Positions 1 through 64,000 of a stretch of DNA of 64,000 bases are shown here, one piece after another. The position numbers and the translations under genes are program-made. The notes beneath the pieces were generated by a model. The model searched no databases. It was not told the origin of the DNA and worked only from the letters and a program-made list of their open reading frames with translations. Source of the DNA: Mesorhizobium sp. B2-4-15 (GTDB lineage: Bacteria > Pseudomonadota > Alphaproteobacteria > Rhizobiales > Rhizobiaceae); NCBI RefSeq assembly GCF_006658505.1, contig NZ_VFUZ01000022.1, positions 1 through 64,000 of the forward strand, written 5' to 3'. Positions within the stretch are counted from its first letter, which is position 1, and each line of letters opens with the position of its first letter.

Positions 1-61
1 AACCGACCAGAGCTTCGCAGCCATCATCCTTCTCGCAGCCGCCGTCATCAACTCGCGATGA
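1..61 (+). pseudogene. C-terminal end of an IS5-like transposase (cut by window edge)
   Basis: The first 61 bases read in one frame as the last 19 residues of a protein ending SFAAIILLAAAVINSR followed by TGA. From memory this tail is typical of IS5-group transposases in rhizobia, whose C-terminal helix is rich in Ala, Leu and Ile. Only the end is visible, so whether the element is intact cannot be judged. No terminal inverted repeat could be recognised downstream before the palindromic repeat at 75. Confidence 0.5.
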
Positions 62-74
62 ATCTCAACAAGCC

Positions 75-160
75 TTAAAGCGCGTCGCGTCGAAACGGAT
101 TCATGCGACGCGCTTTAGGTCTTTGTTGATGCATGTCGTTCTCCCAAAACCGAGGTCACT
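75..160. repeat. Rhizobial intergenic palindromic repeat, family C, copy 1
   Basis: A 12-bp perfect stem (AAAGCGCGTCGC at 77-88 with GCGACGCGCTTT at 105-116) encloses a short loop and is followed by an arm containing CCCAAAACCGAGGTCACT. The same ~85-bp unit occurs in the opposite orientation at 1564-1652, so two copies flank the methyltransferase and GFA genes. Repeats of this look are common between genes in Mesorhizobium. It may also terminate the transposase or methyltransferase transcripts. Confidence 0.75.
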
Positions 161-175
161 TTTGGGGGACTTGCT

Positions 176-988
176 TCAAACCACAGCCATGATCACATGT
201 GCCTGAATTTTGGCGGCAACCTCGCCGCTGCCATGTCTGTCCGCAATCGCGGATGCGGCATAATCCGTTGCAGCGTCCAGTTTCCCCGGATCCCTGGCCT
301 CGATTTCGGTGCGAAGAACAGTTCCCTGGCAATAGGCAACGGCCGGAAGGCGCGGCGAGGATGCACGGCTTTGTTCGGCTCTCGTCTCGATCACCACTTG
401 GGAAAAACCGGCGTCCTCCAGCTCACTGCGGATGAGTGCCTTATCGTGGTAGCCGTGTGGCGTGCGTGCCAGAAAGCGCGGCGGATCGTCGGGAAAAATC
501 CCTGCCAGCGCATTGGTGACATCATCGGCAAACACATTCTCCTCGATGCGATCCCAGACATTGAACAGAAAATACCCACCGGGCTTCAGGACCCGCTTGG
601 CCTCGCGATAGGCAGACAGGCGGTTGGGGAAGAACATCGCGCCGAACTGGCAACAGACGAGATCGAAAGCCGCATTTTCAAACGGCAGCGCCAGCGCATC
701 GGCCTGGCGCCAGTGGATACGGCCGTCGGGAGCCTGTCGCGAAGCGGCATAGTCTAGCATCGGCTGGTTGAGGTCGGTCACGACATAGCTCGCGCCAGGG
801 GGCAGTTTTGGCGCCAATGCGCGGGTGACGACCCCGGTGCCCGCCGCGACTTCCAGAACGGCGCTGGGTGACAAGGAGGCCGCTCGTCGTGCAAGGTCCG
901 TGGCGAACGGCTCGAAAATCAACGGCACCATGTAGCGGTCGTAGTTTTCCGGAATCGAGCCGGAAAAGAGCTTGTCGGCTTCGTGCAT
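176..988 (-). CDS. SAM-dependent class I methyltransferase (UbiE/COQ5-like)
   Basis: This 270-residue protein has the class I methyltransferase signature. Motif I is LEVAAGTGVVTRAL (SAM-binding Gly-rich loop), followed by an acidic loop VVTDLNQPML, the post-II motif FENAAFDLVCCQFGAMFF and motif III RVLKPGGYFLFNVWD. The substrate cannot be told; this subgroup usually carries generic methyltransferase annotation. A GTG lies three codons upstream (997), but the ATG at 988 matches the usual N-terminus of the family, which then runs ADKLFSGSIPENYDRY. It is transcribed alone, leftward, between two inverted copies of a palindromic repeat. Family assignment is firm, substrate unknown. Confidence 0.85.
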   Translation of the reverse strand: MHEADKLFSGSIPENYDRYMVPLIFEPFATDLARRAASLSPSAVLEVAAGTGVVTRALAPKLPPGASYVVTDLNQPMLDYAASRQAPDGRIHWRQADALALPFENAAFDLVCCQFGAMFFPNRLSAYREAKRVLKPGGYFLFNVWDRIEENVFADDVTNALAGIFPDDPPRFLARTPHGYHDKALIRSELEDAGFSQVVIETRAEQSRASSPRLPAVAYCQGTVLRTEIEARDPGKLDAATDYAASAIADRHGSGEVAAKIQAHVIMAVV

Positions 989-1067
989 GACGATCACCCA
1001 CCATGTCTATGGCGCACAGCCTAGCACATGCTTGCAGGTCCTTGGACACGATTTCCGAAAAGAGCGG

Positions 1068-1472
1068 CTACCGCTCTTCCGCGATCGTGGTGACCTTGAA
1101 TTCCGGCAGCCAGTGCAGGGCCGAGCGATGCCATATCTGTTGTGTCGGGACGAGATCCTCGCGTTGCCGCGCGGTTCCCGCCCTGATCCCATACACCTTC
1201 GGACCGTCGCCGACCGACGTCGCGTAAAGATGCGAACCGCAGTCGCCGCAAAAGGCCTGGGCGCGCTTGGCGCCACTTGCTCCGGTCTTGATATAGATTC
1301 TTGGCTTGCCCCGAGTGATCCGGTAGTGATCCTCGGGTGCGGGAACGGTGACGCGAAAGGCGGTCCCGGTCAGTTGCTGGCAGTCCGTGCAGTGGCAGAT
1401 CGAGGTCTTCTCCGGGTCGACCTCCGCTTCATAGGTGATGGCGCCGCAATGGCACCCGCCGTCGATCCTCAT
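1068..1472 (-). CDS. GFA-family zinc protein (glutathione-dependent formaldehyde-activating enzyme/CENP-V fold)
   Basis: A 134-residue protein with the three cysteine clusters of the GFA domain: CHCGA near the N-terminus, CHCTDCQQ around residue 27 and CGDCGS around residue 78. In the family these bind structural and catalytic zinc. The founding member condenses formaldehyde with glutathione, but most short homologues, including this one, have no tested substrate. The ATG at 1472 is chosen because a strong GGAGGAGC Shine-Dalgarno sits six bases before it; an in-frame upstream start at 1493 has none. It reads leftward, about 80 bp upstream of the methyltransferase gene, and may share its transcript. 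Confidence 0.85.
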   Translation of the reverse strand: MRIDGGCHCGAITYEAEVDPEKTSICHCTDCQQLTGTAFRVTVPAPEDHYRITRGKPRIYIKTGASGAKRAQAFCGDCGSHLYATSVGDGPKVYGIRAGTARQREDLVPTQQIWHRSALHWLPEFKVTTIAEER

Positions 1473-1563
1473 CGTTGCTCCTCCAAAATTCATCCACTGA
1501 TCTTAGCGGAGCAGGGCGGTGGGGCAACGGCGGAATGCTGGTGTAAGGCCAATGTCGCCCAGA

Positions 1564-1652
1564 ACTGACCTCGGCTTTGGGAGAACGACCAGGCATGAAA
1601 ACAAGGAATCTAAAGCGTGTCGCAGAATCCGTTTCCACGCGACGCGCTTTAG
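1564..1652. repeat. Rhizobial intergenic palindromic repeat, family C, copy 2 (inverted relative to copy 1)
   Basis: CTAAAGCGTGTCGC (1610-1623) pairs with GCGACGCGCTTTAG (1639-1652) with one G-T wobble. The preceding arm, ACTGACCTCGGCTTTGGGAG, matches the reverse complement of the arm in copy 1. It lies between the convergent-side ends of the GFA gene region and the CDF transporter stop, and could act as a transcription end for the CDF gene. Confidence 0.75.
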
Positions 1653-2602
1653 TCGGACGCGGATTCGATCACCTTGCGCCGCTGCTCCCAGGTGCCGGTG
1701 GTCTGCGGTTTGACGAACAGCCGCGTGATCTCCGGCATCTCCTTCTTCAGCCGCGCCTCGATGCGTTCGACACAGGCTTCGATCTCGGGTGCGGTCAGAT
1801 GGTCCTCGAACTCGATGCTGAGGCCAGCCACGATCTCTTCCGGCCCCATGTGGACGGTCAGGACTCCGTTCGCCCGTTGCACCGCCTGGTCCTGCTGGAC
1901 GATCTCCAGCACGCGTCTCTGCACTTCGGGTGAAGCCGGCTCGCCGATGAGCAGCCCCTTGCTTTCACGGGCCAGGAAAATCGCCGTCGCGCCGAGGATA
2001 AGCGCGATGCCGATCGAAGCCACGCCGTCGAGTTCCGGCATCTCCAGCAGCTCCGCCGCCAATATGCCGGCAAAGGCGACGGTCAGGCCGAGAAGGGCAG
2101 CGCTGTCCTCGAACAGAACGGTATAGACGCTCGGATCCTTGCTCGATTGCGCGGCCTCCAGCCAGCCTTCTCCGCCCTTGTGCCGGCGAAATTCCCTCAG
2201 CGCCACCAGCCAGGAGGTGCCCTCGAACAGGAAGGACAGGCCGAGAACGATATAGTTCACCTTGACGTTGGCGGCAGGCTCGGGCGCCATGATGTGGATG
2301 ATGCCCTCGTAGAGCGAAACGCCGGCGCCCAGCGCGAAGACGAGAAGAGCGACGATGAAGCTCCAGAAATAGAGCTCGCGGCCATGTCCGAGCGGATGCG
2401 TGCGGTCGGCCGGGCGCGCGGCACGGTGCATGCCGTAGAGCAGGAGGCCGCCATTGCCGGTATCGACCAGTGAATGGACGCCTTCCGATAGCATCGCCGA
2501 ACTGCCGGTGAAGAAGGCGGCGCCGAATTTGGTCAGCGCGATGGCCAGATTGCCGGCCAGCGCCGCATAGATGACCGTTTTTGAGCCGCCGTGCCCGGCC
2601 AT
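1649..2602 (-). CDS. Cation diffusion facilitator (CDF) family metal exporter
   Basis: A 317-residue inner-membrane protein with the CDF layout: about six transmembrane segments in the first 200 residues and a cytosolic ferredoxin-like C-terminal domain of about 90 residues. The metal-site signature SEGVHSLVDTGN lies in TM2, with HPLGHGRE in the TM2-TM3 loop, and a second polar pair lies in TM5. CDF proteins export Zn, Co, Fe or Mn in exchange for protons; the metal cannot be read from sequence. GAGGAAACG just before the ATG is a good ribosome site. It stands alone and its stop overlaps the family C palindrome. Confidence 0.9.
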   Translation of the reverse strand: MAGHGGSKTVIYAALAGNLAIALTKFGAAFFTGSSAMLSEGVHSLVDTGNGGLLLYGMHRAARPADRTHPLGHGRELYFWSFIVALLVFALGAGVSLYEGIIHIMAPEPAANVKVNYIVLGLSFLFEGTSWLVALREFRRHKGGEGWLEAAQSSKDPSVYTVLFEDSAALLGLTVAFAGILAAELLEMPELDGVASIGIALILGATAIFLARESKGLLIGEPASPEVQRRVLEIVQQDQAVQRANGVLTVHMGPEEIVAGLSIEFEDHLTAPEIEACVERIEARLKKEMPEITRLFVKPQTTGTWEQRRKVIESASD

Positions 2603-2820
2603 CGTTTCCTCGCGGTTGCCGATGCCTGAGCTTAGCTCCCCGTCCGCCGAAGCTCCACACTATCCTGAACGCACGAACAGCCGATGCGTTCAGGCCGCCC
2701 GTCGCCGGGCCTCTCAAACCGGTTGACAGGCATCCGCGGGGCGCAAGGCCGCAAACAGCCCTCTTGCTTAGAGGCGTTTCTCTTGTTTCACTTCACTTCC
2801 CACAATTGGAGGAACGAATC

Positions 2821-2946
2821 ATGGCTAAAGGTGCGATGAAGGCGGGCAAGGAAGCCCGCAAGCCGAAAAAGGACGCCAAGAAACCCGCAGCCGCTCCGGC
2901 CCTCAAGGCGCCGCCGGTCAAGGCGATGCGGATCAAGGAAAAGTAG
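2821..2946 (+). CDS. Very small lysine/alanine/proline-rich conserved protein
   Basis: A 41-residue product, MAKGAMKAGKEARKPKKDAK..., nearly one third lysine or arginine and with no hydrophobic segment. A textbook Shine-Dalgarno (GGAGG, eight bases before the ATG) and an orderly stop argue it is translated. Short basic proteins beginning MAKG.M...KEAKKPKK are, from memory, widespread in alpha- and betaproteobacteria without known function. The charge suggests contact with nucleic acid, but that is inference. It lies about 95 bp upstream of the guanidine-II riboswitch and is a separate unit. Confidence 0.7.
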   Translation: MAKGAMKAGKEARKPKKDAKKPAAAPALKAPPVKAMRIKEK

Positions 2947-3041
2947 GTCTCGGCCAGCCGGCGCGGCGAGATCTCGCCGGCGGTATTCGACGATGCCGCC
3001 GGGCAGATGTTGATCGGGCGTCTGGACAACCCTATGTTTCC

Positions 3042-3094
3042 GGCGCGGGGACGACCCCGCGCCTCTCCGAAAATTCGGTCGGGACGACCCGCCC
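3042..3094 (+). ncRNA. Guanidine-II (mini-ykkC) riboswitch
   Basis: Two consecutive GC-rich hairpins both display an ACGA tetraloop. The first is a 9-bp stem GGCGCGGGG-ACGA-CCCCGCGCC (3042-3063); the second is GGTCGGG-ACGA-CCCGCCC (3077-3094) with one mismatch; 13 bases separate them. Paired stems with ACGR loops are the defining features of the guanidine-II class, which typically exposes the ribosome-binding site of the downstream gene when guanidinium is bound. The next gene is the SMR exporter sugE/gdx (start 3161, ribosome site GGAGGG at 3149-3154), the classic target. Confidence 0.9.
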
Positions 3095-3160
3095 ATTGTT
3101 TGATTGAGCATCCGAGGCAGGACTCTGTTTCCCGCCTAGTGCTCTGATGGAGGGTCTCCG

Positions 3161-3475
3161 ATGTCCTGGACTTTTCTGTTTTTCGCCGGCCTGTTCGAAA
3201 TCGGTTGGGCGATCGGCCTCAAATACACCGACGGCTTCACCAGGCTCGTTCCGACCGTGCTCACGGTCGCGTCGATGATCGTCAGCCTCACCCTACTCGG
3301 CCTGGCGCTGAAGGCGCTGCCCGTCGGCACCGCCTATGCGGTGTGGACCGGCATCGGCACCGTCGGCACGGCGCTGCTCGGCATCTGGCTGCTCGGCGAG
3401 CCGGCCACCGCGATCCGGCTCGCCTGCATCGCGCTGATCGTCTGCGGCATCATGGGGCTGAAATTCGCGGCCTGA
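3161..3475 (+). CDS. sugE: SugE/Gdx small multidrug resistance exporter, predicted guanidinium exporter
   Basis: A 104-residue, four-helix SMR protein of the SugE/Gdx branch. The membrane-embedded acidic residue that carries the coupled substrate and protons is Glu13 ([18 protein letters not shown]). The [15 protein letters not shown] segment in TM3 and the GEP turn before TM4 are family-typical, and length is normal. Family members work as antiparallel dimers exporting guanidinium in exchange for protons. The guanidine-II riboswitch directly upstream supports guanidinium rather than quaternary ammonium as the physiological substrate. It is a single-gene unit ending in a bidirectional hairpin. 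Confidence 0.93.
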
Positions 3476-3556
3476 GGGTGTTCCCTCGCCTCAGGGCCTG
3501 GCTCGAAAGTGAACTCGCCTGACATAGATGCCGGGCGACAGGATCGACAAACGCGA

Positions 3557-3586
3557 AAAAGGGCCGCGCCGTGGCGCGTCCCTTTT
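3557..3586. terminator. Bidirectional terminator between sugE and the DUF6481 gene
   Basis: AAAAGGG (3557-3563) pairs with CCCTTTT (3580-3586) and CGCGCC (3565-3570) with GGCGCG (3573-3578), with one C-T mismatch. The A-run on one side and T-run on the other suit Rho-independent termination of both convergent genes. Confidence 0.65.
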
Positions 3587-3613
3587 CCAGTGTACCTCGA
3601 GGCGATGCCGCGC

Positions 3614-4048
3614 TTAGCGGCCGGTAAAGCCGGGGGGGGCCCTGCCGGTGCGCGCCTTGCGCGCCGCGTAACGCGCGTCGCGCTTGGCCTTGCGTTCGGC
3701 CTCGTCGGCGAGCAGCCGGGCGATGCGCTCGGTCTCCTCGGCTTCGCGGATCTTCGCTTCAGCCGCGGCGGCTTCCTCGGCGGCGATGCGCGCCGCTTCG
3801 GCCGTGGCCTCGCGTTCAGCCTTCTCGGCCGCTTCGCGCGCCAGCTTTTCCTGCTTCAGCCGGGCCTTCTCGGCCTCACGTATTTCACGGGCCGCAAGGA
3901 TCGCCTTGCGTTCGGCCTGTCGCGCCAGCACCGCGGGATCGTCTGCTGCCGGCTTTGACTTGAAGCGCTCCAGAAGCGCCTTCTTTGCCTCGTTCGCGGC
4001 ATTGCGCCGCTCGAAAATATCTTTTTCCCTGTAGATAGCCAAGTCCAC
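3614..4048 (-). CDS. DUF6481 family protein, charged alanine-rich helix
   Basis: A 144-residue protein that is almost one long helix of Ala, Glu, Lys and Arg (residues about 15-130), starting MDLAIYREKDIFERR and ending RAPPGFTGR. It resembles the DUF6481 proteins found across Rhizobiales, whose role is unknown; the heptad-like charge pattern suggests a coiled coil or an extended single helix. The start is GTG at 4048. A purine-rich site AGGGAA abuts it directly, so a TTG two codons downstream (4042), seven bases from that site, is an alternative. It converges on sugE and shares its terminator. Confidence 0.7.
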   Translation of the reverse strand: MDLAIYREKDIFERRNAANEAKKALLERFKSKPAADDPAVLARQAERKAILAAREIREAEKARLKQEKLAREAAEKAEREATAEAARIAAEEAAAAEAKIREAEETERIARLLADEAERKAKRDARYAARKARTGRAPPGFTGR

Positions 4049-4320
4049 TTCCCTGAAGTCAATTCGCGAGGCTTACATACGCGCGAAAACCGAGAGTTCA
4101 AGCGCCAAATCGGTATGGCAGCCATGAATTTCTGGGCTGTTGCGCGCGGGAGACGCCTTTCCTTCGGAAATCGGCATGCACTGTTCATCGTCCGCCCTCT
4201 GGCGACGGGGCTGGCGGATCGCTACCTCTGAAGCGAAACGGAAAGCGGCGCGGTGGTTCTCTTCCCACGCCGCTTGCACTCTCGCGAACTCCGAATTCGC
4301 CGAACCAGGATGACATTGAC

Positions 4321-5382
4321 ATGGAACTCGGTCTTTACACTTTTGCCGACGTCAGTCCGCAGTCCGGCCCGGGCGCCATCGGACCACATGAGCGCTTGCG
4401 CAATCTGATCGAGGAGGTCGAACTGGCCGACCAGGTCGGTCTCGACGTATTTGGTCTTGGTGAGCATCACCGGCCAGATTATGCCACGTCCGCGCCGGTC
4501 GTCGCCTTGGCGGCGGCTGCCGAGCACTCCAAACGCATCAAGCTCACCAGCGCTGTCACGGTGCTGTCTTCCGATGATCCGGTGCGCGTCTTCCAGCAAT
4601 TTGCCACGCTCGATCTTCTCTCGGGCGGCCGCGCCGAGATCATGGCCGGGCGCGGTTCGTTCATCGAATCCTTCCCGCTGTTCGGCTACAATCTGGAGGA
4701 TTACGACGAGCTCTTCGCCGAAAAGCTCGATCTGCTGCTTGCCATCCGCGATCAGGTGAAGGTCACCTGGTCCGGCAATCTGCGCGCGCCGATCAACGAT
4801 CGCGGCGTCTACCCACGGCCCTTTCAGGACAAGTTGCCCGTGTGGATCGCCATCGGCGGCACGCCGCAGTCCGCCGCGCGCGCGGGCGCGCTCGGCCTGC
4901 CCCTGGCGCTTGCCATCATCGGTGGCGAGCCGGCGCGGTTCGCGCCGCTGTTCGACCTCTACCGTGAGGCTGCCAGGCGTGCCGGCAGTGATCCGGCGGG
5001 CCTTGCCACCAGCATCAACGTGCATGGCTTCGTCGCGGACACGACCGAGCAGGCGGCCGATGATTTTTACGGTCCGCAGGCCGAAGTCATGAACCGCATC
5101 GGCCGCGAGCGCGGCTGGGGCCCGACATCGCGGGCGCATTTCGACCAGTCGCGCGGAACGAACGGCGCGCTTTTCGTCGGCAATCCCGAGCAGGTAGCCG
5201 AGAAAATCGTCGCCCAGCACAAGATCTTCAACAATGACCGCTTCTTGTTGCAGATGGCGATCGGCACCATGCCGCATGCCAAGATCATGAAGGCGATCGA
5301 GCTCTACGGCACCAGGGTGGCGCCAATCGTGCGCAAGGAAACGGCGAAATCAACGCCGGCGGTGGCGTCGCCCGTCGCCTGA
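4321..5382 (+). CDS. LLM-class flavin-dependent oxidoreductase (luciferase-like fold)
   Basis: A 353-residue bacterial-luciferase-like monooxygenase. Family features are the N-terminal strand [13 protein letters not shown], the [16 protein letters not shown] motif, [22 protein letters not shown] and a glycine-rich flavin/phosphate region [19 protein letters not shown]. The C-terminal part carries QVAEKIVAQ, usual for FMN-using members of the group. These enzymes oxidise a substrate with O2 and reduced FMN supplied by a separate reductase; the substrate here is unknown. It is monocistronic, with 270 bp of featureless sequence upstream that must hold its promoter. Confidence 0.88.
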
Positions 5383-5550
5383 ACCCGCCAACTCTCGCCC
5401 GGGTGGCGCCCCGCTTCGCTTGGACCCTACGCGGTTGTCGCGCGACGATCTCGCGGCCATCCGAAGCCGGCTTATGGAACCTTGCCCGCAACTCCGCGTT
5501 TTGGCAGCGCCCGCCATGCGTCCATTGCCGGGTGGCAGGCAAGGGGAAAT

Positions 5551-6720
5551 ATGAAGACCGAGTCCGCCGCTTCGGGCGCAGGCACAGCCGCATCAGATGA
5601 TCCGCGCGTCGAGGCCCGCGCCGACACGCATCTGATGCGATCGCTGCTTGTCGGCATCTTCATTTTCATGACCGTCTATGCGCTTTATTTCGCCCGCGCC
5701 TTCTTCATGCCCGTCATTCTGGCCTTCCTGCTGGCGCTGACGCTGACGCCGATCGTCCGGCTTTTGCGCAAGCACGGCATTCCCGAGGTGGCCTCGGCGA
5801 CCCTTCTGGTGCTGCTCTCGATCTGCGTCTTCGCCAGCGCCGGTTACCTGCTGTCCAGCCCGATCATCGACCTCATCAACAACACCTCGTCCATCGGTCA
5901 GCAACTGGCCGAACGGCTGGCGCAGTTGCGCCGTCCATTCGAAAAAGTCATGCAGATCTCGCATCAGATCGAGCAATTGACCGAGACTTCCCAGGAACCC
6001 GACATACAAAAGGTCGCGGTCGCCCAGTCCGGCATTCTGTCGTCCGCCGCCAGCAACATCCTGTCGGCGGGAACCAGCCTCACCATCATCTTCGTCCTGT
6101 CGTTGTTCCTGCTCGCCTCGGGGACCATGTTCTACGAGAAGATCATCCAGTCTTTCGCCAGCCTCACCGAGAAGAAGCGGGCGCTGCGCGTCGTCTATGA
6201 CGTCGAGCGCGAAATCTCGCACTATCTGCTCACCGTCACCATCATCAACGGGGGTCTCGGCACCGTCATCGGCCTTGGCCTGTGGGCACTCGGCATGCCC
6301 AACCCGCTGGTCTGGGGCGTCGCGGCGGCGCTGCTCAACTTCCTGCCCTATGTCGGTGCGCTGCTGACCATCGTGCTGGTCGCGGTGATGGCGCTGATCA
6401 GCTTCGACAGCATTTCCTACGCGCTTCTGGCGCCGGCCTTCGTGCTGCTCTGCGACATCGTCGAAGGCCAGTTCGTGACGCCGATGGTGGTCGGCCGGCG
6501 TCTGGAGATCAACGCGGTGGCGATCTTCATCGCGATTGCCTTCTGGTCGTGGCTGTGGGGCTTCGTTGGCGCCCTGATGGCTGTACCGCTGCTGGTGGTC
6601 ATCAAGGTGTTCTGCGATCATTTCGAGGGGCTCGGTCATGTCGGCAATTTTCTCGCCGCGCAACAGACCGCCGTGGTGGAGGACGAACCCGAGGAGGAGG
6701 ACAGCAAGGCCGCTGCATGA
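5551..6720 (+). CDS. AI-2E family (DUF20/PerM-like) transporter
   Basis: A 389-residue membrane protein with the AI-2E/PerM arrangement: two helices near the N-terminus (residues about 25-75), a third, a long soluble loop (residues about 105-160) and a C-terminal block of four or five helices with the conserved stretch NPLVWGVAAALLNFLPYVG and the VVGRRLEINAVAIF motif. Family members have been linked to AI-2 export or Na+/H+ antiport; the substrate is open. The ATG at 5551 is chosen over an in-frame start at 5482 because AGGGG lies just before it and homologues start near there. The last residues are a run of Asp and Glu. Confidence 0.85.
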   Translation: MKTESAASGAGTAASDDPRVEARADTHLMRSLLVGIFIFMTVYALYFARAFFMPVILAFLLALTLTPIVRLLRKHGIPEVASATLLVLLSICVFASAGYLLSSPIIDLINNTSSIGQQLAERLAQLRRPFEKVMQISHQIEQLTETSQEPDIQKVAVAQSGILSSAASNILSAGTSLTIIFVLSLFLLASGTMFYEKIIQSFASLTEKKRALRVVYDVEREISHYLLTVTIINGGLGTVIGLGLWALGMPNPLVWGVAAALLNFLPYVGALLTIVLVAVMALISFDSISYALLAPAFVLLCDIVEGQFVTPMVVGRRLEINAVAIFIAIAFWSWLWGFVGALMAVPLLVVIKVFCDHFEGLGHVGNFLAAQQTAVVEDEPEEEDSKAAA

Positions 6721-6791
6721 GCGGCACGCTGTGTTTGCGGCATCCTGACTGAATGCCTATATCCGCTCTGACAATGGCCGGTGCCCTTCCG

Positions 6792-7621
6792 ATGAGTGAT
6801 GTTTCCTTCGACCTCGACGCCTATTTCGCACGCATCGGCCATGCCGGGTCCAGGGATGTCTCGCTGGACACGTTGAAGACGCTCCATTTCCTCCACCCGC
6901 AGGCAATCCCCTTCGAGAACATCGATCCGTTTCTTGGCCGCCCGGTCCGTCTGGATCTTGCAGCGCTGCAGGACAAGATCGTCGTTGGCGGGCGCGGCGG
7001 CTATTGTTTCGAGCACAATCTCCTCTTCATGCATGCCCTGAAGGCGCTGGGTTTCGAGGTCGGCGGGCTAGCGGCGCGCGTGCTCTGGGGTCAGAACGAG
7101 GACGCCATCACGGCGCGCGGCCATATGCTTTTGCGGGTCCAGCTTGCTGGCAAGACCTACATCGCCGATGTCGGCTTCGGTGGCCTGACCCTGACGGCGC
7201 CCCTGCTGCTGGATCACGGCACGGAACAGAAAACCCCGCATGAGACGTTCCGCATCGCCGAAGCGGACGATCATTTCCGATTGCAGGCCGCCATAGGCGG
7301 CGACTGGCGCTCGCTCTACCGCTTCGATCTGCAGCCGCAATACGAGGTCGACTATTCCGTCACCAACTACTTCCTGTCGACCAACCCGACATCGCATTTC
7401 CTCACCTCCGTCATGGCGGCGCGCGCCGCGCCCGACCGGCGTTTTGCGTTGCGCGGTGCCAAGCTGTCGATCCATCACATTGACGGCCGCAGCGAGCAGA
7501 AGGACATCGCCACCGCCGCCGAACTCGCCGACACGCTGGAAGGCCAGCTCGGCATCATCATTCCCGACCGCGCGGTCTTCGAGGCCAGGGTGCGCAAGAA
7601 GAAGATCGTGGAGACCTCTGC

Positions 7622-7625
<4 letters not shown>
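6792..7625 (+). CDS. nat: Arylamine N-acetyltransferase (NAT)
   Basis: A 277-residue NAT with the cysteine-protease-like triad: Cys in RGGYCFEHN, His in ARGHMLLRV and Asp in YIADVGFG. The enzyme moves an acetyl group from acetyl-CoA to arylamines, hydrazines or arylhydroxylamines, and rhizobial members can detoxify aromatic amines. The start at 6792 ([16 protein letters not shown]) is the usual NAT N-terminus; two in-frame ATGs upstream (6753, 6774) would add an untypical leader. Its stop overlaps the next gene by four bases (ATGA), so the two are translationally coupled. Confidence 0.93.
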
Positions 7626-8623
<998 letters not shown>

Positions 8624-8635
8624 CTCCTTGTTTTC

Positions 8636-8682
8636 GTGCAATTCCGGACGGGAGCAATTGCACTGTTTTCCCGGAATTGTTC
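8636..8682. repeat. Short rhizobial intergenic palindrome, family D
   Basis: GTGCAATT (8636-8643) can pair with AATTGCAC (8656-8663), or CAATTCCGG can pair with CCGGAATTG (8671-8679). The two hairpins share bases and exclude each other. From memory, sequence of the type AATTCCGGACGG...CCTGGAATTG is a frequent intergenic repeat in Mesorhizobium and Sinorhizobium. It lies between the LLM gene and the inositol-phosphatase-like gene. Confidence 0.6.
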
Positions 8683-8751
8683 TTGGACACTTTTGCGGAC
8701 GGCATTCTTTTGCTAAGGCGGGCCGTCTCCCTCAGGATCGAGCGTCGCCCC

Positions 8752-9540
8752 GTGAAAAATGACCATGACGCGCGAATGCAATTCGCCATCGAGCTGGCGC
8801 GTCGCGCGGGCGAACTTGGCCTCAAATATTTCCGCGATCTGGAAAGCCTGACCATCGAAAGCAAGGGCCATCAGGACCTGGTCTCGCAAGCCGACCGCGA
8901 GGTCGAACTGTTCATCCGCGCCGCCATTGCCGCCGACTATCCGCAAGACGGCATCGTCGGCGAGGAGCATGCCCCGGTCGACGGCGCGACAGGCTACGTC
9001 TGGGTGATCGACCCCATCGACGGTACCGCCAATTTCGTGCGCGGCATTCCGGCCTGGTGCGTGGTGATCGCCTGCGCCCGAGACGGAGAGACGGTTGTCG
9101 GCGTCATCCACGAGCCTTCGACCGGCGAGACGTTTCACGGAAAGCTCGGCGGCGGCGCCTTCGTCAACGGCAGGCCGATCAGGACGAGCCTGGCGACCAG
9201 CCTGGAGGAAGGGTCCGTGGGGGCCGGCTTCTCGAATCGGGCCGAGGCCGAGAACATCGCCGTGCTGATCAAGAAGATCCTCGCCGAAGGCGGCGTTTTC
9301 TTCCGCAACGCGTCCGGCGCCCTGATGCTTGCCTATGTGGCGTCGGGCCGGCTGCTTGGCTATGTGGAAGAACACATGAACGCTTGGGACTGTCTGGCTG
9401 GCATGCTGTTGATCGAGGAGGCCGGCGGCACGGTTCTGAAGGCGGATCCGAAGACGGTGCTGCGGAGCGGAACGCAGATCATCACGGGCGGCAAGGGCGT
9501 CTTTTCGAAGCTGCAGGCACTTTGTTCCGGCGTCTTCTAG
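8752..9540 (+). CDS. Inositol monophosphatase family protein
   Basis: An IMPase/CysQ-fold phosphatase of about 262 residues. The metal and phosphate motifs are present: GEEHAP (Glu70-type ligand), WVIDPIDGTANFVRG (the two Asp and Thr of the DPIDGT box) and WDCLAGMLLIEEAGG at the C-terminal end. Mg-dependent hydrolysis of inositol-1-phosphate, histidinol phosphate or a sugar phosphate is possible; the subtype cannot be fixed. The start is uncertain: GTG 8752 or ATG 8776 both fit, and an open TTG at 8677 lies inside the palindrome. It ends 20 bp before the convergent LacI regulator and may act on the sugar imported by the next operon. Confidence 0.88.
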   Translation: MKNDHDARMQFAIELARRAGELGLKYFRDLESLTIESKGHQDLVSQADREVELFIRAAIAADYPQDGIVGEEHAPVDGATGYVWVIDPIDGTANFVRGIPAWCVVIACARDGETVVGVIHEPSTGETFHGKLGGGAFVNGRPIRTSLATSLEEGSVGAGFSNRAEAENIAVLIKKILAEGGVFFRNASGALMLAYVASGRLLGYVEEHMNAWDCLAGMLLIEEAGGTVLKADPKTVLRSGTQIITGGKGVFSKLQALCSGVF

Positions 9541-9560
9541 CCCGATGCGCTGACGTTCGT

Positions 9561-10628
9561 TCAGGCACTCACGCTCTGCACAACCGCCCCCAGTGGCCGG
9601 CACGAATTGCGGATCATCAGCCGGCCCTTGAGCACCAGTTTGCGCGGCGGTGCGTCACGGTTGCCGGCGAGACGGTCAAGCAGCAGATTGGCCGCCTGTT
9701 CGCCTATCGCCTGCACGGGCTGCGCCACCGTGGTCAGCTGCGGCTGGAACACATCGGACCACGGAAAATCGTCAAAGCAGGCAACCGAAATGTCCTCGGG
9801 GCAGGAGAGGCCGATGTCACGGATCGCCTTCATGGTGCCGATCACCATCGGGTTGTTGGCCGAGAAGATCGCGCTCGGCCGGTCGTGCAGCGAAAGCAGC
9901 TGCATGGTCGCGTTATAGCCGTCGATCTCGTGGAAATTGCCGGAGCGGACCAGCTCTTCGGCCACCGGCAGTCCGGCGGCCTCGAGCGCCCCACGGTATC
10001 CCGTCATGCGGTCGTGCATGGGCGAAATGTCCGAAGTGCCGGTGATGTAGCCGATGCGCCGGTGACCGAGATCGATGAGATAGGTGATGGCGTCGAACAC
10101 CGCGCGCTCGTTGTCGAGCACCACCGTATCGGTATCGACGCCCTCGCAGATGCGGTCCAGAAGCACCACCGGCACCTTGGCGTCGTCGACGATCCCCTTG
10201 AGGATCGCGCCGTCGCCGACACGCGCCACGATCAGCCCATCGACCATGCGGTCGAGCAACAGCCTGATCTGGTCGTCCTGGGTGTTCAAATCCTCGTCGG
10301 TGCAACACAGCATGACCGCATAGCCGGCGCGGTCGAAGGCCTGCTGGATGACCGAGACGACATCGGTGAAGAACGGGTTGGTGATGTGCGGCACGGTCAG
10401 CCCGATGGTGCGCGTCGTGCCCATCTTGAGGCTGCGGGCGATCGCATTGCGCTTGTAGCCGATATCGCGGATCGCCTGTTCGATGCGCTGGCTGAGCTCC
10501 GGGCTGACGGTCGCCGTGCCGTTGATCAGTGCCGAAACGGTGGCGACCGAGACACGCGCGGCTTCCGCCACGTGCAGCATCGTCGGTGCCGTGGATTTCC
10601 GCTGCCGCGTCCGCTTGGATGATGCCAT
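9561..10628 (-). CDS. LacI-family transcriptional regulator of the adjacent sugar ABC operon
   Basis: A 355-residue LacI/GalR protein. The N-terminal helix-turn-helix and hinge helix lie at residues about 15-70 (MLHVAEAARVSVATVSALIN, then AIARSLKMGTTRTIGLTVP) and are followed by a periplasmic-binding-protein-like effector domain with FFTDVVSVIQQAF and the GHRRIGYITG strand. It is divergent from the rbsA-like gene. The space between them has a perfect CGAAACGTTTCG palindrome beside its own start and a near copy in the operon promoter, so autorepression and repression of the operon are expected, relieved by the transported sugar or a derivative. Confidence 0.92.
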   Translation of the reverse strand: MASSKRTRQRKSTAPTMLHVAEAARVSVATVSALINGTATVSPELSQRIEQAIRDIGYKRNAIARSLKMGTTRTIGLTVPHITNPFFTDVVSVIQQAFDRAGYAVMLCCTDEDLNTQDDQIRLLLDRMVDGLIVARVGDGAILKGIVDDAKVPVVLLDRICEGVDTDTVVLDNERAVFDAITYLIDLGHRRIGYITGTSDISPMHDRMTGYRGALEAAGLPVAEELVRSGNFHEIDGYNATMQLLSLHDRPSAIFSANNPMVIGTMKAIRDIGLSCPEDISVACFDDFPWSDVFQPQLTTVAQPVQAIGEQAANLLLDRLAGNRDAPPRKLVLKGRLMIRNSCRPLGAVVQSVSA

Positions 10629-10632
10629 TTTT

Positions 10633-10644
10633 CGAAACGTTTCG
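10633..10644. promoter_or_regulatory. LacI-family operator O1
   Basis: CGAAACGTTTCG is a perfect 12-bp palindrome with the central CG step characteristic of LacI-family operators. It lies five bases upstream of the regulator's ATG, where binding would block its own transcription or initiation. Confidence 0.75.
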
Positions 10645-10729
10645 CCCGTGCCTGTTCGCTATACCTACGGAGTATCAAGGTTTTTCGCAAGAATTGAAAG
10701 GAGTCAATCCTGCCTTGTCAGATAGCGGC

Positions 10730-10758
10730 TTGACATGATCGAAACGTTTAGATTAGCG
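10730..10758 (+). promoter_or_regulatory. Promoter of the sugar ABC operon with overlapping LacI operator O2
   Basis: TTGACA (10730-10735) is a consensus -35 box. The spacer holds TCGAAACGTTTA (10739-10750), a one-arm-perfect copy of O1, and the -10 (10752-10758, ATTAGCG region) is weak. An operator in the spacer would block RNA polymerase directly. Two sites about 106 bp apart (ten helical turns) could support looping by a tetramer or two dimers. Confidence 0.6.
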
Positions 10759-10802
10759 TTCGGGTCGAATTTGACGAAGACGGAAGGGAGGCCGCCATTG
10801 TC

Positions 10803-13716
<2,914 letters not shown>

Positions 13717-13720
<4 letters not shown>

Positions 13721-14685
13721 AACGACGTGACATGCTGAAGCTTGCCGCCCTCGGCGCGGCAATGCTGACCACCACCGCGCTGCTCTCCACCGGCCATGCC
13801 TTCTCCCAGGACAAGAAGTGGAAGATCGGCTTCTCGCAAGTGACGACCATCGAGCCCTGGCGCGCCCAGTTCAACAAGGACATCCTGGCCGAAGCCGCCA
13901 AGCATCCGGACGTCGAGCTGATCGTCACCGATGGCGAGGACAAGACCGAGAAGCAGGTCGCCGATGTCGAGAATCTGATCCGCCAGGAAGTCGACGCGCT
14001 GCTGGTGTCGCCGAAGGAATCCGCCGGCTTGACGGGCGTCGTGCAGCAGGCCATCGGCGCCAAGATCCCGGTCTTCGTGCTCGACCGCAATGTCGACACC
14101 AAGGACTACACCCAGTTCGTCGGCGGCGACAATAAGCTGATCGGCCGCGCGGCCGGCGAATATGCCGTCGAGCTGCTCGGCGGCAAGGGCAAGGCGGCGG
14201 GCAATGTCGTCGAGATCTGGGGCGGCATGGGCACCCAGCCGGCGCATGACCGCCATGACGGCTTCCACGAATTCACCGACAAGGAGCCGGGCATCAAGTA
14301 TCTGCTCGACCAGCAGTCGGGCGACTGGAAGCAGGACCAGGCCTACAACATCATGGCGACCGCGCTGCGCAACAACGAGAAGATCGACCTCGTCTACGGT
14401 CACAACGATCCGATGGCCTACGGCGCCTATCTCGCCGCCAAGGACGCCGGCCGCGAGAAGGACATCAAGTTCATCGGCATTGACGGTCTGCCCAATGAAG
14501 GCGTGCAGCTGGTCAACAAGGGCGAGCTGACGGCGACCTTCACCTATGTGACTCCCGGCGCCGAAGGCCTGCGCCAGGCGATCAAGTTCCTCAAAGGCGA
14601 GAAGGTCGAAAAGACCATCACGCTGCCCACCGAGAAGATCACCAAGGAAAACGCCGCCAAGGTGCTGAAGGATAACGGCCTCTGA
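13717..14685 (+). CDS. Periplasmic sugar-binding protein of the ABC importer
   Basis: A 322-residue type I periplasmic binding protein. The N-terminus MKRRDMLKLAALGAAMLTTT ends at an Ala-Phe-Ser junction and is an export signal (twin-Arg at residues 3-4, though a Sec signal is also possible). The mature protein starts near QDKKWKIGFSQVTTIEPWR, with the family strand EVDALLVSPKESAGL and VFVLDRNVDT. Overall closest in appearance to RbsB/YtfQ-type proteins; the sugar is not identifiable. It overlaps the permease stop by four bases and is the last gene of the operon. The GGAGG in the end of the permease gene is its ribosome site. Confidence 0.9.
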
Positions 14686-14708
14686 GGACTTGTGTGATGG
14701 GTTGGCGC

Positions 14709-14826
14709 TGCCCTCATCCACCTGCCGGGTGTTCGTCGTTCGAAAAGCCAAGCAATTGGCTTTTCGTCCGCTGCGCGGACCACTTTCTCAACTCCCCCGT
14801 CACCATACGGGGAGAAGTGTCCGGTG
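14709..14826. repeat. RIME-like palindromic repeat, family A, copy 1 (degenerate)
   Basis: Carries CCCTCATCCACCTGCCGGGT at the left and CTCCCCCGTCACCATACGGG followed by GAGAAG at the right, the blocks shared with copies at 20710, 24650 and 47127. The outer right arm has diverged. An inner hairpin AAAAGCCAAGCAATTGGCTTTT (14742-14763 region) interrupts it. It fills most of the gap between the convergent sugar-binding-protein and MarR genes and may terminate transcription from both sides. Confidence 0.6.
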
Positions 14827-14946
14827 TCCGACCGGAAACATAGGTAACAGAATAGACCGATTGCATGGGTGCACGGACGCCGACAGCATGACGCGGATGC
14901 GCCAACTGCCTCGTCCAACCAACCTCTGCAGCCTGTAAGTCTGCTC

Positions 14947-15408
14947 TCAAGCCAGTTTCGCCAGCAGCTTCATGAATATGGCGATCTCCTTTGCCGAGAG
15001 CGGCGCCAGCGTTTCCCTGGTGATCTCGCGGGCCAACGGGATCAGGCGATCGATCGCGTCGCGTCCTTCCGCGGTCAGGTTGACCAGCAGCCGCCTTTTG
15101 TCGACCTCATGCTTGGAGAGTTCGACCAGGCCGCGCGCCTTCAGCCGGTCGATGACGCCCTTCACCGTCGCCGCATCCATGGCGATCAGCGTGCCGAGCT
15201 GGTTCTGCGAGGTCTCGCCGACATCGCGCAGCTTGGCCAGTGCCGCGAATTGCGGCGGCGTCAGGTCCGCGATATGCGCGGCGAAGATCGAGACGTGCCG
15301 CTGATGCGCCTTGCGCAGGATGAAGCCGACCTGCTCCTGCAGGCGGTAATCGTGATCGTCGGCCTCTTCGACCTCGACCAGCTTGAGCAGATTGTCCTCG
15401 CCGCTCAC
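14947..15408 (-). CDS. MarR-family transcriptional regulator, last gene of the nicotinate-type operon
   Basis: A 153-residue winged-helix MarR protein: LTPPQFAALAKL and the recognition region LGTLIAMDAATVKGVIDRLKARGLV, followed by the wing KHEVDKRRLLVNLTAEG. The start is GTG (15408), which overlaps the stop of the DUF1185 gene (GTGA), so it is coupled to the catabolic genes. A MarR repressor at the end of the operon it controls, responding to a pathway aromatic, is a common design; the dyad at 22341-22356 over the operon promoter is its likely site. The ligand is unknown; 6-hydroxynicotinate or nicotinate are natural candidates. Confidence 0.9.
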   Translation of the reverse strand: MSGEDNLLKLVEVEEADDHDYRLQEQVGFILRKAHQRHVSIFAAHIADLTPPQFAALAKLRDVGETSQNQLGTLIAMDAATVKGVIDRLKARGLVELSKHEVDKRRLLVNLTAEGRDAIDRLIPLAREITRETLAPLSAKEIAIFMKLLAKLA

Positions 15409-15989
15409 CGCAGCCCGTCCCAGGCCTTGATGTCTTCGGCCGCCAAGCCTCCCATACGATCGTGGACGCGCGGGCCGCAGGTCATGGCGAGGCAGAACAG
15501 GATTTCGTCGGGGCGCGGCCCGTCGCTGACGCCGACCTCCATGGCGTCGAAATGGCTGCGCACATAGGCGGCGTTGATATGGCCGAGCGGCACGTCGAGC
15601 CTTGACCCGAAGGCGCCGACCTTCTTGGCCGACGGCACGATCGCCTTCGCGTCGCCGAGCCGCTCGCGCATGGCGTAGCCGCCCGGCACATGCCAGAGCG
15701 CGCCGTGTTCCAGTTCGCCCGCGGTGCCGACAATCGCCCCCTTGCCGTAGCCGTCGATCTGTTTCACGTCGCCGCCGAGGGCTGCGATCAGCCGATCGGC
15801 GAGCAGCAGCCCAAGCGGCTTCAGATCGTCCATGGCGCTCTGCAAATCCTCGACATAACGCCCGGCGAACGGGTTCTTGACCACGGCCATTGCCGCGGCA
15901 CGCCGGCGCGGCACTTCGGCCACCGGCCCGCCATCATGAAAGATCTCCTCGCTCAGCACCGCGATCTTGCGGACTGGAAACTCAGGCAT
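15405..15989 (-). CDS. DUF1185 (amino acid synthesis family) protein
   Basis: A 194-residue member of the PF06684 family, labelled amino-acid-synthesis protein in databases without firm biochemistry. Recognisable stretches are RKIAVLSEEIFHDGG, the FAGRYVEDL turn, GKGAIVGTAGELEHGALWH and HSHFDAMEVGVSDGPRPDEI-like sequence near the C-terminus. The ATG at 15989 follows GGAAGGAAG, a strong site, and overlaps the UPF0280 stop by eight bases; an earlier in-frame start at 16010 is less likely. In this operon it is a candidate for hydrolysis of a cyclic amide intermediate, which is inference from context alone. Confidence 0.85.
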   Translation of the reverse strand: MPEFPVRKIAVLSEEIFHDGGPVAEVPRRRAAAMAVVKNPFAGRYVEDLQSAMDDLKPLGLLLADRLIAALGGDVKQIDGYGKGAIVGTAGELEHGALWHVPGGYAMRERLGDAKAIVPSAKKVGAFGSRLDVPLGHINAAYVRSHFDAMEVGVSDGPRPDEILFCLAMTCGPRVHDRMGGLAAEDIKAWDGLR

Positions 15990-16869
15990 GGGCAACTTCC
16001 TTCCGTTCATCCTTGTTGGGTGCGGCTAGCGCGACGGAGCCAGCGATACGGGCCTCACCGCCAAGAAAAAGCGCCGATCCGGCAATCAGGCCGCGCCGGC
16101 GAAAATCTTCGGCGACGGCAAGACCACTGTCCAGCGCCCGCGCCACCTCGCCAGGTGCAAGCGCGCCGACGCCTTGCGTCACCAGCCGCGCGCCAAGATC
16201 GCTGTCGGGCGACAGTTCACGTGCGGGCACGCGGCTGATGGCAGGATTGCCCGGCAGGTCCACCGCGTTGGCAATGAGCGTCGCCGCCGCATCGGCCTCG
16301 GCGCCGGTCCGCGCGAGCACTGTGACGGCGTCGGCAATGCCGAGCGAGAAGGAACGACCGCGCCAGCCACTGGTGGCGACGCCGTGAACGCCATCTTCCG
16401 CGCGAATGGTGATCCGGTCGGCCATGCCATTGCCGGTGCCGGCGACGGCCAAGCCCATAGACCGGCCCTTGCGGATGTGGAGAGCGCTGTCCCCGCCATT
16501 GTTGACATAGGCGCGATCGAGCCTGCGGCCGGCAAGCAGTGCGGCGAGCATTTCGTCGGCTACCGATCCTGCAACGGCGGCCATCGGTGTTATGAAGCAC
16601 TCCGCCAAGGGTATCACGGCCGCTTCCATGCGGCGCGCCGTCGGACCATCAAAGGCGCGTGGCCGCAGGAAGAAGGCCGGAAGCCGCAATTCGGGAAGCT
16701 CTCTGACCAGCTCGATCAGGATCGTCTGGAAACGCGCGACGGCCTGCTCATAGGCCAGGCGGCATTCCTGCGCCTCACCAAACGCCTCGACGATCAGGTC
16801 GATCGGTCCATGGTGGAGATGCAGCCGCTTGCCGTCCTGCAGCCAATGCGCTTGCGGACCGTCCATCAT
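15982..16869 (-). CDS. UPF0280 family protein (ApbE-like fold)
   Basis: A 295-residue UPF0280 protein with the Gly-rich blocks MAAVAGSVADEMLAALL and RAYVNNGGDSALHI, GMADRITIRAEDGVHGVATS and SFSLGIADAVTVLA. The fold is related to ApbE flavin transferases, but the role of UPF0280 is unsettled. The MMDG start overlaps the preceding reductase stop (ATGATGG). The neighbouring molybdenum hydroxylase and Fe-S reductase raise the idea that it serves a redox-cofactor or pathway-specific role. It is found with the same neighbours in related rhizobia, as far as I recall. Confidence 0.82.
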   Translation of the reverse strand: MMDGPQAHWLQDGKRLHLHHGPIDLIVEAFGEAQECRLAYEQAVARFQTILIELVRELPELRLPAFFLRPRAFDGPTARRMEAAVIPLAECFITPMAAVAGSVADEMLAALLAGRRLDRAYVNNGGDSALHIRKGRSMGLAVAGTGNGMADRITIRAEDGVHGVATSGWRGRSFSLGIADAVTVLARTGAEADAAATLIANAVDLPGNPAISRVPARELSPDSDLGARLVTQGVGALAPGEVARALDSGLAVAEDFRRRGLIAGSALFLGGEARIAGSVALAAPNKDERKEVAHA

Positions 16870-18407
16870 CCGGCCCCGTTCGACGCGGCGCGCCGCAATT
16901 GCGCCAGTGGCGGCCAGGGATTGCTGCCCGGCGCGCCGGTGCCACGCCGGGGATTGAGATACTCGCCGCCCTTGGCGACGATATCCTCGACACTGCGGAT
17001 TTCGGCCTCGTAGCCGCCGAGCCTGATGTAATCGTCACGGCGCAAGGTGAACTCGATCGGCGCCACCAGCGCCGGTGTCGGCACATAGCCGAAGGCGCCT
17101 TCGGGCACCCTGGTGACATCGACCATCAGCGTGATGCCGCCGCCAGGCCAGACATAGACCGGCGCGCCGCCGACCGTCACATAAGTCTTCAGGCCTTGCA
17201 CCGAGCGGGTGAGGTTGACCGGGTTTTCGGTGACGCCGGCGCGCAGCGAACCGCCGGCGCCGCCAATGAACAGGACGGTGCACAGCGCCGGTTCGCAATT
17301 GTCCTCGATCAGCTCGACCGACTTCCGCAGTCGTTCGGGAAACGGTTTTTCGACCGGCTTCAGATCGTCGTCGAGTTCGTAATAGGCGAACTGCTCGCCG
17401 GTGGTCGAAACCATCAGCAGCGACAGGCCCGGCCGTGCGCCCTTCTTGCCGTTCCACGCGCCGAGGATCGACAGCGGGTCGGAAATGCTGGTGCCGCCCC
17501 AGCCGAGACCGGGCTCGGAGACCTTGAAGTAGCGGCCGGGCGTCGAACGGCGGCCGATGATCTTTATCCCGGTATCCTGCCAGCCCAGCACCTTGCCGGC
17601 CTGGTGCTCGGAAACGACGCCGGTGATGTGGTCGTCGACCACCACAACCTCGTCGACCAGCCCGCGCCACTGCGTGGCGAACATGCCGATGGTGGCCGAG
17701 CCGCAGCCGACGCGCATGCGGTGTTCCTGCTTGCCGTCGATGACAGGTGGTCTGCCGGCTTCGACGATGATGGTGGCGCCGCCGTCGATGGTGAGTTCCA
17801 CCGGTTTGCGGTTGCACAGATTGAGCAGCGCGTCACACGTGGCGCGGCCCTCCGCTTTGGAGCCGCCGGTCAAATGATGCACGCCGCCCAGCGACAGCAT
17901 CTGCGAGCCGTATTCGCCCGTGGTGACATGGCCGATCGCCTCGCCTTCGGCCCGAACAGTCGCGGTTTCCGGCCCGATATGCCGGTCGGTGTCGATCTTC
18001 ACCTTGACGCCGCAGTACGAAAAAATGCCTTCGGTGACGACGGTGACAAGGTCGACGCCCTCGACCTCCTGGCTGACGATGAAGGGGGCCGGCTTGTAGT
18101 CGGGATAGGTGGTGCCGGCGCCGATTGCGGTGACGAAGCGGCGGCCGGTGTTGAGCAACTCGCCATTCCATGCTTCGCCCTCGGCGACGAACGGAACCAT
18201 GGCGCCGCCGATCTCCGCCGCATGGTCGAGGATGGTCAGCGGGTCCATGCGCAGGATGCGGCCGCCGACATTGCCGTAGCGATCGCAGGCGCCGGTGCGG
18301 CCATCCGCGATGTAGCACATGACCGGGCAGGCATCGCAGCGGATCTTCTCCGCCACCTGCTTCTCGCCGGGATCATGGGTTTCGAAGCGTTCGGCAAGCT
18401 CGCTCAT
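16866..18407 (-). CDS. 6-hydroxynicotinate-reductase-like Fe-S protein
   Basis: A 513-residue protein of the family annotated 6-hydroxynicotinate reductase in rhizobial genomes. Four cysteines near the N-terminus (C24, C27, C31 and C41 in CDACPVMCY...GACDRYGN) fit a 4Fe-4S cluster. The remainder is Gly-rich with GQDTG/IIGRRSTPGRYFKV and AVPEGAFGYVPTPALVAPIE-like stretches. In clostridial nicotinate fermentation and in the Azorhizobium pathway, 6-hydroxynicotinate is reduced to 1,4,5,6-tetrahydro-6-oxonicotinate. The upstream gene encodes a hydroxylase suited to make the substrate. ATGA overlaps at both ends couple it to its neighbours. Function is well supported by context but untested here. 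Confidence 0.75.
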   Translation of the reverse strand: MSELAERFETHDPGEKQVAEKIRCDACPVMCYIADGRTGACDRYGNVGGRILRMDPLTILDHAAEIGGAMVPFVAEGEAWNGELLNTGRRFVTAIGAGTTYPDYKPAPFIVSQEVEGVDLVTVVTEGIFSYCGVKVKIDTDRHIGPETATVRAEGEAIGHVTTGEYGSQMLSLGGVHHLTGGSKAEGRATCDALLNLCNRKPVELTIDGGATIIVEAGRPPVIDGKQEHRMRVGCGSATIGMFATQWRGLVDEVVVVDDHITGVVSEHQAGKVLGWQDTGIKIIGRRSTPGRYFKVSEPGLGWGGTSISDPLSILGAWNGKKGARPGLSLLMVSTTGEQFAYYELDDDLKPVEKPFPERLRKSVELIEDNCEPALCTVLFIGGAGGSLRAGVTENPVNLTRSVQGLKTYVTVGGAPVYVWPGGGITLMVDVTRVPEGAFGYVPTPALVAPIEFTLRRDDYIRLGGYEAEIRSVEDIVAKGGEYLNPRRGTGAPGSNPWPPLAQLRRAASNGAG

Positions 18408-21394
18408 GGGCGTGCCTCCTTTTCGCGGATGGCGGCGCGGATACGCGTCGGCGTCGCCGGAATTTTTGTAACCAGAACGCCGGTGGCGTGGCGGATGGCG
18501 TTCAGGATCGCCGGCGCCGTCGGGATCAGCACATGCTCGCCTAGGCCCTTGGCGCCGAACGGCCCTTCGGGATCGGGGACCTCGACCAGGATGGTCTCGA
18601 TCGGTGGCACGTCGCCGATCGTCGGGATGAGATAATCGTGGAGGTTCTCGGTGCGGCCGGGAATGTATTCCTCCATCAGCGCCATGCCGATGCCTTGCGC
18701 GATGCCGCCCTCGATCTGGCCTTCGACCAGCAGCGGGTTGATCGCCTTGCCGACGTCGTGCGCGGCGGTGATGTTGATCAGCTTCACCGTGCCGAGCTTG
18801 AGGTCGACCTCGAGCTCGGCGATCTGCGCGCCATAGCCGTAGACGGCATAGGGCTTGCCCTGGCCCTTGGCATCCAGCGGCAGTGTTGGCGGATCGTAAG
18901 TTTCCTCGGCGCGGAAGACGAAGCTATCGGCATCGACGTCGAGGGAGGCGAGGTCGATACGGCGGGCGGCGTCACCCTCGAGGATGAGGATGGCGGACCC
19001 GTCCAACTGGAGCGAAGCGTTTTCGGAGACATTGGCGTAGCGCAAAATGGTTTCGCGCAAGGCGCGGCCAGCCTTTTCGGCCGCCTTGCCGGTGACGAAA
19101 GTCTGGCGCGAGGCTGAAGTCTTGCCGGCGTCGGGGCTGATCGCCGTGTCTGCGCCCTTAAGCCGGAATTTTTCCAGCGGCAGTCCAAGCGCGTCGGCGC
19201 AGATCTGCGTGATGACGGTGTTCGAGCCCTGGCCGATGTCGACGGCGCCCTGGTGCAGGATCACATCGCCCGAAGCCGCGATGCCGACCCGGATCGTCGA
19301 CGGATTGGGCAGCGAGGTGTTGCCGCAGCCATACCAGCAGGACGCCAAGCCAACGCCGCGCTTAATGTCCGCGTGGGTAGTGTTGAAGGCGTCCGCGTCC
19401 GCCGTCGCACGCCGCCAGTGGGGCCGCAGCGCCTCGAGGCATTCGGCGATACCGACACCGGACTCCAACCTCTGTCCGGTAACCGTTTCGGAGCCGTTCC
19501 GAAGGCAGTTTATCAAACGAAAATCGAGCCGGTCGACGCCGAGCTTGCCGGCCAGCTCATCATAGAGCGTCTCCTGCATGATGGTCGCCTGCGGCACGCC
19601 GAAGCCACGGAAGGCGCCCGAGATCGGACCATGCGTATGGATGGCGCGGCCCTCGGCCCGGTAGTTCGGCGTCGCATAGGGGCCGGATGCATGCACGGGC
19701 ACGCGGTTGGCGACGGTCGGCCCCCAGCTTGCATAAGGGCCGGTGTTGAAATCGCCGGCAAAGACCATGCCGGTGACATGACCATCGGTGTCGGCGCCTA
19801 TGGTCGCTTTCATCTCGGCCGGATGGCGCTTGGTGGTCGACATCATCGATTCGTTGCGGGTGTAGGCCAAGGCTGCCGGGCGTCCCGTCTTCAATGCGAC
19901 AAGGCCGATCAGCGGCTGCAGCGAAACGTCGAGTTTCGAGCCGAAGCCACCGCCGGTCGCGGTCGGCACGATGCGCACCTTGTCGACGGCAAGGCCAAGC
20001 ACCTTCGCGGTATCGTCGCGGTCCATGTAGGGCGCCTGCGTGCAGGCGACGACGACCAGCGTGTCGTCGTCCATATAGGCATGGCCGGCCTCCGGCTCAA
20101 TATAGGCGTGCTCGACATAGGAAGTGTCGATCGCGCCCGACACGGTGACGGCTGCATTGGCGAGTGCGGCTTCGGGATCGCCGCGTTCGACGAAGCCCTT
20201 GGTCAACAGGTTGGCGGGGCGGTTGTCATGGATCAGCACCGCACCTTCGGCTTGCGCTTCGCCGACATGCAGCACATGCGGCAGCTCGGTCCAACGGATG
20301 GGGAAATCCGACAGGTCGAGATCGAGGATCGCCTCGCGCTCGCCCGCGACCAGCGCCACCGCCTCGCCGCGCAGCCGGGCAAAGCCTTCGGCCAGGGCCG
20401 GCTGGTCGGCGAACGGGCCAATCACACCGAAACAGTTCTTTCCCGGAATATCGGCAGCCGTGAAGACACCGACGACGCCGGGATGGCTCTTTGCCCAGCC
20501 ATCGAGATCGCCGAAGACGAAGCTGGCATGATAATGCGGCGAACGGACCACCAGAACGGCAAGCGCATCGGCAGGGAATGAATCGCCGCCGAATTTTTCG
20601 TCTCCAGTGACTTTCGGCACACCGTCGAGCCGGATCGGCGAGGAGCCGACGGCCTTGCCCGAGGCCGGCATCCTGCGATCGAGGGCGAGATCCAACGATT
20701 GCTGTTGGCGCTGCCCCTCACCCTTACCCTCTCCCCGTGAAAAACGGGGAGAGGGGGTCGCCAGCGATGCGGCCATTCCCTTCTCCCCGTCACTTGACGG
20801 GGAGAAGGTGCCGGCAGGCGGATGAGGGGCAGCGCCTGCATTCGAAAACTGTTCAGCATTCATTACCGCCGCGATGATCTTCCGGTATCCGGTGCAGCGG
20901 CACAAAATGCCGCCCAGCGCGTCCTGCACCTCGGTCTCGGTCGGTCTGGGTTTCGTCTCCAGCAGCGCCGTCGCCGCGACCAGCAGCGCCGGCGTGCAGA
21001 TGCCGCACTGCGCCGCGCCATGCACGAGGAAAGATGATTGCAGCGCCGACAGCCGGTCATTGGCGAGGCCTTCGACCGTGGTCACCGCCGTGCCGGCGAC
21101 GGATGCCGCCGGCATCAGGCAGGCGCAGACCGGATCGCCGTCGACCAGCACAGTGCAGGCGCCGCAATCGCCGGCGTCGCAACCGACCTTGGTGCCCGTC
21201 AGGTGCAATTCGTCGCGCAGCACCAGGGATAGTCGGCGCAATGGGGGAACATTGACAGAGACGGCAGCGCCATTGACCGCGAAGGCGATGTCGGAGCGTT
21301 CAAGGCCGAGGCCCGGTGGAACTCCGCCCGGATCGGTCCGGGTTTCGCTGACGTCAGGCAGGACCTGGCTCATGTCAGGCTGAGCTTGTCTCAT
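18404..21394 (-). CDS. Fused molybdenum hydroxylase: 2Fe-2S small subunit joined to molybdopterin large subunit (nicotinate-hydroxylase-like)
   Basis: A 996-residue xanthine-dehydrogenase-family protein. Residues about 36-185 form the small subunit with both 2Fe-2S sites (CDAGDCGACTVLVDG then C90, and CGICTPA with CRCTGY). Residues about 260-996 form the Mo subunit: GGGFGSKLDVSLQP, GAFRGFGVPQ, GQGSNTVITQICADALGL and FGAKGLGEHV, whose Glu matches the catalytic base. The linker (residues about 188-229) is encoded by a palindromic repeat and is Gly/Pro/Ser-rich, which is unusual. Together with the FAD subunit downstream of the shared promoter it would hydroxylate an N-heterocycle; nicotinate to 6-hydroxynicotinate is the best guess from the next gene. 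Confidence 0.88.
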   Translation of the reverse strand: MRQAQPDMSQVLPDVSETRTDPGGVPPGLGLERSDIAFAVNGAAVSVNVPPLRRLSLVLRDELHLTGTKVGCDAGDCGACTVLVDGDPVCACLMPAASVAGTAVTTVEGLANDRLSALQSSFLVHGAAQCGICTPALLVAATALLETKPRPTETEVQDALGGILCRCTGYRKIIAAVMNAEQFSNAGAAPHPPAGTFSPSSDGEKGMAASLATPSPRFSRGEGKGEGQRQQQSLDLALDRRMPASGKAVGSSPIRLDGVPKVTGDEKFGGDSFPADALAVLVVRSPHYHASFVFGDLDGWAKSHPGVVGVFTAADIPGKNCFGVIGPFADQPALAEGFARLRGEAVALVAGEREAILDLDLSDFPIRWTELPHVLHVGEAQAEGAVLIHDNRPANLLTKGFVERGDPEAALANAAVTVSGAIDTSYVEHAYIEPEAGHAYMDDDTLVVVACTQAPYMDRDDTAKVLGLAVDKVRIVPTATGGGFGSKLDVSLQPLIGLVALKTGRPAALAYTRNESMMSTTKRHPAEMKATIGADTDGHVTGMVFAGDFNTGPYASWGPTVANRVPVHASGPYATPNYRAEGRAIHTHGPISGAFRGFGVPQATIMQETLYDELAGKLGVDRLDFRLINCLRNGSETVTGQRLESGVGIAECLEALRPHWRRATADADAFNTTHADIKRGVGLASCWYGCGNTSLPNPSTIRVGIAASGDVILHQGAVDIGQGSNTVITQICADALGLPLEKFRLKGADTAISPDAGKTSASRQTFVTGKAAEKAGRALRETILRYANVSENASLQLDGSAILILEGDAARRIDLASLDVDADSFVFRAEETYDPPTLPLDAKGQGKPYAVYGYGAQIAELEVDLKLGTVKLINITAAHDVGKAINPLLVEGQIEGGIAQGIGMALMEEYIPGRTENLHDYLIPTIGDVPPIETILVEVPDPEGPFGAKGLGEHVLIPTAPAILNAIRHATGVLVTKIPATPTRIRAAIREKEARP
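20710..20833. repeat. RIME-like palindromic repeat, family A, copy 2, inside a coding sequence
   Basis: A 124-bp element with perfect 11-bp terminal inverted repeats (GCTGCCCCTCA at 20710-20720 and TGAGGGGCAGC at 20823-20833). It has two inner hairpins, CTCTCCCCGTGA...CGGGGAGAG and CTTCTCCCCGTCA...GACGGGGAGAAG. It lies wholly inside the molybdenum-hydroxylase gene and stays open in that frame, encoding residues about 188-229 between the Fe-S and Mo domains. Confidence 0.85.
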
Positions 21395-22248
21395 GCCGCC
21401 GCCACCATGTGGCCGCCCATCGGTCCGGCTGCCGTCAGCACGGCCCGCGCGACGATCTCACGTACCGCTTCGATCCGATACTCGGCGCTGCCGCGCACAT
21501 CGGCGATCGGCGACAGCTCAGTCATCGGCGCGGACTGCACCGCAGCCGCAAGCCCGTCATCGGCCCGTCGACCACGCAAGGCCTGCTCAACACCGGCAAG
21601 GCGCTTGGCAACCGCTGAACAGGAGCCAACGGCGACCGCTGCTTCCGTGACCGTACCGTCTTCAACGACCAGGCGCGCCGCCGCCATGGCAATGGAAATG
21701 ACGAGATAGCGCCGTGCGCCCAGCTTGACGAAAGCTGACGTGCCGGCCGGTTTCGGCACGCGGATGGCCGTTACCATTTCGTCAGGTTTCAGAGCGATGC
21801 GGCGGTTGCCAAGAATGAAATCCGGCAGGGGCAGATGACGCGTCGCGGCTGTCGAACTGAGCTCGACCTCGGCGTCGAGGATCAGCAGGCCGGGTACGCC
21901 GTCGGCGGCCGGCGAGGCGTTGCAGAGATTGCCGGCGACGGAGGCAACATTCTGGATCTGTGGCGAACCGACCTCGCGCGCGGCCTGTTTCAGCGCGTCG
22001 AAGGCCGACGGCAAGGGATGGTGGATGATGTCGGTCCATGTCGTGCGTGCGCCGATGACGAAGTGGTCATCCGTTTCAAAGATACCGCGCAACGAAGTGA
22101 GACCGTTGATGTCGAGGACATTGTCGCGGAACGGTTTGGCGCCCTGTGCCGGATAGAAATCCGTGCCACCGGCCAGGATACGCCACGCACCCTCGCCAAG
22201 CAAAGCGAGAGCCTCGTCGACCGTGGTGGGTTTCGCGTAACGGATCAC
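21391..22248 (-). CDS. FAD-binding subunit of the molybdenum hydroxylase (CoxM/XdhB type)
   Basis: A 285-residue FAD_binding_5 protein: IRYAKPTTVDEALALL at the N-terminus, the FAD pyrophosphate loop LAGGTDFYPAQG, and VGSPQIQNVASVAGNLCNASPAADGVPGLL in the second FAD motif, then a CO-dehydrogenase flavoprotein C-terminal domain with RRYLVISIAMAAARL. It passes electrons from the 2Fe-2S centres to an acceptor. GTG 22248 is the start: GGAAGG lies six bases before it and the protein then begins exactly at the family N-terminus. A longer reading from 22353 would run through the promoter. It is the first gene of the operon and overlaps the next by four bases. Confidence 0.88.
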   Translation of the reverse strand: MIRYAKPTTVDEALALLGEGAWRILAGGTDFYPAQGAKPFRDNVLDINGLTSLRGIFETDDHFVIGARTTWTDIIHHPLPSAFDALKQAAREVGSPQIQNVASVAGNLCNASPAADGVPGLLILDAEVELSSTAATRHLPLPDFILGNRRIALKPDEMVTAIRVPKPAGTSAFVKLGARRYLVISIAMAAARLVVEDGTVTEAAVAVGSCSAVAKRLAGVEQALRGRRADDGLAAAVQSAPMTELSPIADVRGSAEYRIEAVREIVARAVLTAAGPMGGHMVAAA

Positions 22249-22340
22249 GCTTTGCCTTCCCAGAGAATGAGCCTTCCCGAATTTGGCCCGCCCAGGGTGT
22301 CTTGCCTGGAGTTTCTTGCCGGTTTCCGAAACCGGAAATT

Positions 22341-22381
22341 CATTCGTATGCAAATGATATCAAGCCGGTGGAAATTGTCAA
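22341..22381 (-). promoter_or_regulatory. Promoter and probable MarR operator of the nicotinate-type operon
   Basis: On the minus strand TTGACA (22381-22376), a 16-base spacer and TATCAT (22359-22354) form a near-consensus sigma-70 promoter. A 16-bp imperfect dyad, CATTTGCA-TACGAATG on that strand (22356-22341, 6 of 8 positions matching), overlaps the end of the -10 and the start site. This is the position of a MarR repressor site. The leader to the GTG at 22248 is about 100 bases. Confidence 0.72.
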
Positions 22382-22545
22382 AGCCAGAGTTTGCACCGTT
22401 GCCGGCGCCGGGTGAGCCGAAACGCATTTGTTATGGCATGGGAGGTTGACGCGGCCGGCCATCTGGTCAAGTTTCTGCGTCCAGTCGCGTCAGCGGCATC
22501 TTTCTGCTGTAGCCTGAGCCACATGACAGAGAAGAAGGAGGCCCC

Positions 22546-23160
22546 ATGGCCGACGAAGCGCTTGTTGTCATCGACCTGCAAAATGACTTTTGCCCGGGCG
22601 GCGCGCTGGCCGTGACCGGTGGCGACGAGATCGTGCCGCTGGTCAACGATCTGATCCGGCGAGCCGACCATGTCGTGCTGACGCAGGACTGGCATCCCGC
22701 CGGCCATTCGAGCTTCGCCTTCAGCCATCCGGGCGCACAGCCCTTCACGATGATCGACATGCCCTATGGCCCGCAGACGCTGTGGCCGGACCATTGCATC
22801 CAGGGCAGCCTGGGTTCGGATTTCCACTCCGGCCTTGCCTGGACCAAGGCCGAGTTGGTTGTCCGTAAGGGATTTCGCCCTGACATCGACAGCTATTCGG
22901 CCTTCTTCGAGAATGACCATACGACGCCCACCGGTCTCGCCGGCTATCTCAGGGAACGGGGCATCGACACGCTGACCCTGGTCGGCCTGGCGACCGATTT
23001 CTGTGTCGGCTTCTCGGCCCTGGATGCTGTCAGCCAGGGGTTCAAGACCACCGTCCGGCTCGATGCCTGTCGCGGTATCGACCTCAACGGATCCCTCGAC
23101 GCGATGCTGCAGCGCATGCGCGAAGCCGGCGTGGCGCTTGAAGACAGTTTGACGGACTGA
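22546..23160 (+). CDS. pncA: Nicotinamidase
   Basis: A 204-residue isochorismatase-fold nicotinamidase. Catalytic Asp is in VVIDLQNDFCPGGAL, Lys in ELVVRKGF, Cys in GLATDFCVGFSA. The zinc ligands are in TQDWHPAGHSSF (Asp, His, His). The WPDHCIQGSLGSDFH strand is PncA-typical. It hydrolyses nicotinamide to nicotinate plus ammonia, feeding NAD salvage through PncB at 31455-32759 and potentially the catabolic operon read in the other direction. AAGGAGG seven bases before the ATG is a strong ribosome site. The sodium/proton antiporter gene follows after three bases. Confidence 0.95.
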   Translation: MADEALVVIDLQNDFCPGGALAVTGGDEIVPLVNDLIRRADHVVLTQDWHPAGHSSFAFSHPGAQPFTMIDMPYGPQTLWPDHCIQGSLGSDFHSGLAWTKAELVVRKGFRPDIDSYSAFFENDHTTPTGLAGYLRERGIDTLTLVGLATDFCVGFSALDAVSQGFKTTVRLDACRGIDLNGSLDAMLQRMREAGVALEDSLTD

Positions 23161-23163
23161 ACA

Positions 23164-24618
23164 GTGGGACATCGTGGGGACTTTTTGCGGATCACCGCAG
23201 GCGTGATGACGGGTGCGGCCATCGCCATGACGGTGATGATCCCGGGCGCGGCCTTCGCGGCCGAGGCACACGGATTGCCGGGTGAAGTGATGTCGTTGTG
23301 GTGGGTGCTGCCATTCGCCGGCCTGCTGCTGTCGATTGCCACCGGACCGCTGCTGTTCCACCATGTCTGGGACCCACACTACGGCAAGATCGCGGCCCTC
23401 TGGGCCGCCCTTGCGGTCGTACCGCTGGCGCTTGCCTTCGGCGTCCCATCGGCGACCGAGGCAGTGCTGCATGCGCTGCTCACCGAATACATGCCGTTCA
23501 TCATCCTGCTGTTCGCGCTGTTCACCATTTCGGGCGGCATTCTGGTCGCCGGCAACATCCACGGCACGCCGCTGGTCAATGCCGGATTGCTGCTCACCGG
23601 CGCGCTGCTCGCTTCGGTCATCGGCACGACGGGCGCCTCGATGATCCTGATCCGGCCGGTCATCCGCGCCAACGACGCCAGGCCGTTCAACGCCCATGTC
23701 GTCGTCTTCTTTATCTTCCTGGTGTCCAACATCGGCGGCTCGCTGACGCCGCTCGGCGACCCGCCGCTGTTCGTCGGCTTCCTGCGCGGCGTCGACTTCT
23801 TCTGGACGACCACGAACTTGTACCGGGAGACGCTGTTTACCGGCGGTGTCGTGCTTGCGGTATTTCTCGCCATCGACATCATCCTGCATCGGCGCGAGGC
23901 CGGGGCGCCGAAGATCAAGGACCCGACACCGGATTCGAAGGTGCGCATTCGCGGCCTGCCCAACATTCCGCTGCTGGCCGGCGTCATCGGCGCCATCCTG
24001 CTGTCGGCCAGCTGGAATCCCGGAGTGAGCATCTCCATTCAAGGGGTGACCCTTGAGCTGCAGAACCTGGTCCGCGACGCCATCATCCTGATCTTCGCCT
24101 TCGTTTCGCTTGCCGTCTCGCGCAAGGAGTACCGCCAAGCGAACGGCTTCAACTGGGGGCCGATCGCGGAGGTGGCAAAATTGTTTGCCGGCATCTTCAT
24201 CTGCATCGTGCCGGTCGTCGCCATCCTGAGAGCCGGCCACGACGGCGCGCTGGCGCCGTTGGTCGCGCTCGTCACCTCGGGCCATGGCACGCCCAACGAT
24301 CTCGCCTATTTCTGGCTGACCGGAGCATTGTCGTCCTTCCTGGACAATGCGCCGACCTATCTCGTGTTCTTCGAGCTTGCCGGCGGCGATCCACGACACC
24401 TGATGACCGAGCTTGCCTCGACGCTCGCCGCGATTTCGGCCGGCGCGGTGTTCATGGGCGCCAACACCTATGTCGGCAATGCGCCCAACTTCATGGTCTA
24501 TGCCATCGCCCGGCAGCACGGTGTGAAGATGCCTGGCTTTTTTGGCTACATGCTTTGGTCAGGGCTGGTGTTGATCCCGATCTTTTTGGCCGCGGGCTTT
24601 TTGTTCTTTGGTGGGTGA
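23164..24618 (+). CDS. NhaD-like sodium:proton antiporter (IT superfamily)
   Basis: A 484-residue, roughly 12-helix membrane protein. NIGGSLTPLGDPPLFVGFLRGV is the conserved half-repeat loop of the NhaD/arsenite/citrate permease superfamily, mirrored in the second half by ALSSFLDNAPTYLVFFELAGG and FMGANTYVGNAPNFMV. The start is GTG 23164 or ATG 23206; the first 30 residues look like a cleavable signal (ending GAAFAAEAHG), which occurs in some NhaD proteins. It is placed three bases after pncA. Na+/H+ exchange is the family role; transport of an organic anion linked to the neighbouring pyridine genes cannot be excluded. Confidence 0.82.
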   Translation: MGHRGDFLRITAGVMTGAAIAMTVMIPGAAFAAEAHGLPGEVMSLWWVLPFAGLLLSIATGPLLFHHVWDPHYGKIAALWAALAVVPLALAFGVPSATEAVLHALLTEYMPFIILLFALFTISGGILVAGNIHGTPLVNAGLLLTGALLASVIGTTGASMILIRPVIRANDARPFNAHVVVFFIFLVSNIGGSLTPLGDPPLFVGFLRGVDFFWTTTNLYRETLFTGGVVLAVFLAIDIILHRREAGAPKIKDPTPDSKVRIRGLPNIPLLAGVIGAILLSASWNPGVSISIQGVTLELQNLVRDAIILIFAFVSLAVSRKEYRQANGFNWGPIAEVAKLFAGIFICIVPVVAILRAGHDGALAPLVALVTSGHGTPNDLAYFWLTGALSSFLDNAPTYLVFFELAGGDPRHLMTELASTLAAISAGAVFMGANTYVGNAPNFMVYAIARQHGVKMPGFFGYMLWSGLVLIPIFLAAGFLFFGG

Positions 24619-24649
24619 ATTGGTGCTTTTTGAATCGTACCGTTTGCGC

Positions 24650-24822
24650 CGCCCTTCATCGCCCTGCCGGGCACTTCTCCCCGTATGGTGACGGGGAGGA
24701 GAGCGCCTTTGCCAATGGTTTCGCCAATCATCAACGTTGTCGGAAGGGCGCCGTCGTTGCTGCCCTCTCCCTTCTCCCCGTCACCATACGGGAAGAAGGT
24801 GCCGGCAGGCGGATGAGGGGCT
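24650..24822. repeat. RIME-like palindromic repeat, family A, copy 3
   Basis: Runs from GCCGCCCTTCATCGCCCTGC to GCCGGCAGGCGGATGAGGGG, with inner hairpins CTTCTCCCCGTATGGTGACG-GGGAG and CCTTCTCCCCGTCACCATAC-GGGAAG. Terminal arms CCCTTCATC/GATGAGGGG pair with one mismatch. It fills the space between the convergent antiporter and livF-like genes. Confidence 0.75.
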
Positions 24823-24859
24823 GCGTTATCGTTTGCAAAGTGTCATTGCCGTTGCAGTC

Positions 24860-25578
24860 TCAGCCCACGCCCACATAGCGCCTCACCGCCGACGGGTCGG
24901 CACGCAGGTGCTCGACATCCACCGTCTCGCGGTTGCGGCCGTTTTCGATGAACGAGACGCGGTCGGCCACCGACAGCACCGCATCGACGCGCTGCTCGAC
25001 CAGGATGGTGGAGACGCCCAACTCGCGCAGCGTCGACACGGTCTCGCGGATTTTTGCGATCATCGACGGCATCAGGCCCTCGGTCGGCTCGTCGAGCAAG
25101 AGCACCCGCGGCTCGAGGCACAGCGCGCGGGCCATCGCCAGCATCTGCTGTTCGCCGCCCGACAAGGTGCCCGAGCGCTGCCGCAGCCGCTGGCGCAGCA
25201 GCGGGAAGAGGTCGAGCACGCGCTCTCGCGTCGCCTTGCCCTTGCCGCGCGCCATCAGCCCGATCTCGATGTTTTCCGCCACCGTCATCTCGGCGAACAG
25301 CCGCCTTCCTTGCGGCACATAGGCGACACCTGCCCTCGGCACTTCATGCGCCGGCAAACCGGTCAATTCCTGGTCCCCGAGCCGGATCGAACCGGCGCTG
25401 GCTGGAATCAGGCCCATGATCGCCTTGAGCGTCGTCGTCTTGCCGGCGCCGTTGCGGCCGAACAGGCACAGCACCTCGCCCTTGTTCAGCACGAGATCGA
25501 GCCCGTAGAGCACTTGGACCTCGCCATGGAAGCAGTCCAGCCCCGAGACCGCCAGGGCTTGCGTCTTGCCTATGTCCG

Positions 25579-25582
<4 letters not shown>
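24860..25582 (-). CDS. Branched-chain-type ABC transporter ATPase (LivF)
   Basis: A 240-residue ATPase with Walker A FGRNGAGKTTTLKAIMG, signature LSGGEQQMLAMARAL and Walker B VLLLDEPTEGL, ending in the short LivF-type tail rather than the LivG extension. It pairs with the LivG-like ATPase, whose stop it overlaps by four bases. It is the last gene of a five-gene leftward operon (binding protein, LivH, LivM, LivG, LivF). The substrate may be an amino acid, an amide, or an aromatic/pyridine acid; proximity to pncA, pncB and the hydroxylase operon makes the latter worth testing. Confidence 0.93.
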
Positions 25583-26300
<718 letters not shown>

Positions 26301-26304
<4 letters not shown>

Positions 26305-27263
26305 GGCAGCCATCCAAGCCAGCGCTGGCGAATGGTGCCGAGAATGCCCTTGGGAAAGAACAGCACCAAAAGGATGAGTGCGATCCCGACGATCAGCAGA
26401 TAGGCCGATGTGTAGCCGCTGGTGACGTCGATGACATAATACATGAACAGCGTGCCGAGCAGCGGCCCGAGCGTCGTGGCGGCACCCCCGAGCAGCACCC
26501 ACAGCAGCGGCAGGATCGAATATTGCACCGAAGCGAAGCTCGAGCCGACATAGCCGAACAGCAGCGCATAGGCGGCGCCCGAGGCCGCGCAGATCGCGCC
26601 GGACACGACGACGGCCATGAGCTTGTTGGAGAAGGTGTCGTAACCCAGCATCTTGGTCCGCTCCTCGTTCTCGCGGATGGCGACCAGCACGCGGCCATAT
26701 CGGGAGCGGACGATGGCTAAAGTGATCAGCAGCACGATCGTGAATAGCGCCAGCGCACTCATGTAGCGCACGGTCGGGTTGGTGAGATCGAGCGAGGTCG
26801 CGCCGAATTCGAGAACGCGCGCCGGCTGCGGCACGACCTGGCCCTGATCGCCCCCGGTCCACGTCGCGAAGTAGAGGATGAGCAGATAAAAGACCTGCGC
26901 GAACATCATCGTGACGATCATGAAGGCGACACCCGTGGTGCGCAGCGCCAGCAGGCCAATGATCAGGGAAACAACAACACCGCAGCCGAGGCCAGCCGCG
27001 AATGCCGCCGGCACGCTCCAGCCGAGTTGGATGATGGCGAGCCCGGCGCCATAGAGCCCGGCGCCGAAGAACATGGCGTGGCCGAGGCTGAGCAGGCCGG
27101 CATAGCCGAACAGCATATTGTAGCCCATGGCGAACACCGCCAGCACCATGATGCGGGCGAGCAGGCCGTGATAGTAACCCGGCAGCACGAAACTCAGCGC
27201 GAGAAGCAGCGCGATGACGCCGAGATGCAGCGCGTAGGCCTTTGCCGGCGAAGCTTCGCTCAT
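26301..27263 (-). CDS. Branched-chain-type ABC permease (LivM)
   Basis: A 320-residue BPD_transp_2 permease with about nine transmembrane segments. Family stretches are FAMGYNMLFGYAGLLSLGHAMFF-like sequence near residue 45, RSRYGRVLVAIRENEERTKMLGYD (coupling loop) and ATTLGPLLGTLFMYY. It partners the LivH-like permease; its start lies just inside the end of that gene (27260-27263 overlap). The ending WLGWLP overlaps the LivG start. Specificity is set by the binding protein encoded at 28349-29650. Confidence 0.92.
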
Positions 27264-28141
27264 CGCGATGCCGTTCCAAACAGGCCCTGCGGCCGGAACA
27301 CCAGCACCATGGCGACCAGCAGCGTGGCGATGATCTTGGCCAAGGTCGGCGAGAAGAACATCGAGATGATGCCGTCCGACAGGCCGATCAGCACGGCGGC
27401 GACCACGGTGCCGCGCAGCGAGCCGAGGCCGCCAATGATGACGACGATGAAGGAGAGCAGCAGCGGATCCTGTCCCATCAGATAGTGCGCCTGGCTGATC
27501 GGCACGATCAGCACAGCGGCGATGGCCGCCAGCATGGCGCCGAGCGCGAAGACGCCGCCATAGACGCGGTCGACGGGGATGCCGAAGGCCTGCGCCGTTT
27601 CGCTGTCATACTGCGTGGCGCGCATGATGAGGCCGATTTTCGTGCGCGTCAGCACCAGCCATGTGGTGATGAGCAGCAACGCGGAAGCAGCGATAACAGA
27701 CAGTTTGTAGCCGGAATAGCCGAACCAGGGCAGCAGGATACGGTAGCTGAACGGCGGCTCGACGGGCCGAGCCTCGGGGCCGTAGAAGGTCAGCGCCAAC
27801 TGCTGGATGATATAGAGCATGCCGATGGTTGCGACGATCGTGGCTTCCGGATTGTAATTGAGCCGGCGCAGCACCAGCCGCTCGGCAATCAGCGCAATGG
27901 CGCCGACGATCAGCGGCGCGATCACCAGTGCCGCCAGGAAGCCGAGCGCCGGGTGGCCCGATATCGCCGTCGAGATCGCCCAGGCCAGCACGGCGCCCAG
28001 CATGAAGAACTCGCCATGCGCGACATTGACGACGCGCATGACGCCAAACACCAGGGATAGGCCCAGAGCCGTCAGCGCCAGCACGGCGGAGGTGACGAGC
28101 CCTTCGAGGGCGGCGAGGAGGAGATGCGGACCGAAGTGCAT
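27260..28141 (-). CDS. Branched-chain-type ABC permease (LivH)
   Basis: A 293-residue permease: LSLVFGVMRVVNVAHGEFFMLGA is the diagnostic LivH N-terminal block, with IGLIMRATQYDSETAQAFGI in the coupling loop and GGLGSLRGTVVAAVLIGLSDG toward the C-terminus. A palindromic repeat of about 160 bp separates it from the binding-protein gene, so it may have lower expression than the binding protein through partial termination or mRNA processing, a usual imbalance in such operons. It overlaps the LivM-like gene by four bases. Confidence 0.92.
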   Translation of the reverse strand: MHFGPHLLLAALEGLVTSAVLALTALGLSLVFGVMRVVNVAHGEFFMLGAVLAWAISTAISGHPALGFLAALVIAPLIVGAIALIAERLVLRRLNYNPEATIVATIGMLYIIQQLALTFYGPEARPVEPPFSYRILLPWFGYSGYKLSVIAASALLLITTWLVLTRTKIGLIMRATQYDSETAQAFGIPVDRVYGGVFALGAMLAAIAAVLIVPISQAHYLMGQDPLLLSFIVVIIGGLGSLRGTVVAAVLIGLSDGIISMFFSPTLAKIIATLLVAMVLVFRPQGLFGTASR

Positions 28142-28168
28142 GGACTAGACGCCTGCGGATGCGCGAGG

Positions 28169-28326
28169 CACCCCCCTCTGGCCTGCCGGCCATCTCCCCC
28201 GCAAGGGGGGAGATTGGATGTCGCCACCGGTTTCGCTAGATGCCGAGGCTGGCGAATAGATGCCGTCGCACGAACTGCCGATCTCCCCCCTTGCGGGGGA
28301 GATGTCCGGCAGGACAGAGGGGGGTG
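28169..28326. repeat. Palindromic repeat, family B, copy 1
   Basis: A 158-bp element bounded by perfect 12-bp inverted arms CACCCCCCTCTG and CAGAGGGGGGTG. It has inner blocks CATCTCCCCCGCAAGGGGGG-AGAT and ATCTCCCCCCTTGCGGGGGA-GATG. It sits inside the liv-type operon, between the binding-protein gene and livH, where it can fold in mRNA and shape relative expression. A second copy is at 31256-31412. Confidence 0.85.
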
Positions 28327-28348
28327 GCTGGGCGCTCACGCTGCTAAG

Positions 28349-29650
28349 CTAAAGCGCCTGGGTCGTGTAATCCCCTTCAGCCTCGTATAGCCCATCCTCG
28401 ATCTTGGTCTTGTGCACGACCTTGAGCTTGCCGCCCTCGACCTTGGAGATGTTCTGGATGCCGAAACACTGGTGGATCTTGCCGTTGAAGGTTTTTGGAC
28501 CCTGCGGATGCTCAGGTCCCTCGGCGAAGGCGGTAAGTGCCTCGGTTGCCTCGACCAGCTTGGCGCGGTCTTCCGGCCCCTTATAGCCGGCGTCCTCCAT
28601 CGCCTTCTTGACGACGTAGAGCGTTTCCCAGCAGCCGAACATATGCGCGGCGGTGGATACGTCCTTGGGGTCGCCGACGGCCGCGCCATTGTCGTCGATG
28701 CCGACGGCGGCGCGGTAGGCTTTCTGCGCGGCGGAATCATCGGGTTGCGCATAGCGCGGCGAGCCTTCCCAAAAATGGCTGCCGTCGAGGAATTCGAGCC
28801 CGGGGCTGTTGATGTCGACGGCTTCCAACGAATCGATAAAGCCGAACAGCTGCGGCCGGTTGGAGCCGTAGAATTCGCCGAGTTCCTTGACGAAGGTAAG
28901 CACCGCCGGGCCGACCATGACGTGGTAGATCACCTCGGTCTCGGCCGGGATCTGCGGGAAGTACTTGGTGAAGGAGGATTCCGTGGGTGGGATGGCGATC
29001 TGCGCGATCACCTCGGCGCCTTGCGCCTTCAGCGCCGGCGGCAGGTAATCGCGGTGGTCGTAGCCGAAGGCGAAATCGGGGAAGATCTGCGTCACCTTCT
29101 TGCCGGCATTGGCCGCGATCCACGGCGCCATCGACTGGATCTGGCTCTTCACATCGGTGATGCCGGGCTGGAAGACATAGCGGTTGAGCTTGGTCGAGGC
29201 GACGTGGTGGCCTTCGCTGACGACGAAATAAGGCATCTTGGCTTCGCCGGCGGCGGGAGCCGAGCCGATGACGACATGCGAAAACAGCGTGCCGAAGACG
29301 ATGTCGGTCTTGTGCTGGGTGGCGAACTTGCCGACCACTTCGGCGCCTCGGCCGGGATCGGTGCCGTCATCCTCGATGATGACCTCGACCGGACGGCCAT
29401 TGATGCCGCCGGCGGCGTTGATCGCCTTGATCGCCGCGGCGGTGGTCTTCTCGTACCAGCGGCCATAGGCAGCGCCAATGCCGGTGCGGTGCGACTGGAA
29501 GCCGATCTTGATCGGCGCCGAACTCTGCGCCTGGGAATAGCGGACGAAACCTGGCGCCATGGCGAGGCCGGCGCCACCGGCCAGACCTTTCAGCGCCGTG
29601 CGGCGGCTGAGACCGGTTCTCGGGAGGTTGAAGGTCTTGCTCTTGTCCAT
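28349..29650 (-). CDS. ABC transporter substrate-binding protein (LivK/AmiC type)
   Basis: A 433-residue type I periplasmic binding protein with a twin-arginine-like signal (LSRRTALKGLAGGAGLAMAP, mature start near QSSAPIKIGFQSHRTG). The body has AAIKAINAAGGINGRPVEVI and IEDDGTDPGRGAEVVGKFAT, standard for Peripla_BP_6. At 430 residues it is long for the family, closer to amide/urea-type or aromatic-acid-type binders than to LivK. The ATG at 29650 has GGGGAA nine bases upstream; an in-frame reading extends to 29755 but lacks a ribosome site. It is the first gene of the operon. The ligand is unknown. Confidence 0.9.
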   Translation of the reverse strand: MDKSKTFNLPRTGLSRRTALKGLAGGAGLAMAPGFVRYSQAQSSAPIKIGFQSHRTGIGAAYGRWYEKTTAAAIKAINAAGGINGRPVEVIIEDDGTDPGRGAEVVGKFATQHKTDIVFGTLFSHVVIGSAPAAGEAKMPYFVVSEGHHVASTKLNRYVFQPGITDVKSQIQSMAPWIAANAGKKVTQIFPDFAFGYDHRDYLPPALKAQGAEVIAQIAIPPTESSFTKYFPQIPAETEVIYHVMVGPAVLTFVKELGEFYGSNRPQLFGFIDSLEAVDINSPGLEFLDGSHFWEGSPRYAQPDDSAAQKAYRAAVGIDDNGAAVGDPKDVSTAAHMFGCWETLYVVKKAMEDAGYKGPEDRAKLVEATEALTAFAEGPEHPQGPKTFNGKIHQCFGIQNISKVEGGKLKVVHKTKIEDGLYEAEGDYTTQAL

Positions 29651-29834
29651 ATGCCGTTCCCCTTGTTCAGCGTTAGGAGCGCGAAGTCCGCTCATGTCCG
29701 GAAGTCGAAAAATTGCATGTGTACAAACTAAATCACCAAAGTCCGGACACGGCAATGCCGCTTCCCTAGGGGAATCCCGGTTTATTTTCCAGCGCCAATG
29801 GCTTCAAGGCATGTCGCCCGAAGGTGGTACGCAC

Positions 29835-31427
29835 CTAACCGACCGTCGGCGTCGCGAGCAGCCAGAGGCCGAAGACGGTGTAAGCGATCATCAGCACGGT
29901 CAGCGGGAACTGGCCGAGCGCGGCGCGGGCAGGTCGCGGATGCAGGCGCCAGGCGCAGCCATGGGCGACGAGAACGGCGAGCACATGGCCTGTTATGATG
30001 GCGCCGGCCTGGATATTCCACAGCCACCAGGCTGAGCTGGCTCCGGCAACGATCCCGGCCTCGATCTGCATGTCGGCGGTGCCGAACAGGTTCCAGCCCA
30101 GCGCGAACGGATCGGAGAGGGAGGCCAGCGCATACTGGCCGTCGACCAGCAACGCCGTCAGATAGTGCGCGACATGATAGGCGAGTGCGATCGGCACGAT
30201 CGACCACACCAGAAGGCCAATTGCCTGGCTGAAGCGCTGATCGCCGCCGGCAAGGCGCTGGCCGAGGAAAACGGCGAAAAGAAACACCGCCGCCAGCAGC
30301 ACGAATGTCAGCACCAGTCCGAAAGTGCCGCTGCCGATCACGGTGGTGCGTCCCGGGAATTCGAGCGGATTGACGCCGAACAGGCCGAGCCAGAAAAAGG
30401 TTTTCGACAGGCCATCGAACGAGACCGAGGACAGCGCCAGCAGCAGGAAGGCCACGCCGCTGGGCGGCAATGGCTCGGCCGTCAGCAGCTTGGCCCCTGG
30501 CCAGCACAGAGCAAGCCGGCCTTCGCCGTCGCGCTCGACCGGCGCGAAGCGCGCCACCATCGAGAAGAAGACCGTCAGGAACTCGCCGCCGCGGCTCCAC
30601 TCCCGATAGCCGAACACCAGCATGGCGAGGAAGGCGAGCAGCCAGTAGAGGCCGGCGGCCCAAGCGAGACGAGCCGGGTCGTCGGGAGCCGGATCGATGA
30701 GTTCGAACCAGGCAAAGGCCAGGAACAGGATGACGGCCGGCCAGCGGCCGAGCCATCGGGGGAGGCGCCACGGTCCCTTGTCGCTCATGCTGAACAAGCG
30801 CGAGACCAGGCGCCACGCCCCGTGCCAGGGGTTGAGCCATGACCAGAGGTCGCCGAAGAGGCCCTGCAGCAGCGTGACGCCGGCCCACAGCAGCGTCCAG
30901 ACCACGAGCGGCAACGGGTTGGAGAGTGGGTCGCGGCTGCCAAAAAGGCCGGCGGCGATGAGGATTGAAAAGCCGGCAAAGGAGATCAGACTGATGGCCG
31001 TGCGAGCGCCGTCGCCGAAGACGAAAAGCGGCAGGCGCCGGCGCCAGAATTTGTCCAGAGCCGCCGGCGGCAGCAGCGCCAGCACGAGGAAGCTGACAGA
31101 CACGGCGAAAGCGCCGCCAGCCAGGTAGTAGCCGGTCGGGAGAAGCAGGACGTGGCCACGGTCGGAGGCATGGGCGAATGCGGTGGTGGGCGAGGCGCAG
31201 ATGAGGGCCAAAAGAATGAGGACGGGAGCACATTTTCGCCAGTCGAGATACTTCCCACCCCCCTCTGTCCTGCCGGACGTCTCCCCCGCAAGGGGGGAGA
31301 TCGGATGTCGCCGCGGCTTTCGCCAAACTTCTACGCCGCAGAATAAGGTGGCACGACAGAAGCTGCCAATCTCCCTCCCTGCGGGGGAGATGTCCGGCAG
31401 GACAGAGGGGGGCGCGAAGGAACTCAT
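29835..31427 (-). CDS. Multi-pass membrane protein of unknown function (fenitrothion-hydrolase-like annotation in relatives)
   Basis: A polytopic protein of at least 450 residues with about eleven hydrophobic segments, charged loops rich in Trp and Arg (WSWLNPWHGAWRLVSRLF), and a segment APVLILLALICASPTTAFAHA that reads as a signal peptide. I recall homologues in rhizobia annotated as fenitrothion hydrolase (FedA/FedB), but there is no visible hydrolase motif and I would not rely on it. The true start is unclear: the frame runs without stop through the whole family B repeat (31256-31412) to ATG 31427 and GTG 31451, and no ATG lies between the repeat and the signal segment in this frame. It follows pncB closely. 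Confidence 0.7.
   Translation of the reverse strand: MSSFAPPSVLPDISPAGREIGSFCRATLFCGVEVWRKPRRHPISPLAGETSGRTEGGGKYLDWRKCAPVLILLALICASPTTAFAHASDRGHVLLLPTGYYLAGGAFAVSVSFLVLALLPPAALDKFWRRRLPLFVFGDGARTAISLISFAGFSILIAAGLFGSRDPLSNPLPLVVWTLLWAGVTLLQGLFGDLWSWLNPWHGAWRLVSRLFSMSDKGPWRLPRWLGRWPAVILFLAFAWFELIDPAPDDPARLAWAAGLYWLLAFLAMLVFGYREWSRGGEFLTVFFSMVARFAPVERDGEGRLALCWPGAKLLTAEPLPPSGVAFLLLALSSVSFDGLSKTFFWLGLFGVNPLEFPGRTTVIGSGTFGLVLTFVLLAAVFLFAVFLGQRLAGGDQRFSQAIGLLVWSIVPIALAYHVAHYLTALLVDGQYALASLSDPFALGWNLFGTADMQIEAGIVAGASSAWWLWNIQAGAIITGHVLAVLVAHGCAWRLHPRPARAALGQFPLTVLMIAYTVFGLWLLATPTVG
31256..31412. repeat. Palindromic repeat, family B, copy 2
   Basis: CCCCCCTCTGTCCTGCCGGA on the left matches the inverse of CCGGCAGGACAGAGGGGGGC on the right. 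Inner blocks GTCTCCCCCGCAAGGGGGGA and CTCCCTCCCTGCGGGGGAGA are as in copy 1. It lies between pncB and the membrane-protein gene and is fully open in the membrane-protein frame. Confidence 0.82.
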
Positions 31428-31454
31428 ACTTGTCAAAGAGTCCCCCGCCACCTC

Positions 31455-32759
31455 TCACACCTTGACCAGCTGCTCCACGCGATCCTTCTCGCCAAAGATC
31501 CGCAGATAACGCTGGATCTCCTTCTCGTCGCCGGTCGCCTTGGCTGGATTATCGGAGAGCTTGACCGCCGGCCGGCCATTGGCCTCGGTGACCTTGCAGA
31601 CCAGCGATATGGCATCCAGGCTGTTGGTTTCCGTTGGCGCGCAGCCTTCGAAATCGTTGGTCAGATTGGTGCCCCAGCCGAAGGACATGCGCACCTTGCC
31701 CTTGAAGTGGCGGTACGTCTCCTCGATGGTTTCCACTTCGAGCCCATCGGAGAAGATCAGCAGCTTCTGCTTGGGGTCCTTGCCCTTCTCGCGCCACCAC
31801 GACAGGATCTTTTCGCCGCCCTCGATCGGCGGCGCGCTGTCGGGGCGGAAGCCGGTCCAGTCGGCCACCCAGTCCGGCGCGTCGCGCAGGAACGACGCCG
31901 TGCCGAAGGCGTCAGGCAGCACGATCAGCAGATTACCGCCATAATAGCGCTGCCAATCCTGCAGCACTTTGTAGGGCGCTTGCCGCAATTCCTTTTCCGA
32001 GTTTGCGAGGGCCGCGAACACCATCGGCAATTCATGTGCGTTGGTGCCGAGCGCTTCGAGGTCGTTGTCCATGGCCAGCAGCACGTTGGAGGTGCCGGTG
32101 AAGGCCTCGCCGATGCCTTCCTTCAGCGCTTCGACGCACCAGCGCTGCCACAGGAAGGAATGCCGCCGGCGCGTGCCGAAGTCGGAAATGCGGATGCCGG
32201 GCAGCGCCTTCAGCCGCTCGGTCTTGTCCCACATCTTGGCCTTGGCGCGGGCATAGAGCACGTCGAGCGTGAACGGCCCGAACGCCCGCATCGCGGCCCG
32301 CGAACGCAATTCGTTGATGATGGCGAGCGCGGGAATTTCCCACAGCGTGGTGTACATCCATGGGCCGGGAAAGGTCAGTTCGTACTGCCCGTCATGCTTG
32401 GCAAGCTCGTAGTCGGGCAACCTGAAGCCTTCCAGCCAGGCGAGGAATTCCGGCTCGAAAATCTGCTTGCGGCCATAGAAATTGTTGCCGCCGAGCCAGA
32501 TCATCTCCTTCTTGGAGAAGCGCAAGGTGCGGGCATGATCGAGTTGTTCGCGCAACTCGCCCTCGTCGATCTCGTCGGCAAGCCGCACCGAGGTGGTGCG
32601 GTTGATCAGCGAGAAGGTGGCGTCGACCTTGGGGTACATGCCCCAGATCATCTGCAACATCAAAAGCTTGTAGAAGTCGGTATCGAGCAGGCTGCGCACG
32701 ATCGGGTCGAGCTTCCAGGTATGGTTGTAGACGCGCCGCGCAATATCGGTCCTGGCCAT
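31455..32759 (-). CDS. pncB: Nicotinate phosphoribosyltransferase
   Basis: A 434-residue PncB (NAPRTase). Family stretches include [20 protein letters not shown] at the N-terminus, [17 protein letters not shown], the active-site region [17 protein letters not shown] with the conserved phosphoribosyl-binding Arg and His, GTSNVLLA, and [10 protein letters not shown] plus [11 protein letters not shown] for phosphate binding. It makes nicotinate mononucleotide from nicotinate and PRPP with ATP, the entry to NAD salvage. The ATG at 32759 ([15 protein letters not shown]) is preferred; an in-frame upstream start at 32810 adds an Arg-rich leader without ribosome site. It works downstream of the PncA at 22546. 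Confidence 0.95.
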
Positions 32760-32894
32760 GTCTCGTTGTCGCCTTCGCTGCCTGCCATCCACAATCGCGA
32801 CAGGCCTCATAGCATCGAATTAGCCAAAACGCTGCCCGCTTTCAGGCTGGCCCGACAAAAAGAAGGGCCTGCATGCGGCCGGGCCTAGGCTGCA

Positions 32895-33869
32895 TCAGCT
32901 CGCGGGTTTGCCGCCCACCACCTTGAGCGCCGGACGTTTGCGTCGGGTCACGAGGCGGCCCGCGACCGGGGCGTCGGCGCGGCTGTCATCCTCGGCCTTC
33001 TCGGCGAACAGCCAGTCGATAAACACCTGTACGATCGGCGTCGTCCGCATCTCGTTGCGGCAGACGACATAGAAATCATCGACCGCCGGCACCGACAGGC
33101 TGAACGGCGCGACCAGCATACCCCTGGCCAGCAACGCGCTTGCCGTCACGGAATCGCCCAGCGCCACGCCGTGACCGTGCACCGCGGCCTCGGCCGCCAT
33201 GCGCGCATCACCCAGATGATGGCGGCGGCCGCGTTCGAGGTCCAGCGCATCGGCTGCCGCCAGCCAGGTGTGCCATTCGCGGCCGTCGTCGCCATGCAGG
33301 AACACATGGTAGGCGAGGTCGCGAACAGTGCGGATCGGGCGATTGTTGATCAGTGTCGGGCTGACCACCGGGAACAGTTCGAGGCCCGACCATTTGCGCA
33401 TCCAGCAATCGGTCCAGCTGCCATTGCCATAGTGCACGCAGACATCGATATGCGGCGCCCGGATATCCCTGGGATCGTTGGAAGGGATGAGCGTCAGCTG
33501 AATGTCGGGATACTGCGCGGTGAAGCTGCCGAGCCTTGGCGTCATCCACAAAAGCAGCAACGCCGGCACGCAGGACACCGAAAGCGCGCCGCTGCTTGCC
33601 GGCCGCGTCAGCCGCTGCGTGGCGGCGGCGATGCCGTCGAAAGCCGTTGACACCGCCGGCAAAAGCTCCGCGCCATGCGGCGTCAGCTTGACCCGCTGGC
33701 CAGATCGTTCGAACAGCCTGACGCCGAGCGACTGCTCCAGCGCCTTGATCTGGTGGCTGACGGCGCCATGCGTGACATTGAGCTCACTCGCCGCCTTGGT
33801 CAGCGAGCCATGGCGCGCCGTTGCCTCGAAGGCGCGCAACGGGTTCAGAGGGGGCAGGCGCTTGGCCAT
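32895..33869 (-). CDS. LysR-family regulator (GcvA-like), divergent from the ureohydrolase
   Basis: A 324-residue LysR protein. The winged HTH is LRAFEATARHGSLTKAASEL followed by NVTHGAVSHQIKALEQSLGVRLFER; a substrate-binding co-inducer domain follows (residues about 90-290), and the C-terminal tail is unusually basic (VTRRKRPALKVVGGKP). Start at ATG 33869; a GTG five codons upstream (33884) is less likely because it lies in the palindrome. Divergent orientation to the agmatinase-like gene and the CTGTGAG-N5-CTCACAG site suggest it controls both itself and the ureohydrolase-transporter operon. Confidence 0.9.
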   Translation of the reverse strand: MAKRLPPLNPLRAFEATARHGSLTKAASELNVTHGAVSHQIKALEQSLGVRLFERSGQRVKLTPHGAELLPAVSTAFDGIAAATQRLTRPASSGALSVSCVPALLLLWMTPRLGSFTAQYPDIQLTLIPSNDPRDIRAPHIDVCVHYGNGSWTDCWMRKWSGLELFPVVSPTLINNRPIRTVRDLAYHVFLHGDDGREWHTWLAAADALDLERGRRHHLGDARMAAEAAVHGHGVALGDSVTASALLARGMLVAPFSLSVPAVDDFYVVCRNEMRTTPIVQVFIDWLFAEKAEDDSRADAPVAGRLVTRRKRPALKVVGGKPAS

Positions 33870-33883
33870 GGACGCTCGGCTCA

Positions 33884-33902
33884 CTGTGAGATTTTCTCAC
33901 AG
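33884..33902. promoter_or_regulatory. Palindromic operator between LysR and the agmatinase-like gene
   Basis: CTGTGAG (33884-33890) and CTCACAG (33896-33902) form perfect 7-bp arms around ATTTT. The site fits the T-N11-A core of LysR operators and lies just upstream of the regulator's start, about 170 bp from the ureohydrolase start. Confidence 0.65.
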
Positions 33903-34075
33903 AAAACATCCTAACAATATCAATTGCTTTTTCAATGCGGCTGCCGGACACTTTGCCTGCAATCGCATCGAGACCTGAAATCTGCGGGCAGCGAGCGGGA
34001 CAGGCGACCCGGCCGGATGATGGTCGGTTCGCCCGAGGTCCCGCTGGTCGGCGACACCATCGAGGAGGAATGGAT

Positions 34076-35137
34076 ATGGGTTATAACAGCGGCAAGCTCG
34101 ACGCGTTGCGTCGCAAATATGGCGAGAGCCATGGCGGCGAGATGTTCGACCCGAAATTCCGCAAGGTCGCCGACAAGATCTTCTCCAAGAGCGGCACAAG
34201 GCTGGCGCCCTATTCCGGCATCCCGACCTTCCTCGCCGCGCCCTACCGCGAAATATCAGCGGAGAACCCGGATTTCGGCGACCTGCAGGTGGCCATGATC
34301 GGCGTGCCCATGGACCTAGGCGTCACCAACCGGCCGGGCTCGCGCTTTGGGCCGAGGGCGCTGCGCGCCATCGAGCGCATCGGCCCCTACAATCATGTGC
34401 TGGAATGCGCGCCGACGCACGAGCTGCGCGTGGCCGACATCGGCGACACGCCGTTCCGCAGCCGCTACCGGCTGGAGACCAGCCATGAGGACATCGAGCG
34501 CCGCGCCAACCAGATCGTCGATGCCGGTGTCATCCCGCTCTCGGTCGGCGGCGACCATTCGATCAGCCATCCGATCCTGAAGGCCGTCGGCAAGAAGGCT
34601 CCGGTGGGGCTGATCCACATCGATGCCCATTGCGACACCAGCGGTCTATTCGACATGACCAAGTTCCACCACGGCGGGCCGTTCCGCAACGCGGTGCTCG
34701 ATGGCGTGCTCGACCCGACGCGCACCATCCAGATCGGCATCCGCGGCTCGGCCGAATATCTCTGGGAGTTCACCTACGAGTCAGGGATGACCGTGGTGCA
34801 TGCAGAGGAGGTGACCGGGCTCGGCATTCCAGCCATTATTGAAAAGGCGCGCAGAATAGTCGGCGACGGCCCGACCTATGTGTCCTTCGACATCGACAGC
34901 GTCGACCCGGCCTTTGCCCCAGGCACCGGAACGCCGGAGGTCGGCGGTCTGACGACGCGCGAAGTGCTCGAACTGCTGCGCGGCCTCAAGGGTCTCAACA
35001 TCGTCGGCGGCGACGTCGTCGAGGTGGCACCGCAATATGACGCGACCACCAACACCGCGCATGCCGGCGCCCAGGTGCTGTTCGAGATACTGAGCCTGAT
35101 GGTGTTCAGCCCGGCCGTGATCGGCAAGGGAGCCTGA
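34076..35137 (+). CDS. Agmatinase-family ureohydrolase (agmatinase/guanidino-acid hydrolase)
   Basis: A 353-residue arginase-fold enzyme. All manganese ligands are visible: His in VGGDHSISHP, Asp-His-Asp in HIDAHCDTSG, and the two Asp in SFDIDSVDPAFAPGTGTPE. These enzymes split urea from a guanidino compound: agmatine, guanidinobutyrate or related molecules, and a few act on guanidine. The N-terminal 45 residues are longer than in E. coli SpeB. GAGGAGG seven bases before the ATG at 34076 fixes the start. The amino-acid ABC genes follow within 80 bp, suggesting import of the guanidino substrate. The exact substrate cannot be settled. Confidence 0.9.
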   Translation: MGYNSGKLDALRRKYGESHGGEMFDPKFRKVADKIFSKSGTRLAPYSGIPTFLAAPYREISAENPDFGDLQVAMIGVPMDLGVTNRPGSRFGPRALRAIERIGPYNHVLECAPTHELRVADIGDTPFRSRYRLETSHEDIERRANQIVDAGVIPLSVGGDHSISHPILKAVGKKAPVGLIHIDAHCDTSGLFDMTKFHHGGPFRNAVLDGVLDPTRTIQIGIRGSAEYLWEFTYESGMTVVHAEEVTGLGIPAIIEKARRIVGDGPTYVSFDIDSVDPAFAPGTGTPEVGGLTTREVLELLRGLKGLNIVGGDVVEVAPQYDATTNTAHAGAQVLFEILSLMVFSPAVIGKGA

Positions 35138-35217
35138 CGCCTGAAATCCAAGGCGGCCGCCGCGCTGGAGCCGGCGACCGCCTCAAACAATCAAAAGCTT
35201 CCAGAAGGGGAACGACA

Positions 35218-36024
35218 ATGACAATCCACTCGACACTGAAATCATCGATCGCCGCCGTCCTGATGCTGGGCGCGGGTCTTGGCATTGCCACGCAGGCCGC
35301 CAGCGCCGACGCGCTTGCCGATATCACCAAGGCCGGCACCATCAATGTCGGCGTCTTCGCCGACTTCCCGCCCTTCTCCTCGGCCAGCGCCGATATGAGC
35401 CTCAAGGGCTATGATATGGATGTTGCGCAATACATCGCAGATACGCTCAAGGTGAAGCTCAATCCCGTCGCCGTCACCGGCCAGAACCGCATTCCCTATC
35501 TGAACGACCATCGCGTCGATATCCTGATGAGCGTCGGCTACTCGAAGGAGCGCGAACAGGTGATCGACTTCGCCGCCGCCTATGCGCCCTACTACATCGC
35601 GGTGATCGGCCCCGCCGCAATGTCGGTCAAAGGCAAGGAAGACCTTGCCGGCAAGTCGATCGCCGTCAATCGCGGCACGCTCGAGGATACCTCGCTCACC
35701 GAGGCGGCACCGGCGTCGGCCGACATCAAGCGCTTCGACAACTACAATGCCGTGATCCAGGCCTTCATTTCCGGCCAGACCCAGCTGATGGTCGTCGGCA
35801 ATGATGTCGGCGCGCAGGTGCTGGCACGCCAGGAAGCGCTCAAGCCCGAGCAGAAGTTCCAGCTTCTGACTTCGCCCTCGCATATCGGCCTCAACAAGAA
35901 CGAGGACGGCCTGAAGAAGGCGGTCAACGACGCCATCGCCAAGATGCTGGCCGACGGCAAGCTGGACGAAAGCTCGAAAGCCTGGCTGAAGACGCCGCTC
36001 AACCCCGACAACCTCAAGGATTGA
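35218..36024 (+). CDS. Amino-acid-type ABC transporter substrate-binding protein
   Basis: A 268-residue type II periplasmic binding protein (SBP_bac_3). A Sec signal occupies the first 29 residues (hydrophobic core AAVLMLGAGLGIATQAA, cleavage near ASA-DALAD). The mature protein shows INVGVFADFPPFSSA, GYDMDVAQYIADTL and DILMSVGYSKEREQVIDFAAAYAPYY, all standard for polar amino acid binders. AAGGGG precedes the ATG. It is downstream of the ureohydrolase with two permease genes after it, so arginine-derived or other guanidino compounds are likely ligands, by inference. Confidence 0.92.
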   Translation: MTIHSTLKSSIAAVLMLGAGLGIATQAASADALADITKAGTINVGVFADFPPFSSASADMSLKGYDMDVAQYIADTLKVKLNPVAVTGQNRIPYLNDHRVDILMSVGYSKEREQVIDFAAAYAPYYIAVIGPAAMSVKGKEDLAGKSIAVNRGTLEDTSLTEAAPASADIKRFDNYNAVIQAFISGQTQLMVVGNDVGAQVLARQEALKPEQKFQLLTSPSHIGLNKNEDGLKKAVNDAIAKMLADGKLDESSKAWLKTPLNPDNLKD

Positions 36025-36030
36025 GCTCCC

Positions 36031-36687
36031 GTGGCCTTCGGCTGGCTTCCGGGTGCCCTGGGCGATATCGCGCACGGCGCGGCCACGACGATCCTGCTGA
36101 TCGCCGTGACCACGCTGGCGGGAACGCTGCTCAGCATCCTGGGTGCCGCGGGACGGCGAAACGGCCCTGTGCTGCTTCGCCGGGCCATCGCCTGGTATGT
36201 CGAGGTGATGCGCAACACGCCGTTCCTGGTGCAGCTGTTCTTCATCTTCTTCGGCCTGCCGAGCCTCGGGGTCAGGCTCGACCCGATCCTGGCCGCCATG
36301 CTGGCGATGACGCTCAACATGGCGGCTTATACGATCGAGATCGTCGGCGCCGGGCTTGATGCCGTCCCGCTCGGGCAGACGGAAGCCGCCCTGGCACTCG
36401 GGTTGCGGCCACGCCAGGTGTTCATCAAGATCGTGCTGCCGCAAGCGCTAAAAATTATCTATCCCGCGCTCACCAGCCAGATCGTCATCATGATGCTGGA
36501 GTCCGCCGTGGTCTCGCAGATCGCGGTGCGCGAGCTCACCTATGAGGCCGACATGCTGCAGGCGCGCACGTTCCGGTCCTTCGAGACCTATTTCGTCGTG
36601 ACGCTGGTCTATCTCCTGATGTCGATGGCCTTGCGCCGGCTTCTGGTCACCGGTGGGCGCCGCGCGCTTGGGGCTGGCGTGTCATGA
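36031..36687 (+). CDS. Amino-acid ABC transporter permease, subunit 1 (HisQ/HisM type)
   Basis: A 218-residue permease with five predicted helices. The N-terminal block GAATTILLIAVTTLAGTLLS, the RNTPFLVQLFFIFFGLPSLG motif and the coupling EAA loop TEAALALGLRPRQVFIKIVL are typical. GTG start (36031), with AAGGA about ten bases before. Stop overlaps the second permease start by four bases (ATGA). Works as a heterodimer with the following subunit. Confidence 0.92.
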   Translation: MAFGWLPGALGDIAHGAATTILLIAVTTLAGTLLSILGAAGRRNGPVLLRRAIAWYVEVMRNTPFLVQLFFIFFGLPSLGVRLDPILAAMLAMTLNMAAYTIEIVGAGLDAVPLGQTEAALALGLRPRQVFIKIVLPQALKIIYPALTSQIVIMMLESAVVSQIAVRELTYEADMLQARTFRSFETYFVVTLVYLLMSMALRRLLVTGGRRALGAGVS

Positions 36688-37331
36688 TCGAGTTCACCCT
36701 CTGGGATATCGTGCGCAACCTCCTGCTGGCCACACGCTGGACGGTGCTGTTGTCATTGGCCGCCTTCGTCGGCGGCGCGGTGGTTGGAATGGCGGTGCTG
36801 TTCTTCAGGATCGCCAAGAATAAGTGGAGCCGGCGTCTTGCCTCCGGCTACATCGCCCTGTTTCAGGGAACGCCGCTGTTGATGCAGCTCTTCCTGATGT
36901 TCTTTGGCCTGCCGATGCTGGGCCTGCGTATCGAGCCCTGGACCGCGGCGGTGCTCGGCCTCACCTTCTTCGCCAGCGCCTACCTCGCCGAGATCTGGCG
37001 TTCCGGCGTCGATGCCCTGCCGCTCGGCCAATGGGATGCCGGCGCCAGCCTCGGCCTGCACTATCTGCAGGAGCTGCGTCTGATCATCCTGCCGCAGGCG
37101 TTCTCGATCACCCGCGCGCCGACGGTCGGCTTCCTGGTGCAGCTGATCAAGTCGACCGCGCTGACCTCGATCATCGGCTTCGAGGAACTGGTGCGGACCT
37201 CCAACGCCATCAACAATGCCACTTTCGAGCCTTTCAAGGTCTACGGGCTGGTGGCGCTGATCTTCTTCCTCATGTGCTTTCCGCTGACGCAATACGCCCG
37301 CCGGTTGGAAAAGCGCGCGGCAGCTCATTGA
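36684..37331 (+). CDS. Amino-acid ABC transporter permease, subunit 2
   Basis: A 215-residue permease with the same fold as the preceding one: TVLLSLAAFVGGAVVGMAVL, FQGTPLLMQLFLMFFGLPML and the coupling loop WDAGASLGLHYLQELRLIIL. Last gene of the operon; no ATP-binding gene follows within the next 436 bp, nor is a GlnQ/HisP-type ATPase present anywhere in this window, so the importer must borrow its ATPase or use one encoded elsewhere. Confidence 0.92.
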   Translation: MIEFTLWDIVRNLLLATRWTVLLSLAAFVGGAVVGMAVLFFRIAKNKWSRRLASGYIALFQGTPLLMQLFLMFFGLPMLGLRIEPWTAAVLGLTFFASAYLAEIWRSGVDALPLGQWDAGASLGLHYLQELRLIILPQAFSITRAPTVGFLVQLIKSTALTSIIGFEELVRTSNAINNATFEPFKVYGLVALIFFLMCFPLTQYARRLEKRAAAH

Positions 37332-37767
37332 GAGCCGAAAGCGGTCCTGACCGTCCACCGTCTGGTCTTGTTATCTCCAAGTTTATATGATGAATAATCT
37401 CACTCCCCGAGTGAGCGCTCGCTTGGAAAGTCAGGCGTGACCGCAGAATGTGTGAGGGAGGCGAGATATCTGCGTGATCCTGCTCACAAGGATGACCGTG
37501 TGAAGCGCGCTGTACTCTGGATAGGGGTTGTCGGCGTCTGACTCTAGCGTAGAAAACAGTCTTACGAGTTGGGCGAACGCACATCCGCTGGTGGCGCCAA
37601 GCAGACCTGTGCTCCAAGCACGATTTTAGAAATCAATAGGCACAACAATGACATAGCGGTGCCCAGTTTCATCTCCTCCGGCGCGCCATTCAACACAGAA
37701 CTCCGAACGTCGCCGATTTCAAAGCTTGACGTGAAACGAGGGTTCGCGGCGGTTCTGGCTTGCCGGC
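37332..37767. other. 436-bp intergenic region
   Basis: No convincing gene on either strand. A small hairpin CTCACT-CCCCG-AGTGAG (37399-37415) follows the permease gene but lacks a T-run, so it is a weak end signal at best. The composition is more AT-rich than in the flanking genes. It should hold the promoter for the LysR gene at 37768. Confidence 0.5.
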
Positions 37768-38670
37768 ATGAGAAACTGTCCGCCGCTCCGCGCCTTGCAC
37801 GCCTTCGAGGCCGGCGCCCGGCACGGCAGCTTCAAGGCGGCAGCAGCGGAGCTCGGCGTGACACCGGCGATCAGCCATCAGATCCGCTCGTTGGAAGAAA
37901 TATGCGGCCGCAAGCTGTTCCAGCGCCGGCCGCGTCCGCTCGTGCTGACGAGTGCGGGAGCGCGACTGTTTCCTATCCTTCGCAACGGCTTTGATCTTCT
38001 CGCAGGCTCTCTTGCCGCGGTAGCCGAGCCGGATGTTCAATCGCCATTGCGGGTGACGAGCCCGAACGCTTTCGCAAGCCGATGGCTGGTGCCCCGGTTG
38101 CCGAAATGGCGAGTGGCCAACCCGGCCGTGCCACTGGGGATCATCGGGACGGACGCGGTACTCGACCTTCGTGCCGGCGCCGCGGATGTTGCGATCCGCT
38201 ACACGCGCCGCCCGCCTTTGGGCGTTGCCGCTCAGGAAGTGTGCCTCGATTCCTTCTTTCCCATCTGCAGTCCCCGATTGTTGGCGAGCGACGGACGGGC
38301 GATCGTGCGTGCCGCCGATCTCCTGCGGTATCCCCTGATCCATTTTGACTGGATGAACCGGTATCCGGACGCTCCCACCTGGCCCCGGTGGCTGGCGACG
38401 GCCCGTTCGATCGATCCGGACCTGGTCCCGGACAAAGCCTGGGATTTGAGCTTCCGCGAGGAACTGCACGCGATCGATGCGGTCGTCGCCGGGCAAGGCA
38501 TCGCGATCTGCAGTGACGTTGTGGTCGGCCGTGAACTGGAGAACGGCTCGCTCGTCAAGGCGCATCCATTGTCCTTGCCGAGCTACAGCTTTTATGTCGT
38601 CTGGATGCATCACGGTCCGCGATCCACGATCATGGAGCCATTCCTGGCATGGATGAGAACCGTTACGTGA
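37768..38670 (+). CDS. LysR-family regulator (GcvA/AmpR-like)
   Basis: A 300-residue LysR protein. HTH: LRALHAFEAGARHGSFKAAA followed by ELGVTPAISHQIRSLEEICGRKLFQR; effector domain from about residue 90, with GTDAVLDLRAGAADVAIRYT. It lies alone between the amino-acid ABC operon and a convergent glycosyltransferase-like gene, so no target is indicated. The two LysR genes at 33 and 38 kb flank the ureohydrolase-transporter operon, and both are of the GcvA type. Confidence 0.88.
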   Translation: MRNCPPLRALHAFEAGARHGSFKAAAAELGVTPAISHQIRSLEEICGRKLFQRRPRPLVLTSAGARLFPILRNGFDLLAGSLAAVAEPDVQSPLRVTSPNAFASRWLVPRLPKWRVANPAVPLGIIGTDAVLDLRAGAADVAIRYTRRPPLGVAAQEVCLDSFFPICSPRLLASDGRAIVRAADLLRYPLIHFDWMNRYPDAPTWPRWLATARSIDPDLVPDKAWDLSFREELHAIDAVVAGQGIAICSDVVVGRELENGSLVKAHPLSLPSYSFYVVWMHHGPRSTIMEPFLAWMRTVT

Positions 38671-38718
38671 GTGCTTGCCTGTGACCGTCCTCCCGGAGCC
38701 ACTTCCGGACGACAGGGA

Positions 38719-39567
38719 TCAGAAATGCCAGATGTGCCGCTGCTTCCACATATCCATCGGCGCCCGCCAAAGCCTGTATCTGGCGGCCTGCTCGATCTGC
38801 TGGCCCACGCCAAGGTGGCCATAGCCGGCAAAGAAGGCTTCGAGCCGTCGTCGGGCAAAGAGCTTCTTTCCCCTGGTGGTATAGTTTCGGATCGGCAGCC
38901 GGTGCGGCGTTATCCTGCATCCATCCCTGGCCAACGCGACACCGATGCAGAATTGTTCCGGCGTATGCGCCCTTACGACACCGATCAGTTGCTCGATTGC
39001 ATGATAGGCGTCGCTCAGTGCGGGAAGGGCAGCATTGTGGACACCCAGGACCCCGCTGCTCCACATCGGCTCGCTTCCGGTCAGCATTTTCTCGCCAAGC
39101 ATGAAATGCCTGCCTTCGAGGGCACGGTAGGGGGGCTTTGGCCGGCCCTCGCACCTGTTCATGACGGAATGCGAGGGGGAAATCTGGCCGAAACAGCCCG
39201 AAATGTCGCCAATCGGATACATGTCCGTATCCATGAGGAACAGGCGCTCGCAGGACCCCAGCAGATCGATGATGCCGGCGGCCTTGATGCCGAACCGGTA
39301 TCGGCCGCCAAATGACATTTCGGCCATCCGGCTCGCCGTAAGCTCCATCGTCCCGATGGGATAGCCGTCGAAAATGTGCGGCCTGTCGGTGAGGACAGTG
39401 ACCTTCGCGTCCGGGCAATAGTGCAGCAGCCTCAGCGCGCTGAAGAGCGCGCCGCGCGCGTATAGCTCGTCATCGCCGAACGCGATGTATCCGAAACTGT
39501 CGCTCATTTCCGGCCCCGGCAGCAGCGCCGCGCCCTGACCTTTGCTCGAATCGCCGGAGGAGTCCAT
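38719..39567 (-). CDS. Putative glycosyltransferase (GT8-like)
   Basis: A protein of about 282 residues that starts with an alpha/beta strand pattern GYIAFGDDELYARGALFSAL, then CPDAKVTVLTDRP and CERLFLMDTDMYPIGD. The DTD fits the DxD metal motif of GT-A glycosyltransferases, and the whole resembles GT8-like proteins acting on nucleotide sugars. Conserved WSSGVLGVHNAALPAL is also usual for the fold. Start is uncertain: ATG 39567 or 39507; the frame is open to 39894, but that would run into the divergent SDR gene. No polysaccharide genes are nearby, so its target is not known. Confidence 0.65.
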   Translation of the reverse strand: MDSSGDSSKGQGAALLPGPEMSDSFGYIAFGDDELYARGALFSALRLLHYCPDAKVTVLTDRPHIFDGYPIGTMELTASRMAEMSFGGRYRFGIKAAGIIDLLGSCERLFLMDTDMYPIGDISGCFGQISPSHSVMNRCEGRPKPPYRALEGRHFMLGEKMLTGSEPMWSSGVLGVHNAALPALSDAYHAIEQLIGVVRAHTPEQFCIGVALARDGCRITPHRLPIRNYTTRGKKLFARRRLEAFFAGYGHLGVGQQIEQAARYRLWRAPMDMWKQRHIWHF

Positions 39568-39817
39568 AAGCTTCAGCTTATGCAGCCTTCCCCAATCATC
39601 GAAGAGATGATTGCAACTGCTGCCTTGGTTGTTGCGTGTCCCCCGCATGTCAAAAATGTCGTCCTTCGCACGGAGGGCGCGGACCCGTTGGCGCGGGGAT
39701 AGACGCGTTCGGATCGCGTTCTCTTGCGCCAACATTCTTGTTACGTCGGATTGCGGGCGGGCCGGTAAACCGGCAAACCAATCCAATCGAAAATGATGCC
39801 AGCCCCAAGGAGCCCGC

Positions 39818-40582
39818 ATGGCCGCGACCACCAGCAAGATCAGACGCGCCTTGATTACCGGCGCGGGAGCGGCGGACGGAATCGGCTTCGCCATCGCCCG
39901 TCACCTCGGCAAAGCCGGGCACGCCGTTTTCCTGACCGGGGCCAGTGCACGTGTGATGGATCGCGCCGCGGAGCTTCGCGGCGAAGGCATCGATGCCACT
40001 GCCGCGGTTGCCGATCTCACCATGGCTGCCGATGTCGCGCGGCTGCGGGCGGCCGCCGGCGCGGTCGATATCCTGGTCAACAATGCCGGCATGGGCTCGC
40101 TGGCATCGCCCTCGGCCGACAAGGCGTTTGTCTCGATGACCGAGGCCGACTGGGATCAAGGAATCGACGTCAGCCTGAAGACCGCGTTCCTCGTCACAAG
40201 GGCGTTTCTGCCGGCGATGGTCGAAGCGGGCTACGGACGCGTCGTCAATGTGGCGTCGGTCACCGGGCCGATCGTGTCTTTCGAAGGCACATCAGCCTAT
40301 TCCGCCGCCAAGGCCGGCATGGTCGGCCTGACACGCGCACTGGCGCTGGAAATGGCAAAGGACGGCATCACGGTCAACGCGGTCGCGCCCGGCTGGATCG
40401 AAACCGGCGCGTCGAGCGCGATGGAGCTGACAGCGGCCCTGCATACGCCGCCGGCACGGGCCGGCCGGCCCGATGAAGTGGCCGCGGCGGTCGTGTTCCT
40501 GGCATCGGAGGGCGCCAGCTATGTCAATGGCGCCGTGCTGGTGGTTGACGGCGGCAACAGCCTTCAGGAACGCAAGGGCTGA
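39818..40582 (+). CDS. SDR-family oxidoreductase
   Basis: A 254-residue classical short-chain dehydrogenase. The cofactor loop is RRALITGAGAADGIGFAIAR, a slight variant of TGxxxGIG with an inserted Ala-Asp. NNAG (residues about 88-91) and the catalytic Ser-Tyr-Lys (VNVASVTG..., YSAAKAGMVG) are present, as is the C-terminal GAVLVVDGGNS. NAD(P)-dependent oxidation or reduction of an unknown alcohol or ketone. AAGGAG six bases before the ATG is a strong site. It converges on the GntR gene with a 22-bp gap. Confidence 0.92.
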   Translation: MAATTSKIRRALITGAGAADGIGFAIARHLGKAGHAVFLTGASARVMDRAAELRGEGIDATAAVADLTMAADVARLRAAAGAVDILVNNAGMGSLASPSADKAFVSMTEADWDQGIDVSLKTAFLVTRAFLPAMVEAGYGRVVNVASVTGPIVSFEGTSAYSAAKAGMVGLTRALALEMAKDGITVNAVAPGWIETGASSAMELTAALHTPPARAGRPDEVAAAVVFLASEGASYVNGAVLVVDGGNSLQERKG

Positions 40583-40604
40583 CGGCGCGCCGGTCCCAAC
40601 CCGC

Positions 40605-41330
40605 TCAGGACGCCTTGGCGAGAAAGCTCTGGTAATCGGACTTGGCCTGCAGCAGGCGCAACACGTTCTCGCGCGAGCCGCGCACATGGGCGCGCGCCAG
40701 CATGCCGGCCCGGCCGGCGTCGCCGGCGCAGATGGCCTCGACGATCTCGGCATGCTCGTCGCGGGCGATCTTCCATTCGTCGAGCCACAACAGTTCGGTC
40801 CAGACATAGTGCTGGCACTTGTCGAGGATGCCGCACAGCATGCCGTGCAGCATGGCGTTGCCGCTGATCTGCGCGATGACGCGGTGCAGGTCGATGCCGA
40901 CCTCCAGTTCCTGGAATTTTTCTTTTGTGGTGCGATCGGGAATGGCGGCAAGCCGCTCGCATTCGGACAGCATGGCACGCAGCCGCGCCTTATCCTTCTC
41001 GGTCGCGGCGACGGCCGCGAGTTCCGTGGCATGGCCGTCGAGCAGTTCGCGGATGTCGAAGGCCTCGCGGAACATGTTGATGTCGAACTCGGTGACGGCA
41101 TAGCCCTGGCGCGGCCGGCCGGTGACAAGCCCGTCGCGCTCCAGCCGGTTGAAGGCCTCGCGCACCGGCGTGCGGCTGACATTGAGCTTCGCCGCGATGT
41201 CGCTCTCGGTGACGCGGGCGCCAGGCGGAATCTGGCCGGTCACGATCATCGCCTTGAGCGAGGTGTAGACCGAGTCGCGCAGCGTGTTTTTCGTTTCCTT
41301 GGCCAAGATCCGCTTCCAGTCCTCCAGCAC
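40605..41330 (-). CDS. GntR-family regulator (FadR/FCD subgroup)
   Basis: A 241-residue GntR protein. The winged HTH is RDSVYTSLKAMIVTGQIPPG then VTESDIAAKLNVSRTPVREAFNRLERDGLV, and the all-helical FCD ligand domain (residues about 85-225) has the metal-binding Asp/His positions IDLHRVIAQISGN and HAEIVEAICAGD. GTG start at 41330 with TTG a few codons in as an alternative. It is divergent from the solute-binding-protein gene, whose promoter region holds the palindrome TTGTATACAA, a common FCD-type operator core. Probably a repressor of the transporter operon. Confidence 0.9.
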   Translation of the reverse strand: MLEDWKRILAKETKNTLRDSVYTSLKAMIVTGQIPPGARVTESDIAAKLNVSRTPVREAFNRLERDGLVTGRPRQGYAVTEFDINMFREAFDIRELLDGHATELAAVAATEKDKARLRAMLSECERLAAIPDRTTKEKFQELEVGIDLHRVIAQISGNAMLHGMLCGILDKCQHYVWTELLWLDEWKIARDEHAEIVEAICAGDAGRAGMLARAHVRGSRENVLRLLQAKSDYQSFLAKAS

Positions 41331-41471
41331 TCAGGCCGGACATTGCCCCGTTTGTAGTCGTTGTCGGTCCAATTTGCCACGCGGGTGGTGGCGTCTCTCA
41401 CAGGCTTGTCCGGCTCGAATAGATCGCGCCGGCCGGTGTTGACAACACCGATCCCTCGGCTACATTCAAAA

Positions 41472-41481
41472 TTGTATACAA
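41472..41481. promoter_or_regulatory. Probable GntR (FCD) operator
   Basis: TTGTATACAA is a perfect 10-bp palindrome within an AT-rich tract (AAAATTGTATACAAAAT), 50 bp upstream of the binding-protein ATG and 140 bp upstream of the divergent GntR start. The core matches typical FadR/VanR-type sites. Confidence 0.65.
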
Positions 41482-41531
41482 AATCGCATGCCAAATCAAA
41501 AATAAATGGGAACACCGGTTGGAGAACCGAA

Positions 41532-42572
41532 ATGAACAGGACCAGCAGCTTTAAAGCCTTTGCCATAGCCGGCCTCGCAGCCTCCGTGGCAGTGCCCGCC
41601 GTCGCCGCCGACACGATCACCGTCGCCTCATGGGGCGGCACCTATCAGGAGGCGCAGACAAAGGCGTTCTTCAAGCCGACCGCCGACGCGCTCGGCATCA
41701 CCATCAAGGAAGACACCACCAACGGCCTTGACGACGTGCGACTGCAAGTAACCGGCAACGCGGTGAAGTGGGACATCACCGAACTCGGCGCCGACGAATG
41801 CGCGCGCGGCTCGAAGGAAGGGCTGTTCGAAAAGCTCGATTACGGCATTATCGACAAGAGCGGCATCAACCCGAAGCTTGTCCATGACGACTGGGTCGGC
41901 ATCTCCTACACCTCCGTCGTGCTGATCTACCGCACCGACGTCTTCGGCGACAAAGGCCCGAAGACGTGGGCGGATTTCTGGAACGTGGAAAAATTTCCGG
42001 GGCGGCGCGCGCTGAGCAGCAGCCAGTCGACGGAGACGCTGAGCGTCGCCGCGCTCGCTTCGGGCCTGCCGATCGACAAGGTCTATCCGGTCGACATCGA
42101 CGGGGCGCTGAAATCGGTCGACAAGATCCGTGGTCATATCGATGCCTGGTGGACGTCAGGCGCCCAGGCCATGCAACTGGTCAAGGACGGCGAAGTCGAC
42201 ATGGCGAGCATCTGGAACGGCCGCGCCGGCACACTGAAGAAGGAAGGCGCGCCGGTCTCCTTCTCCTTCGATCAGGGTGTGCTCACGGCCGACTGCATGG
42301 TGATCCCCAAGGGCGCCAAGAACAAGGAAGCCGCCATGAAGGCGCTGGCCATGTTCGTCAGCCCGCAATTGCAGGCCAATCTGCCGCTCTATGTCGACAA
42401 TGGGCCGGTCAACGAGAAGGCCTTCGAGACCGGCAAGATCCCACAGGAGCGCATCAAGGACATCAACTCGTCGCCCGAAAACGTCAAGAAGCAGGTGCTG
42501 CAGGACGCCGGGTTCTGGCGCGACAATCTGGTCGAGGCGACGGAGAAGTTCAACAATCTGATCCAGCAATAG
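41532..42572 (+). CDS. Polyamine/opine-type ABC solute-binding protein
   Basis: A 346-residue type II binding protein of the PotD/SBP_bac_6 class. A Sec signal (MNRTSSFKAFAIAGLAASVA, cleavage after AVAA) precedes DTITVASWGGTYQEAQTKAF, the hallmark N-terminus of putrescine/spermidine-like binders, and VTGNAVKWDITELGADECA. GGAG lies eight bases before ATG 41532; the longer open frame from 41361 lacks such a site. Leads a four-gene ABC operon plus a gamma-glutamyltransferase gene. The ligand may be a polyamine, a gamma-glutamyl compound or similar amide. Confidence 0.9.
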   Translation: MNRTSSFKAFAIAGLAASVAVPAVAADTITVASWGGTYQEAQTKAFFKPTADALGITIKEDTTNGLDDVRLQVTGNAVKWDITELGADECARGSKEGLFEKLDYGIIDKSGINPKLVHDDWVGISYTSVVLIYRTDVFGDKGPKTWADFWNVEKFPGRRALSSSQSTETLSVAALASGLPIDKVYPVDIDGALKSVDKIRGHIDAWWTSGAQAMQLVKDGEVDMASIWNGRAGTLKKEGAPVSFSFDQGVLTADCMVIPKGAKNKEAAMKALAMFVSPQLQANLPLYVDNGPVNEKAFETGKIPQERIKDINSSPENVKKQVLQDAGFWRDNLVEATEKFNNLIQQ

Positions 42573-42651
42573 GCTGCTGATGCGGCAGGGCGGCACCGGT
42601 GTCGCCCTGCCTCCGCCGTCTTATGTTTTGCCGGCTAGGGAGAAAGTGATC

Positions 42652-43737
42652 TTGTCCATTGCGCCATCCGCGCTGCCGATCGGCATGCGCGCGATCGAGA
42701 AACGATTTGGCTCCGTCTCGGTGCTGCGTGATCTGAACCTCGATGTCGCGGCCGGCGAATTTCTGACGCTGCTTGGTCCTTCCGGATCGGGAAAGACGAC
42801 GCTGCTGATGATCCTGGCCGGTTTCATCAGGGCCAATGCCGGTTCCATCAAGGTGGGCGACGACGAGATCATCACCACGCCGCCGCACAAGCGTAACATC
42901 GGCATGGTGTTCCAGAATTATGCGCTGTTCCCGCATATGAATGTCTTCCACAACATCGCCTTTCCGCTGAAGCAGCGTGGCGTGGCGACGGCAGAGACGG
43001 CGCAGCGTGTCGAAAAGGCGCTGGAGCTGGTGAAGCTGCAGGGCCTGGGCGAACGGCGGGTCGACCAGCTTTCCGGCGGCCAGCGCCAGCGCGTAGCGCT
43101 GGCGCGCGCCATCGTCTTCGAGCCGCGCATCGTGCTGATGGACGAACCCTTGTCGGCGCTCGACAAGGGCTTGCGGGAGCACATGCAGATCGAACTGCGC
43201 GCCCTGCACCGGCGGCTTGGCATGACGACGGTCTATGTCACGCACGACCAGCGCGAAGCCATCACCATGTCGGACCGCATCGCGGTGATGAATGCCGGCC
43301 GCATCGAACAACTCGACAAACCCGAAACGCTCTACGCCGCGCCGAAGACGCAATTCGTAGCCGGCTTCATCGGCGAATCGAATTTCATGCCCGTCGAATG
43401 CCACGACGGGACGGTCTGGTACGAGGACAGACGCATCCACACAGCAACGCCGGCCCCGGCCGCGGGCCGGCACCTGATGGTGGTGCGGCCGGAAAAGCTG
43501 CGGTTGGTCACTCCAACGGAGCCGTCGAACGGGATCAATGTCTTCGATGCCACGGTCGCTGACATTATCTATCAGGGCGACAGTTTCGTCTGCTACGTCT
43601 CACTGCGCGATGGCCGCCAGCTGACGTTGCGCGACTATTGCCGCGGTGATGTGCTGGCGCGGTTGCCGGCGCCCGGCCAGCCGATCCGCCTCGGCCTCGA
43701 GGCGCAGGACACGATCCTGGTGGCGTCAGAGGGATGA
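42652..43737 (+). CDS. ABC transporter ATPase (PotA type)
   Basis: About 361 residues: ATPase domain with Walker A LGPSGSGKTTLLMILAG, signature LSGGQRQRVALARAI and Walker B VLMDEPLSALDKGL, then a TOBE-2 domain (residues about 265-355; DATVADIIYQGDSFVCYVSL). The start is uncertain: AGGGAG (42637-42642) is nine bases from TTG 42652 but only three from GTG 42646, so TTG is preferred; a longer frame begins at 42580. The stop overlaps the first permease start by four bases. It powers the importer encoded by the surrounding genes. Confidence 0.92.
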   Translation: MSIAPSALPIGMRAIEKRFGSVSVLRDLNLDVAAGEFLTLLGPSGSGKTTLLMILAGFIRANAGSIKVGDDEIITTPPHKRNIGMVFQNYALFPHMNVFHNIAFPLKQRGVATAETAQRVEKALELVKLQGLGERRVDQLSGGQRQRVALARAIVFEPRIVLMDEPLSALDKGLREHMQIELRALHRRLGMTTVYVTHDQREAITMSDRIAVMNAGRIEQLDKPETLYAAPKTQFVAGFIGESNFMPVECHDGTVWYEDRRIHTATPAPAAGRHLMVVRPEKLRLVTPTEPSNGINVFDATVADIIYQGDSFVCYVSLRDGRQLTLRDYCRGDVLARLPAPGQPIRLGLEAQDTILVASEG

Positions 43738-44660
43738 GCGCGCAATCCGCCCTCCTCGAGGAGACTGCCGGCGGCGTCGGCGAGCACCTGAATGCGCAGG
43801 CGTTGCGCGCCGACGCGCGGCGCGAGTCGCTGCGGCTGCTGGCGCTGCTGTCGCCCAGCCTCTTCCTCGTCTGCGCCATCATCATCGTGCCGATCGGCTG
43901 GCTGTTCTGGCTGTCGCTGTTCGACGAGACCGGCGCCTTGAGCGCGTCCAATTATGCGCGCTTCTTCGAGCAGGCGTCCTACATCAAGACCTTCGTCACG
44001 ACCTTCAAGGTCGCCTTCATCGTTACCGGGGCCTGCGTGCTGCTTGGCTATCCGCTGGCCTACATGCTGTCGCAACTGCCGCGCCGGGCGGCGTCGATCT
44101 GCCTGATCTTCGTCATCCTGCCGTTCTGGACATCGGTGCTGGTGCGCACCTATGCCTGGCTGGTGATCCTGCAGCGCAAGGGCCTGATCAACAGCTGGCT
44201 GATCGACCTCGGCGTCATCAGTCAGCCGCTGTCGCTTGCCAACAACCTGTCGGGCGTGGTCGTCGGCATGACGCACATCCTCCTGCCGTTCCTCGTCCTG
44301 CCGCTCTACGCCTCGATGAAGACCATCGACACCGACTGCCTGCGCGCCGGCATGAACCTCGGCGCCGGTCCCGTCGCCACCTTCCGACAGATCTTCTTTC
44401 CGTTATCGCTGCCCGGCCTCGCCTCCGGCGTGGTCATCGTCTTCGTGCTGTGTCTCGGCTTCTTCGTGACTCCGGCGCTGATGGGCGGCGGCAAGGTGGT
44501 CATGTGGGCGATGCGCATGGAACAGACCACCAGCCTCTATTCCAACTGGGGCGCGGGTGCCGCGCTCGGCGTGGTGCTGCTGGTCGTCACGCTGGCGCTG
44601 CTCGGCCTGTTCCGGTGGCTGCTCGGCGCGCGCGCCACCGGCGTATGGAGTTCGCGATGA
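43734..44660 (+). CDS. ABC transporter permease (PotB type)
   Basis: A 308-residue permease with about six helices and a 35-residue charged N-terminal extension before the first helix (LLSPSLFLVCAIIIVPIGWL). The EAA coupling loop is DCLRAGMNLGAGPVATFRQIFFPL. The region AYMLSQLPRRAASICLIFVI is typical of PotB-type proteins. ATGA overlaps at both ends tie it to the ATPase and to the second permease. Confidence 0.93.
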   Translation: MSAQSALLEETAGGVGEHLNAQALRADARRESLRLLALLSPSLFLVCAIIIVPIGWLFWLSLFDETGALSASNYARFFEQASYIKTFVTTFKVAFIVTGACVLLGYPLAYMLSQLPRRAASICLIFVILPFWTSVLVRTYAWLVILQRKGLINSWLIDLGVISQPLSLANNLSGVVVGMTHILLPFLVLPLYASMKTIDTDCLRAGMNLGAGPVATFRQIFFPLSLPGLASGVVIVFVLCLGFFVTPALMGGGKVVMWAMRMEQTTSLYSNWGAGAALGVVLLVVTLALLGLFRWLLGARATGVWSSR

Positions 44661-45451
44661 ACGGGAGCCTGCCGATTTCGCACTGGCAACGCCTGTGGCT
44701 TTATGCGCTGAGCGGCCTTGTGCTTTTGTTCCTGATCGCGCCGTCGGTCATCATCGTCATCATGTCGTTCTCGGATTCGACTCTGCTGCAGTTTCCGCCA
44801 CGGCAATGGTCGCTGCGCTGGTACCAGACCTATTTCCAGTCGCTGGAATGGCGCGACGCCACGATGGTTTCGGTGAAGGTGGCACTCATGACCGTTCTGG
44901 TGGCGACGCCGCTCGGCACCGCGGCCGCCTATGCCATCAACCGGGGCACGCTGCGCTTCAATGGCACCATCAACGGGCTGCTCACGGCGTCGCTGATCAT
45001 CCCGGTGATCCTGATCGGCATCGGCACCTTTTTCCTCTATGCCCGCATCGGGCTCAACAACACGCTGACCGGCCTGGTCATCGCGCACACGGTGCAAGCC
45101 TTGCCGCTTGTGGTGCTGACCGTGCTGTCCGGGCTGCGGTCCTACGACATGAACCAGGAGCGGGTGGCGCGCAGCCTGGGCGCCGGGCGCATCGCGGCGT
45201 TCTGGCAGGTGACCATGCCGCAGATCCGCTTCTCGATCGTCTCTGGCGCGCTGTTCGCCTTCATCACCTCCTTCGACGAGGTGGTGGTTTCGCTGTTCAT
45301 TTCGGGCGGCGAGACGACGACGTTGACGCGCCGCATGTTCAACGCGTTGCGTGATCAGATCGACCCGACAATCGCCGCCATCTCCACCTGCCTGATCGTG
45401 CTGTCGGTCGTGCTTTTGGCAATCGCGCAGGTCTTCGGCCGCCGTTCTTGA
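44657..45451 (+). CDS. ABC transporter permease (PotC type)
   Basis: A 264-residue permease beginning MNGSLPISHWQRLWLYALSG, with VKVALMTVLVATPLGTAAAY and the coupling loop QERVARSLGAGRIAAFWQVT. The ATG at 44657 overlaps the previous stop (ATGA) and is preferred to one four codons upstream. The frame is open far upstream to 43646, but that part is a chance reading over the PotB-like gene. It completes the importer; the gamma-glutamyltransferase gene follows after about 48 bp. Confidence 0.93.
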   Translation: MNGSLPISHWQRLWLYALSGLVLLFLIAPSVIIVIMSFSDSTLLQFPPRQWSLRWYQTYFQSLEWRDATMVSVKVALMTVLVATPLGTAAAYAINRGTLRFNGTINGLLTASLIIPVILIGIGTFFLYARIGLNNTLTGLVIAHTVQALPLVVLTVLSGLRSYDMNQERVARSLGAGRIAAFWQVTMPQIRFSIVSGALFAFITSFDEVVVSLFISGGETTTLTRRMFNALRDQIDPTIAAISTCLIVLSVVLLAIAQVFGRRS

Positions 45452-45499
45452 TTTCATCGGACCAATTCGCTTCAAGTGACCAGGGGATATCCAGATAGA

Positions 45500-47086
45500 A
45501 TGCGCGACTTCCAGTTCCCAGGCCGCTCGCCGGTTCGTGCCACCGAGGCCATGGCCGCCACCTCGCACCCGCTGGCGACGCTTGCCGCCATCGACATGCT
45601 GCGCGCCGGCGGCAACGCCATGGACGCGGCGGTCTGCGCGGCCGCCGTGCAAGGCGTGGTCGAGCCGCAATCGACCGGCATCGGCGGCGATTGTTTCGTG
45701 CTCTACTGTCCGGCCGGACAAGGCAATGTGCTGGCCTTCAACGGCTCCGGCCGCGCGCCGGCGGGCGCGACCGTCGACTGGTATCTGGAGAAGGGTTTTG
45801 GCGAGTTGCCGAAGCAAGGCCCGCATGCGGTGACAGTACCGGGCGCCATCGACGCCTGGTGCCGGCTGCTGGAGGACCATGGCCGCAAGGGCATCGCCGA
45901 AGTGCTGGCGCCGGCCATCCACTATGCCGAGAATGGCTATGTCGTGCACGACCGCGTCGCCTTCGACTGGGCCGAGCCGGAGACCGACCTGTCGGCGGAT
46001 GAGCATGCATCGCGCATCTTCCTGCCGGGCGGCAAGGCGCCGGAAGCCGGCGATGTCCATCGCCAGCCGGAACTCGCCGCCACGTTGCGGGTGATCGCCA
46101 AGCATGGCCGCGCCGGATTCTACGAAGGCGCCGTCGCCGACGACATGGTGCGCCGGCTCAATGAACTGGGCGGGCTTCATTCGCATCAGGATTTCGCCGC
46201 GACCAAAGGCGACTATGTGGCGCCGGTCAGCACCTCCTATGGCGGCTATGACATCCACCAGATGCCGCCGAACAACCAGGGGCTGACGGCGCTTTTGATG
46301 CTGAACGTGCTGTCAGGGTTCAAGCTTGGCGGGCTCGATCCCAATGGCGCCGAACGCCTGCATCTGGAGATCGAGGCCGGGCGGTTGGCCTACCAGGACC
46401 GCGACACTTTTCTGGGCGATCAGGACCATGTGACGGTACCGGTGGAGCAGCTTCTGTCCGCCGCCTATGCCGACCGGCTGCGGGCCGAGATCGACAGCGA
46501 GCGCGCCATGACGCATCCGCCGCGCGTCGACCTGCCGGGCAGCGACACCGTCTACATCTCGATCGTCGACCGCGACCGCAACGCGGTCTCCTTCATCAAC
46601 TCGACCTATTATTCCTTCGGCAGCGGCGTCGTCGGCCCGAAGACCGGCGTGGTGCTGCAGAACCGTGGCTCGAGCTTCCGCCTCGACCCGGCGCATCCCA
46701 ACGCGATCGCGCCCGGCAAGCGGCCGATGCACACGATCATGCCCGGCATGGCGACCCGGAATGGCCGCGTGGTGATGCCGTTCGGCGTGATGGGCGGCGG
46801 CTACCAGCCGTTCGGCCATGTCCATCTTTTGACCAATATGGTCGATTTCGGCATGGATCCGCAGCAGGCGGTGGATGCGCCACGGGTGTTCTACAATGAT
46901 GGTGTGGTGGAGGCCGAGCGCAGCGTGCCCGCCGAGGCGGTTGCGGGACTGCGCCGGCGCGGCCATGAGGTCATGGAGCCGCCCCACCCGCTCGGCGGCG
47001 GCCAAGTGGTGCTGATCGACTGGGAAAAGGGAACGCTGACCGGCGCGTCGGATCCGCGCAAGGATGGTTTGGCGCTTGGCTATTGA
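45500..47086 (+). CDS. Gamma-glutamyltransferase family protein
   Basis: A 528-residue Ntn-hydrolase precursor. The N-terminal part has MAATSHPLATLAAIDMLRAG, GNAMDAAVCAA and STGIGGDCFVLYC, as in GGT. Autocleavage and catalysis depend on a Thr at the start of the small subunit; the matching segment is SDTVYISIVDRDRNAVSFIN, so Thr in SDTVY is the predicted nucleophile. No signal peptide is seen, so it is probably cytoplasmic, unlike E. coli Ggt. The start is ATG 45500 (GTG 45476 possible). Linked to a polyamine-type importer, it may release glutamate from an imported gamma-glutamyl amide; this is inference. Confidence 0.9.
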   Translation: MRDFQFPGRSPVRATEAMAATSHPLATLAAIDMLRAGGNAMDAAVCAAAVQGVVEPQSTGIGGDCFVLYCPAGQGNVLAFNGSGRAPAGATVDWYLEKGFGELPKQGPHAVTVPGAIDAWCRLLEDHGRKGIAEVLAPAIHYAENGYVVHDRVAFDWAEPETDLSADEHASRIFLPGGKAPEAGDVHRQPELAATLRVIAKHGRAGFYEGAVADDMVRRLNELGGLHSHQDFAATKGDYVAPVSTSYGGYDIHQMPPNNQGLTALLMLNVLSGFKLGGLDPNGAERLHLEIEAGRLAYQDRDTFLGDQDHVTVPVEQLLSAAYADRLRAEIDSERAMTHPPRVDLPGSDTVYISIVDRDRNAVSFINSTYYSFGSGVVGPKTGVVLQNRGSSFRLDPAHPNAIAPGKRPMHTIMPGMATRNGRVVMPFGVMGGGYQPFGHVHLLTNMVDFGMDPQQAVDAPRVFYNDGVVEAERSVPAEAVAGLRRRGHEVMEPPHPLGGGQVVLIDWEKGTLTGASDPRKDGLALGY

Positions 47087-47126
47087 GGGTGATTGGCGCA
47101 GGGACGGCGGACAATTTCCGGACGCT

Positions 47127-47270
47127 GGCGCCGCCCCTCATTGCCCTGCCGGGCATTTCTCCCCGTATAGGGACGGGGAGAAAGGGCTGGCCGCAACGTC
47201 GGCGGCTATCTCTCTTCTCCCTGTGATTATACGGGGAGAAGGTGCCGGCAGGCGGATGAGGGGCGGCGCC
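47127..47270. repeat. RIME-like palindromic repeat, family A, copy 4
   Basis: A 144-bp element with perfect 14-bp terminal inverted repeats (GGCGCCGCCCCTCA at 47127-47140, TGAGGGGCGGCGCC at 47257-47270). Inner hairpins are TTTCTCCCCGTATAGGGACG-GGGAGAAA and CTTCTCCCTGTGATTATACG-GGGAGAAG. Best-preserved copy in the window, between the GGT and CoA-ligase genes. Confidence 0.88.
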
Positions 47271-47360
47271 GACTTCGACAAGCGCTCTGAAGCGATTGCT
47301 GGATTCTCGATCGTCAACTGGACTCCTCACAACCCGTCGTTTGAAACATAGCCGGTGACC

Positions 47361-48875
47361 ATGACCCACACAAACCTCTCCCGCCGCCTCGTTGCCGGCG
47401 CCGACGACGCCCCGGCCATCCTGGCGCCCGACCGGCCGACGCTGACCCATGGCAAGCTGCGCGCGCTGATCGCGGCCACGGCCAGCCGGCTGCACGCGCT
47501 CGGCATCGGCCGGGGCGACCGGGTGGCGATCGTGCTGCCGAACGGGCCGGAGATGGCGACAGCCTTCGTCGCCGTGGCGGCCGCCGCCTCGACAGCACCG
47601 CTCAATCCCGCCTACCGGGCGGACGAACTCGATTTCTACCTCACCGACATCGGCGCCAAGGCGATCCTTGTCGCGGAGACCGAGGCCGGGCCGGCCGTGA
47701 CGGTCGCCGAACGGCTCGGCATCGGCGTGCTGCGGCTTGTCGTGCAGCCTGGCACTCCCGCCGGCAGCTTTACCATCGAAGGCGCGGCGGTCGGGCCACA
47801 GGCGGCGCTCGACATGGCTGGAGATGGCGACGTCGCGCTTCTGCTGCACACGTCGGGCACCACGTCGCGGCCCAAGCTGGTGCCGCTCAGCCACGCCAAC
47901 ATAGCGGCTTCCGCCTCCCATATCGGCGCAACGCTCGGCCTGACGGCCGATGACCGCTGTCTCAACATCATGCCGCTGTTCCACATCCATGGGCTGATCG
48001 CGGCGGTGCTGTCGTCGCTGGCTTCGGGCGGCAGCATCTACTGCACGCCGGGCTTCAACGCGCTGCGCTTCTTCCAGTGGCTGGGCGACGCCAGACCCAG
48101 CTGGTACACGGCGGTGCCGACCATGCATCAGGCGATCCTGCCGCGCGCGGCCCGCAACGGGGAGGTGCTGGCGGCGGCGCGTCTGCGCTTCATCCGCTCG
48201 TCCTCGGCATCGCTGCCGGCGCAAGTGATGGCCGAACTGGAGACCACCTTCGGCTGCCCGGTGATCGAATCCTATGGGATGACCGAGGCCGCGCACCAGA
48301 TGGCCTCGAACCGGTTGCCCCCCGGCGAGCGCAAGCCGGGCAGTGTCGGCGCATCGGCCGGACCCGACGTGGCGGTGATGGCGCCGGACGGGCGGCTGCT
48401 CGAAGCCGGCGAGACCGGCGAGATCGTCATTCGCGGGCCCAATGTCACTGGCGGCTACGAGAAGAACCCGGACGCCAATGCGACGGCCTTCGCGCATGGC
48501 TGGTTCCACACCGGCGACCAGGGCGTGCTCGACGAGGACGGCTATCTCCGGGTCACCGGCCGGCTGAAAGAGATCATCAACCGGGGCGGCGAAAAGATCT
48601 CGCCGCTCGAGGTCGACGACGTGCTGATGGACCATCCGGCGGTGGCGCAAGTGGTGACCTTCGCCATGCCACACGACAAGCTCGGCGAGGAGGTGGCGGC
48701 GGCAGTGGTTCTGCGCGAAGGCATGAGCGCCACGGAGAGCGATATCCGCAACCATGCCGCTACGCGGCTCGCCGACTTCAAGGTGCCGCGCAAGGTGCTG
48801 ATCCTGGAGGAGATCCCCAAAGGCGCGACCGGCAAGCTGCAGCGCATCGGCCTTGCCGCCAAACTCGGGCTTTGA
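47361..48875 (+). CDS. AMP-forming acyl-CoA synthetase (Pcs60/AAE3-like)
   Basis: A 504-residue adenylate-forming ligase. P-loop HTSGTTSRPKLVPLSHANIA, A5 ESYGMTEAAHQM, A7 GWFHTGDQG and A10 KGATGKLQR (catalytic Lys) are present. HTSGTTSRPK followed by VPLSH is characteristic of the Pcs60/plant AAE3 branch, several of which are oxalyl-CoA synthetases; the acid used here is not certain. Start ATG 47361 (GTG 47355 two codons upstream possible). The next gene begins two bases after its stop, so both are cotranscribed, possibly from a promoter downstream of the repeat. Confidence 0.9.
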   Translation: MTHTNLSRRLVAGADDAPAILAPDRPTLTHGKLRALIAATASRLHALGIGRGDRVAIVLPNGPEMATAFVAVAAAASTAPLNPAYRADELDFYLTDIGAKAILVAETEAGPAVTVAERLGIGVLRLVVQPGTPAGSFTIEGAAVGPQAALDMAGDGDVALLLHTSGTTSRPKLVPLSHANIAASASHIGATLGLTADDRCLNIMPLFHIHGLIAAVLSSLASGGSIYCTPGFNALRFFQWLGDARPSWYTAVPTMHQAILPRAARNGEVLAAARLRFIRSSSASLPAQVMAELETTFGCPVIESYGMTEAAHQMASNRLPPGERKPGSVGASAGPDVAVMAPDGRLLEAGETGEIVIRGPNVTGGYEKNPDANATAFAHGWFHTGDQGVLDEDGYLRVTGRLKEIINRGGEKISPLEVDDVLMDHPAVAQVVTFAMPHDKLGEEVAAAVVLREGMSATESDIRNHAATRLADFKVPRKVLILEEIPKGATGKLQRIGLAAKLGL

Positions 48876-48877
48876 CG

Positions 48878-49858
48878 ATGAAGATCACCATTTTCGGCGC
48901 CGGGGCAATCGGCGGCTATCTCGCCGCCAAGCTGGCGATCGCCGGCCGCACCGATCTTTCGATCGTGGCGCGCGGCGCCCATCTCGAAGCGATCAAGGCA
49001 GACGGCCTGCGCCTGATCGAGGACGGCAAGGAGACGGTCGCGCCCGTGCGCGCTGCCGCCAGGGCCGAGGAACTCGGCGTGCAGGATTACGTGGTGCTGG
49101 CGCTGAAGGCGCACTCGCTCACCCCGGCGCTGGACCAGATCGCGCCGCTGCTCGGGGACAACACATCGGTCGTCACCATGCAGAACGGCGTGCCGTGGTG
49201 GTACTTTCACAAGGTCGGCGGGCCGCTCGAAGGCACGAGGCTGGGCGCGGTCGATCCGGGCGGCGCGATCTGGCAGCGGATCGGGCCGGAGCGCGTCATC
49301 GGCTCGGTCGTCTACCCCGCCGTCGAGGTCGATGCGCCCGGCCTCATCCGCCATGTCGAGGGCAAGCGCTTCTCGCTCGGCGAACCCTCCGGCGAGCGCA
49401 GCGAGCGGGTGACGGCATTGGCGCAGGAGATGGTCAAGGCCGGCCTGCAGGCGCCGGTGCGCGACGACATACGCTCGGAGATCTGGGTGAAGCTGTGGGG
49501 CAACCTCTCCTTCAACCCGATCTCGGCGTTGACCGGCAGCACGCTTGCCGCGATCGTCGCCGACGAAGGCACCCGCCAGCTTGCCCGCACCATGATGCTG
49601 GAAGCCCAGGCGATCGGCGAAAGCCTCGGCGTGCGCTTCGCCATAGGGGTCGACCGCCGCATCAAGGGCGCCGGCGATGTCGGCGAGCACAAGACCTCGA
49701 TGCTGCAGGATCTGGAACGCGGCCGCCCGATGGAGATCGACGCGCTGGTGGGCGCCGTGCGGGAGCTTGGGCGACTGACGGGGACGCCGACGCCGGCCAT
49801 CGATGGGGTGCTGGCGCTGGTGCGGCGGCTGGCGGTGGAGCGGGGGTGCTATGGGTGA
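48878..49858 (+). CDS. 2-dehydropantoate 2-reductase (ApbA/PanE family)
   Basis: A 326-residue ketopantoate-reductase-family protein. The NADPH loop is ITIFGAGAIGGYLAAKL, VVLALKAHSL and MQNGVPWWY precede the substrate domain, and the catalytic-region Lys and Asn lie in IWVKLWGNLSFNPISALT. Several paralogues per genome act on other 2-oxoacids, so a role in pantothenate synthesis is not certain. The ATG at 48878 sits two bases after the CoA-ligase stop. The same frame is open upstream to 48077, a chance reading over the ligase gene. Confidence 0.9.
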   Translation: MKITIFGAGAIGGYLAAKLAIAGRTDLSIVARGAHLEAIKADGLRLIEDGKETVAPVRAAARAEELGVQDYVVLALKAHSLTPALDQIAPLLGDNTSVVTMQNGVPWWYFHKVGGPLEGTRLGAVDPGGAIWQRIGPERVIGSVVYPAVEVDAPGLIRHVEGKRFSLGEPSGERSERVTALAQEMVKAGLQAPVRDDIRSEIWVKLWGNLSFNPISALTGSTLAAIVADEGTRQLARTMMLEAQAIGESLGVRFAIGVDRRIKGAGDVGEHKTSMLQDLERGRPMEIDALVGAVRELGRLTGTPTPAIDGVLALVRRLAVERGCYG

Positions 49859-50243
49859 TGGTAAAAGTCTGGGCGTTGCGACTATGTCCTTACTCAGCGA
49901 GACGCGGCGGTTGACTGTTGATCTAAGGCATCCGCTCTCTATAACCGCGTTCACCCATCGTAACCTTAATGTCCGCGCTACGAATGGCAGCAACGCGCCT
50001 TCAATGGCGGTCATTCCTACGGTCCCGTCGATTCACCAAAAGCGGGCATCCGGCTGTGGCCGCTATCAAAAGAGGTACAAGGGCGACACCAATCGGAACT
50101 CGTGCATTTGTTGCTAGTCCAAGAGACGAAAAAGGAACGCACGAATCGGCTTGAGCCAGGGGGATTCCGGCTTGCGGGCAGGATATTTGTCTGACATATT
50201 TCCTGTTTCCCGAGTTTTGCACTCTGGCGATTGAGGCGTGAGG
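49859..50243. other. 385-bp intergenic region upstream of the GTPase-cyclase cluster
   Basis: No recognisable gene. More AT-rich and of different texture than the sequence to the left. TTGATC (49918-49923), a 16-base spacer and TATAAC (49940-49945) form a possible promoter about 300 bases before the first gene of the signalling cluster; another closer to 50200 cannot be excluded. Otherwise nothing is seen. Confidence 0.45.
49918..49945 (+). promoter_or_regulatory. Possible promoter for the signalling cluster
   Basis: TTGATC and TATAAC separated by 16 bases resemble a sigma-70 promoter. It would give a leader of about 290 bases. No operator-like dyad was recognised next to it. Confidence 0.35.
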
Positions 50244-50909
50244 ATGGCTAAGGACTCTTCGAATGCCGCTTCTTCGGCAAATAAAGCGGACGCAAATCTG
50301 ATAGGTAATGCAGCCGAAAACGGGCTGAATTTCATGGCGGCCCAGGTTCGCGAGAGCGGGGTCTCCGGCGAGGCTGTAGGTGTCGACAAGATACGTGATC
50401 TGCTGTTCGGCAACCAGATGCAGGACTATGACCGCCGCTTTTCCAAGCTTGAAGAACGGTTCTTGCAGCGCTTCAAGGATGTCGAATCCGAGGCCAAGCG
50501 CAATCTTGAGATGTACGAGTCAAATGCAAAGAAGCAGGTCGATTCACTTGCGGGGCAATTGCGCAACGAAAAAGACGCACGAGCCGATGCCGACAAGGAG
50601 ATTGACCGGAATCTTCGCGAGCAAAATCAGGCACTTGAAAAGCAGGTGCGCTCGTTGTCGGATCAATTGAGCGAGCTTGAGCGCGAAGTTTCGGATCGGA
50701 TAAATCGAAGCGACCATTCGCTGCGTGAGGAAATCAAGCAGAAGAATGAAAGCGTTCAGATGCTAATGGAGAAATTCTTTTCCGATCTCAGCAACGTCAA
50801 GACCGACCGAAATCTTTTGGCTGGCCTGTTTATCGAGGTTGCGAAGTGTCTGAATCAGGATCCCATCGGCAGCAAGGGCAACTCGGAACGCAGCTGGAAA
50901 GTGAGTTGA
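50244..50909 (+). CDS. Coiled-coil protein, first gene of the GTPase/OmpA/cyclase cluster
   Basis: A 221-residue soluble protein without signal or membrane segment. A low-complexity Ala/Ser/Asn start is followed by a short folded element VDKIRDLLFGNQMQDYDRRF and a long heptad-rich coiled coil (residues about 65-185: LEERFLQRFKDVESEAKRNL, then many Glu/Lys/Gln heptads), ending in SNVKTDRNLLAGLFIEVAKC. I do not recognise a characterised family. GAGG eight bases upstream supports ATG 50244. The stop lies seven bases before the OmpA-like gene, so the genes form one transcript. It may scaffold or bridge the membrane protein, GTPase and cyclase. Confidence 0.75.
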   Translation: MAKDSSNAASSANKADANLIGNAAENGLNFMAAQVRESGVSGEAVGVDKIRDLLFGNQMQDYDRRFSKLEERFLQRFKDVESEAKRNLEMYESNAKKQVDSLAGQLRNEKDARADADKEIDRNLREQNQALEKQVRSLSDQLSELEREVSDRINRSDHSLREEIKQKNESVQMLMEKFFSDLSNVKTDRNLLAGLFIEVAKCLNQDPIGSKGNSERSWKVS

Positions 50910-50916
50910 TCGGAAC

Positions 50917-53580
50917 TTGAGGTCGACCGTCGACCCAATCAACCCTTCTGAAAGAGCCGCTGCGAACGATACCGAGATTGATCGCGAGGCTCTGGCTCGG
51001 CTTTTGGTCGAAATTGCCCGGAACGTTGATCCGGACCACGGTGCGCTTTTCGACGGAATTCCAACCGCCGATCATCGCATGGAAACGCTTCGCCAGCTGC
51101 TGGTCGGCCGCGAAATTTCGGAGCTTTCAAGAGTTGCGCACCTGCTTGACGAACCTGAGCAGCTTGCGGCAGCAGTGGGGAGCGTTCTCCCCGATGCGGC
51201 CGCACGTGCGTCTCATGCGCAACTCGGCGAGGCATTCGCGCCGATTGTCGAGAGGGCCGCGCAAAGGTCCATCCAGAAGAACCCGCGCACGCTGACGGAT
51301 ATACTGTACCCGGTGTTTCTGCCGGCTATTCGCAAGTCGATCGGCGAAAAGATCGACCAGACCTTTCAGTCGCTGAATGAATCTTTAAGACATATATTTA
51401 CCTGGCATGGACTTAAGTGGAGATTTGAAGCTTGGAGAACGGGTGCAAGCTTCTCAGAAGTTGTTCTTAATCATTCTCTTGTCTATCGTGTTGAACATGT
51501 CTTTCTTATCGACCGCAGTTCCGGGCTTTTGATTGCACATGTAACTGCCGAAAATGCTATGAGCGAGGATCCTCAGCTCATTTCTTCGATGCTCAGCGCA
51601 ATTCAAGATTTTGTAAGGGACTCATTTAACGAGAAAGAACAGAGCGGCCTGGACACTATCCGTTTTGGGGAGCTTCGTCTCTGGTCGGAGGTTGGACCGT
51701 TTGCGACACTGGTTTCGGTGATCAGGGGCAATCCGCCGGAAGAACTACACGAAATAATTCGCGACGTATTGCTCCGCATCCATGATGAATACTCACAGGC
51801 TTTGGAGCATTTCGACGGCGACAGTTCGCAACTGGCCAGCGTAGAGACGCAGTTGCAAACCTGTGTTGAACTGAAGCACGAGGAATCAAACGAGGGATTT
51901 CCGTGGCTGGTGGTGGCCGCGGTCCTGCTGGTTTTGATTCCGACGGGCATTTGGTTCTTTCTTTCCTGGCAATCCGGGCAGCGCTGGCAGGCCTATGTGT
52001 CACGAGTGGCGAGCCAGCCTGGCATCATTGTTGCCGAGCAAACGGCGCGCGATGGCCAATTCTATATAGCCGGCCTGAGAGACCCGCTTGCCGCCGACCC
52101 GCAGTCGCTGTTGTCCGGAACGCAGGTCGATCCCGCCCGCGTTCATGCGAACTGGCAATTCTATCAGAGCCTTGAGCCGGAGTTCGTGTTGAAGCGGCTG
52201 ACGGCATCGCTGGCTCCGCCGGATTCGGTGCGACTTTCGGTCGTCAAGGATCGCATCGTTGCCGAGGGCGAGGCTAACGCCACGTGGATCAGCCGGGCGC
52301 AGGCCGCCGCCCAGCAGCTTTCTGCAGGCGGACCGGTATTCGATATCTCCAGGGTCCGTGATGTGAGCCCCGAAGCACGCGCGGCAGAGCACTGGCAGGC
52401 CTATGTGTCGCGACTGGGGACCCAGCCGGGCATCATCGTTGCCGAACAAAAGATCCGCGATGGCCAATTCTATATTGCCGGCCTGCGAGACCCGCTTGCC
52501 GCCGACCCGCAGTCGCTGCTGTCGGGAACGCAGGTCGATCCCGGCAGGGTCCATTCGCAGTGGCAATTCTATCAAAGCCTTGAACCGGAGTTCGTGTTGA
52601 AGCGGCTGACGGCGTCGCTGTACCCGCTGAAATCGGTTCGGCTTTCGATCGTCGACAATCGCATCGTTGCCGAGGGTGAGGCTCCCGACACCTGGATAGA
52701 TCGGGCGCGCGCCGCGGCCCGACTGCTTTCGGCAGGCGGACCGGAATTCGACATCTCCAAGGTTCGTGATGTGAGCCCCGAAGCACGCGAGGCGGAGCAC
52801 TGGCAGTATTATGTGTCGCGACTCGAGGCCCAACCGGGAATCATCGTCGCCCAACAAACGGAGAGGGGAGGCCAATTCTACATTTCCGGCCTGAGAGACC
52901 CGCTTGCCGCCGACCCGAAAGCTCTGCTGTCCGGAACGCAGGTTGATCCTGCCCGCGTTCATTCACAGTGGCAATTCTTTCAGAGCCTTGATCCAAAGTT
53001 CGTGGTGAAGCGGCTGACGGCGTCGCTGTCCCCGCCGAAATCGGTTCAGCTTTCGATCATCCAAGGTCGCATCCTAGTCGTGGGGGAGGCTCCTGCCGGC
53101 TGGATCAGCCGGGCACAGGCCGCCGCCGAACAACTTTCGGCGGACGGAGTGGTTCTGGACGTCTCGCAGCTGCGCGAGCTGAACCTTGCAGAACTTAATC
53201 ATTTGAGAGAGGCCATCCAGACGACCGATATTTTCTTCTCTTCCGGTAGAGTTGTCCCGGGACCGGAGCAGTCGCCGGTGCTCGACAGATTGGCTGATCA
53301 ATTGAAGGAATTCGCCGAAAATGCCCGCAAGGCAGGCGTGACAGCGCGGTTCATGTTGACCGGCCATTCAGACACAACGGGCCGTGAGACGGCCAACGCG
53401 TCGATCAGTGCCGCCCGCGCCGAGACAGTTCGCGCGCTTCTCAACAAGCGCGGCGTCGCTCCGGAACTGCTGCTGGTTCGGGGCGCCGGCACCTTTGAGC
53501 CAGCGGTGCCCGAAAATGAAAATAGTCGAACTGGGAACTCCACCAATCGCCGGGTTTCGGTTACGGTAAACCTGGAGTAG
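50917..53580 (+). CDS. Single-pass protein: longin/roadblock-like cytosolic region, three BON-like periplasmic repeats, OmpA C-terminal domain
   Basis: An 887-residue protein. Residues 1-327 are cytosolic and mostly helical. Residues about 188-300 (EHVFLIDRSSGLLIAHVTAE, then DPQLISSMLSAIQDFV) have the strand-helix pattern of longin/roadblock GTPase partners. Residues about 328-350 form one transmembrane helix (WLVVAAVLLVLIPTGIWFFL). Residues about 357-764 are three 136-residue repeats, each with PGIIVAEQ...GLRDPLAADP and a BON-like half (VRLSVV.DRIVAEGEA). Residues about 765-887 are an OmpA domain (TGHSDTTG, then SISAARAETVRALL) that should bind peptidoglycan. The start is TTG 50917, since no ATG occurs before residue 55; this is the least certain point. 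Confidence 0.82.
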   Translation: MRSTVDPINPSERAAANDTEIDREALARLLVEIARNVDPDHGALFDGIPTADHRMETLRQLLVGREISELSRVAHLLDEPEQLAAAVGSVLPDAAARASHAQLGEAFAPIVERAAQRSIQKNPRTLTDILYPVFLPAIRKSIGEKIDQTFQSLNESLRHIFTWHGLKWRFEAWRTGASFSEVVLNHSLVYRVEHVFLIDRSSGLLIAHVTAENAMSEDPQLISSMLSAIQDFVRDSFNEKEQSGLDTIRFGELRLWSEVGPFATLVSVIRGNPPEELHEIIRDVLLRIHDEYSQALEHFDGDSSQLASVETQLQTCVELKHEESNEGFPWLVVAAVLLVLIPTGIWFFLSWQSGQRWQAYVSRVASQPGIIVAEQTARDGQFYIAGLRDPLAADPQSLLSGTQVDPARVHANWQFYQSLEPEFVLKRLTASLAPPDSVRLSVVKDRIVAEGEANATWISRAQAAAQQLSAGGPVFDISRVRDVSPEARAAEHWQAYVSRLGTQPGIIVAEQKIRDGQFYIAGLRDPLAADPQSLLSGTQVDPGRVHSQWQFYQSLEPEFVLKRLTASLYPLKSVRLSIVDNRIVAEGEAPDTWIDRARAAARLLSAGGPEFDISKVRDVSPEAREAEHWQYYVSRLEAQPGIIVAQQTERGGQFYISGLRDPLAADPKALLSGTQVDPARVHSQWQFFQSLDPKFVVKRLTASLSPPKSVQLSIIQGRILVVGEAPAGWISRAQAAAEQLSADGVVLDVSQLRELNLAELNHLREAIQTTDIFFSSGRVVPGPEQSPVLDRLADQLKEFAENARKAGVTARFMLTGHSDTTGRETANASISAARAETVRALLNKRGVAPELLLVRGAGTFEPAVPENENSRTGNSTNRRVSVTVNLE
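51985..53208 (+). repeat. Three tandem 408-bp repeats inside the OmpA-like gene
   Basis: Units begin with the codon for Trp at 51985, 52393 and 52801, exactly 408 bp (136 codons) apart, with long stretches of identical DNA such as CGCTTGCCGCCGACCCG. Units 1 and 2 are the most alike; unit 3 has diverged and runs into the OmpA domain. Equal length and high identity point to fairly recent duplication or gene conversion. Confidence 0.9.
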
Positions 53581-53592
53581 TCGGAGCCCGGG

Positions 53593-54087
53593 ATGCTGCA
53601 AAAAAAGATATGCATGTTGGGCGGGTTTGCTGTCGGCAAGACGAGCCTGGTGCGCAGGTTCGTCCAAAGCATCTTCTCGGAAACCTACCTGACCACGGTT
53701 GGCGTGAAAATCGACAAGAAGAGTGTCGCGTTTCCGGATAAAACCGTGGATCTGATTTTGTGGGATCTGGCCGGCGAAGACGATATCGGCTCATTCCGCG
53801 TCAGCTATGTGCGAGGAGCGACCGGGCTCGTGCTCGTCGTCGATGGAACCCGGCCCGCTACTCTGGCCGTGGCGCTCACGCTGCGCGAGCGGGTCGAGGC
53901 CGAATTCGGCGCTATGCCGTTCGTATTGCTGTTCAACAAATCCGATCTCGCCGATCGATGGGCGATACCGGATGGTGAGATCGACGAACTGAGGCAGCTT
54001 GGATGGCAAATCTATCTGACAAGTGCGCTTTCGGGTGCATATGTCGAAGATGCGTTTCGCCAGCTTGCCTCGATGGTCGCCAAATAG
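53593..54087 (+). CDS. Ras/Rab-like small GTPase
   Basis: A 164-residue protein, the size of a bare Ras G domain. G1 is GGFAVGKTS (residues 10-18, aligning with Ras numbering), G2 Thr35 in TYLTTVGVKI, G3 WDLAGED (57-63), G4 NKSD (115-118) and G5 TSA (143-145). Position 12 is Phe and 13 Ala instead of Gly-Gly, and the catalytic Gln61 position is Glu, so intrinsic GTP hydrolysis may be slow or use another residue. There is no lipidation tail. It belongs with prokaryotic Ras-superfamily GTPases of unknown role. It starts 12 bases after the OmpA-like gene and ends 3 bases before the cyclase. Confidence 0.9.
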   Translation: MLQKKICMLGGFAVGKTSLVRRFVQSIFSETYLTTVGVKIDKKSVAFPDKTVDLILWDLAGEDDIGSFRVSYVRGATGLVLVVDGTRPATLAVALTLRERVEAEFGAMPFVLLFNKSDLADRWAIPDGEIDELRQLGWQIYLTSALSGAYVEDAFRQLASMVAK

Positions 54088-54090
54088 ATC

Positions 54091-55164
54091 ATGCATGGAT
54101 TGCCAAGAGAAGTCAGAAGCTGGATTTTCAATTTCTTCTACAATGAGCACGCTGTCGCATATCTGAAAATTGACGCCCAGCTTTGCATAGCCGCGAAGGG
54201 CGGCAACGTTAAACATTACGGACTCTCATCGCTTCGCACTGGCAAGCCTGTTGCCGATCAGCTTGACTTCATGGAAGGTTTGCTGCCTTGCCCGGAGCTT
54301 CCATATCATATGGCCATGGTGGAACTGCCCAGCGGGCGTGTCGCGGACCTTCATCTTTTTGCTGCTGACAATGCCTGCGTGTGGCTGCTCTTTCTTGACG
54401 CCACTGCCGAACGCGACAACAGGCAGCGACTTCAACAGAAGGCTTATGAAATGACGCTCCTGCAAGAGAGGGAGCGTCAACTCAACGAGAAACTGCAATC
54501 GACGAACGAGGCACTGAGGGAGAGCCAGGAGGGATTGTCGCGTGAATACCAGCGCGCCGAAACCCTTCTCCTCAACATTCTTCCGGCGTCGATCGCGCAG
54601 CGGTTAAAGGCGCAAGAACAAATTGCGGACAACCATGCAGAGGTGAGTGTGCTTTTCGCCGACATCGTCGGCTTTACGGAAAGAGCGCTGAGCGTTGGAG
54701 CCGTGACGACGCTCGCGATCTTGAATTACTTCTTCAAGGCGGCGGATCTGCTCTCAGAAGAATACGGCTGCGAAAAGATCAAGACAATCGGCGACTGTGT
54801 GATGGTGGTGGCCGGCCTGCCCGTCGCGCGGTCCGATCATGCAGAAGCCCTTGCGCACTATGCACTTGAGCTGCGGGAGGTGGGTAGGCGCGAACGCTTC
54901 GCGGGAGAACCGCTGAGACTGAGAATTGGAATCCACTCAGGACCAATCGTGGCGGGCGTCATAGGCAACAGGCGCTTTGCCTATGACCTGTGGGGCGACA
55001 CCGTCAATCTCGCCGCACGTATTCAAAAGTCCGCGGAGCCCGATGAGATACGTATTTCGGATGCAACTCACAAACTGCTTGGACCAAATTTTGCTCGCGA
55101 CCCACTCGGGGAAACGGAATTGCGTGGTACAGGTCGTGTGCGAATGTGGCGGCTCCGGGCCTGA
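54091..55164 (+). CDS. Class III adenylate cyclase with N-terminal PAS-like domain
   Basis: A 357-residue soluble cyclase. Residues about 15-110 look like a PAS-type sensor; residues 115-165 form a signalling coiled coil (RERQLNEKLQSTNEALRESQ) leading into LLLNILPASIAQRLK, the usual cyclase transducer. In the catalytic domain, Asp191 (LFADIVGFTE) and Asp235 (KTIGDCVM) bind metal, Lys231 and Asp299 (YDLWGDTVN) are the adenine-selecting pair, and Asn306 and Arg310 stabilise the transition state. All are intact, so cAMP production is predicted. It starts three bases after the GTPase stop, which suggests control by the GTPase. Confidence 0.92.
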   Translation: MHGLPREVRSWIFNFFYNEHAVAYLKIDAQLCIAAKGGNVKHYGLSSLRTGKPVADQLDFMEGLLPCPELPYHMAMVELPSGRVADLHLFAADNACVWLLFLDATAERDNRQRLQQKAYEMTLLQERERQLNEKLQSTNEALRESQEGLSREYQRAETLLLNILPASIAQRLKAQEQIADNHAEVSVLFADIVGFTERALSVGAVTTLAILNYFFKAADLLSEEYGCEKIKTIGDCVMVVAGLPVARSDHAEALAHYALELREVGRRERFAGEPLRLRIGIHSGPIVAGVIGNRRFAYDLWGDTVNLAARIQKSAEPDEIRISDATHKLLGPNFARDPLGETELRGTGRVRMWRLRA

Positions 55165-55297
55165 TTTGCCGCTTGGCAGTGCCGACCCTGAAGCGCATTG
55201 CATCTCAAGCTAATCCAACATCATCGTGTCGAATGTCCGCAGAGGTGCAAGAAGCAGTCGACCACCGAGCGACCGCCAAAAGGTCCGTCCCGGGGCA

Positions 55298-55317
55298 CTC
55301 AGGACATCGGTCCTGAG
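55298..55317 (+). terminator. Possible terminator after the signalling cluster
   Basis: CTCAGGAC-ATCG-GTCCTGAG is a perfect 8-bp stem with a four-base loop, 134 bases after the cyclase stop, followed by ATTTAG rather than a true T-run. It lies between the convergent cyclase and lrgB genes. Confidence 0.4.
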
Positions 55318-55451
55318 ATTTAGCGCCCGCCATCATTCTTCCCTGCACCACAAGCGGGCCTACTGCTGGTGATGCGCGACGGCTCCGGTTCGATGATCGG
55401 GACATCGTGTCCAGTCCCAATGAACTGTACGTCCGATTGTTCGCCTTGCAG

Positions 55452-56174
55452 CTATTTCCAAAACAAAAACATGAGTGGAACTATGATGGCGGTCAAAAGA
55501 CCATTCAAGCCGATTCCGACCGCGGCAAATGCAGCGCCAAGTTCATTGCGTGCCGCGACCTGGGCGGCCGCGACGCCACTACCAGCAACACCCGCTGCCA
55601 GTCCGTGTGCGCGCCAGTCTCGAATGTTCAATCGATGCAGCATTTCCTGGCCCAGAATAGCCGCCAGAATTCCGCCGAGGATGGCGAGCGCGGCCGTCAG
55701 TGCGGGTACGCCTCCAATCTCAATTGAGACTGCCATGGCAATAGGCGTTGTGACGCTCTTTGGCGCCATGGAGAGGGCAACATCTTTCGTTCCACCGAGG
55801 ACCCAAACGATAAGGACGCCACTGATGATCGAGGTCAGCGAACCGGCGATCAACGCGATGCCGATGCTGTGAAGGTTGTGTCGAACAAGATCAATGTTCT
55901 TGGCAAGCGGAACGGCTAAGGCAATCGTCGCAGGCCCGAGAAGGAAGTTGATGAACTGGGCGCCCGCGAAATACGACTGGTAAGTTGTTCGCGTCAGCAG
56001 CACGATCGCAGAGACGACTGCGATTGAAATCAGGACGGGACTAGCAAGGGCTGAACCCGAGAACCACTTCTGGATCACGAGACCAAACACGTAGGCGCCG
56101 AGCGTGACGGCAAGCCAAAGCAAGGGTGTCGCGGAGAGAGGGATCCAGACATGTTGGAAGACATTGTTGCTCAT
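55452..56174 (-). CDS. lrgB: LrgB/CidB-family membrane protein
   Basis: A 240-residue protein with about seven hydrophobic segments. GPATIALAVPLAKNIDLVRH, SVTTPIAMAVSIEIGG and the C-terminal ARNELGAAFAAVGIGLNGLL are the conserved blocks of the family. LrgB works with LrgA in holin/antiholin-like control of murein hydrolysis in Gram-positive bacteria, and in plants and some bacteria in glycolate/pyruvate export. Start overlaps the lrgA stop by four bases. A divergent LysR gene 150 bp upstream of lrgA is the likely regulator, a standard arrangement. Confidence 0.93.
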   Translation of the reverse strand: MSNNVFQHVWIPLSATPLLWLAVTLGAYVFGLVIQKWFSGSALASPVLISIAVVSAIVLLTRTTYQSYFAGAQFINFLLGPATIALAVPLAKNIDLVRHNLHSIGIALIAGSLTSIISGVLIVWVLGGTKDVALSMAPKSVTTPIAMAVSIEIGGVPALTAALAILGGILAAILGQEMLHRLNIRDWRAHGLAAGVAGSGVAAAQVAARNELGAAFAAVGIGLNGLLTAIIVPLMFLFWK

Positions 56175-56566
56175 AACGTCCTCTCACTGTTGATAAGGGC
56201 CACTTTTGTATGACGGGTCCGGCTCGTCCAATGCATTACGAAGCCGGTGATGGCGACACTCAGGATCGTCGATCCAACTAGCCCAACAAGGATTGGTAGC
56301 CATTCGGCTCTGAGCAGGCCGCCTTGCGAAATTACACCAACACCGGCGGGTACGAACAGGAGGCCCATGTAACGGATGAAGGTCTCTGCCGTGCGTTCGA
56401 CCTCGACCGGGATGTTCCGATTTGTTCCGGTTTTCTGCCAACAGACCAACAACGCGCCGAGGAAAAACATGCCTATTACGGGACCAGGGATAGGCAGCGA
56501 AAGAAGCTCTCGCAGAACCTCCCCGGTCAACTGGCAGCCTACAAATAGAAAAATTGCGGCGAGCAT
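56171..56566 (-). CDS. lrgA: LrgA/CidA-family holin-like protein
   Basis: A 131-residue protein with four transmembrane helices: MLAAIFLFVGCQLTGEVLRE, then LPIPGPVIGMFFLGALLVCW with the conserved IPGPVIGM, and LLFVPAGVGVISQGGLL. Length is typical. It pairs with LrgB. Divergent from the LysR gene at 56715, with a promoter region of about 150 bp between them. Confidence 0.93.
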   Translation of the reverse strand: MLAAIFLFVGCQLTGEVLRELLSLPIPGPVIGMFFLGALLVCWQKTGTNRNIPVEVERTAETFIRYMGLLFVPAGVGVISQGGLLRAEWLPILVGLVGSTILSVAITGFVMHWTSRTRHTKVALINSERTL

Positions 56567-56714
56567 ATTCGTTCCTTAGACATCGCATCTCCAGGCTCAC
56601 ACTCGGAGGCCCATGTCGTGCTTTTTTTTAGAAGACATGCAAAGATAGGCGTGTGGGGCTGCCTCTGAAATCACCTTTTGGGCAAAAGACTATTGCAGAG
56701 GGGGAGGGTTTCGC

Positions 56715-57644
56715 ATGGACTATTTTGCGGCAATGGGAGCGTTTGTGCGATCCGTCGAGCTCGGCAGTTTCTCGAAGGTGGCGGCCGAGAGCGGCATGAA
56801 GATCTCGACCGTGTCGCGGTACATCGCGGCGCTCGAATCCGACCTCGGCGCCGCGCTATTCAACAGGACCACGCGACGGCTGAAGCTGACAGAGGCGGGA
56901 CGCACCTTTTATGAAAAGGCGGTCCAGGTTCTGATCGATCTCGATGATGCAAGGCAGATGACATCGGCGCTGAACAGCAAACCTCAGGGCGTTCTGCGGA
57001 TCAATATCCCAAGTGTATTTGGCAGGCGCCACGTAATGCCGCATATGAAGGACTTTCTCGCCCAATATCCCGACATTACCCTCGATGCGACCTTGACGGA
57101 CCTGACAGTCGATCTCGTCGAGACAGCGACCGATGTCGCTGTTCGGATTGGAGCGCTGAACGACTCGACCCTGATTGCGAAAAGACTTGCCGCTCAGAAG
57201 CGCATGCTCGTTGCCGGGCCGGACTATTTTAACAACGGGAAGATGCCGACAGATCCGACTGACCTCACTCGTTACGAGTGTCTTCCATTCACGCTGAGGC
57301 AACCAGCTCACTGGTACTATCGGCCCGTCGCCGCCCCAGGCGCCGAAATGTCAGAAATTTCCATCAGCGGTCATTTGCGGACGAATGATTCAGAGACGCT
57401 GCGCGATGCAGTACTGTCAAATCAGGGCATCGCTCTTCTGCCAACGTGGCTGGTGGGCGAGGATATCGGTGCCGGACGTTTGGTCACACTTTTGGAGGCT
57501 TGGGAATGGAATATTGTCCCGGAGTTCAATTCGATAATCTGGGGAATCTATCCGCCCAAAAAGGTTGTTTCCCCCAAAGTTCGCGTATTCATCGATTTCA
57601 TTGCTGGCCGTTTCGGCTCTCCGCCCTATTGGGAAAGAACGTAA
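56715..57644 (+). CDS. LysR-family regulator (CrgA-like), divergent from lrgAB
   Basis: A 309-residue LysR protein of the CrgA/DsdC branch: MDYFAAMGAFVRSVELGSFSKVAAE HTH region with KISTVSRYIAALESDLGAAL, then the PBP2_CrgA-like effector domain (VLRINIPSVFGRRHVMPHM, AVLSNQGIALLPTWLVG). It is divergent from lrgA and probably controls the lrgAB genes. GGAGGG lies nine bases upstream of the ATG. Confidence 0.9.
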   Translation: MDYFAAMGAFVRSVELGSFSKVAAESGMKISTVSRYIAALESDLGAALFNRTTRRLKLTEAGRTFYEKAVQVLIDLDDARQMTSALNSKPQGVLRINIPSVFGRRHVMPHMKDFLAQYPDITLDATLTDLTVDLVETATDVAVRIGALNDSTLIAKRLAAQKRMLVAGPDYFNNGKMPTDPTDLTRYECLPFTLRQPAHWYYRPVAAPGAEMSEISISGHLRTNDSETLRDAVLSNQGIALLPTWLVGEDIGAGRLVTLLEAWEWNIVPEFNSIIWGIYPPKKVVSPKVRVFIDFIAGRFGSPPYWERT

Positions 57645-57729
57645 CAATCGCTGACGCTGTAGCTTCCAAAACCATGACCCCGGTGTCCTATCCGGATTGT
57701 CGCATTAGCGTGCGGTCTTCCGTCTGTGA

Positions 57730-58749
57730 TCACCCGTTCATTAGCGAGAGAATGTCGCGCCATTTGGACCTGAATGCCTCGACACAGGCGGGATCGAAAT
57801 GGCTGCCGCTGCAGCGAACAATTTCCTCGTAGGCTTGCTCAGCCAGCCAAGCCGGCTTGTAGGGTCGCTCCGAGCACAAGGCGTCGAAGACGTCAGCCAC
57901 GCTAACGATACGTCCTTCCAACGGGATATCGTCTCCAGCCAAGCCGTAAGGATAGCCGCTCCCGTCCCACCTTTCGTGATGCGTGCCGGCGATGATGGCG
58001 GCCACCCGTGTAAGATCCGTGCAGCCGTCCTCCAGTATCCACATGCCATGCTGAACATGCCTGCGCATGATCTGCACTTCTTCGTCACCAAGGCGTCCGG
58101 GCTTTTGAAGAATCTTGTCCGGGATTGCGATCTTCCCGACATCGTGAAGGGGCGCAGCCAGATAGATGATCCGCGCACGATCCTCACCGAGACCCAGGCC
58201 CAGGGCGATGAGTCGGGCGATTTCAGCCACACGGGAAATATGACTACTGGTTGTACCATCGCGCAACTCCATCGCCCGGGCAAGCCGCCAAACGATCTCT
58301 TCCTCTCTCCTCGCCAGATTGAAAGTGATGGTGTGGACTTCAGACGCCAGATGCCGGGCTATCTTAGTGAGTTCGATTTGCGCTCGGCGCAGCGCAAGCA
58401 AATTGCGTGCGCGCGCCTGAAGTTCGACCCGGTCGAACGGCTTGGTGAGGAGATCGGTCGTGCCGACCTTGATGGCCTGGACGCGAAGCGCGGCTTCGGT
58501 CAACGGAGTGATCATGATGATGGGAACGAGCCGGTAGGGCTCCATCTCCCGGAGCGCCGCGACCAACTCAATCCCATTCATCTTCGGCACGGCGTAGTCG
58601 ATGATGATGAGATCGAATTGTTCCGTTTGGCATTGCTGCATTGTCTCTCGCGAATGCAAGCAGCCGTGAACGGTACAGCCGATTGCCTTCATCGCGTTCA
58701 TTATCGCGGCAAGACTCGACCTGCTGTCGCCGACTACAAGTAAGTTCAC
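57730..58749 (-). CDS. Response regulator with HD-GYP domain (predicted cyclic-di-GMP phosphodiesterase)
   Basis: About 339 residues. A receiver domain (residues 1-120: NLLVVGDSRSSL, phospho-acceptor Asp in FDLIIIDYAVPKMNG, Lys in LLTKPFDRVEL) is joined by a coiled linker to an HD-GYP domain with APLHDVGKIAIPDKIL, HHERWDGSGYPYGLAGDDIP and ISVADVFDAL-like VSVADVFDAL. HD-GYP domains hydrolyse c-di-GMP. The receiver has one acidic residue fewer than usual in the metal pocket (VGDS instead of VDDE), so phosphorylation may be altered. GTG 58749 follows GGGGGA; another GTG lies at 58779. No histidine kinase is nearby. Confidence 0.9.
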   Translation of the reverse strand: MNLLVVGDSRSSLAAIMNAMKAIGCTVHGCLHSRETMQQCQTEQFDLIIIDYAVPKMNGIELVAALREMEPYRLVPIIMITPLTEAALRVQAIKVGTTDLLTKPFDRVELQARARNLLALRRAQIELTKIARHLASEVHTITFNLARREEEIVWRLARAMELRDGTTSSHISRVAEIARLIALGLGLGEDRARIIYLAAPLHDVGKIAIPDKILQKPGRLGDEEVQIMRRHVQHGMWILEDGCTDLTRVAAIIAGTHHERWDGSGYPYGLAGDDIPLEGRIVSVADVFDALCSERPYKPAWLAEQAYEEIVRCSGSHFDPACVEAFRSKWRDILSLMNG

Positions 58750-59140
58750 GGCATCCCCCAACAGAAGGTCCGCAAACACGGAACGGCACCTTTCGCATCA
58801 AAGATATAGATTGTCGGGGAGTCCCGCGTTTGTCCGCCCCAATGCTGAAGGCTCTTCGAACTTCGTGACATGTCGGCCCGCGCTTTTATCGTCTGTCCTG
58901 TGCGAGCCGGTTCCGGCCCATACTCGGTAATCAGGTATTAGGACCCGCGAGGAGGGGTCGCGGTCCACGGGAGCCTGATGATCTGCGACATGGCGGGGAC
59001 CGAGTTCCAAACCAACGGCCGGCTCCGTTCTCGCCCGGATCGAACCGGCACAACATCCTGCTGCGCCGGCCTTAATCCTGGTTACTCCGCGCCGACATCG
59101 ACGAGCAGCAGCGTCCGTGCCGAGCTCGGCGGGTCAGAAG
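58750..59140. other. 391-bp intergenic region
   Basis: No supported gene on either strand. Short open frames exist but lack ribosome sites and recognisable products. It separates the response regulator's start from the DoxX gene's stop. Composition is similar to the flanks. Confidence 0.5.
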
Positions 59141-59563
59141 CTAAATTCCCGCAGGGCTCAGCGACTGCTTCGTGGCAGGCCGCAGTAGATTATCAATTGC
59201 CAACCTGCCAGGGCCGGCGAAGGCGAGATAGAGGAAGATGAAGCAGAACATAATGGCGAGTTCCCCCGTATTCAGCGCAGGCCAGAAGCCTTGCGGCGCA
59301 TGTGCCATCCAATAGGCGGCGGCCATCTCGCCGGAGGCGACAAAGGCGGCAATGCGGGTATAGAGGCCCAAGGTCATCAGCAATCCAGTGACGATTTCGA
59401 TTGCGCCGGCGACGAGCATGATGGTCGGCAGCGGGTAGGAGACGCCGGAAATTGCTGCCGGGAACTGGAAGAACTTCATCGTGGCGTGTTCGAGGAACAG
59501 CAGTGCGGTCACGATCCGCAGAACGGCAAGAACGTAGACTCCCCAATTCTCTGTGTTTGGCAT
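59141..59563 (-). CDS. DoxX-family membrane protein
   Basis: A 140-residue protein with four transmembrane helices: LAVLRIVTALLFLEHATMKF, PTIMLVAGAIEIVTGLLMTL, AFVASGEMAAAYWMAHAP and GELAIMFCFIFLYLAFAGPG. This is the DoxX/TQO small-subunit-like family; the conserved Arg, His and Glu in the helices fit. Small DoxX proteins are often linked to oxidative or aromatic stress, but no function is established. It lies near a DODA-type dioxygenase, 310 bp away and on the same strand. Confidence 0.88.
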   Translation of the reverse strand: MPNTENWGVYVLAVLRIVTALLFLEHATMKFFQFPAAISGVSYPLPTIMLVAGAIEIVTGLLMTLGLYTRIAAFVASGEMAAAYWMAHAPQGFWPALNTGELAIMFCFIFLYLAFAGPGRLAIDNLLRPATKQSLSPAGI

Positions 59564-59874
59564 TGTGTTTTCTCCAATGGCTATTGATATTGGTCAGGCG
59601 GCCGGAGCCTTTTCCAAGTTTCGTCCTTGGCTTGAATGGGCCTTCAACATAGCTTGAGGATCGGCATATTCTCGCGCTTCTAAAACCGCCCGGCCGGCGG
59701 GAACGCGATGACCTCATCGGATACGATAACAACCCCGCTCAGGTCGGGCAGGAAGCTCACCCGTCGAGGTGCCCGCCGAGTTGGCATGACCTCGTCTCCC
59801 GTATCGAGCCGGGCTCGGACTCAATATTCCTCTACCTCTTCCATCATGTCGACTTTCGAGCAACAACTGCTTCT
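59564..59874. other. 311-bp region between the dioxygenase and DoxX genes
   Basis: No gene recognised. It must contain the promoter for the DoxX gene, read leftward, and the end of the dioxygenase transcript. Some short open frames in the right half have no ribosome site and no recognisable similarity. Confidence 0.45.
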
Positions 59875-60765
59875 TTAGGCAGACCGGGACCTAGACAATC
59901 GTGTTCGACCTATGTCGCTCATGGTTTCTCCTTGGAATGAGACAGTTTCGGGCGCGTTGCCAAAGCGAAAACTGGAAGCAGTCAGCCCTCCCGCAAAGTC
60001 CGTCTGGTGGTAGGTGACGGCACCTGGTTCGTCCCTGGCCGCGCCGACTGCCACCATCAGCGGGATGAGATGGTCCTCGCGCGGATGTGCCGCTCGAGCG
60101 AAGGGGACTTTGTCCCATGCCAGCAGCTGCTGGACACGCTCATCGGGCGAGGAGTCAATCAGGGTCTGCCGCAACCAGGCGTCGAACTGGCGAGACGGCT
60201 CATGCCCGCTGTGGTCCCGCATCGCTCCCAGATTGTGATAGCTGAGGCCACTCCCAATGATCAAAACCCCATCGTCGCGCAGGGGTGCCAGAGCTCGCCC
60301 AGCCTCAAGGTGCAGCGCCGGGTCATAGCTAGCATCGAGTGAGAGCTGGACAATCGGGATATCCTCATCCGGATAAAGCGGTTTCATGATGCTGAAGGTC
60401 CCGTGGTCAAAGCCGCGGGTCGGATCAAGCCTCGCCTCGATATCATGTGCGTGCAATAAATCCTGCACGTGCTTCGCAAGATCGGGCGAACCGGGTGCGT
60501 CATATCTAATGTGATAGAGATATTCCGGGAACCCCTGATAGTCGTAAACCATTCCCGGTTTGGCACCTGAGGATATGGCAAACCCCTGCTGCTCCCAGTG
60601 ACCCGAAACCATTAGGATCGCCGCTGGCGCGTTGCCGACCTCGGCCCGCATTTCGATCAGCGATCGCTCAAGCCTGTCGAAATTGCGGCGAAATTCGCCC
60701 TCCATAAACGGCCAAGGGCCACCGCCATGACTGACGAAATACGTTGGAAGGCGAGGTCTGTTCAT
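59875..60765 (-). CDS. DODA-type class III extradiol ring-cleavage dioxygenase family protein
   Basis: A 296-residue LigB-superfamily protein like YgiD/4,5-DOPA dioxygenase. His in YFVSHGGGPWPF, SGHWEQQG, GFDHGTFSIMKPLYP and HPREDHLIPL match the metal-binding and catalytic positions of the family. It would cleave a catechol or act as a YgiD-like enzyme of unclear substrate. The ATG at 60765 begins the family N-terminus (NRPRLPTYFVSHGGG); the frame continues upstream to 61002 across the divergent LysR start and is not used. It is divergent from the LysR gene at 60899, a familiar pair. Confidence 0.9.
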   Translation of the reverse strand: MNRPRLPTYFVSHGGGPWPFMEGEFRRNFDRLERSLIEMRAEVGNAPAAILMVSGHWEQQGFAISSGAKPGMVYDYQGFPEYLYHIRYDAPGSPDLAKHVQDLLHAHDIEARLDPTRGFDHGTFSIMKPLYPDEDIPIVQLSLDASYDPALHLEAGRALAPLRDDGVLIIGSGLSYHNLGAMRDHSGHEPSRQFDAWLRQTLIDSSPDERVQQLLAWDKVPFARAAHPREDHLIPLMVAVGAARDEPGAVTYHQTDFAGGLTASSFRFGNAPETVSFQGETMSDIGRTRLSRSRSA

Positions 60766-60898
60766 CACATTATGTCCTTGCCGAGCGTGCCAGCGAGGCG
60801 GGTGGGAAAACTCACCTCTTGGGATGAAGATGAGCTTTTCACAGATGTTGATCAACGGGTCTTCTGTTGATGCAACGCTTCTTGTATGTTGATGATGG

Positions 60899-61795
60899 AT
60901 GGATACGTTAACGAGCCTGCGGGTCTTCTGCTCGGTGGCGGAGCTTAAGAGCTTCACCGCTGCCGCCCATCGTCTTGGCCTCTCGTCAGCAATGGCGAGC
61001 AAGCATGTGATGCATCTGGAAAATCGACTGGGAACCCGACTGCTGAACCGAACCAGCCGTCACGTCAGCATGACGGAAACGGGCATGCTTTATTTCAATC
61101 AAGTCCGACAAATGCTCGATGGGCTCGACGAGGTGGAAGCCGTCGCGAGCAACGCCACCGTCATCCCGCGTGGAACCCTAAAACTCAGCGCACCCGTTTG
61201 GATCGCCAATATTCTCGTCGCCCGCATGATTGCTGATTATCATCAGCTATATCCCGATGTGCGCTTCGACATGGATCTTAGCGGGCGGATCGTTAATCTT
61301 GTCGACGAAGGCTTCGATCTCGCCCTGCGGGCGACGGCACCCGAGCGGCTGGATCCCAATCTGATCGCACGACCGTTGACGGAGGTCGTCTTTAATCTCG
61401 TAGCGTCTCCGGCCTACCTGTCGCGCGCCGGCAATCCAAGCGAATTGGCGGATCTTAATGGCCACTCGCTTTTGCTCTATAGCGGCATGAATCCCACGGG
61501 CAGTGTGACGTTACCTGCGCCTAACGGTCCGGAGATGGTGGATTTCCGTCCCGTTCTGCAGACAGAAAACGAGACGATATTATATTTGGCCGCACTTGAA
61601 GGCATGGGTCTAGTCTTCCTCCCCCTATGGATGACGCAAACTGACCTCGCCGAGGGTCGGCTGGTAGTGGTTTTACCCGAGGTGATCAAATTCAGATCGA
61701 CCCTTCACGCCGTTTATCCCAGCAGAAGATATCTTTCTGCCAAAGTTCGCACCTTCATTGACTTCTTGGCTTCGCGCAAAGATCTCAGTACGTGA
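60899..61795 (+). CDS. LysR-family regulator (CrgA-like), divergent from the dioxygenase
   Basis: A 298-residue LysR protein: MDTLTSLRVFCSVAELKSFT with HTH LGLSSAMASKHVMHLENRLG, then the PBP2_CrgA_like effector domain (LKLSAPVWIANILVARMIAD, PSRRYLSAKVRTFIDFLASR). The 130-bp divergent space to the dioxygenase should carry their shared control region. Related in type to the LysR at 56715. Confidence 0.9.
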   Translation: MDTLTSLRVFCSVAELKSFTAAAHRLGLSSAMASKHVMHLENRLGTRLLNRTSRHVSMTETGMLYFNQVRQMLDGLDEVEAVASNATVIPRGTLKLSAPVWIANILVARMIADYHQLYPDVRFDMDLSGRIVNLVDEGFDLALRATAPERLDPNLIARPLTEVVFNLVASPAYLSRAGNPSELADLNGHSLLLYSGMNPTGSVTLPAPNGPEMVDFRPVLQTENETILYLAALEGMGLVFLPLWMTQTDLAEGRLVVVLPEVIKFRSTLHAVYPSRRYLSAKVRTFIDFLASRKDLST

Positions 61796-62421
61796 GGCGA
61801 CTTCTATGAGCCCTCTTTGATTGGAGTGATTGAGTCAGATGTGGCGGGGAAGGTTCCATTATGAGACTCCTCGGGATTAACTCTGCACCTGTCGAACCAT
61901 TTGCTCAGGCTGATGCCAGTCATGAATCATGCGCCGTCCACGTCAGCCGGCGGATCCCGACCGATTCCGCGACATGCAGATCAAGCAGTACGGATGGTCG
62001 GCTCAGGACGCCGATCAGTGGATCGAGGATTCGAGGACGATCGGTCCCGAAAGTCTACAAGATCGTCGTTCTGCGATTGAATGCGTTATCGCTTCATGGG
62101 GATTGATGATCCGGACAGCCAGCCCTGGAGCGTCCGGCATTGTAGATGCCGGGTGTCGCCGCGATCCAATGGCGGCCGTCGTAGCTTGCGACGTGCCGCT
62201 GGGGAACGGTGGACGACTCCGCAAATGAAGCGTGCAGATGATCACAGTAGTGTCCGGTATGGGTCAATCCGAGACGTTAGCCCTATCGATTTGAACGTCG
62301 CTATTCGCTTCTCGGACGCTACAAGCTGCCAGTCTGTTATCGGCCCCCGATAAAGACGTTCCTACACAGGACAACGCGCCTGCGCGATCCGATCAATCGC
62401 ATCCAGTCGATCTGGAGCTAG
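61796..62421. other. 626-bp region without a confident gene
   Basis: No protein of known family is encoded. An open frame at 61929-62228 reads as 99 residues (MRRPRQPADPDRFRDMQIKQ...), lacks a Shine-Dalgarno and loses any protein-like look after residue about 55. It may be the remnant of a small gene. Between it and the permease stop at 62422 nothing is seen. The change in texture at 62420 suggests a junction between unrelated segments. Confidence 0.4.
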
Positions 62422-63393
62422 TCACCCCTTCCGCGCCCGCTTCATCACCCGCGCATAAACCTCCCCCACAATGCCGCGCCGAAACACCAGCACGCAGACC
62501 ATGAAGATCAGCCCGGTGGCGATGGTGACCGGGAAGCCGGAGGTGGCGAGCGTGTTTTCCAGCCCGACGACGAGGCTGGCGCCGATGATCGGGCCGACCA
62601 TCGTGCCGATGCCGCCGAGGAGCGTCATCAGGATCACTTCGCCCGACATCTGCCAGGTGACGTCGGTGAGCGTGGCGAACTGGAAGACGATGGCCTTGAC
62701 CGCGCCGGCCAGCCCGGCCAGCGCCGCCGACATGACGAAGGCCGCGAGCTTGTAGTTGGCCACGGAATAGCCCAGCGAAATGGCGCGATTCTCGTTTTCG
62801 CGGATCGAGCGCAGGATCATGCCGAAGGGCGAATTGACGATGCGCCAGATGGCGAAGACGCCGATCAGGAACACCGCCAGCACGAAATAGTAGATGTTCA
62901 GCGGAACGTTCAGGTCGAGAAAACCAAGCAGCGTGCCGCGCGGCACGCCCTGAATGCCGTCCTCGCCCTGGGTGAACGGCGCCTGGACGCAGAAGAAGAA
63001 GAACATCTGCGACAGGGCCAGCGTGATCATGGCAAAATAGATGCCTTGCCGGCGAATGGCGAAGAAGCCCATGACGAGGCCGAGCAGGGCCGCGCCCGCA
63101 GTGCCGAGCAGGATGCCCGCTTCCGGCGGCCAGCCCCACACCTTGACCGCATGCGCGGTGAAGTAGGCGGCGCCGCCGAAGAAGGTGGCGTGGCCGAACG
63201 ACAGAAGCCCGGTATAGCCAAGCAGCAGATTGAACGCGCAGGCGAACAGCGCGAAACACAGCATCTTCATCAGGAAGATCGGATAGACGAAGAAGGGTGC
63301 TGCCAGCAGCGCCAGGATGCCGAGCCCGATCAGTGTCCATTCAAGCCATGCCGGGGTTCTGGCGGCCGTTTCGCGAAGTGTCAGGTCGGCCAT
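62422..63393 (-). CDS. Branched-chain-type ABC permease (LivM), second transporter
   Basis: A 323-residue BPD_transp_2 permease. ACAFNLLLGYTGLLSFGHAT is the conserved LivM block, with the coupling loop SPFGMILRSIRENENRAISL and GGIGTMVGPIIGASLVVGLE near the end. It is separate from the liv-type set at 25-30 kb and differs in sequence. Its start codon lies in the first of three 20-bp repeats that also contain its ribosome site GGAAGG. A LivH-type permease gene precedes it, 46 bp upstream. Confidence 0.92.
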   Translation of the reverse strand: MADLTLRETAARTPAWLEWTLIGLGILALLAAPFFVYPIFLMKMLCFALFACAFNLLLGYTGLLSFGHATFFGGAAYFTAHAVKVWGWPPEAGILLGTAGAALLGLVMGFFAIRRQGIYFAMITLALSQMFFFFCVQAPFTQGEDGIQGVPRGTLLGFLDLNVPLNIYYFVLAVFLIGVFAIWRIVNSPFGMILRSIRENENRAISLGYSVANYKLAAFVMSAALAGLAGAVKAIVFQFATLTDVTWQMSGEVILMTLLGGIGTMVGPIIGASLVVGLENTLATSGFPVTIATGLIFMVCVLVFRRGIVGEVYARVMKRARKG

Positions 63394-63454
63394 GTCAGGC
63401 GTCCCTTCCGACAGGTCAGGCGTGTCCCTTCCGCCATGTCAGGCGTCCCTTCCG
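63391..63454. repeat. Three direct copies of a ~20-bp unit carrying ribosome site and stop-start
   Basis: CATGTCAGGCGTCCCTTCCG occurs at 63391-63410 and 63435-63454; a variant CAGGTCAGGCGTGTCCCTTCCG lies at 63412-63433. On the minus strand each reads GGAAGGGACGCCTGACATG, that is, Shine-Dalgarno, a TGA and an ATG. The rightmost copy contains the LivH stop, the leftmost the LivM start. Confidence 0.85.
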
Positions 63455-64000
63455 AACAGGCCGGCCGGCCGCACCAGCAGCACGATGGCCATGATGATGA
63501 AGACCACGAGGTTGGAGGCTTCGGGATAGAAGACCTTGGTCAGCCCTTCGGCGAGGCCGAGCATGTAGCCGGTGACGATCGCACCGAGGATCGACCCCAT
63601 GCCGCCGACCACGACGACCGCGAAGACGACGATGATGAGATCCGACCCCATCAGCGGGCTCACCTGATAGATCGGCGCCGCCAGGATCCCCGCCAGCCCG
63701 GCAAGGGCCGAACCGAGGCCGTAGGTAAGGGTCAGCAGCAACGGCACGTTGACGCCGAAGGCCTGGACGAGGCGGGGATTTTCGGTCGCGGCGCGCAGAT
63801 AGGAGCCGAGCCTGGTCTTCTCGATCAGCGCCCAGGTTCCGAAACAGACGATCAGCGAGGCGACCACGACCCAGCCGCGATAGTTGGGCAGGAACATGAA
63901 GCCGAGATTGGTGCCTCCCGAAAGCAGCGGCGGCACGGCGTAGGGATTTCCCGACACGCCGTAATAGTAGCGGAAGATGCCCTCGATCACGAGCGCGAGG
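63439..64000 (-). CDS. Branched-chain-type ABC permease (LivH), 5' end beyond window
   Basis: About 187 C-terminal residues of a LivH-type permease are inside the window; the reading frame continues unbroken to base 64000 (…LALVIEGIFRYYYG), so the true start lies outside. Family blocks are GSYLRAATENPRLVQAFGVN in the coupling loop and VVGGMGSILGAIVTGYMLGL. It would be cotranscribed with the LivM-type gene. The remaining ABC genes are presumably upstream, off the edge. Confidence 0.9.
   Translation of the reverse strand, partial: LALVIEGIFRYYYGVSGNPYAVPPLLSGGTNLGFMFLPNYRGWVVVASLIVCFGTWALIEKTRLGSYLRAATENPRLVQAFGVNVPLLLTLTYGLGSALAGLAGILAAPIYQVSPLMGSDLIIVVFAVVVVGGMGSILGAIVTGYMLGLAEGLTKVFYPEASNLVVFIIMAIVLLVRPAGLFGRDA

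Follow-up and report, generated by a model that had tools for sequence, protein, structure and literature searches.

Organization of the locus

The window analysed here, a 64,000-nucleotide stretch of contig NZ_VFUZ01000022.1 from Mesorhizobium sp. B2-4-15, carries four open reading frames on one strand that encode, in order, a coiled-coil protein, a membrane protein with a C-terminal OmpA domain, a Rab-like small GTPase, and a class III adenylate cyclase (Table 1). An earlier reading of the letters alone (the sequence-only reading) had described four intact and closely packed genes at this place, and the frames, with intergenic distances of 7, 12, and 3 bp, agree with that description; its domain calls were likewise borne out by Pfam matches to OmpA (3.6e-11), Ras (3.3e-27), and Guanylate_cyc (9.8e-48), while neither the coiled-coil protein nor the non-OmpA remainder of the OmpA protein had a match over the cut-off. 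The proposal that the OmpA protein crosses the membrane once also held, as a single strong hydrophobic stretch (residues 331-349, hydropathy 2.65) was found in this protein, and no 19-residue window above 1.6 was found in the coiled-coil protein, the GTPase, or the cyclase. Positions 49800-55500 had no match in Rfam, and a scan for promoters and terminators gave nothing beyond chance.

Table 1. Features of the four-gene cassette and its flanks (positions of the window)
Feature	Position	Strand	Basis
Conserved region 5' of the operon, probable promoter and leader	50050..50243	+	blastn; alignment of 13 sequences
Coiled-coil protein gene, 221 aa	50244..50909	+	ORF call
Helix motif at the C-terminal end of the coiled-coil protein, aa 185-211, similar to the OmpA-protein N-terminus	50796..50876	+	hhalign
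Gene for longin-TM-periplasmic repeats-OmpA protein, 887 aa, TTG start	50917..53580	+	ORF, Pfam
OmpA-protein N-terminal motif, aa 19-45, similar to the helix motif of the coiled-coil protein	50971..51051	+	hhalign
Predicted longin domain, aa 189-321	51481..51879	+	AlphaFold2; Sec22b longin superposition
Single transmembrane helix, aa 330-351	51904..51969	+	hydropathy 331-349; predicted helix
Three tandem 136-aa repeats, presumed periplasmic	51982..53202	+	repeat analysis
OmpA peptidoglycan-binding domain, aa 783-870	53263..53526	+	Pfam PF00691 3.6e-11
Rab-like small GTPase gene, Rup Group 1 kind, 164 aa	53593..54087	+	ORF, Pfam
Gene for PAS-signalling helix-class III adenylate cyclase, 357 aa	54091..55164	+	ORF, Pfam
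Predicted PAS domain, putative GTPase effector domain, aa 20-105	54148..54405	+	AlphaFold2, photoactive yellow protein match
Q116 codon, the one column invariant across the 26 output-side N-termini aligned	54436..54438	+	alignment
Class III cyclase catalytic domain, aa 180-355	54628..55155	+	Pfam PF00211
Short stretch 3' of the operon, co-travelling in some relatives	55201..55367	+	11/80 loci match within

Near the cassette, the opposite strand encodes a receiver-HD-GYP protein (57730-58779, Pfam), a probable c-di-GMP phosphodiesterase. Two adjoining membrane-protein ORFs on the minus strand (55452-56566) resemble LrgB/LrgA (CidB/CidA) by eye, and a LysR regulator lies close to them at 56715.

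Conservation and apparent mobility of the cassette

A scan of genome contigs for the GTPase yielded 340 confirmed related loci, the best 80 of which were compared. The sequence-only reading had named conservation of the neighbourhood and its order in other genomes as a check on its proposal; all four genes were found in the same order on one strand in 71 of these 80 loci, which argues that the arrangement is not due to chance. The first gene was missing in eight of the 80, where the contig stops within the OmpA gene and the coiled-coil gene is hence out of sight, and in one locus (L093, Desulfobacterales) the fourth gene encodes a histidine kinase with an N-terminus that had no BLAST match. 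In four loci (L024, L033, L063, and L070) the OmpA frame as read is broken or shortened, through either an assembly fault or true loss. Most of the best 80 loci, including the nearest named ones, are from Mesorhizobium; the other carriers among them include Rhizobium, Rhodopila, Variovorax, Limnobacter, and the cyanobacterium Scytonema, so that the shared order reaches beyond Mesorhizobium to a cyanobacterium and, with a different output, to a desulfobacterium.

The gap between the GTPase and cyclase genes is 3 bp, in frame, in 71 of the 79 loci measured, nearly all of which are close relatives, and the GTPase-output gap is 2, 6, 7, or 10 bp in six others; the two further values, 201 bp (L084, where the GTPase frame is broken) and 16 bp (L085, where the nearest ATG lies 4 bp past the stop), are not true gaps. 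The six deviating lengths fit translational coupling. Fusion of GTPase and cyclase by stop-codon readthrough, also considered, was ruled out by this difference in gap length.

Beyond these loci, a profile of the N-terminal part of the OmpA protein had matches in 49 of 398 sampled Pseudomonadota genomes (E ≤1e-8). Twenty further Pseudomonadota regions were picked for diversity from the hits of this profile together with one GTPase hit (G090), and coiled-coil, longin-OmpA, and GTPase genes were found in this order in 19 of them; the coiled-coil matches in L127-L133 are weak (E 1e-4 to 1e-6), and the GTPase is truncated by a contig end in L129 and matched in part only in L145. Region L141 (5944-8117) holds coiled-coil and longin-OmpA homologues, with neither GTPase nor effector detectable in the 12 kb read. 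Within the family to which the window belongs, the GTPase is patchily distributed (4 of 151 genomes at E ≤1e-10, the window's own included), and two of these four genomes show only 33-37% identity.

Regions L127-L133 appear as a second, distant clade with a short coiled-coil gene, a longin-OmpA homologue, and a GTPase; L127, which is from the window's own genus, belongs to this clade. The GTPases of L127 and L128 are 33-37% identical to the window's, and WDTDGD or WDTDGN is present in the G3 motif of L127, L128, L130, L131, and L133. A PAS histidine kinase gene comes next after the GTPase in L130, and no clear output gene was seen by eye downstream in L127, L128, L131, and L132.

Conservation of the DNA ends close to the four genes. 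Positions 50050-50200 were matched in 29 of the best 80 loci (blastn, E ≤1e-20), and at the same threshold neither the preceding 4.5 kb or so (45501-50049) nor about 5.5 kb downstream (55368-60900) was matched in any of the 80; this comparison had 1 kb or more of farther flank to draw on upstream in 68 loci and downstream in 74. Third-position GC is 0.61-0.69 in the four cassette genes versus 0.83-0.90 in three upstream genes; it is still 0.61-0.73 downstream of the cassette, and GC alone therefore does not mark the right end. The GTPase is also present on three plasmid records; the genes annotated on pWSM1497 run from a hypothetical protein through an OmpA family protein and a Rab family GTPase to a cyclase, and the Rhizobium plasmid record has no gene table at that place. 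Since flanks vary and plasmid copies occur, the four genes apparently travel together as a mobile signalling cassette. On pWSM1497 (L176), a redoxin-domain gene and two more cyclase-domain genes come next after the module.

The predicted longin-OmpA membrane protein and its coiled-coil neighbour

Sequence searches with residues 1-352 of the OmpA protein returned nothing significant in Pfam or the PDB. An AlphaFold2 model of this part, built from 25 rows, has a mean pLDDT of 56 and a pTM of 0.39 overall; within residues 191-320, pLDDT is 72-86 in nine of 13 ten-residue blocks, and it falls to 47-63 in the four blocks of residues 211-250, the first helix region. The predicted order of secondary structure in 191-320 (beta-beta-alpha-beta-beta-beta-alpha-alpha) is that of a longin domain. 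Foldseek gave 12 matches at E ≤0.001, mainly small subunits of AP and COPI, and its matches also include MglB (ranks 10 and 26) and Mon1-Ccz1 structures. Residues 189-321 superposed by VIA-align on the Sec22b longin with a Z of 15.8 (rmsd 2.3, 127 aligned), followed, among the matches listed, by Ykt6 (13.8), a Fuzzy-Inturned chain (13.1), TRAPP (about 10-11), and Mon1-Ccz1 (10.2). MglB, although absent among the 50 VIA-align matches listed, may still be related. We thus describe residues 189-321 as a predicted longin domain, preceded by a helical stretch that the model leaves undefined.

Helix 330-351 is the only clear membrane span of the protein, and the longin side would be cytosolic since the OmpA domains sit in the periplasm. 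The number of 136-aa repeats varies among 59 rows (the window and its close relatives), with four in 27, three in 26, two in 3, one in 2, and five in 1, some counts perhaps reflecting incomplete frames; by eye, each repeat appears to hold two BON-like halves. The OmpA domain carries GHSDTTG at 816 and SAARAETV at 831, motifs in which the Asp and the Arg presumably contact diaminopimelate; with both contacting residues present, the domain is a putative peptidoglycan anchor.

The longin fold is used by several Rab exchange factors to hold Rabs. Longin domains also act without GTPase partners, in SNAREs (PMC10933270). A protein of this architecture could instead be a mere anchor that places GTPase and cyclase at the envelope, with the regulator of the GTPase encoded elsewhere. 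The variable repeat number would suit a spacer, and Roadblock/longin assemblies can scaffold and recruit GTPases, e.g., in Ragulator (PMC10933270); however, no other obvious GTPase regulator lies within the cassette, and the same study describes Roadblock/longin dimers as mainly exchange factors, and we hence regard the anchor-only role as unlikely compared with a longin domain that acts on the GTPase.

The C-terminal helix of the coiled-coil protein resembles the N-terminal helix of the OmpA protein (hhalign E 1.7e-4, probability 49%, versus E 0.15-0.96 in five column shuffles). A much better value, reached once the input was trimmed to the matching parts, was given no weight. This common motif may serve in docking or co-assembly; it is not universal, since the OmpA proteins of L092 and L093 do not have the stretch. 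A second candidate motif common to the two proteins, RxLLxG, was discarded as unsupported because 2 of 20 shuffles score near it.

The Rab-like GTPase

The nearest solved relatives of the GTPase by sequence are Rab23 and Rab6. The assignment as Ras/Rab-like in the sequence-only reading stands on the Pfam Ras match, with the qualification that position 62 holds Glu where Ras and Rab proteins have the catalytic Gln. Motifs G1, G3, and G4 are of the Ras type apart from this missing Gln: among 100 GTPase rows, G15 and K16 are kept in 99, and D58, G61, N115, K116, and D118 in 98, the others being gaps. Position 62 is Glu in 85 rows, Asp in 5, Ile in 3, and a gap in 2, with Lys, Arg, Val, Ala, and Asn once each; Gln was thus found in none of the 98 sequences with a letter there. 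With DLAGE as its G3, the protein does not carry the PGQ ending of G3 that marks the MglA family.

A tree of 28 GTPase rows has poor resolution (stars on 7 of its 25 inner branches, and a single very long branch) and implies a minimum of five output changes, a figure that carries no evidential weight, with some output labels assigned by likeness rather than by Pfam scan (L018, L066, L070, L086, L088, L135, L136, L138, and L143); in L138 no output gene was seen.

The output protein

The N-terminus of the cyclase had no sequence match in the PDB and nothing significant in Pfam. Its AlphaFold2 model (33 rows) has a pLDDT of 89 and a pTM of 0.75, and VIA-align matched the model to photoactive yellow protein with a Z of 10.6 (rmsd 2.1, 85 aligned); further matches by Foldseek and VIA-align include the ThkA PAS domain (Z 10.4), phytochromes, and other PAS proteins, and we assume that the matched structures without PAS in their titles also carry PAS domains. 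Profile comparison with PAS_4 from the same genome gave 8% for the close set and 1% for the wide output set. On the basis of the model, we predict a PAS fold for this N-terminus.

In relatives outside the close ones, this N-terminal region is 34-50% identical and what comes after it differs. Twenty proteins were scanned with Pfam, two of them OmpA-type proteins and 18 outputs; the latter comprised five cyclases, six SpoIIE phosphatases, five histidine kinases, and two GGDEF-EAL proteins. In L092, the histidine kinase is a separate gene beside a stand-alone domain. When the N-termini of 26 output-side proteins (25 loci, four output types) were aligned, Q116 of the window's cyclase was the one invariant column, with Gln in all 26, at the start of the helix that follows the PAS core; for several divergent kinase and GGDEF-EAL N-termini, this alignment is the sole basis of the PAS kinship.

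PAS domains often sense small ligands, and signal flow might therefore be reversed, with the PAS domain sensing a ligand or redox state and instructing the longin-OmpA protein through the GTPase, so that the cyclase would be a second readout; the OmpA protein, with one to five repeats depending on the locus, could then be a structural effector. However, different enzyme classes are found behind a retained N-terminal region, a pattern that would suit a receiver with interchangeable outputs, and the only invariant residue is the Gln after the PAS core, for which reason no conserved ligand pocket is evident. We judge reversed flow to be distinctly unlikely relative to a PAS domain that receives the state of the GTPase.

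The cyclase catalytic residues had been called intact, and D191, K231, D235, D299, N306, and R310 are all present; we take D191 and D235 to be the metal-binding Asp residues, K231 and D299 the substrate pair, and N306 and R310 the transition-state residues. The nearest solved relatives are adenylate cyclases 9 and 5 together with several chains named just adenylate cyclase, and the catalytic region was aligned to adenylate cyclase 9. By its sequence, the fourth protein thus has the full catalytic residue set of a class III adenylate cyclase.

Relationship to known systems

The sequence-only reading knew of no described system of this kind; that claim falls, since the four-gene neighbourhood was predicted in 2014 by Wuichet and Sogaard-Andersen as that of the Group 1 Rup GTPases (PMC4316618). 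For Group 1, that paper puts forward a complex signal transduction system as a hypothesis and mentions Mesorhizobium loti among the carriers. The outputs that it gives as typical are GGDEF/EAL proteins or histidine kinases, and it leaves the other domain of the OmpA protein unassigned; it also links the missing Gln of the GTPase to an invariant Gln on the output side, and states that no Rup member had been experimentally characterised. The present locus has the same coiled-coil protein, unknown domain-TM-OmpA protein, Gln-less Ras-type GTPase, and Gln-bearing output, and differs in that its output is a class III adenylate cyclase rather than a GGDEF/EAL protein or a histidine kinase. As the wording of PMC4316618 on outputs is "typically", a cyclase output is a variant and not a ground for exclusion from Group 1; its main text uses the word cyclase a single time, for diguanylate cyclase, and its supplementary Table S2 may already list a cyclase output. 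The cassette is almost certainly of the Rup Group 1 type, and Q116 appears to be the invariant output-side Gln of PMC4316618 as far as its description goes; what is new about the Gln is that it is located in a cyclase member and mapped there to the junction of the PAS domain and the helix. Our analysis further adds a predicted longin fold for the membrane protein, a predicted PAS fold for the output N-terminus, SpoIIE outputs among the relatives, and the signs of mobility. No later study of a Rup system was found in a literature search with thin coverage of subscription papers and preprints.

Three other bacterial and eukaryotic arrangements, and one comparable in logic, bear comparison. MglA/MglB likewise combine a small GTPase with a partner of related Roadblock fold (MglB being among the Foldseek matches), but the cassette GTPase does not have the MglA-type G3 motif, which PMC4316618 gives in its description of the family as TVPGQ or GTPGQ, and no free Roadblock protein was seen in the cassette, where the predicted longin domain is instead fused to a transmembrane helix and an OmpA domain. 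The actinobacterial conservon CvnA-D (PMC4316618, section 18) likewise consists of four genes and includes a small GTPase, a partner with the Roadblock/longin superfold, and a membrane protein presumed to provide the input; the cassette differs in having no kinase receptor, a separate cyclase output, and a GTPase that is Rab-like and not MglA-like. In the Rab exchange platforms Mon1-Ccz1, Fuzzy-Inturned, and TRAPP, a longin domain acts on a Rab GTPase, as is proposed for the cassette; unlike the cassette, they are multi-subunit trafficking assemblies, and a heterodimer is not evident here. Fuzzy-Inturned is a partner of Rab23, the nearest solved GTPase, a link that may be coincidence. In yeast, Ras works with a class III adenylate cyclase that bears leucine-rich repeats; the pairing of a Ras-family GTPase with a class III cyclase is the same, a likeness in logic only, as the cyclase architecture is another and there is no OmpA anchor.

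Proposed signalling circuit

The circuit from OmpA protein to GTPase to cyclase put forward in the sequence-only reading gains support, even though its novelty does not survive PMC4316618, because gene order is kept, longin and PAS domains are predicted, and a Gln is invariant. From the genes, their order and conservation, the missing and the invariant Gln, and the swapped outputs, all of them read from sequence, we infer the contacts, direction, signal, and effect on cAMP that follow. The second protein would be anchored to peptidoglycan by its OmpA end, pass the inner membrane once, and expose its longin domain to the cytosol; this domain, alone or with the coiled-coil protein, would bind the Rab-like GTPase and alter its nucleotide state, most likely by exchange, upon loading or displacement of the envelope part. 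GTP-bound GTPase would then bind the PAS domain of the cyclase and alter the signalling helix that joins it to the catalytic domain, so that cAMP output would track the state of the GTPase. As the GTPase has no catalytic Gln and all aligned outputs have an invariant one, the output protein itself may complete the GTPase active site through this Gln and end the signal.

These parts differ in strength. We lean towards control of the cyclase by the GTPase, and a Group 1 Rup signalling circuit with cAMP as its output is, to a similar degree, the probable function of the cassette; for the envelope part as the source of the input, the case is evenly balanced. Action of the output-side Gln in trans on the GTPase is a tentative proposal, held with less than even confidence. 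Somewhat more doubtful is the fullest form of the model, a self-contained, mobile bacterial longin-Rab pair in which a wall-tied longin switches the GTPase and the effector, by supplying the Gln that the GTPase lacks, both reads and ends the signal.

The four genes might also be merely co-inherited, with the cyclase outside the control of the GTPase: co-location cannot prove contact, operon neighbours need not touch, and with ten matches to the class III cyclase domain in the genome there are other sources of cAMP. That Mesorhizobium shares the order with a cyanobacterium and, with the output swapped, with a desulfobacterium speaks against this, as does the Gln shared by all 26 aligned output-side proteins, and we consider co-inheritance alone improbable, more so than any other alternative to the GTPase-controlled cyclase.

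Implications

The predicted longin and PAS folds, assigned to two previously unassigned Rup domains, turn a gene list into a testable mechanism. The presence of a Rab-like GTPase and a predicted longin domain in one bacterial operon is also relevant to how the trafficking switches of eukaryotes arose. According to a 2012 analysis, longins descend from Roadblock proteins that partnered MglA-like GTPases in prokaryotes (PMC3521125), and a 2024 study reports that in one Asgard archaeon GTPase genes are generally not operonic with Roadblock/longin genes (PMC10933270); the novelty of a bacterial longin is limited by a 2016 review that already lists Longin/Roadblock in Bacteria (PMC4917890). If the bacterial longin predicted here is homologous to those of eukaryotes, a Rab-longin signalling switch exists outside the archaeal-eukaryotic line, and the cassette would bear on whether Roadblock domains gave rise to longins at eukaryogenesis.
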